A DNA stretch of 19,984 nt from assembly GCA_023132135.1 (NCBI GenBank), contig JAGLYR010000249.1:1-19984 (forward strand), written 5' to 3'. Position 1 is the stretch's first letter; the number at the start of each line of letters is the position of its first letter. Made by a program: the position numbers and the translations under genes. Shown in pieces: positions 1 to 19,984 of this stretch. The DNA comes from Candidatus Eiseniibacteriota bacterium (GTDB lineage Bacteria; Arandabacterota; Arandabacteria; JAGLYR01). The notes beneath the pieces were generated by a model. That model saw only the letters and a list, made by a program, of their open reading frames with translations. It did not search any database and was not told the DNA's origin.

Positions 1-98
1 TGAGCCCGTCGAAGGACCCAACACTGCCGTCTCCCAAAACCGTTCGGCCTGAGCCCGTCGAAGGACCCAACACTGCCGTCATCTATGAGCCCGCCCCC
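1..98. repeat. 49-bp tandem repeat (two units)
   Basis: Bases 1-31 and 50-80 are identical and start TGAGCCCGTCGAAGGACCCA; the spacing is exactly 49 bp. The first unit ends with CCCAAAACCGTTCGGCC leading into the second. The same unit, with the same 49-bp period, occurs at 18882-18954. The core CGTTCGTCCTGAG...GTCGAAGGAC contains the arms GTCCT/AGGAC, so each unit can fold as a small REP-like hairpin. A third unit begins at about 86 but degenerates at once. No Cas genes or unique spacers are present, so this is not a CRISPR array. Confidence 0.8.
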
Positions 99-181
99 GG
101 GCGAATCTCACCACAGCGGAGTATGTAAACCCAGAAAACCACGATTCATCTCCTCACCCGCCGCTCCGACAGATCCGTCGA

Positions 182-207
182 CCCTTCGACGGGCTCAGGG
201 CGAACGG
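182..207 (-). repeat. inverted copy of the REP-like core
   Basis: The plus strand reads CCTTCGACGGGCTCAGG followed by GCGAACGGA. This is the reverse complement of the core of the 49-bp repeat at 1-98 (CCGTTCG..CTGAGCCCGTCGAAGG). With the direct copies at 1-80 it forms an inverted pair about 100-180 bp apart. Confidence 0.7.
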
Positions 208-224
208 AGGGAGTAGCATTGCCC

Positions 225-272
225 GGGTCAGACCTTGCATGCGCGCGTGCAAGACCTGACCCCAAGACGCGC
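225..272. repeat. imperfect hairpin with TGCAAGACCTGACCCC motif
   Basis: GGGTCAGACCTTGCATGCG (225-243) pairs imperfectly with CGCGTGCAAGACCTGACCC (245-263), about 16 of 19 positions. The right arm and its extension (TGCAAGACCTGACCCCAAGA, then CGCGC) recur at 17072-17096 and, more diverged, at 19225-19250. From memory, motifs like this sit near REP-associated (Y1/RAYT) transposases in other genomes; no transposase gene is visible here. The rest of 1-343 holds no gene I can support. Confidence 0.5.
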
Positions 273-343
273 GCATCAGCTTCCGATCATGAACGAATCC
301 ATGAAGAAAGCCCGCCAGCATCAATCGCACTGCGGACTCCGGA

Positions 344-856
344 TCAATGCTCGGTCGTCAATCTCATCAGGTAGGTCCCCTTCACCTCGCGCCCCTCCCA
401 ATCCGCCCAGCTGTCCTGGCGTTCAAAGACAATCCGGACCGGCGTCGTCATCCCTTCAGATACTTCCACGCGAAGGATCTCCCTCTCGTTGGCCGGCATG
501 GGACCGAAAGCGCCGCTTCCCCGGGCAAAGGGAGAGAGGGTTTCGGCCTCTCCGGTCGATGACACCACGAGCGTATGAACACCGGGCCGGGCCGCAAACC
601 GGAACTTGCCCCTGCCGCTCTTGCTGTGGTACGCCGCGGTGGGAACTTCATCGGACCGAAGATCGCCGAGGTGAGTTCCTGTTCCCTCATGCAAGCTGAA
701 CACCAATGGGAATCCCGGATTCGACTGCCACGAGCACTCGATGTACCCCTTGGGCACGCCCCCGGGGAGGTTGTCGATGCACGTGGCGCAGCCGGTGGCG
801 AGAACCACCGCGCACAGCACAAGTATCGCGAGTTGGATGGGGACACGGGATGACAT
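344..856 (-). CDS. small secreted lipoprotein, function unknown
   Basis: This encodes a 170-residue protein of no recognised family. I chose the ATG at 856 because AAGGAGGA lies 4 nt upstream of it and because the protein then begins with a clean signal peptide (MSSRVPIQLAILVLCAVVLA). The ORF is open further upstream, but that adds a charged segment without a ribosome-binding site. A lipobox ending ATGC puts the lipidated cysteine at about residue 23, so the mature protein should be membrane-anchored outside the cytoplasm. The mature part has alternating hydrophobic stretches (GKFRFAARPGVHTLVVSS, then ILRVEVSEGMTTPVRIVFE), consistent with a small beta-sandwich. It lies 101 bp downstream of the ComM-like gene on the same strand and may be read with it. 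The lipobox followed by GVPKG resembles GVPRG in the S41 lipoprotein at 17133-18578; I would not infer homology from that alone. Confidence 0.75.
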   Translation of the reverse strand: MSSRVPIQLAILVLCAVVLATGCATCIDNLPGGVPKGYIECSWQSNPGFPLVFSLHEGTGTHLGDLRSDEVPTAAYHSKSGRGKFRFAARPGVHTLVVSSTGEAETLSPFARGSGAFGPMPANEREILRVEVSEGMTTPVRIVFERQDSWADWEGREVKGTYLMRLTTEH

Positions 857-890
857 TGAATCCTCCTTGCGGTGTTCCATACAACCCATC

Positions 891-911
891 GACCTCTCGG
901 CGGACGAGGTC
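891..911. repeat. short inverted repeat upstream of the lipoprotein gene
   Basis: GACCTC (891-896) and GAGGTC (906-911) are perfect 6-bp arms around a 9-nt loop, 35 bp upstream of the lipoprotein start at 856 on the minus strand. It could be a leader hairpin or an operator. No convincing promoter is visible between 857 and 957. Confidence 0.3.
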
Positions 912-957
912 CATCAGAAAAACACCCAACTTGCATTTCTAGCCTGAGCAGATCCGT

Positions 958-2490
958 TCATAGCCACAACTTCCTGTCCAAGCTACGATATTGAATCGCC
1001 TCCGAGATGTGGCTCGACTTCACATCCTCCGAACCCTCCAGATCAGCGATCGTCCGGGACACCTTGAGAATCCGGTCGTAAGCCCGGGCCGAGAGACCCA
1101 GCTGGGAGATAGCCATCTTGATCAGCCCCGCCCCCTCGGAATCGGGCAGGCACCACGCCCGGATGTCCCGCGGCAGCATCATCGCGTTGGAAAAAATCCG
1201 CCTCCGCCGCTCGAACCTCCCGGCCTGGATGCCACGGGCCTGAACCACCCGCGCCCGCACGTCCGTGGATTTTTCCCCTGTCTCCCGGCTGGCCAACTCC
1301 TGGTAGGTGACAGAGGGCACCTCGATGTGGATGTCGATTCGGTCGAGAAGGGGACCCGAGATCTTGGACAGGTAGCGTTCGACCTCCACCGAGGAACACG
1401 TGCACTGATTCTTGCGGTCCGTACGGTATCCGCAGGGGCAGGGATTCATTGCGGCCGCGAGCATGAACCCTGAGGGGAAGTCCAGGGAAATGGCCGCGCG
1501 GGAGATGGTGACGGAACCATCCTCGAGCGGCTGCCGCAGAACTTCCAGAACGTTCTTCCGGAACTCGGGCAGCTCGTCCAGGAAGAGGACTCCCCGGTGG
1601 GCAAGGCTCACTTCTCCGGGACGGGGGTAGCGCCCGCCTCCGATGAGACCTGCGTCGCTGATGGTGTGATGCGGTGAGCGGAAGGGACGCTCCAGGACAA
1701 GGGCCGTGCCGTTCGGCAAAAGGCCGGCCACCGAGTGGATCTTGGTGGTCTCCAGCGCTTCCTCCAGGGTGAGCGGCGGGAGAATCGTCGGGAGACGCCT
1801 GGCCAGCATGGTCTTGCCCGACCCCGGTGGACCTATGAGCAAGATGTTATGCCCGCCGGCGGCCGCCACCTCCAGAGCGCGCTTGGCATGCTCCTGTCCA
1901 CGGACCTCGGCGAAGTCCAGGTCGTCGTTGCCTCCCTCCGGCTCTTCGGCCAGAACGGTCCGGTGAGGCTTGAACGCGCCGGGATTCTTGATGACGGATG
2001 CGGCGTCGCAGAGTGTGGCTACGGGATACACGTCGATCTTCTGGATGACCCCGGCCTCCCTGGCGTTCGGTTCGGGAACGATGAGGTTGCGGATCCCCCG
2101 GCTGGCCGCCTCCAGGGCCATTGGCAGAACCCCGCGCACGGAACGGACGCATCCGTCCAGGGACAGCTCCCCAAGAACCAGTGTGTCGGCCAGCGCGCCG
2201 GTCTCAATCTGTTCCGTGGCAGCCAGGACGCCCAGGGCTATGGGGAGATCGAAGGCCGCTCCTTCCTTTTTCATATCCGCGGGTGCGAGATTGACCGTGA
2301 CCCGCTTGGCAGGGAACATGTAACCGCTGTTCTTGATGGCAGGAAAAACCCGGTCCCGGGATTCCCTTACCGCTTCGGTGGGCAGCCCGACCGTGGCGTA
2401 TGACGGCAGTCCGGATCCGAGATCGATCTCAACTTCGACGATGAAGGCGTCGACGCCCAACACCGCACAACTCAAAACCTTTGCAAGCAC
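958..2490 (-). CDS. comM: YifB/ComM-family Mg-chelatase-like AAA+ ATPase
   Basis: This 510-residue protein has the length and order typical of the family. The N-terminal domain begins VLAKVLSCAVLGVDAFIVEV and contains PSYATVGLP, VRESRDRV and VNLAPADMKKEG. Next come Walker A GPPGSGKT (about 220-227), Walker B VLFLDE (about 301-306) and the NPCPCGY...CTC cysteine cluster (351, 353, 363, 365). A GPLLDRIDIHIEVP stretch and the C-terminal helical domain (ISQLGLSARAYDRILKVSRT) follow. Characterised ComM is a hexameric helicase that promotes branch migration during natural transformation; in most lineages the family's role is untested. The frame is open to 2520 (another GTG), but I chose GTG 2490 because relatives start at this point and AAGGGATGGG precedes it. 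Upstream lie a heptad array and a promoter/hairpin module shared with the S41 gene. Confidence 0.93.
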   Translation of the reverse strand: MLAKVLSCAVLGVDAFIVEVEIDLGSGLPSYATVGLPTEAVRESRDRVFPAIKNSGYMFPAKRVTVNLAPADMKKEGAAFDLPIALGVLAATEQIETGALADTLVLGELSLDGCVRSVRGVLPMALEAASRGIRNLIVPEPNAREAGVIQKIDVYPVATLCDAASVIKNPGAFKPHRTVLAEEPEGGNDDLDFAEVRGQEHAKRALEVAAAGGHNILLIGPPGSGKTMLARRLPTILPPLTLEEALETTKIHSVAGLLPNGTALVLERPFRSPHHTISDAGLIGGGRYPRPGEVSLAHRGVLFLDELPEFRKNVLEVLRQPLEDGSVTISRAAISLDFPSGFMLAAAMNPCPCGYRTDRKNQCTCSSVEVERYLSKISGPLLDRIDIHIEVPSVTYQELASRETGEKSTDVRARVVQARGIQAGRFERRRRIFSNAMMLPRDIRAWCLPDSEGAGLIKMAISQLGLSARAYDRILKVSRTIADLEGSEDVKSSHISEAIQYRSLDRKLWL

Positions 2491-2521
2491 CTCGTCCCAT
2501 CCCTTCCCCCCACTTGTCACT

Positions 2522-2584
2522 TGTGCTGCGTGCTACGTACTACGTGCTATGTGCTATGTGCTTCGTGCTCCGTGCTCCGTACAA
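2522..2584. repeat. 7-bp tandem repeat array (about 9 units)
   Basis: Nine heptads fit CGTGCTN with drift: TGTGCTG, CGTGCTA, CGTACTA, CGTGCTA, TGTGCTA, TGTGCTT, CGTGCTC, CGTGCTC, CGTACAA. The array lies immediately upstream of the ComM-like coding region, inside its predicted leader. A five-unit version at 3636-3670 shares not only the heptads but also the flank (AAGGA...CATTGGAG). The period is not a multiple of three, which argues against a coding repeat. Confidence 0.75.
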
Positions 2585-2664
2585 GGAAAAAGGCATTGGA
2601 GGTCCCCGGACCTTCCTCTCCTACCTTCTCCCCTTTTCCTGCTCTCCAGCTCTCGCCTTGTCGC

Positions 2665-2689
2665 GAAAAAAAGCGGGGTTCCCCCCACT
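2665..2689 (-). terminator. hairpin with GGAA loop and T tract at the start of the comM leader
   Basis: On the minus strand AGTGGGG-GGAA-CCCCGCT is followed by six more T residues. The stem has 7 pairs with one U-G pair (2687/2674), which is C-G in the copy at 18685-18702. GGAA is a GNRA-type loop. It looks like an intrinsic terminator or attenuator, but it starts only about 3 nt after the predicted transcription start, which is unusually early; a 5' stabilising stem-loop is an alternative. Confidence 0.5.
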
Positions 2690-2698
2690 CCAGAGATA

Positions 2699-2727
2699 AC
2701 CCTACGGCGGTCCGCCGCCAATGTCAA
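2699..2727 (-). promoter_or_regulatory. sigma-70-like promoter with palindromic spacer, facing comM
   Basis: On the minus strand the -35 is TTGACA (2727-2722) and the -10 is TAGGGT (2704-2699), 17 bp apart. The spacer contains CGGCGG-A-CCGCCG, a perfect inverted repeat. The predicted start is near 2692, giving a leader of about 200 nt to the chosen start codon of the ComM-like gene. Confidence 0.7.
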
Positions 2728-2801
2728 CACCGTTGTTGCTGACTGATGCCCCAGTCTTTGCCGAGTTTTGCCTGTCTCGACATTTGCGCGTGAATCCGTG
2801 C

Positions 2802-2830
2802 TTGAGCGGAACCCCGATATCTGATATAAT
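2802..2830 (+). promoter_or_regulatory. sigma-70-like extended -10 promoter for the surface-protein genes
   Basis: TTGAGC (2802-2807) and TATAAT (2825-2830) are separated by 17 bp, and TGA just before the -10 gives the extended TGn form. This is the best plus-strand promoter match I found upstream of the run of genes starting at 3047. It is back to back with the comM promoter, the two -35 hexamers being about 75 bp apart. Confidence 0.7.
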
Positions 2831-3046
2831 GTGCAATGTTCCAGCCTATGATCATCACTCAGGCTGCACGCCAGACAGCTCCGATACATCACCACGCAGC
2901 CTTTTTCTTCTTGCCGCGAGGAGACCTATGCAGCCCCTACCTCGCACACGCCTGCAGCGGTACCGGACCATCCTATTTCCCTCCGCCTGTAACAGATACC
3001 CGTGGAAGACAACGTCGCATGATTTGTCGGTCTCCAGGGAGGTGGC
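2831..3046 (+). other. long untranslated leader, no gene recognised
   Basis: About 210 nt separate the predicted start (near 2837) from the first coding start at 3047. I see no riboswitch-like pattern, strong hairpin or credible small ORF. The ATG at 2836 opens a frame that runs out of phase into the gene at 3047 and looks like a shadow. The clear feature is the AGGGAGGT ribosome-binding site at 3036-3043. Confidence 0.5.
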
Positions 3047-3634
3047 ATGATGTCTACCCTCAAGTTCCTTCTGGTGTGTCTGGTGATCCTTGCGTCTGTC
3101 CTCGTAGGGCGCGCCGGCCCCATAGTTGCACAAGAAGCGGACGATCCACCCAAACAATCGTCCTACAGGGTCACGTCAGCTGTCATGGGTTCCGCTGGAG
3201 CTCCTGGCGCAAGTGCCAGCTATCAGATCCAGGGTACGATGGGCCAGTCGACTCCCATCGGGATAGGGTCGGCGGCGGACTTGATCCTCTACGCCGGATT
3301 CTGGGGAAAGTTCTGGTCGATGATGTCCTCGGTGAACCACTTCTTCCCCGAGAACTACGAGAACCTGCTGTTCCAGAACTTCCCTAATCCGTTCAACCCC
3401 ACCACCACGCTCAACTACACCGTGGCCCAGGAAAGTCCGGTTGAGATCACGATCTACAACGTCCAGGGCCAGAGGGTTCGGACGCTGGTTCGGGACACCC
3501 GCATGCCCGGGCGATACTTCGCCGTCTGGGATGGCACCAACGACGGCGGCCAACCCGTGGCGACCGGGATGTATTTCTATCGAATGAAGGTTGGGAAATA
3601 CACGTCGGTGAAGAAGATGTTGATGTTGAAGTAA
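3047..3634 (+). CDS. small secreted protein with FlgD-Ig / T9SS-like sorting tail
   Basis: This encodes a 195-residue exported protein. AGGGAGGT sits 4 nt before the ATG at 3047; ATG 3050 is an equally possible start. Residues 1 to about 29 form a signal peptide (LKFLLVCLVILASVLVG...IVAQ). Residues about 38-87 (SYRVTSAVMGSAGAPGASAS...GQSTPIG...LILYAGFW) resemble a short module I know from FCB-type genomes, where it often precedes a sorting tail. Residues about 108-195 form the tail: NFPNPFNPTTTLNYTV, EITIYNVQGQRVRTLV, FAVWDGTNDGGQPVATGMYFYRM, ending KKMLMLK. Such tails direct or anchor proteins at the cell surface in organisms with type IX secretion; whether this host has that system cannot be seen. 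It is the first of five same-strand genes and has almost no passenger domain, so its role is unknown. Confidence 0.85.
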   Translation: MMSTLKFLLVCLVILASVLVGRAGPIVAQEADDPPKQSSYRVTSAVMGSAGAPGASASYQIQGTMGQSTPIGIGSAADLILYAGFWGKFWSMMSSVNHFFPENYENLLFQNFPNPFNPTTTLNYTVAQESPVEITIYNVQGQRVRTLVRDTRMPGRYFAVWDGTNDGGQPVATGMYFYRMKVGKYTSVKKMLMLK

Positions 3635-3635
3635 C

Positions 3636-3670
3636 CGTACTCCGTGCTTCGTGCTCCGTGCTCCGTGCTA
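3636..3670. repeat. 7-bp tandem repeat array (5 units)
   Basis: CGTACTC, CGTGCTT, CGTGCTC, CGTGCTC and CGTGCTA run consecutively, starting one base after the stop codon at 3634. The heptads and the following AAGGAGAA...GCATTGGAG match the end of the array at 2522-2584, so the two are copies of one element with different unit numbers. Confidence 0.75.
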
Positions 3671-3722
3671 AGGAGAACAGCATTGGAGTGAAGCCCGCTG
3701 AGAGCAACAGGAGGCTAGTGAC

Positions 3723-5543
3723 ATGAAACGCATCGCGACGATCTTCCTGGGTTTGATCATTGCAGGGGTGCTCTTCTCTCCCACCGCGGCTGAGGTCCCC
3801 CGCCTGATCAACTACCAGGGAATCCTCACCGATAGCAACGGCCAACCCATCGACGAGCCAAAGGATCTCACCTTCACGATCTATCCGGACAGCGCGCAAG
3901 GATCTGTTGCTATCTGGACCGAGGAGCACGCGCTGGTTCCTGTCAACGAGGGACTGTTCAACGTCATCCTGGGCGGCATCGAGGCAATCCCGGACAGCGT
4001 GTTCGAAAGCGCCGATCGCTGGATGGGCATTACAGTCGATAGCGATCCGGAGATTGCCCCGCGAATGCAGATCACATCCGTGCCGTGGGCCTTCGAATCC
4101 ACCCTCGCGGATTCCTCCCGCAAGAGCGATTGGTTCGGTCTTGGAAACATACCGGATGGCTTCGCAGATGGAATAGACAATCAAGGCGGTGCCGCAGGCG
4201 GAGGCTGGTTTGATGACAGTACCGTCGTACGACTGGAGGACCCTGCTGATTCGGTGGGTATTGGCACCGCAATGCCAACAGAGAAGTTCCAGGTAGTCGG
4301 CAGCGCACTCATCGACAGCCTTTTGGTCAAACACATCGGGGCCATCCGGCACGCGGCCCAGTTTCCGGGCGAATTCGCCAGCGACAGGATCGCTGCAGCC
4401 ATAGCGGATCTGCCGGCCGAGGGCGGGGTCGTGGATGCCACCGGACTGGCCGGATCTCAGACACTGGCCACCAACGTCTTTGCGGATGCGGGCAACAAGA
4501 GTGTCACTCTCATTCTGGGGCCCGCAACATATGACGTCCAGGCAGGGCAGAAATACACCGGCTCGGGGGGTGTGAACATCATCGGCCAGGGCTATGGCAA
4601 CACTGTGCTGGTTGCCGCCTCGAGCATGGACATGATCACCATTCTCCCACCCACCTGGGGACCCAGAGCCCACATCGCGGACCTGGGTATCAACATCGGA
4701 TCTACAAACAGCACGGCCATATTCCTGGAAGGGAGTGTCAACCACGTCGTTGAGCGTGTCTTCTTCACCTGCAACACCGGCTCCACCGTCCCTGTAATCA
4801 AGAACATTGCCTACAGCGTCCACATTCACGACTGCACGTTCGTCAACGGCGGCCGCGTGATCGAGTTCTGGTCCCAGAGCGGCTTTGTCGATCACTGTCG
4901 CTTTAACAACTGCGATGTGAGTGTGTGGGTTCGAACGAACTGCATCTCCGTCACCAACTGTCTATTCGGCGAGCCGATGGGGCGCCATGCGTTCTTTATT
5001 GACGGAGCAGGATACAACTGCACTTTCGCCCGCAATCGTTGTGAAGGTGGTGTCGCCGAGTACGTCAAGATTGTGGGAGACGCCGCCTGGTATCCCGTAC
5101 GTTCTCTGACGATCCGAGAGAACTACTTCACGCAAATGAACACACCCGCCATTGACGGCATCTATCTGAAGAACGTCGCCGGTGTCTCGATCGAGAGCAA
5201 CTGGTTTGCAGAGGGGTTTCCCGGCACCGGCGCCAGTTGCGTTGTGTTTGATGGAGATGTGTCTGATGTGGTCCTCTCCGCCAATACCACCAACACGGAT
5301 GCCACGATGCCCGGCTATGAGGACGTTCCCCTGGCGGTGAACAATGTAACCGTCACGCAGTCCAGCCTGCCCGGCGCGTTCGGGGGTGACCTGACTGTGG
5401 GCGGACAAATCTCAGTCTCAAACTTGATTAATCTCGCGCCGACATTGCCCCCCGATGATCCGGTCGAGGGTGATGTCTACATGGACGAGACCACCCACAA
5501 GTTGATGGTCTTTGACGGGACTACATGGCAGGGATGTTGGTAG
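3723..5543 (+). CDS. secreted right-handed beta-helix protein (cassette copy 1)
   Basis: This encodes a 606-residue exported protein. AGGAGG lies 8 nt before the ATG. Residues 1-23 are a signal peptide ending SPTAA. Residues 24-124 form a conserved domain (VPRLINYQGIL, WTEEH, NEGLFNVILGG, PRMQITSVPWAF). VGIGTAMPTEKFQVVG (178-193) resembles the GIGTTxPxxKLxVxG motif of phage-tail-like fibres. AAQFPG...IAAAIADLPAEGGVVDATG (211-241) matches the start of pectate-lyase-3/beta-helix folds, and residues to about 520 have the short-strand, N-rich pattern of a parallel beta-helix. The end (EGDVYMDETTHKLMVFDGTTW, then QGCW) recalls fibre tips. It has no sorting tail. Its stop is 30 nt before the propeller gene, suggesting joint translation. 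It may be a trimeric surface spike or a polysaccharide-binding protein; no catalytic residues can be assigned. Confidence 0.88.
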   Translation: MKRIATIFLGLIIAGVLFSPTAAEVPRLINYQGILTDSNGQPIDEPKDLTFTIYPDSAQGSVAIWTEEHALVPVNEGLFNVILGGIEAIPDSVFESADRWMGITVDSDPEIAPRMQITSVPWAFESTLADSSRKSDWFGLGNIPDGFADGIDNQGGAAGGGWFDDSTVVRLEDPADSVGIGTAMPTEKFQVVGSALIDSLLVKHIGAIRHAAQFPGEFASDRIAAAIADLPAEGGVVDATGLAGSQTLATNVFADAGNKSVTLILGPATYDVQAGQKYTGSGGVNIIGQGYGNTVLVAASSMDMITILPPTWGPRAHIADLGINIGSTNSTAIFLEGSVNHVVERVFFTCNTGSTVPVIKNIAYSVHIHDCTFVNGGRVIEFWSQSGFVDHCRFNNCDVSVWVRTNCISVTNCLFGEPMGRHAFFIDGAGYNCTFARNRCEGGVAEYVKIVGDAAWYPVRSLTIRENYFTQMNTPAIDGIYLKNVAGVSIESNWFAEGFPGTGASCVVFDGDVSDVVLSANTTNTDATMPGYEDVPLAVNNVTVTQSSLPGAFGGDLTVGGQISVSNLINLAPTLPPDDPVEGDVYMDETTHKLMVFDGTTWQGCW

Positions 5544-5573
5544 TCGAGCGGAGCGTTTTGAGTGGAGGATACG

Positions 5574-8500
5574 ATGAAACTGCGAAACTTGGTGATCAGC
5601 CTTCCGATTCTGGCTGCCGTGATGTTCATTTCGCTCACGGCTGAGGCCGGAGTCGAAACTAGCGTTGAGACATTCGAGAACTTCTTCCAGATGAATGGCG
5701 ATTCGACGACTGCTTGGTGGGATACAACCGGGGCAGGGCAACTCACCCTGCCACCCTTTCAGCTAGTTTCGGTAGATACTTCCCACGTACCGGGGCACTC
5801 GGTTGGTGTTATGGTCTCCGGTGACTACGCCTTTGTCGCTGCTGGAGACTCGGGCCTTCAGGTAGTGGATGTCACTCACCCGGACAACCTAGTTCTTGTT
5901 GGCGGCTGTGATACACCTGGAAACGCATACGCAGTTGCCGTCGCCGGGAATTATGCTTATGTCGCTGATGGCACAGCGGGCTTACGCGTTATGGACATCA
6001 GTGATCCCGAGAACCCGACCGACGTGGCGAGCGAGTATCCGCCATTCGACGCACGTGGAATAGCCATCGCCGGGAACTATGCTTACATCGCGGACGGAAT
6101 CCTCGGGATGTTCGTAATCAACGTTGCCGATCCGTTGAATCCTGCGGTTGGCCCAAGTTACGGGTGCGGCGCGACCAACGCGGTTGCGGTCGAAGGGAAC
6201 TCGGCGTATCTGGGCTGCTCGTCCGGCGGTTTCCATGTGGTCGACATCAGCAACCCCATGTCTCCCACGCAAATAGCCACATCCCCGATCTGGATTGGCA
6301 CCGCATATGGCATAGCCGTAGCAGGTAACTACGCTTTTGTGGCCAACGGCTGGGACGGGTTGTTTGTTGTAGACATAGATGTTGACTCTCCTCAGTTCAC
6401 GTGGCCAGTCGGGGGATGCTTGACGAACGGCGATGCCCGCGGCGTGACGCTCGCGGGAGATTGGGCCTATGTCGGGGATTCCAGCGGCGGCTTGACTGTC
6501 GTAGACATCAGCGACCCTGTGAATGCTGTTGTTGCCGGCCCGGCGCTCGCCACGCCAGGGCAGGCCGTTTCCACGGCCGTTTCCGGCGAGCATGCCTACG
6601 TCGCATGCGTTGGTGGAGGACTGGTCGCTGTGGACATTGCCGAGCCGATGTCGCCGCCCCTCCTCGTTGCCCAACACGCCACGCTCGGCAAACCCACTTC
6701 TGTCACCACCGACGGGAATTACGCATACGTGACCGACGGTGATCTCGTAGTATTCGACATCGAGAACCCGTGGGATCCGGAACCTGTCGATACGTTGGTT
6801 ACCCCGGGCGACACCTGGGATGTCAAGATCGCCGGTGACATCGCGTATGTGGCCGACGGTGAGCCCCATCTGCTGGCCGTTGACATCACAGACCCTAGGG
6901 ATTGCGTCTGGGAGGGTTTCTGGGGCACACCTGAGGAACCGGGCGACATTGTCGTCTCTGGTGACTATGCCTACGTCGCAGACGGTGGTAGGGGACTTGT
7001 TATCTTGGACGTAAGTGTTCCGGCCGCTCCGGACTCTGTCTACAGGTTCCACTTTGGTGGGGGTGGCATAGCGAAGGGACTGGCGATTCGGGGAGACTAC
7101 TGCTACGTCGCGGACAACACACTCGGGCTCCGCGTCGTGGACATTAGCAACCCTCTGTTGCCGGTGCTGGAATCCACGACAGATACTCCAGGGACGGCTC
7201 TGGCTGTGGCCGTGGATAGCACTGGAACGCGCGCGCTTGTGGCGGATGGGGACGAGGGTGTTCAAGTTCTCGACGTGACGGATGTATCCGATCCCTCCTT
7301 CCTATGGGGTTATCAAACCCCGGGCAAAGCCTGGGACGTCGAGATCTCCGGTAACGTGGCCGTCGTCGCCGACGGCGACCCAGGAGTTCTTCTGATCGAC
7401 TTCAGCGATCCGCTGCTCGGGACCCGAGATACAGATGGTGATGCATGGAATGTTGTGCTGGACGGGGACTACGCATATGTGGCGGACGCCACGGCGGGCT
7501 TCCATGTGATCGACGTCAGCGATCCCCAGGCGCCCGGATCTCCCATCATTCTCGCCGGCACGGTCTCAGACATCGCCGTCGAGGGGTCATACGCATACGC
7601 ATCATGCCTCGACGGGCTCTGGTCTGTCGACGTTACAGACCCCACGATTCCAGACAGCGCCGGCTACGTTCCTCTGAGCGGCATAGCTCTCGCGGTCGAC
7701 GTCTCGGGCGTACACGCTTACGTAGCCGCCGGTGAATTCGGAGTGCAGGTGGTTGATGTGACAGACCCCGAGAACATGTCTCTCATGGACTCTCTCGATA
7801 CGTACGGAAACGCCCAGGACATTGTTGTTGAGGGGAACATTGCCTGCGTAGCAGGGGGGACCTTCGGGCTTCAACTCATCGATGTCAGCAACCCGGATAG
7901 CCTGGTTCTGCGTGGCACATACGATACACCCGGCCTGGCTCGGGGCGTGGCAGTATCGGGAGATTATGCCTATGTCGCGGACGGCACATCCGGACTTCTG
8001 GTCATCGACGTCAGTAATCCCGGCAGTCCCAAATGGAAGGGCCAGTACAACACTCCCGGGTCCGCAATGGGGGTCGATATTGTGGGCGATGTCGCCTTTG
8101 TAGCTGATTCGGCTTCAGTAGTTGCGCTGGACGTGTCAACTCCCGCCACGCCTGTTCTGCTGGGAAGCCGGGGCACGCTTGGAACAGCAAGAGGGATTGC
8201 GGCGGTCGACAGTATCGCCTTCGTGGCCGATGGAGACAGTGGGCTGCAGGTCGTCGTCAACAGGGACCCCGTGCTGGCGACATTCGATCCAAACAGCGCC
8301 CACCCCGACTACCATGGCACTTCATACTGCGTGAAGGTGGTCGGCGACTCCGTCTTTCTGGCCGACGGTCCAAGCGGAGTCCACCTCATCGACATCACCG
8401 ATCCCGCGAGCCCACAGCACCGGGTCAGGTACCGGCACTGTGGAGTCCTGGGCGCCCGCCGTCTGGATGTAGTCGGCGACATGATATATATCGCCACGCA

Positions 8501-10661
8501 AGACTATGGCCTCACGGTCTACGATCAGCACACAGAGACCCCCTACCCCGTGTGTGTAAGCATCATCAGGGTTGCCACTCCGGGATCCGCCGTATCTGTC
8601 GCTGTTCGCGATGGTTATGCCTACGTGATGGATGACGGTTTTGGCCTCTGGGCTGTCAATCTCGAGGATGCTGAGTGTCCTACCCTTGTTAACGCCTATA
8701 ACCTCGACGGCTATGCGCGGACGGTAGCTGTCGATGGCGATCGGGCTTACACGCCATGGGCGGGGGGTTGGGCGAAGAGCGGCTTCCATGCCTTGGACAT
8801 TCATGATCCTCTTTCTATCGCTGAAGCTGGGGCAACCGACTACAGCGGGCATGGCATCAAAGACCTCGCCGTAGATGGAGACTACGTCTACGCGGCCTCT
8901 CAGCGAGAGTTCCGGGTCTTCAATATCTCCGATCCGGCGGACCCGATACCCTGGGGCGTGGCGACGGGTCAGCTCGGTACCCGCGGCCTGGCAATCTCAG
9001 GCGACCATGTCTACACGACAGACACATGGTTTGGGCTTCGCGTGTTCGATGTCCGGAATCCCGCCAGCCCCACGATGGTCGGAGCGTACGACCCGGACTG
9101 GGAACCCTGGGCCATTGAATTGAGTGGAGACTACGGCTTTGTCGCCGACCACAGCGCCGGCCTCCACGTCGTGGATATCAGCAATCCCCTAGAACCCACG
9201 TTCGTTACGGACTATCCCACGAGCCAGCCGTACGACGTCACTGTGGATGGCGATTACGCTTACATCGCGGATCACGATGAAGGGCTTATCGTGCTTCGCG
9301 TCTTCGACCGCGAGTCGAAGCCCGACTCCAACGTCGCGCTGTCAACTGCCATGGATACAACGAACCTAGACATCGGCCGCTGTCAGATTTCTACGGTTCC
9401 CACCGACATCGACTCCATCCGTTGGGAACTGAGTGCCGACGGCGGTGGTCACTGGCAGGAAGCTCGGCCCGGAAGCCTAGGATGCGTGTTCAGCTACCCT
9501 GGAACCGATCTCCTCTGGAAGGCGAATCTCTACGATGTCGGCCAAGGAAGTCCTGTCTGCAATACTCTGACACTCGAGTGGTGGTTCCAGTGCCCGTTGA
9601 TCACGGATCTGGAGGACGTGCCGGATGACATGGGGAAGTGGATGCGGGTTGAGTTCATCCGGTCGGGATACGACTTTCCGAACACAACCCTGCCCATCGT
9701 GAACTACTTCCTGTGGCGGAGGATCGATGAATCGGAGTCGAAGGCACGAATCGAGTCCGAGGGAACGCTGTTGTCTCCTGCTGAGAAGGGAGATATCTCC
9801 ACGCAGCTGGCTCAGATCGCCTCTTCTCATTCCGTCTACACCCTGGGTGAACGAGTCTTCGCTGTTTCCGATGCAAAGGGCGAATTCCCTGAGGGCACCT
9901 GGGAATATGTGCTGAGTGTCCCGGCCCTGCAACGGGAAACCTACACAGCGCTGGTGCCGACGATTATTGATTCCAACTTCACGATGATGGGCGACTCATT
10001 GGAAGTGTTCTGTGTGTCGGCCCACCGGGAGACGCCAACACTCTGGTATGTGAGCCCGCCGGATAGTGGCTACTCGATCGATGATGTTGGCATGCAGATG
10101 CTGCGCGGCCTCTGCCTCGTGGGCCCGAACGTTATCGAATGGCTGCCCGCTGAGGAGGAGGATCTGGATTGCTACACGGTCTACGTGGCCCGGGATACGG
10201 TAGACTTGATGGCTGCAGCCAAGGTCGTCGATCAAACTGAGGATCCCTCATTCGAGCTTCCGGCCACAACTGCCGGTCTATACGTGTTCGTCACGGCATG
10301 CGACAGGTCCGGCCATGAGAGTCCTCCGTCGAGGGCGATCCTGAACGCAACCGGTGTGACCGGTCCGATTCCGAGCCATTACTTCCTGGCCCAGAACGTC
10401 CCTAATCCTTTCAACCCCATCACTGAGATCACCTACGGCATTCCCGCCGGTCACGCTCCCTCCCGCGTGGAGATGAGCGTCTACGATCCGCTGGGGCGGA
10501 AAGTCCGGACCCTGGTGGATGCGGATCATGGCCCCGGCACCTACTCAGCCGTATGGGACGGCCGCGATCACAACGGCGTCACCGTAGCCAGTGGGATATA
10601 TTTCTACAGGTTGACTTGGAATGGGAATACGGAGACGAAGAGAATGGTATTGCTGAAGTAG
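5574..10661 (+). CDS. giant LVIVD-repeat propeller protein with sorting tail (28 repeats)
   Basis: This encodes a 1695-residue exported protein. I chose ATG 5574 over GTG 5562 because GGAGG (5564-5568) precedes it and a signal peptide (MKLRNLVISLPILAAVMFIS) follows at once. A short motif (STTAWWDTTGAGQLTLPPF) leads into LVIVD repeats at about 83-1245. I count 28, averaging 42 residues, of the form GDYAYVADGxxGLxVVDISDPxxP...TPGxAxxVAVS. LVIVD repeats are predicted beta-propeller blades, so 28 fits four seven-bladed propellers. From about 1246 come a conserved region (RESKPDSN, IRWELSADGGGHW, MRVEFIRS, LWRRID), VSAHRETPTLWYVSPPDSGYS, and an FnIII-like domain (about 1518-1594). The FlgD-Ig/T9SS-like tail occupies 1604-1695. 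It is likely surface-displayed, for binding rather than catalysis. A paralogue lies at 12742-16989. Confidence 0.9.
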   Translation: MKLRNLVISLPILAAVMFISLTAEAGVETSVETFENFFQMNGDSTTAWWDTTGAGQLTLPPFQLVSVDTSHVPGHSVGVMVSGDYAFVAAGDSGLQVVDVTHPDNLVLVGGCDTPGNAYAVAVAGNYAYVADGTAGLRVMDISDPENPTDVASEYPPFDARGIAIAGNYAYIADGILGMFVINVADPLNPAVGPSYGCGATNAVAVEGNSAYLGCSSGGFHVVDISNPMSPTQIATSPIWIGTAYGIAVAGNYAFVANGWDGLFVVDIDVDSPQFTWPVGGCLTNGDARGVTLAGDWAYVGDSSGGLTVVDISDPVNAVVAGPALATPGQAVSTAVSGEHAYVACVGGGLVAVDIAEPMSPPLLVAQHATLGKPTSVTTDGNYAYVTDGDLVVFDIENPWDPEPVDTLVTPGDTWDVKIAGDIAYVADGEPHLLAVDITDPRDCVWEGFWGTPEEPGDIVVSGDYAYVADGGRGLVILDVSVPAAPDSVYRFHFGGGGIAKGLAIRGDYCYVADNTLGLRVVDISNPLLPVLESTTDTPGTALAVAVDSTGTRALVADGDEGVQVLDVTDVSDPSFLWGYQTPGKAWDVEISGNVAVVADGDPGVLLIDFSDPLLGTRDTDGDAWNVVLDGDYAYVADATAGFHVIDVSDPQAPGSPIILAGTVSDIAVEGSYAYASCLDGLWSVDVTDPTIPDSAGYVPLSGIALAVDVSGVHAYVAAGEFGVQVVDVTDPENMSLMDSLDTYGNAQDIVVEGNIACVAGGTFGLQLIDVSNPDSLVLRGTYDTPGLARGVAVSGDYAYVADGTSGLLVIDVSNPGSPKWKGQYNTPGSAMGVDIVGDVAFVADSASVVALDVSTPATPVLLGSRGTLGTARGIAAVDSIAFVADGDSGLQVVVNRDPVLATFDPNSAHPDYHGTSYCVKVVGDSVFLADGPSGVHLIDITDPASPQHRVRYRHCGVLGARRLDVVGDMIYIATQDYGLTVYDQHTETPYPVCVSIIRVATPGSAVSVAVRDGYAYVMDDGFGLWAVNLEDAECPTLVNAYNLDGYARTVAVDGDRAYTPWAGGWAKSGFHALDIHDPLSIAEAGATDYSGHGIKDLAVDGDYVYAASQREFRVFNISDPADPIPWGVATGQLGTRGLAISGDHVYTTDTWFGLRVFDVRNPASPTMVGAYDPDWEPWAIELSGDYGFVADHSAGLHVVDISNPLEPTFVTDYPTSQPYDVTVDGDYAYIADHDEGLIVLRVFDRESKPDSNVALSTAMDTTNLDIGRCQISTVPTDIDSIRWELSADGGGHWQEARPGSLGCVFSYPGTDLLWKANLYDVGQGSPVCNTLTLEWWFQCPLITDLEDVPDDMGKWMRVEFIRSGYDFPNTTLPIVNYFLWRRIDESESKARIESEGTLLSPAEKGDISTQLAQIASSHSVYTLGERVFAVSDAKGEFPEGTWEYVLSVPALQRETYTALVPTIIDSNFTMMGDSLEVFCVSAHRETPTLWYVSPPDSGYSIDDVGMQMLRGLCLVGPNVIEWLPAEEEDLDCYTVYVARDTVDLMAAAKVVDQTEDPSFELPATTAGLYVFVTACDRSGHESPPSRAILNATGVTGPIPSHYFLAQNVPNPFNPITEITYGIPAGHAPSRVEMSVYDPLGRKVRTLVDADHGPGTYSAVWDGRDHNGVTVASGIYFYRLTWNGNTETKRMVLLK
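10533..10648 (+). repeat. near-identical 3' segment shared with the second propeller gene
   Basis: These 116 bases match 16861-16976 with a single difference (G at 10624, C at 16952). They encode the second half of the sorting tail. Just upstream the two genes differ at many synonymous and non-synonymous positions, so the boundary is abrupt. Confidence 0.9.
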
Positions 10662-10677
10662 GAGCCACCGTGGTAGG

Positions 10678-10694
10678 CCGGGCATCTTGCCCGG
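10678..10694. repeat. GC-rich hairpin between the two cassettes
   Basis: CCGGGCA-TCT-TGCCCGG is a perfect 7-bp stem with a 3-nt loop, 17 nt after the stop of the first propeller gene. No T tract follows, so it is not a standard intrinsic terminator; it could be a processing or stability element. The rest of 10662-10804 shows no promoter I trust. Confidence 0.6.
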
Positions 10695-10804
10695 GGACAA
10701 GTACGACAATCCGGACGTTAGATCTGCTCTGCCGCAGGGACGATGGGCAGGGTGAGGGTCCGACAGCTCCTGGTCGCCCTTTCGCATCAACGGGAGGTTT
10801 CACC

Positions 10805-12706
10805 ATGAAACGCCCAGCCACAATCTTCCTCGGCCTGGTCATCGCCGGGCTTCTCCTCTCCCCCACCGCGGCGGAGGTACCACGCCTCATCAACTACCAG
10901 GGGATCCTGACGGATACCGGTGGGCAGCCCGTTGATGGCGATCACAAGATCACATTCGCCATCTATCCCGATAGCGCAGCGGGTGCGACTGCCCTCTGGA
11001 CCGAGGAGCACGATCCGGTCCCCGTCAACGAGGGCCTTTTCAACGTCATCCTGGGTGGCATCGAGGCAATCCCCGACAGCGTGTTCGCATCTGCAAGCCG
11101 CTGGATGGGCATCAAGGTCGACGACGATCCCGAGACCTCGCCACGAATGCAAATCACATCCGTGCCGTGGGCGTTCTCAGCCGCGGCGGCAGATTCAGCT
11201 GCTCTCGTAGATTGGGACAACGTCGCCGGCATGCCCTACGACTTCGCCGACGGTGTGGACAATGTCGGAGGATCCGGAGACGGCCACTCGCTGGATGCCG
11301 CCGATGGTGAGCCAGCCAATGTTGTCTATGCGGATACCTCCGGGCATGTGGGAATCTGGACGACGTCCCCGGAGGAGAAGTTCCATGTGGCGGGCAACGC
11401 GAAAGTCGACAGCTCATTCTCTGCACGAACAGCAACGATCGACAGTCTCCTGATCAAGCATAGAGGAGCTATTCGCTACGCGGATCAGTTCCCGGGCGAT
11501 GACGCCGGGCAGAAAATCGCGGCGGCTATCGCTGACCTTCCGACCGAAGGCGGCATCGTTGATGCACGTGGCTTTTCTGGTGAGCAGTGGATCCAACAGA
11601 ACATATTCGCCGGTGTCGGCAAACGTGTCACGCTCTATCTCGGAGCAGCCACGTACAACATCGCCACGGGGCAGGTCATTGACGACAATCTGGATCTGGG
11701 ATCCATATGTGTGGTCGGGCAGGGAAACAGCACTGTTCTGAAGCCCACATCCAGCATGACAGTCTTTCAGGTGACTTCTGGCGACCAGATACGCTTCGCT
11801 GACATGCGTTTCGACCTCAATGGAACCAATTCGACCGCCATCTTTCTCCGTGGCGTCCTTTGGTACGGTGCCGTACTTGAGAGGCTCTGGGTGGCCGGAA
11901 GTATTGGCACCGCACCCTTGATCCGAGTGGGTGTCAGTGCCTCAACAGCCGCGGCCATCGGAGCGGTCCTGCGGGATCTATGGTTGTTGGGCCCAATAAC
12001 GGCCGACGCAATTGATATCGGTTGCGAAATGGTCCTTGTCGACCACGTTTCCACGATGTTCTGCCGCGCAGGAGTACGGGTGCGCGCAAGCAACGCAACA
12101 TCTATAACGATTTCGAATTCCATGTTTCATAGTGGGCGTCACGCCCTCCTCATAGACGAGGGAGACAACGACACTCTCCTGTTCATGGGCAACTACATGG
12201 AAGGTAACTCTTGGGGACATATTAAGCTCGTTGGATTGGCGGCGCACTTCCCCATTAAGAACGTCATTATCCGAGACAACTATCTCACGCAGATGAACTC
12301 TCCAGACATGTACGGGATATATCTGAAGAACGTGAAAGGGGTCGTGATCGAGGGAAACAGGTTCGCAAGCGGATTTTTGGGATCAGGTGCGGAGAGCGTA
12401 GTATTCGACGAAAATGTATCTGACGTGTGCTTGGCTGGGAACATCGCATTGGCTATGGAACCTACGATGTCCGGATACGACTCGGTCCCCCTACAAGTGA
12501 ACGATGTCACCGCGACACAGTCGAGTAACTCAGGCGGATTCAGCGCAGGTCTCACCGTGGGCGGGATCCTCACGGCCAAGGATATGATGAATATCAGACC
12601 TAGGTTGTCATCTCCAGACGACCCCGTCGAAGGAGATGTTTATATGGATGCTACGACCCACAAGTTGATGGTCTTTGACGGCTCAACATGGCAGGCGTGC
12701 TGGTAG
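10805..12706 (+). CDS. secreted right-handed beta-helix protein (cassette copy 2)
   Basis: This encodes a 633-residue paralogue of the product of 3723-5543. GGGAGG sits 7 nt before the ATG; the frame is open further upstream into the preceding gene, but that part has no start signal and overlaps real coding sequence. Residues 1-23 are a signal peptide nearly identical to copy 1, and 24-124 are the VPRLINYQGIL...PRMQITSVPWAF domain. A longer linker leads to VGIWTTSPEEKFHVAGN (182-198). YADQFPG...KIAAAIADLPTEGGIVDARG (225-256) opens the beta-helix, which runs to about 545. The end (EGDVYMDATTHKLMVFDGSTW, then QACW) matches copy 1. The centre (about 275-430) is poorly conserved with copy 1, while both ends are well conserved, a pattern seen in phage tailspikes. 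It sits 35 nt before its own propeller partner and lacks a sorting tail. Confidence 0.88.
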   Translation: MKRPATIFLGLVIAGLLLSPTAAEVPRLINYQGILTDTGGQPVDGDHKITFAIYPDSAAGATALWTEEHDPVPVNEGLFNVILGGIEAIPDSVFASASRWMGIKVDDDPETSPRMQITSVPWAFSAAAADSAALVDWDNVAGMPYDFADGVDNVGGSGDGHSLDAADGEPANVVYADTSGHVGIWTTSPEEKFHVAGNAKVDSSFSARTATIDSLLIKHRGAIRYADQFPGDDAGQKIAAAIADLPTEGGIVDARGFSGEQWIQQNIFAGVGKRVTLYLGAATYNIATGQVIDDNLDLGSICVVGQGNSTVLKPTSSMTVFQVTSGDQIRFADMRFDLNGTNSTAIFLRGVLWYGAVLERLWVAGSIGTAPLIRVGVSASTAAAIGAVLRDLWLLGPITADAIDIGCEMVLVDHVSTMFCRAGVRVRASNATSITISNSMFHSGRHALLIDEGDNDTLLFMGNYMEGNSWGHIKLVGLAAHFPIKNVIIRDNYLTQMNSPDMYGIYLKNVKGVVIEGNRFASGFLGSGAESVVFDENVSDVCLAGNIALAMEPTMSGYDSVPLQVNDVTATQSSNSGGFSAGLTVGGILTAKDMMNIRPRLSSPDDPVEGDVYMDATTHKLMVFDGSTWQACW

Positions 12707-12741
12707 TGGTCTGCCACTATGATTATGACACGGAGGATATC

Positions 12742-15700
12742 ATGAAACGGCAGGTAATCTTCCCAGTCTTGTTCATCTTGGCCACGACCATTTCGCCGCC
12801 TGTGACGGCACAAGCTGGAGTGAGCTACTATTGTGAAGACTTTACCACGACCGCACATATGAATCCCGACTCGTCCTCCGCTTGGTGGGGTGGAGGCGAA
12901 CTGAAGCTCCATCCATTCACGATGTCTGAAGCAGACACATTGGATACCGCGGGTCACGCATACAACGTAGCGCTGTCTGGTGACTATGCGTATGTGGCCG
13001 ATGGGGATTCACTAGTGGTCATTGATATCGGCAACCCTGAGGACCTCGTCTGGGTAGGGAGTTGCCCAACCCCAGGGACCGCGTACAGTGTCACCGTTGC
13101 AGGGGACTTTGCCTTCATCGCCGACGGTACATCCGGACTACGAGTCATTGACATCTCACACCCCTCCAGCCCCGCAGATTCTGGAGTCATGTCTGGTCCT
13201 CCTTTCGATGCTCGCGCCGTCGTTCTTGCAGGCAACTATGCGTTCATAGCGGATAGTTTGAGCGGGATGCACGTCATCGACATTACGACCCCGTCAGACC
13301 CCATCTATGGTGAGATGTATGACTGTGGTTGTTCGATTCTCGGTGTAACCGTTGAAGGCAACTACGCTTTTGTCTGTGGTCCTGGAGTCTTCGAGATAGT
13401 GGATATTGAGAATCCGCTTGTCCCTGAGTACGCAGCATCGCCGCTGTCCTGGCCGGGCACTGGCTATCACATAGCAATCACAGGGAACCATGCTTATGTG
13501 GCGCATGGGAGCCATGGACTGACCGTGGTGGACATTGATGTTACTTCAGCTACTTTCGGACAGATTGTCACGACATGCCCTACCAACGGCCATGCTCGGG
13601 CCGTTTCCATCATAGGCAACTGGGCATACGTGGCCGACGGCGCGGCCGGGCTCACATTGGTCAACATCAGAGATCCTGAGAATCCCGAGGTGGTTGCCAA
13701 CCTTGACACCCCAGGATCAGCTCACGGCTTGGCCGTGGCTGGGGAGTACGCCTATGTAGCGAACGGGGATTTCGGAGTCAGCGCAGTCGATATCGCTGAA
13801 CCCGTCTTGCCACCGTTTGCGGTCGCTCAGCTTGACCTCCCTGGCGCACCAGGACCAATTACTCTCTGCGGGGACTGTGCGTATATCGGAGACGTGTCGG
13901 ACGGCTGCCTTAAGGTGGTCGATGTTAGCGATCCGAGTAACCCCTGGCTTGCGGACAGCATTGACACGCCCGGAGATGCCAACGACGTTGCCGTGTCCGG
14001 TGACTACGCATATGTTGCGGATGGAACGCCGTCTCTCACAGTACTCGACGTTAGCGATCCCGCCCATCCGACACTGGGCGGTCATCTGAAAGCCCAGGGA
14101 GATGTGACGGACATAACTATCTCGGGGGATTATGCCTATATCTCCGTGGCCAGCGCGGACGCACCAGACTTCAACGGGTACTACGCCATTGATATCACTG
14201 ATCCTCTCCACCCCGTGATTGCAGAAAAGTGCTACATACCAGGAGCTGGGCGCCGTGCGAGCAGTATCTCGGTCCACGACGGCTATGCATACCTGGCGGA
14301 TGGTGCAAAAGGCTTGCGCGTCGTTGACATTCTCGACTGCACATATAGCACATACAATACCCCCGGATTGGCGCATGATGTGGCTATCAGCAATTCGTAC
14401 GCCTACATAGCCTATGGCGAATCCGGCCTTCAGATCGTCGATGTCAGCAATCCAGATAGCCTCTTCCTTGTCGGGAGCTACGATACTCCCGGGATAGCGC
14501 GCGCCGTGGTTCTCAGAGATAGCCTCGCGCTGGTGGCCGATGATGCAGCTGGCCTCATGATTCTCAGTGTCGCTGACCCTGCCAGTCCCCACTCATTGGC
14601 CAACTACCCAACTAGTGGGGTTTCGTACGATGTGGCTGTCGACGATACTATTGCGTACGTAGCCAACCACGCGGAGGGAATGCTTGTCCTGGACATCAGC
14701 GAACCCTCGGCGCCAATCGCGATCGCCATCTATGACCGTCCCTACTGGTCCCCAATGGGCAATGCCTGCGTTGGGATCACAGTGGAAGACGGATTCGCCT
14801 ACATAGCAGACAATCTCTCAGGACTCCACATCGTCGACGTGAGCAGTCTCGCTCCACCAGATTCCGGATGGGCTTGTCGGACACCGGGGGCTGCCTCGGC
14901 AGTTGCCATCAACGGAGGGTACGCGTTCGTGGCAGACGGCGAACATGGGATGCAGGTGGTTGACGTAACTGATCGCAGGAATCCCCGCCTCGTCTATACC
15001 TTTGATACGCAAGGCTATTCGCACTCCATTACTGTCGCTGGAGATCTCGCGTACTTCACGGACTTTGGACTCATATGGGACCGCACGGGTCTGATCGTTG
15101 CCAATGTCACCGATCCCTTGAGACCGGTGCTGGAGGGGTCCAGTCGGCCGGATGAGGATGGTCTCTACGATCCTGACGTCGGCAACGTGGTTGTCTCCGG
15201 CGACCACGCGTACGTCACGGATCAATGGTCTAACCTCCAGGCATACGATCTCAGCGACCCGACTGATCTCAATGTGGTCGGTACGTGCGGTCTGACCACT
15301 GGCGCCTTCGGCGTTGCCGTCGATGGAGATCGTGCCTACGTCGCGAGCTATCACTACGGCTTCGCAGTCGTGGACATTAGCGATCCAGGAGATATGACAC
15401 TTATTGGCAGATTGATCCCTGAGAATACACGGCCCATAGACATCGATCTGTCTGGAGACTTCGCCTTCGTCTCCAGTGACGAGTTCGGACTTCTCGTCAT
15501 TGACATTGCGAACCCTGCTGACCCGGAAATACTTGGTAGCCACCAGACACCAAGCGGCCAGAACGTGGCGGTCGCCGGAGACTACGCGTATCTCACAGAC
15601 ATGGAGTCAGGTCTTTGGATCTTCTCTGTCTTCTCCCGCGAGTCCAAGCCGGATTCAAACTGTGCACTATCCACAGCGATCGACACGACAACCCTCGCCA

Positions 15701-16989
15701 TCGCTCGCTGCCAGATCTCTACGACTCCTGCATATATCGACTCCATCCGCTGGGAGTTGAGCGCGGACGGTGGCAGCCACTGGCAGAGATTCCTGCCCGG
15801 CGTGGGTTCAGCCATCAGTCATCCAGGTAGTGATCTCCTCTGGAAGGCGAATCTCTACAACGTTGGCGCGGACAGTCTTGTCTGTGACTCCCTCTACATC
15901 GAATGGTGGTATGAGTGCCCCCTGATTGATGCCATTGGCGACATCCCCGATGACCAGGGCGGCTGGATGCGGGTGGAGTTCATACGGTCCGCGTATGATT
16001 TCGAGAACACTACCTTGCCAGTTGACGACTATTGCCTCTGGCGGCGGATGGACGGTAAGGGTCTGAGCGCGCAGATCGCAGCTGACGGAATCCGTCTAGA
16101 GGATACGAAGGAGTTGCCGGTTCCTGTCGAGGTCCCGGAAGGCCTATTCGTCCTATCCTTGTCCTATCCGACCTATCTCCTCGACAACCGCGTGTTCCTG
16201 GTGTCGCCCGACTCCAAGGGTGAATTCCCTGATGGCACCTGGGAAATGGTACAGAGCTTGTCAGCTGTGCAGCAAGAGCTCTACGCCGTGGCTGTTCCGA
16301 CGTATGCGGATACCAATGCAGTTGGCGATTCACTTGCCGTGTTCTGCGTTTCAGCCCACAGAGAGACACCTTCTCTCTGGTACGTGAGTCCCCCTGACAG
16401 CGGATTCTCCATAGACAACTTGACTCCTCAGACAATCAGGGGCCTCTGCCTCTCGGGGGACTACGCTATCACGTGGGACGCCAGCGCGGAGGAAGACCTG
16501 GATTACTACTCCGTGTATGTCTGCCTGGATAGTACCAATACCGAACAGGCGAATCTCCTGGCCCAGACCACAGAAACGACCTTCATTCTTCCTGATACGA
16601 CTGCGGGCTGTTACATCTTTGTGACCGCAAGCGACAATACCGGTCTCGAGAGTCCCCCATCGAACATCATCTTCAATTCCAGCAGCGCCCCGCGCATTCC
16701 TGACTACTTCTACCTCGCGCAGAACATGCCCAATCCTTTCAATCCCATCACAGAGATCGCATACGGGATCCCGCGGGGAGCATCCATCTCACGCGTCACC
16801 ATGAACGTCTACGACACATTGGGCCGCAGAGTGCAAACCCTCGTCGACCTCGACCAGGGACCCGGCACCTACTCAGCCGTATGGGACGGCCGCGATCACA
16901 ACGGCGTCACCGTAGCCAGTGGGATATATTTCTACAGGTTGACTTGGAATGCGAATACGGAGACGAAGAGAATGGTGCTGTTGAAGTGA
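12742..16989 (+). CDS. giant LVIVD-repeat propeller protein with sorting tail (21 repeats)
   Basis: This encodes a 1415-residue paralogue of the product of 5574-10661. ATG 12742 follows GGAGG (12732-12736) with the same spacing as in copy 1; the 18 residues upstream in the open frame overlap the previous gene and are not signal-like. A signal peptide ends near VTAQA, followed by SSSAWWGGGELKLHPF. LVIVD repeats span about 80-965; I count 21, averaging 43 residues, which fits three seven-bladed propellers. Repeats 1-9 align with repeats 1-9 of the larger protein, and repeats 15-21 with its 22-28. From about residue 967 the same C-terminal architecture follows (RESKPDSN, IRWELSADGGSHW, MRVEFIRSAYDF, WRRMD, VSAHRETPSLWYVSPPDSGFS, an FnIII-like domain). 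The FlgD-Ig/T9SS-like tail occupies 1324-1415. It is the last gene of the plus-strand run. Confidence 0.9.
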   Translation: MKRQVIFPVLFILATTISPPVTAQAGVSYYCEDFTTTAHMNPDSSSAWWGGGELKLHPFTMSEADTLDTAGHAYNVALSGDYAYVADGDSLVVIDIGNPEDLVWVGSCPTPGTAYSVTVAGDFAFIADGTSGLRVIDISHPSSPADSGVMSGPPFDARAVVLAGNYAFIADSLSGMHVIDITTPSDPIYGEMYDCGCSILGVTVEGNYAFVCGPGVFEIVDIENPLVPEYAASPLSWPGTGYHIAITGNHAYVAHGSHGLTVVDIDVTSATFGQIVTTCPTNGHARAVSIIGNWAYVADGAAGLTLVNIRDPENPEVVANLDTPGSAHGLAVAGEYAYVANGDFGVSAVDIAEPVLPPFAVAQLDLPGAPGPITLCGDCAYIGDVSDGCLKVVDVSDPSNPWLADSIDTPGDANDVAVSGDYAYVADGTPSLTVLDVSDPAHPTLGGHLKAQGDVTDITISGDYAYISVASADAPDFNGYYAIDITDPLHPVIAEKCYIPGAGRRASSISVHDGYAYLADGAKGLRVVDILDCTYSTYNTPGLAHDVAISNSYAYIAYGESGLQIVDVSNPDSLFLVGSYDTPGIARAVVLRDSLALVADDAAGLMILSVADPASPHSLANYPTSGVSYDVAVDDTIAYVANHAEGMLVLDISEPSAPIAIAIYDRPYWSPMGNACVGITVEDGFAYIADNLSGLHIVDVSSLAPPDSGWACRTPGAASAVAINGGYAFVADGEHGMQVVDVTDRRNPRLVYTFDTQGYSHSITVAGDLAYFTDFGLIWDRTGLIVANVTDPLRPVLEGSSRPDEDGLYDPDVGNVVVSGDHAYVTDQWSNLQAYDLSDPTDLNVVGTCGLTTGAFGVAVDGDRAYVASYHYGFAVVDISDPGDMTLIGRLIPENTRPIDIDLSGDFAFVSSDEFGLLVIDIANPADPEILGSHQTPSGQNVAVAGDYAYLTDMESGLWIFSVFSRESKPDSNCALSTAIDTTTLAIARCQISTTPAYIDSIRWELSADGGSHWQRFLPGVGSAISHPGSDLLWKANLYNVGADSLVCDSLYIEWWYECPLIDAIGDIPDDQGGWMRVEFIRSAYDFENTTLPVDDYCLWRRMDGKGLSAQIAADGIRLEDTKELPVPVEVPEGLFVLSLSYPTYLLDNRVFLVSPDSKGEFPDGTWEMVQSLSAVQQELYAVAVPTYADTNAVGDSLAVFCVSAHRETPSLWYVSPPDSGFSIDNLTPQTIRGLCLSGDYAITWDASAEEDLDYYSVYVCLDSTNTEQANLLAQTTETTFILPDTTAGCYIFVTASDNTGLESPPSNIIFNSSSAPRIPDYFYLAQNMPNPFNPITEIAYGIPRGASISRVTMNVYDTLGRRVQTLVDLDQGPGTYSAVWDGRDHNGVTVASGIYFYRLTWNANTETKRMVLLK
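16861..16976 (+). repeat. near-identical 3' segment shared with the first propeller gene
   Basis: This is the partner of 10533-10648, with one mismatch in 116 bases. It starts at CCCGGCACCTACTCAGCC and ends just before the last four codons, where synonymous differences reappear (GTG CTG TTG here, GTA TTG CTG there). Confidence 0.9.
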
Positions 16990-17071
16990 CAAACTTGGAT
17001 TGCGGGCTTCGCCCCGTCGGAGTTGTTGGAGGCGAATTCTTCCGAGCGACCTAGACCCTGAAATGCGGCAC

Positions 17072-17096
17072 TGCAAGACCTGACACCGAAGACGCG
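17072..17096 (+). repeat. TGCAAGACCTGAC element, second copy
   Basis: TGCAAGACCTGACACCGAAG and the following ACGCGC match 248-272 with one or two changes. It lies in the 143-bp gap between the converging propeller and S41 genes. The gap also holds a weak GGGC-TTC-GCCC hairpin (17004-17014) without a T tract; no convincing terminator is seen. Confidence 0.55.
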
Positions 17097-17132
17097 CTAT
17101 GGAGCACTGGTCCATCTATCCCAATCTGGCCC

Positions 17133-18578
17133 TCATCGGTTCACAGCATTTAGATGCTTCCGAGCAGCCTGAAACGCCTCTTCGCTACTCGTCTCGATAT
17201 CAGGGACAACTCCCCGGCCATCAAGACGAACCCCCTGACCAGTAAGATAATCGACAGTCGGAACCCATAGGATCCAGCCTTCGCCAACCTCATGTTCTGT
17301 GATCCACAACATTGCAGCGGCGGTTTGCTCGCCGATGATGGTGGCCCGCCCGATCTCCTGGAGACCTGCGACGAGTGGCTCACAAGCGGAGGCTGTTTTC
17401 GCATTAACCAACACAACGACTGGACCAGCGTAAATGGGATCGACCGGCTCGACTATACCCACGAATGCACCGTGCTCCCGGATCAAGGAATTGAACTCGT
17501 CCTCAGAGGATATGGATGTCACTGTTGGAAAGTCGCTCAACTCGCGGGCGAGCACCCGGGATCGCGCTCTGCGATCAAAGAACACGCCCATGTCCACCGC
17601 AGACTCGATAAGGTGAGCGGCGACCCTGCCTGATATGTAGGTCCCGCCGGGGTTGTCGCGCAAGTCGATGATGAGGCCGCGAGGATCCCGTCCGATGATG
17701 TCGGCAAAGGCTTCATCGATTCCATCGTAAGAGTCTCCCTCAAAACTGGCGATTCGGAGAGTCACTATTTCCTCATCACTTGTTATGCTGATGGCCTTGC
17801 TCTTGCCCGGCGTGAGTGGCGACGTGGAGGATGTTTCTGCAAGCCGGCTCTCAAACTCGGGATCGAGTTCACGCCCCACGTAGCAATGGGAAAATGTCAG
17901 GTGTCTCGAAGCGAACATCCATGCCATCAGGAATTCCGCATCATCTCGGGCCTTCCTGCCGGCCTCTCGAAGCCGCCGAAGAAAGCCTTGTGTCTCGGGG
18001 GCTTCGTACGCGGCGGGATCAAAGAGGTTCGCTCTGAGCTCGGCGTCTATCCGGTCGATCAACGCAGAATAATCCGTCTTCGGGAAATCTCCTGCGATAG
18101 CCGGTGCGAGAGTCATCAGACCGAACAATCGCTCGTCATCCATTGGGCGTAACTCGATCGGCTTGTCATACGAGTAGAAGTCGGCGTGCAGGTTCGCCCG
18201 GGGTGATTCAAAAATGCCGCGGGCAGCACGGTCTGTGCCCGGAGCCGGACCGTACCAATGCAGAAAAGCGCCGCCCGGGACTCTCTTGTCCCCGATCAGA
18301 TTGACGTAGAAACCAGGCAGACCACCCAGTAATTCACCTGCGGCCCGAGGCCGGCTGTTGGCCCGGAAACCGTCCTCGGAGGGCTCTGCGGCAATCAACG
18401 CCGTCGTGGAACCACAAAACGGACCAATCCCGCGAACATGAACGGTAACAGCATACAGACCGCGTGGAACACCCTCCATGGCTCCCGGCGGCTGGTCATG
18501 GTGCGGAACGACACTGGCACATCCGCACACAATAAGGCAGCCTACACATACCGCCAGCAGGGTGGCGTGGCTTCTCAT
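17133..18578 (-). CDS. S41-family (C-terminal processing-like) peptidase lipoprotein
   Basis: This encodes a 481-residue protein. ATG 18578 is chosen because GGGAGG precedes it by about 7 nt and a lipoprotein signal follows (HATLLAVCVGCLIVCGC, lipidated Cys about 20); the frame is open upstream only through repeat DNA. The N-terminal half (about 21-240) is not recognised. The C-terminal half fits the S41 peptidase core: VTLRIASFEG, then GLIIDLRDNPGGTYISGR, then GPVVVLVNAKTASACEPLVAGLQ, with the nucleophile serine at about 397 (TASAC), and IGEQTAAA. In CtpA/Prc-type enzymes a catalytic lysine lies 25 residues after the serine; here that position is alanine, so this is either a Lys-independent S41B-like enzyme or inactive. 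No PDZ domain is evident. It converges on the propeller gene; its promoter is the module also found upstream of comM. Confidence 0.85.
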   Translation of the reverse strand: MRSHATLLAVCVGCLIVCGCASVVPHHDQPPGAMEGVPRGLYAVTVHVRGIGPFCGSTTALIAAEPSEDGFRANSRPRAAGELLGGLPGFYVNLIGDKRVPGGAFLHWYGPAPGTDRAARGIFESPRANLHADFYSYDKPIELRPMDDERLFGLMTLAPAIAGDFPKTDYSALIDRIDAELRANLFDPAAYEAPETQGFLRRLREAGRKARDDAEFLMAWMFASRHLTFSHCYVGRELDPEFESRLAETSSTSPLTPGKSKAISITSDEEIVTLRIASFEGDSYDGIDEAFADIIGRDPRGLIIDLRDNPGGTYISGRVAAHLIESAVDMGVFFDRRARSRVLARELSDFPTVTSISSEDEFNSLIREHGAFVGIVEPVDPIYAGPVVVLVNAKTASACEPLVAGLQEIGRATIIGEQTAAAMLWITEHEVGEGWILWVPTVDYLTGQGVRLDGRGVVPDIETSSEEAFQAARKHLNAVNR

Positions 18579-18628
18579 TACGATACCTCCCAAAGAGGAC
18601 ACGGTGTCGGTACGAAAACACGTTTCAT
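18578..18628 (-). CDS. possible 16-residue leader peptide overlapping the S41 start
   Basis: ATG 18628 opens a 16-codon ORF (MKRVFVPTPCPLWEVS) ending in TAA at 18580-18578, whose last A is the first base of the S41 gene's ATG (TAATG overlap). A purine-rich tract (GGGGAGAAGGG) lies about 9 nt upstream and could serve as its ribosome-binding site. The S41 gene's own GGGAGG lies inside this ORF. If translated it would couple to the peptidase gene. It could also be chance, given its length. Confidence 0.35.
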   Translation of the reverse strand: MKRVFVPTPCPLWEVS

Positions 18629-18678
18629 CTTCTGATTCCCTTCTCCCCTTTCCTGCTCTCGCGCCCTGCCTTGTCGCG

Positions 18679-18702
18679 AAAAAAAGCGGGGTTCCCCCCG
18701 CT
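18679..18702 (-). terminator. hairpin with GGAA loop and T tract at the start of the S41 leader
   Basis: On the minus strand AGCGGGG-GGAA-CCCCGCT is a perfect 7-bp stem, followed by six more T residues. It begins about 3 nt after the predicted start (near 18705). It looks like an attenuator or terminator, but a 5' stabilising stem-loop is equally possible. Confidence 0.5.
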
Positions 18703-18711
18703 CCACAGACA

Positions 18712-18740
18712 ATCCTACGGCGGTCCGCCGCCAATGTCAA
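18712..18740 (-). promoter_or_regulatory. sigma-70-like promoter with palindromic spacer, facing the S41 gene
   Basis: On the minus strand TTGACA (18740-18735) and TAGGAT (18717-18712) are 17 bp apart, with CGGCGG-A-CCGCCG in the spacer. The spacer sequence is identical to the comM copy; the -10 differs at one base. The predicted leader is about 127 nt. Confidence 0.75.
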
Positions 18741-18760
18741 CACCGTTGTTGCTCCGGCAA

Positions 18761-18782
18761 CGACGGGCTCAGGGCGAACGGA
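18761..18782 (-). repeat. inverted copy of the REP-like core
   Basis: CGACGGGCTCAGGGCGAACG followed by GA is the same sequence as in the inverted element at 182-207. It adjoins the promoter/hairpin module and faces the direct copies at 18812-18954. Confidence 0.65.
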
Positions 18783-18811
18783 GGGCTGCTTGTTCTCCAG
18801 ACACGAAAACA

Positions 18812-18838
18812 CCGTTCGTCCTGAGCTTGACGAAGGGA
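18812..18838 (+). repeat. diverged direct copy of the REP-like core
   Basis: CCGTTCGTCCTGAGCTTGAC followed by GAAGGGA is a variant of the core in which CCCGTC is replaced by CTTGAC. It is followed by CCCAACACGGCCCGGCAGTG, a degraded form of the CCCAACACTGCCGTC tail. Confidence 0.6.
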
Positions 18839-18881
18839 ACCCAACACGGCCCGGCAGTGATTCCTGACCTGGCCCAAGAAA

Positions 18882-18954
18882 CCGTTCGTCCTGAGCCCGT
18901 CGAAGGACACCCACACTGCCGTCCCCCAAACCGTTCGTCCTGAGCTTTGGGGAC
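18882..18954 (+). repeat. 49-bp tandem repeat (one full unit and a partial one)
   Basis: CCGTTCGTCCTGAG occurs at 18882 and 18931, 49 bp apart, the same period as at 1-98. The full unit carries GTCGAAGGAC, CACACTGCCGTC and CCCAAA; the second unit is cut short after GAGCTTTGGGG. Confidence 0.75.
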
Positions 18955-19204
18955 GTTGTCAGCTTTGTCAGCTTGTTGGTTGGTCAGCGGCACCACCTGT
19001 CCATGCCTGATCGACAGGGGGGATTCTCTTCGATGCGGGCCCCGAGCCTGGCCGGTTCATCCGCCCGGGTCAAGATCCGATTGAGCCGCGGTCGCGGACC
19101 ACGGATGTCGTAACTCCAAACTGGGGTAGTGCTTTGGACTGGAGGCAGTCGAGTGGGAACCGAGCTCACCGCACAACCCGGCCGTGAGAGGACATGGAGC
19201 GACA
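18955..19204. other. gene-free stretch, nothing recognised
   Basis: This 250-base stretch has no gene, promoter or repeat that I can support. A minus-strand frame (18984-19277) is open through it, but the product is Arg/Pro-rich, matches nothing I recognise and lacks a good ribosome-binding site. Confidence 0.4.
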
Positions 19205-19250
19205 GGGAGTCAGACCCAGGAATCTTTGCAGGACCTGACCCCGAGAATGC
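19205..19250. repeat. diverged hairpin element with TTTGCAGGACCTGACCCC motif
   Basis: GGGAGTCAGACCC (19205-19217) and TTTGCAGGACCTGACCCCGA (19225-19244) resemble the two arms of the element at 225-263; the GTCAG/CTGAC core can pair. It is a third, more degraded member of that family. Confidence 0.45.
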
Positions 19251-19283
19251 AGATTCCAGGCACAGTCCAGCCGGCAAATAGAC

Positions 19284-19312
19284 GCGGGCGGCGCCTCCGC
19301 GACGCCGCCCGC
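19284..19312 (-). terminator. strong GC hairpin downstream of the CARDB-like gene
   Basis: GCGGGCGGCG (19284-19293) and CGCCGCCCGC (19303-19312) form a perfect 10-bp stem around a 9-nt loop, 35 bp downstream of the minus-strand stop at 19348. The following minus-strand bases (GTCTATTTG) give only a weak T tract, so efficient termination is uncertain. Confidence 0.55.
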
Positions 19313-19347
19313 CTTCAGGAAGCGCCAGGCTTCAACTCCAAGCGTGA

Positions 19348-19984
19348 CTACCGATATTTCACCTTCAGAGTACTCCACGTTGGCTGCTTCACCGCTGTAG
19401 GGCCGAAGGCCAGGGTGAACTCATTGTTGTCTTCCCTCCACTCGTCCACGTCGTTGCCCTGATCGACGACCACCTCCAGCACGTGATCCGTCAGATCCTT
19501 GTATGCCAATGGGATCATGAACCCGACAATGTAGTCGTGCTGACAGTAGCAGTACCATTCCCAACCGTACGAGTCCTCGACACAATCGGGAAAAACCTCC
19601 TCCCAGGTTTCGGTGTCGGGGTGCCACACCATTATGGTGTCGCACCAGCCCGAGTCGCAGTCCGGCCATAGGTTCGCCGGGCACGTGCTTTCATTCGGGA
19701 AAGGCAGGGCAACAACCGGAACCCCGTGGTATACCCCCGCATTATCCATAGTGGCATCGAGAGAAAAGGACACCTCATCGCCCTCGGTCGGGCCGCATGA
19801 CCCGAAGCTCACAACAACCTCGACCTCTGCGCTGTCCCCATTGCACACCACAGTGACGCCCAACACGGAGAGGTCAACCGATCTCATCCCCGTGTCCGGC
19901 AGGTAAATCTCCCCTTCCGTAGTTGTGACCTGCAGATTGTCGATCCACACGATGTCGCCGGTGTCACGGCCGGTGTTAGAAGTC
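19348..19984 (-). CDS. C-terminal part of a secreted Cys-rich, CARDB-like protein (5' end outside the window)
   Basis: The minus-strand frame is open to the window edge; residues before the GTG at 19950 read TSNTGRDTGDIVWIDNLQV. The GDIVWIDNLQV pattern is typical of the end of a jelly-roll/carbohydrate-binding-type domain, so the true start lies beyond 19984. About 212 residues are visible. After a linker comes a beta-rich domain (VLGVTVVCNGDSAEVEVVVSF) ending VVVDQGNDVDEWREDNNEF, which matches the closing strand and D/E-N-N motif of CARDB-type adhesion domains. Nine cysteines, several paired (CDSGWC, CYC), suggest disulphides in an extracellular protein. No FlgD-Ig tail follows; it ends KVKYR. 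Only the fold call is supported, not a function. Confidence 0.7.
   Translation of the reverse strand, partial: TSNTGRDTGDIVWIDNLQVTTTEGEIYLPDTGMRSVDLSVLGVTVVCNGDSAEVEVVVSFGSCGPTEGDEVSFSLDATMDNAGVYHGVPVVALPFPNESTCPANLWPDCDSGWCDTIMVWHPDTETWEEVFPDCVEDSYGWEWYCYCQHDYIVGFMIPLAYKDLTDHVLEVVVDQGNDVDEWREDNNEFTLAFGPTAVKQPTWSTLKVKYR

Follow-up and report, generated by a model that had tools for sequence, protein, structure and literature searches.

One promoter-leader segment, duplicated locally ahead of two unrelated genes, with a terminator sequence at its predicted transcript start

Introduction

How did two unrelated genes on one contig of an uncultured lineage come to share a promoter and a leader, and what would the shared segment do for them? 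The window analysed here is a whole contig of 19,984 bases, from an assembly of 3.40 Mb in 345 contigs that is 96.4% complete. An earlier note on this DNA had placed two promoter copies about 16 kb apart, each before a minus-strand gene, and had suggested that they may put unrelated genes under common control, with an operator-like palindrome in the spacer, or form a small mobile promoter element. The copies are located as claimed and in the same (minus) orientation, and TTGACA-N17-TAGGRT, with an identical spacer containing CGGCGG-A-CCGCCG, was confirmed at both sites. Neither proposed role fared as well, and we conclude that the segment is an unusual local duplication and no genome-wide control system.

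Results

Two copies of one segment

Alignment delimits two copies of a 117-bp segment, both on the minus strand and with abrupt ends (Table 1), which lie 16,013 apart and share 92% identity (7 substitutions and 2 one-base gaps, E 7e-45). In minus-strand order, the segment comprises AGCAACAACGGTG, TTGACA, the spacer TTGGCGGCGGACCGCCG and TAGGGT or TAGGAT; a short discriminator then leads to GGAGYGGGGGGAACCCCGCTTTTTTT and CGCGACAAGGC, and the tail is rich in purines. There are no differences in the 5' 40 bases (AGCAACAACGG...CCGTAGG) and 9 in the other 77 (Fisher p = 0.027), a distribution along the sequence which hints that the palindrome region may matter. Since the copies are related by descent, the two occurrences of the palindrome represent one event and not two independent ones.

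The genes that follow are unrelated, a yifB/comM-type ATPase gene after copy 1 and an S41 lipoprotein gene after copy 2, at 201 and 126 bases respectively from the predicted start site. For yifB, the GTG at 2490 was preferred to the start at 2520 of the longest ORF because alignments with orthologues begin at the first residue of the resulting 510-aa protein.

Table 1. Coordinates of the duplicated segment, its parts and the genes downstream
Feature	Position in window	Strand	Details
Segment copy 1	2629..2745	-	upstream of yifB/comM; 117-bp alignment with copy 2
Promoter copy 1, TTGACA-N17-TAGGGT	2699..2727	-	predicted start about 2691, from spacing
Palindrome CGGCGG-A-CCGCCG, copy 1	2705..2717	.	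between -35 and -10
Terminator sequence, copy 1	2666..2690	-	GAGUGGGG-GGAA-CCCCGCUU stem, U7; 26-nt fold -14.3 kcal/mol
yifB/comM-type Mg-chelatase-like AAA+ ATPase	958..2490	-	PF01078 2e-97, PF13541, PF13335; GTG start 2490
Segment copy 2	18639..18753	-	upstream of S41 lipoprotein gene; 117-bp alignment with copy 1
Promoter copy 2, TTGACA-N17-TAGGAT	18712..18740	-	predicted start about 18704, from spacing
Palindrome CGGCGG-A-CCGCCG, copy 2	18718..18730	.	between -35 and -10
Terminator sequence, copy 2	18679..18703	-	C-G in place of stem U-G; 26-nt fold -16.2 kcal/mol
S41-family peptidase, lipoprotein signal (MRSHATLLAVCVGCLIVCGC)	17133..18578	-	PF03572 5.6e-28; ATG 18578 after GGAGG

The window carries several other repeats. 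Between the two segment copies lies a tandem duplication of a two-gene unit (3722-10661 and 10804-16989; about 70-86% identical, at a spacing of about 6.3-7.1 kb), which encodes a beta-helix protein and then a large protein with many LVIVD-like repeats of ~42 aa and a C-terminal QNxPNPFNPxT motif that resembles a type IX secretion signal. This duplication was considered as the source of the two segment copies and rejected; its spacing of about 7.1 kb does not account for 16,013. An intergenic repeat, CCGTTCGTCCTGAGCCCGTCGAAGG or its complement, is scattered over 1-64, 183-207 and 18760-18945 and reaches the very end of the contig, and segment copy 2 adjoins one truncated copy of this type. A degenerate 7-base tandem tract, GTGCTNC, occurs in the yifB leader (2516-2591) and upstream of the gene at 3723 (3637-3677). 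A motif of the GCAAGACCTGACCCC type is repeated at 230-270, 17068-17100 and 19222-19250, and similar ACCTGACCCC and CTCCGACCCC repeats are found upstream of yifB in four relatives of the same class.

The promoter

The pattern TTGACA-N16-18-TANNNT has 196 matches genome-wide; reversing the pattern leaves 19, and displacing the spacing to 22-24 leaves 34. This promoter grammar is thus enriched 6- to 10-fold over controls in the host genome, and both copies, with -35 and -10 at 16-18 bp, fit it. Among the 99 other promoter matches listed, the spacer is exactly 17 bases in 61 and the -10 element most often has G as its third base; TAGGGT and TAGGAT are themselves middling -10 elements. In a hand-picked, non-random sample, 5/20 promoter matches lay inside open frames of at least 200 codons, compared with 12/20 wrong-spacing controls. 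An ORF no more than 250 nt downstream was no discriminator, accompanying 15 promoter matches and 19 controls. The duplicated promoter is the sole site with at least 8/12 matches in either intergenic gap. The enriched grammar, the intergenic position before each gene and the lack of any other promoter-like site in the gap bear out the earlier description of the element as a promoter, and support taking TTGACA-N17-TAGGRT as a probable sigma-70-type promoter. Its start site, predicted from spacing with a seven-base discriminator, would be the G at 2691 or 18704. Divergent to copy 1, on the plus strand at 2802-2830, TTGAGC-N17-TATAAT, whose -10 is preceded by TG, constitutes a good promoter of the extended type for a gene on that strand.

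The spacer palindrome is perfect over 13 bp. None of the 99 other promoter-like spacers listed has palindromic arms of at least 6 bp, and the composition-matched chance of such arms is 0.7-2.8%. Allowing up to one mismatch, the palindrome is not enriched genome-wide (30 matches versus 25 for the reversed control). It may be incidental, or it may serve these two promoters alone as a local site.

A terminator sequence at the predicted transcript start

After the promoter comes a hairpin. The earlier note had listed it among the retained parts of the module, and it is indeed present and retained; what had gone unrecognised is that its seven T's make it a canonical intrinsic terminator sequence on the promoter's own strand, GGAGYGGGG-GGAA-CCCCGCUUUUUUU. 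The first 26 nt of the predicted RNA read GGAGYGGGGGGAACCCCGCUUUUUUU, with the stem beginning about 2 nt past the predicted start site, and the sole stem difference between the copies keeps the pairing (U-G versus C-G). For comparison with the fold energies in Table 1, the opening 30 nt of the predicted transcripts from 20 other promoters fold at -1.2 to -12.2 kcal/mol. In a 203-kb sample of the host genome, these are the only two T6 runs that follow a clean, strong hairpin. Genome-wide, the promoter pattern is followed 12-42 nt later by T6 at 3 places, 2 of which are the present copies. An automated terminator scan missed both hairpins, probably by letting the stem absorb T's.

Copy number and search for relatives

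No third copy of the segment, of a 27-base core or of the terminator was found in the assembly, although this is fragmented and a missing part could hold one. A DNA search of 60 related genomes, none of the same family and with the class represented by 8 genomes, returned only short, chance-like matches, and an exact-pattern scan of GTDB genomes returned no match. Viral contigs gave 64 matches to a 16-mer, none extending past 25 bases of the element, and no match among plasmids and phages covered over 37% of the query. The element is absent at yifB orthologues in 80 GTDB genomes and in upstream regions within the class, so the ancestral copy cannot be told from these. Neither terminal inverted repeats nor target-site duplications are visible at the alignment borders. 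Rfam gave nothing credible, either for the window at gathering scores or for 2500-2900 at E up to 10. Two RNA candidates were rejected: guanidine-II (mini-ykkC), prompted by the first hairpin, whose loop is ACGG, where the second loop misfits and Rfam has no match, and a small RNA of 75 nt with its 3' end at the terminator, for which there is no promoter upstream of the segment.

Discussion

We hold it, with slightly better than even confidence, that a single local duplication of promoter and leader gave two genes one throttled, low-output promoter. A segment of ~117 bp, carrying a housekeeping, sigma-70-type promoter and its leader, would have been copied once within the region, and would now drive both yifB/comM and the S41 lipoprotein gene. 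Polymerase would bind TTGACA-N17-TAGGRT and start at the G near 2691 or 18704, and the first ~26 nt of RNA would form a GC hairpin capped by GGAA and followed by seven U's. Most initiations would then stop as RNAs of ~25 nt, with mRNA arising from readthrough only; termination at about +25 would hold both genes at a low, readthrough-limited level. Given the predicted start, there is no RNA upstream of the hairpin to form an antiterminator, which makes classical attenuation or a riboswitch unlikely. Against such a throttle, a strong terminator at the start of the promoter of two genes looks counterproductive, and the hairpin may instead act by stabilising the 5' end, or polymerase may read through the U-tract.

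The idea that the same promoter makes an mRNA whose GNRA hairpin shields the 5' end from decay, and terminates inefficiently, draws on the position of the hairpin at the extreme 5' end of the predicted transcript, on the pairing kept in both copies and on the presumption that both genes are expressed. We nevertheless judge it rather unlikely; a U7 tract right after a GC stem of 7-8 bp is a hallmark of termination that stabilisation would not need, and it is exact in both copies. More doubtful is a conventional operator, with a dimeric repressor or activator bound at CGGCGG-A-CCGCCG. A perfect palindrome between -35 and -10, the same in both copies, is what such a site would look like, but its near-equal frequency to the reversed control, the lack of a third promoter with this spacer and the lack of a further segment copy in a 96%-complete genome tell against the common control that had been proposed, and the identity of the spacers may merely reflect recent descent. 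The 17-bp spacing also differs from that of MerR-type sites, where -35 and -10 are typically 19-20 bp apart. Shared descent could still leave the two promoters co-regulated.

The proposal of a small mobile promoter element finds no support past a single duplication, there being two copies on one contig. In its broader form, a small mobile element or foreign relic, whether MITE-like or a gene for a structured RNA, that lies before genes by chance, it can call on the sharp borders of the segment, a terminator unusual for the host genome and three or four predicted minus-strand hairpins (z about -2.1). The searches of this genome, the 60 related genomes, GTDB (exact pattern), plasmids and phages found it nowhere else, neither terminal inverted repeats, target duplications nor an Rfam match was seen, and outside the segment there is no promoter from which a longer RNA could arise; we consider it improbable. 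Least probable, and to our minds very much so, is processive antitermination of the Q or AlpA kind, in which a regulator on the spacer palindrome would load early polymerase to pass the terminator and so co-activate both genes. The layout of a candidate spacer element and a terminator before the gene does fit, and the palindrome is unusual and lies within the best-conserved part. However, neither copy has a -10-like, sigma-dependent pause element in its initial transcribed region (no hexamer there shows A2 and T6), and of the two antiterminator families covered, Phage_antitermQ (PF06530) has no match in the genome and NusG a single one, presumably housekeeping. The terminator is also much closer than in lambda.

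In an uncultured lineage, the locus offers a clean case of a promoter and its leader being copied in front of a gene unrelated to the first. Its strong terminator sequence, lying inside the first 26 bases of the predicted transcript, poses the question of whether cells employ start-site termination as a built-in volume control.

Among known systems, putative mobile promoters and promoter propagation have reportedly been described by Matus-Garcia et al. in 2012 and van Passel et al. in 2014, both cited in PMC8049555. The present case resembles these, as reported, in having a homologous promoter segment before non-homologous genes in one genome, and differs in its two copies 16 kb apart, without sign of spread or horizontal movement, and in the terminator at the transcript start. 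With transcription attenuators it shares an intrinsic terminator in the 5' leader; unlike them, given the predicted start, it leaves no RNA ahead of the terminator in which a leader peptide, aptamer or antiterminator could lie. For AlpA and lambda Q, the site occupies the interval from -35 to -10 and an intrinsic terminator precedes the first gene; two target promoters have been described for AlpA (PMC7969949). Both regulators need a sigma-dependent pause element (PMC9371919). The present promoters likewise combine a candidate recognition sequence between -35 and -10, a terminator between promoter and gene and two target loci, whereas they lack a -10-like pause element and their terminator lies at about +3 to +26. 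Were antitermination nonetheless to operate here, the two genes would form a chromosomal antitermination regulon more compact than that of lambda Q or AlpA.
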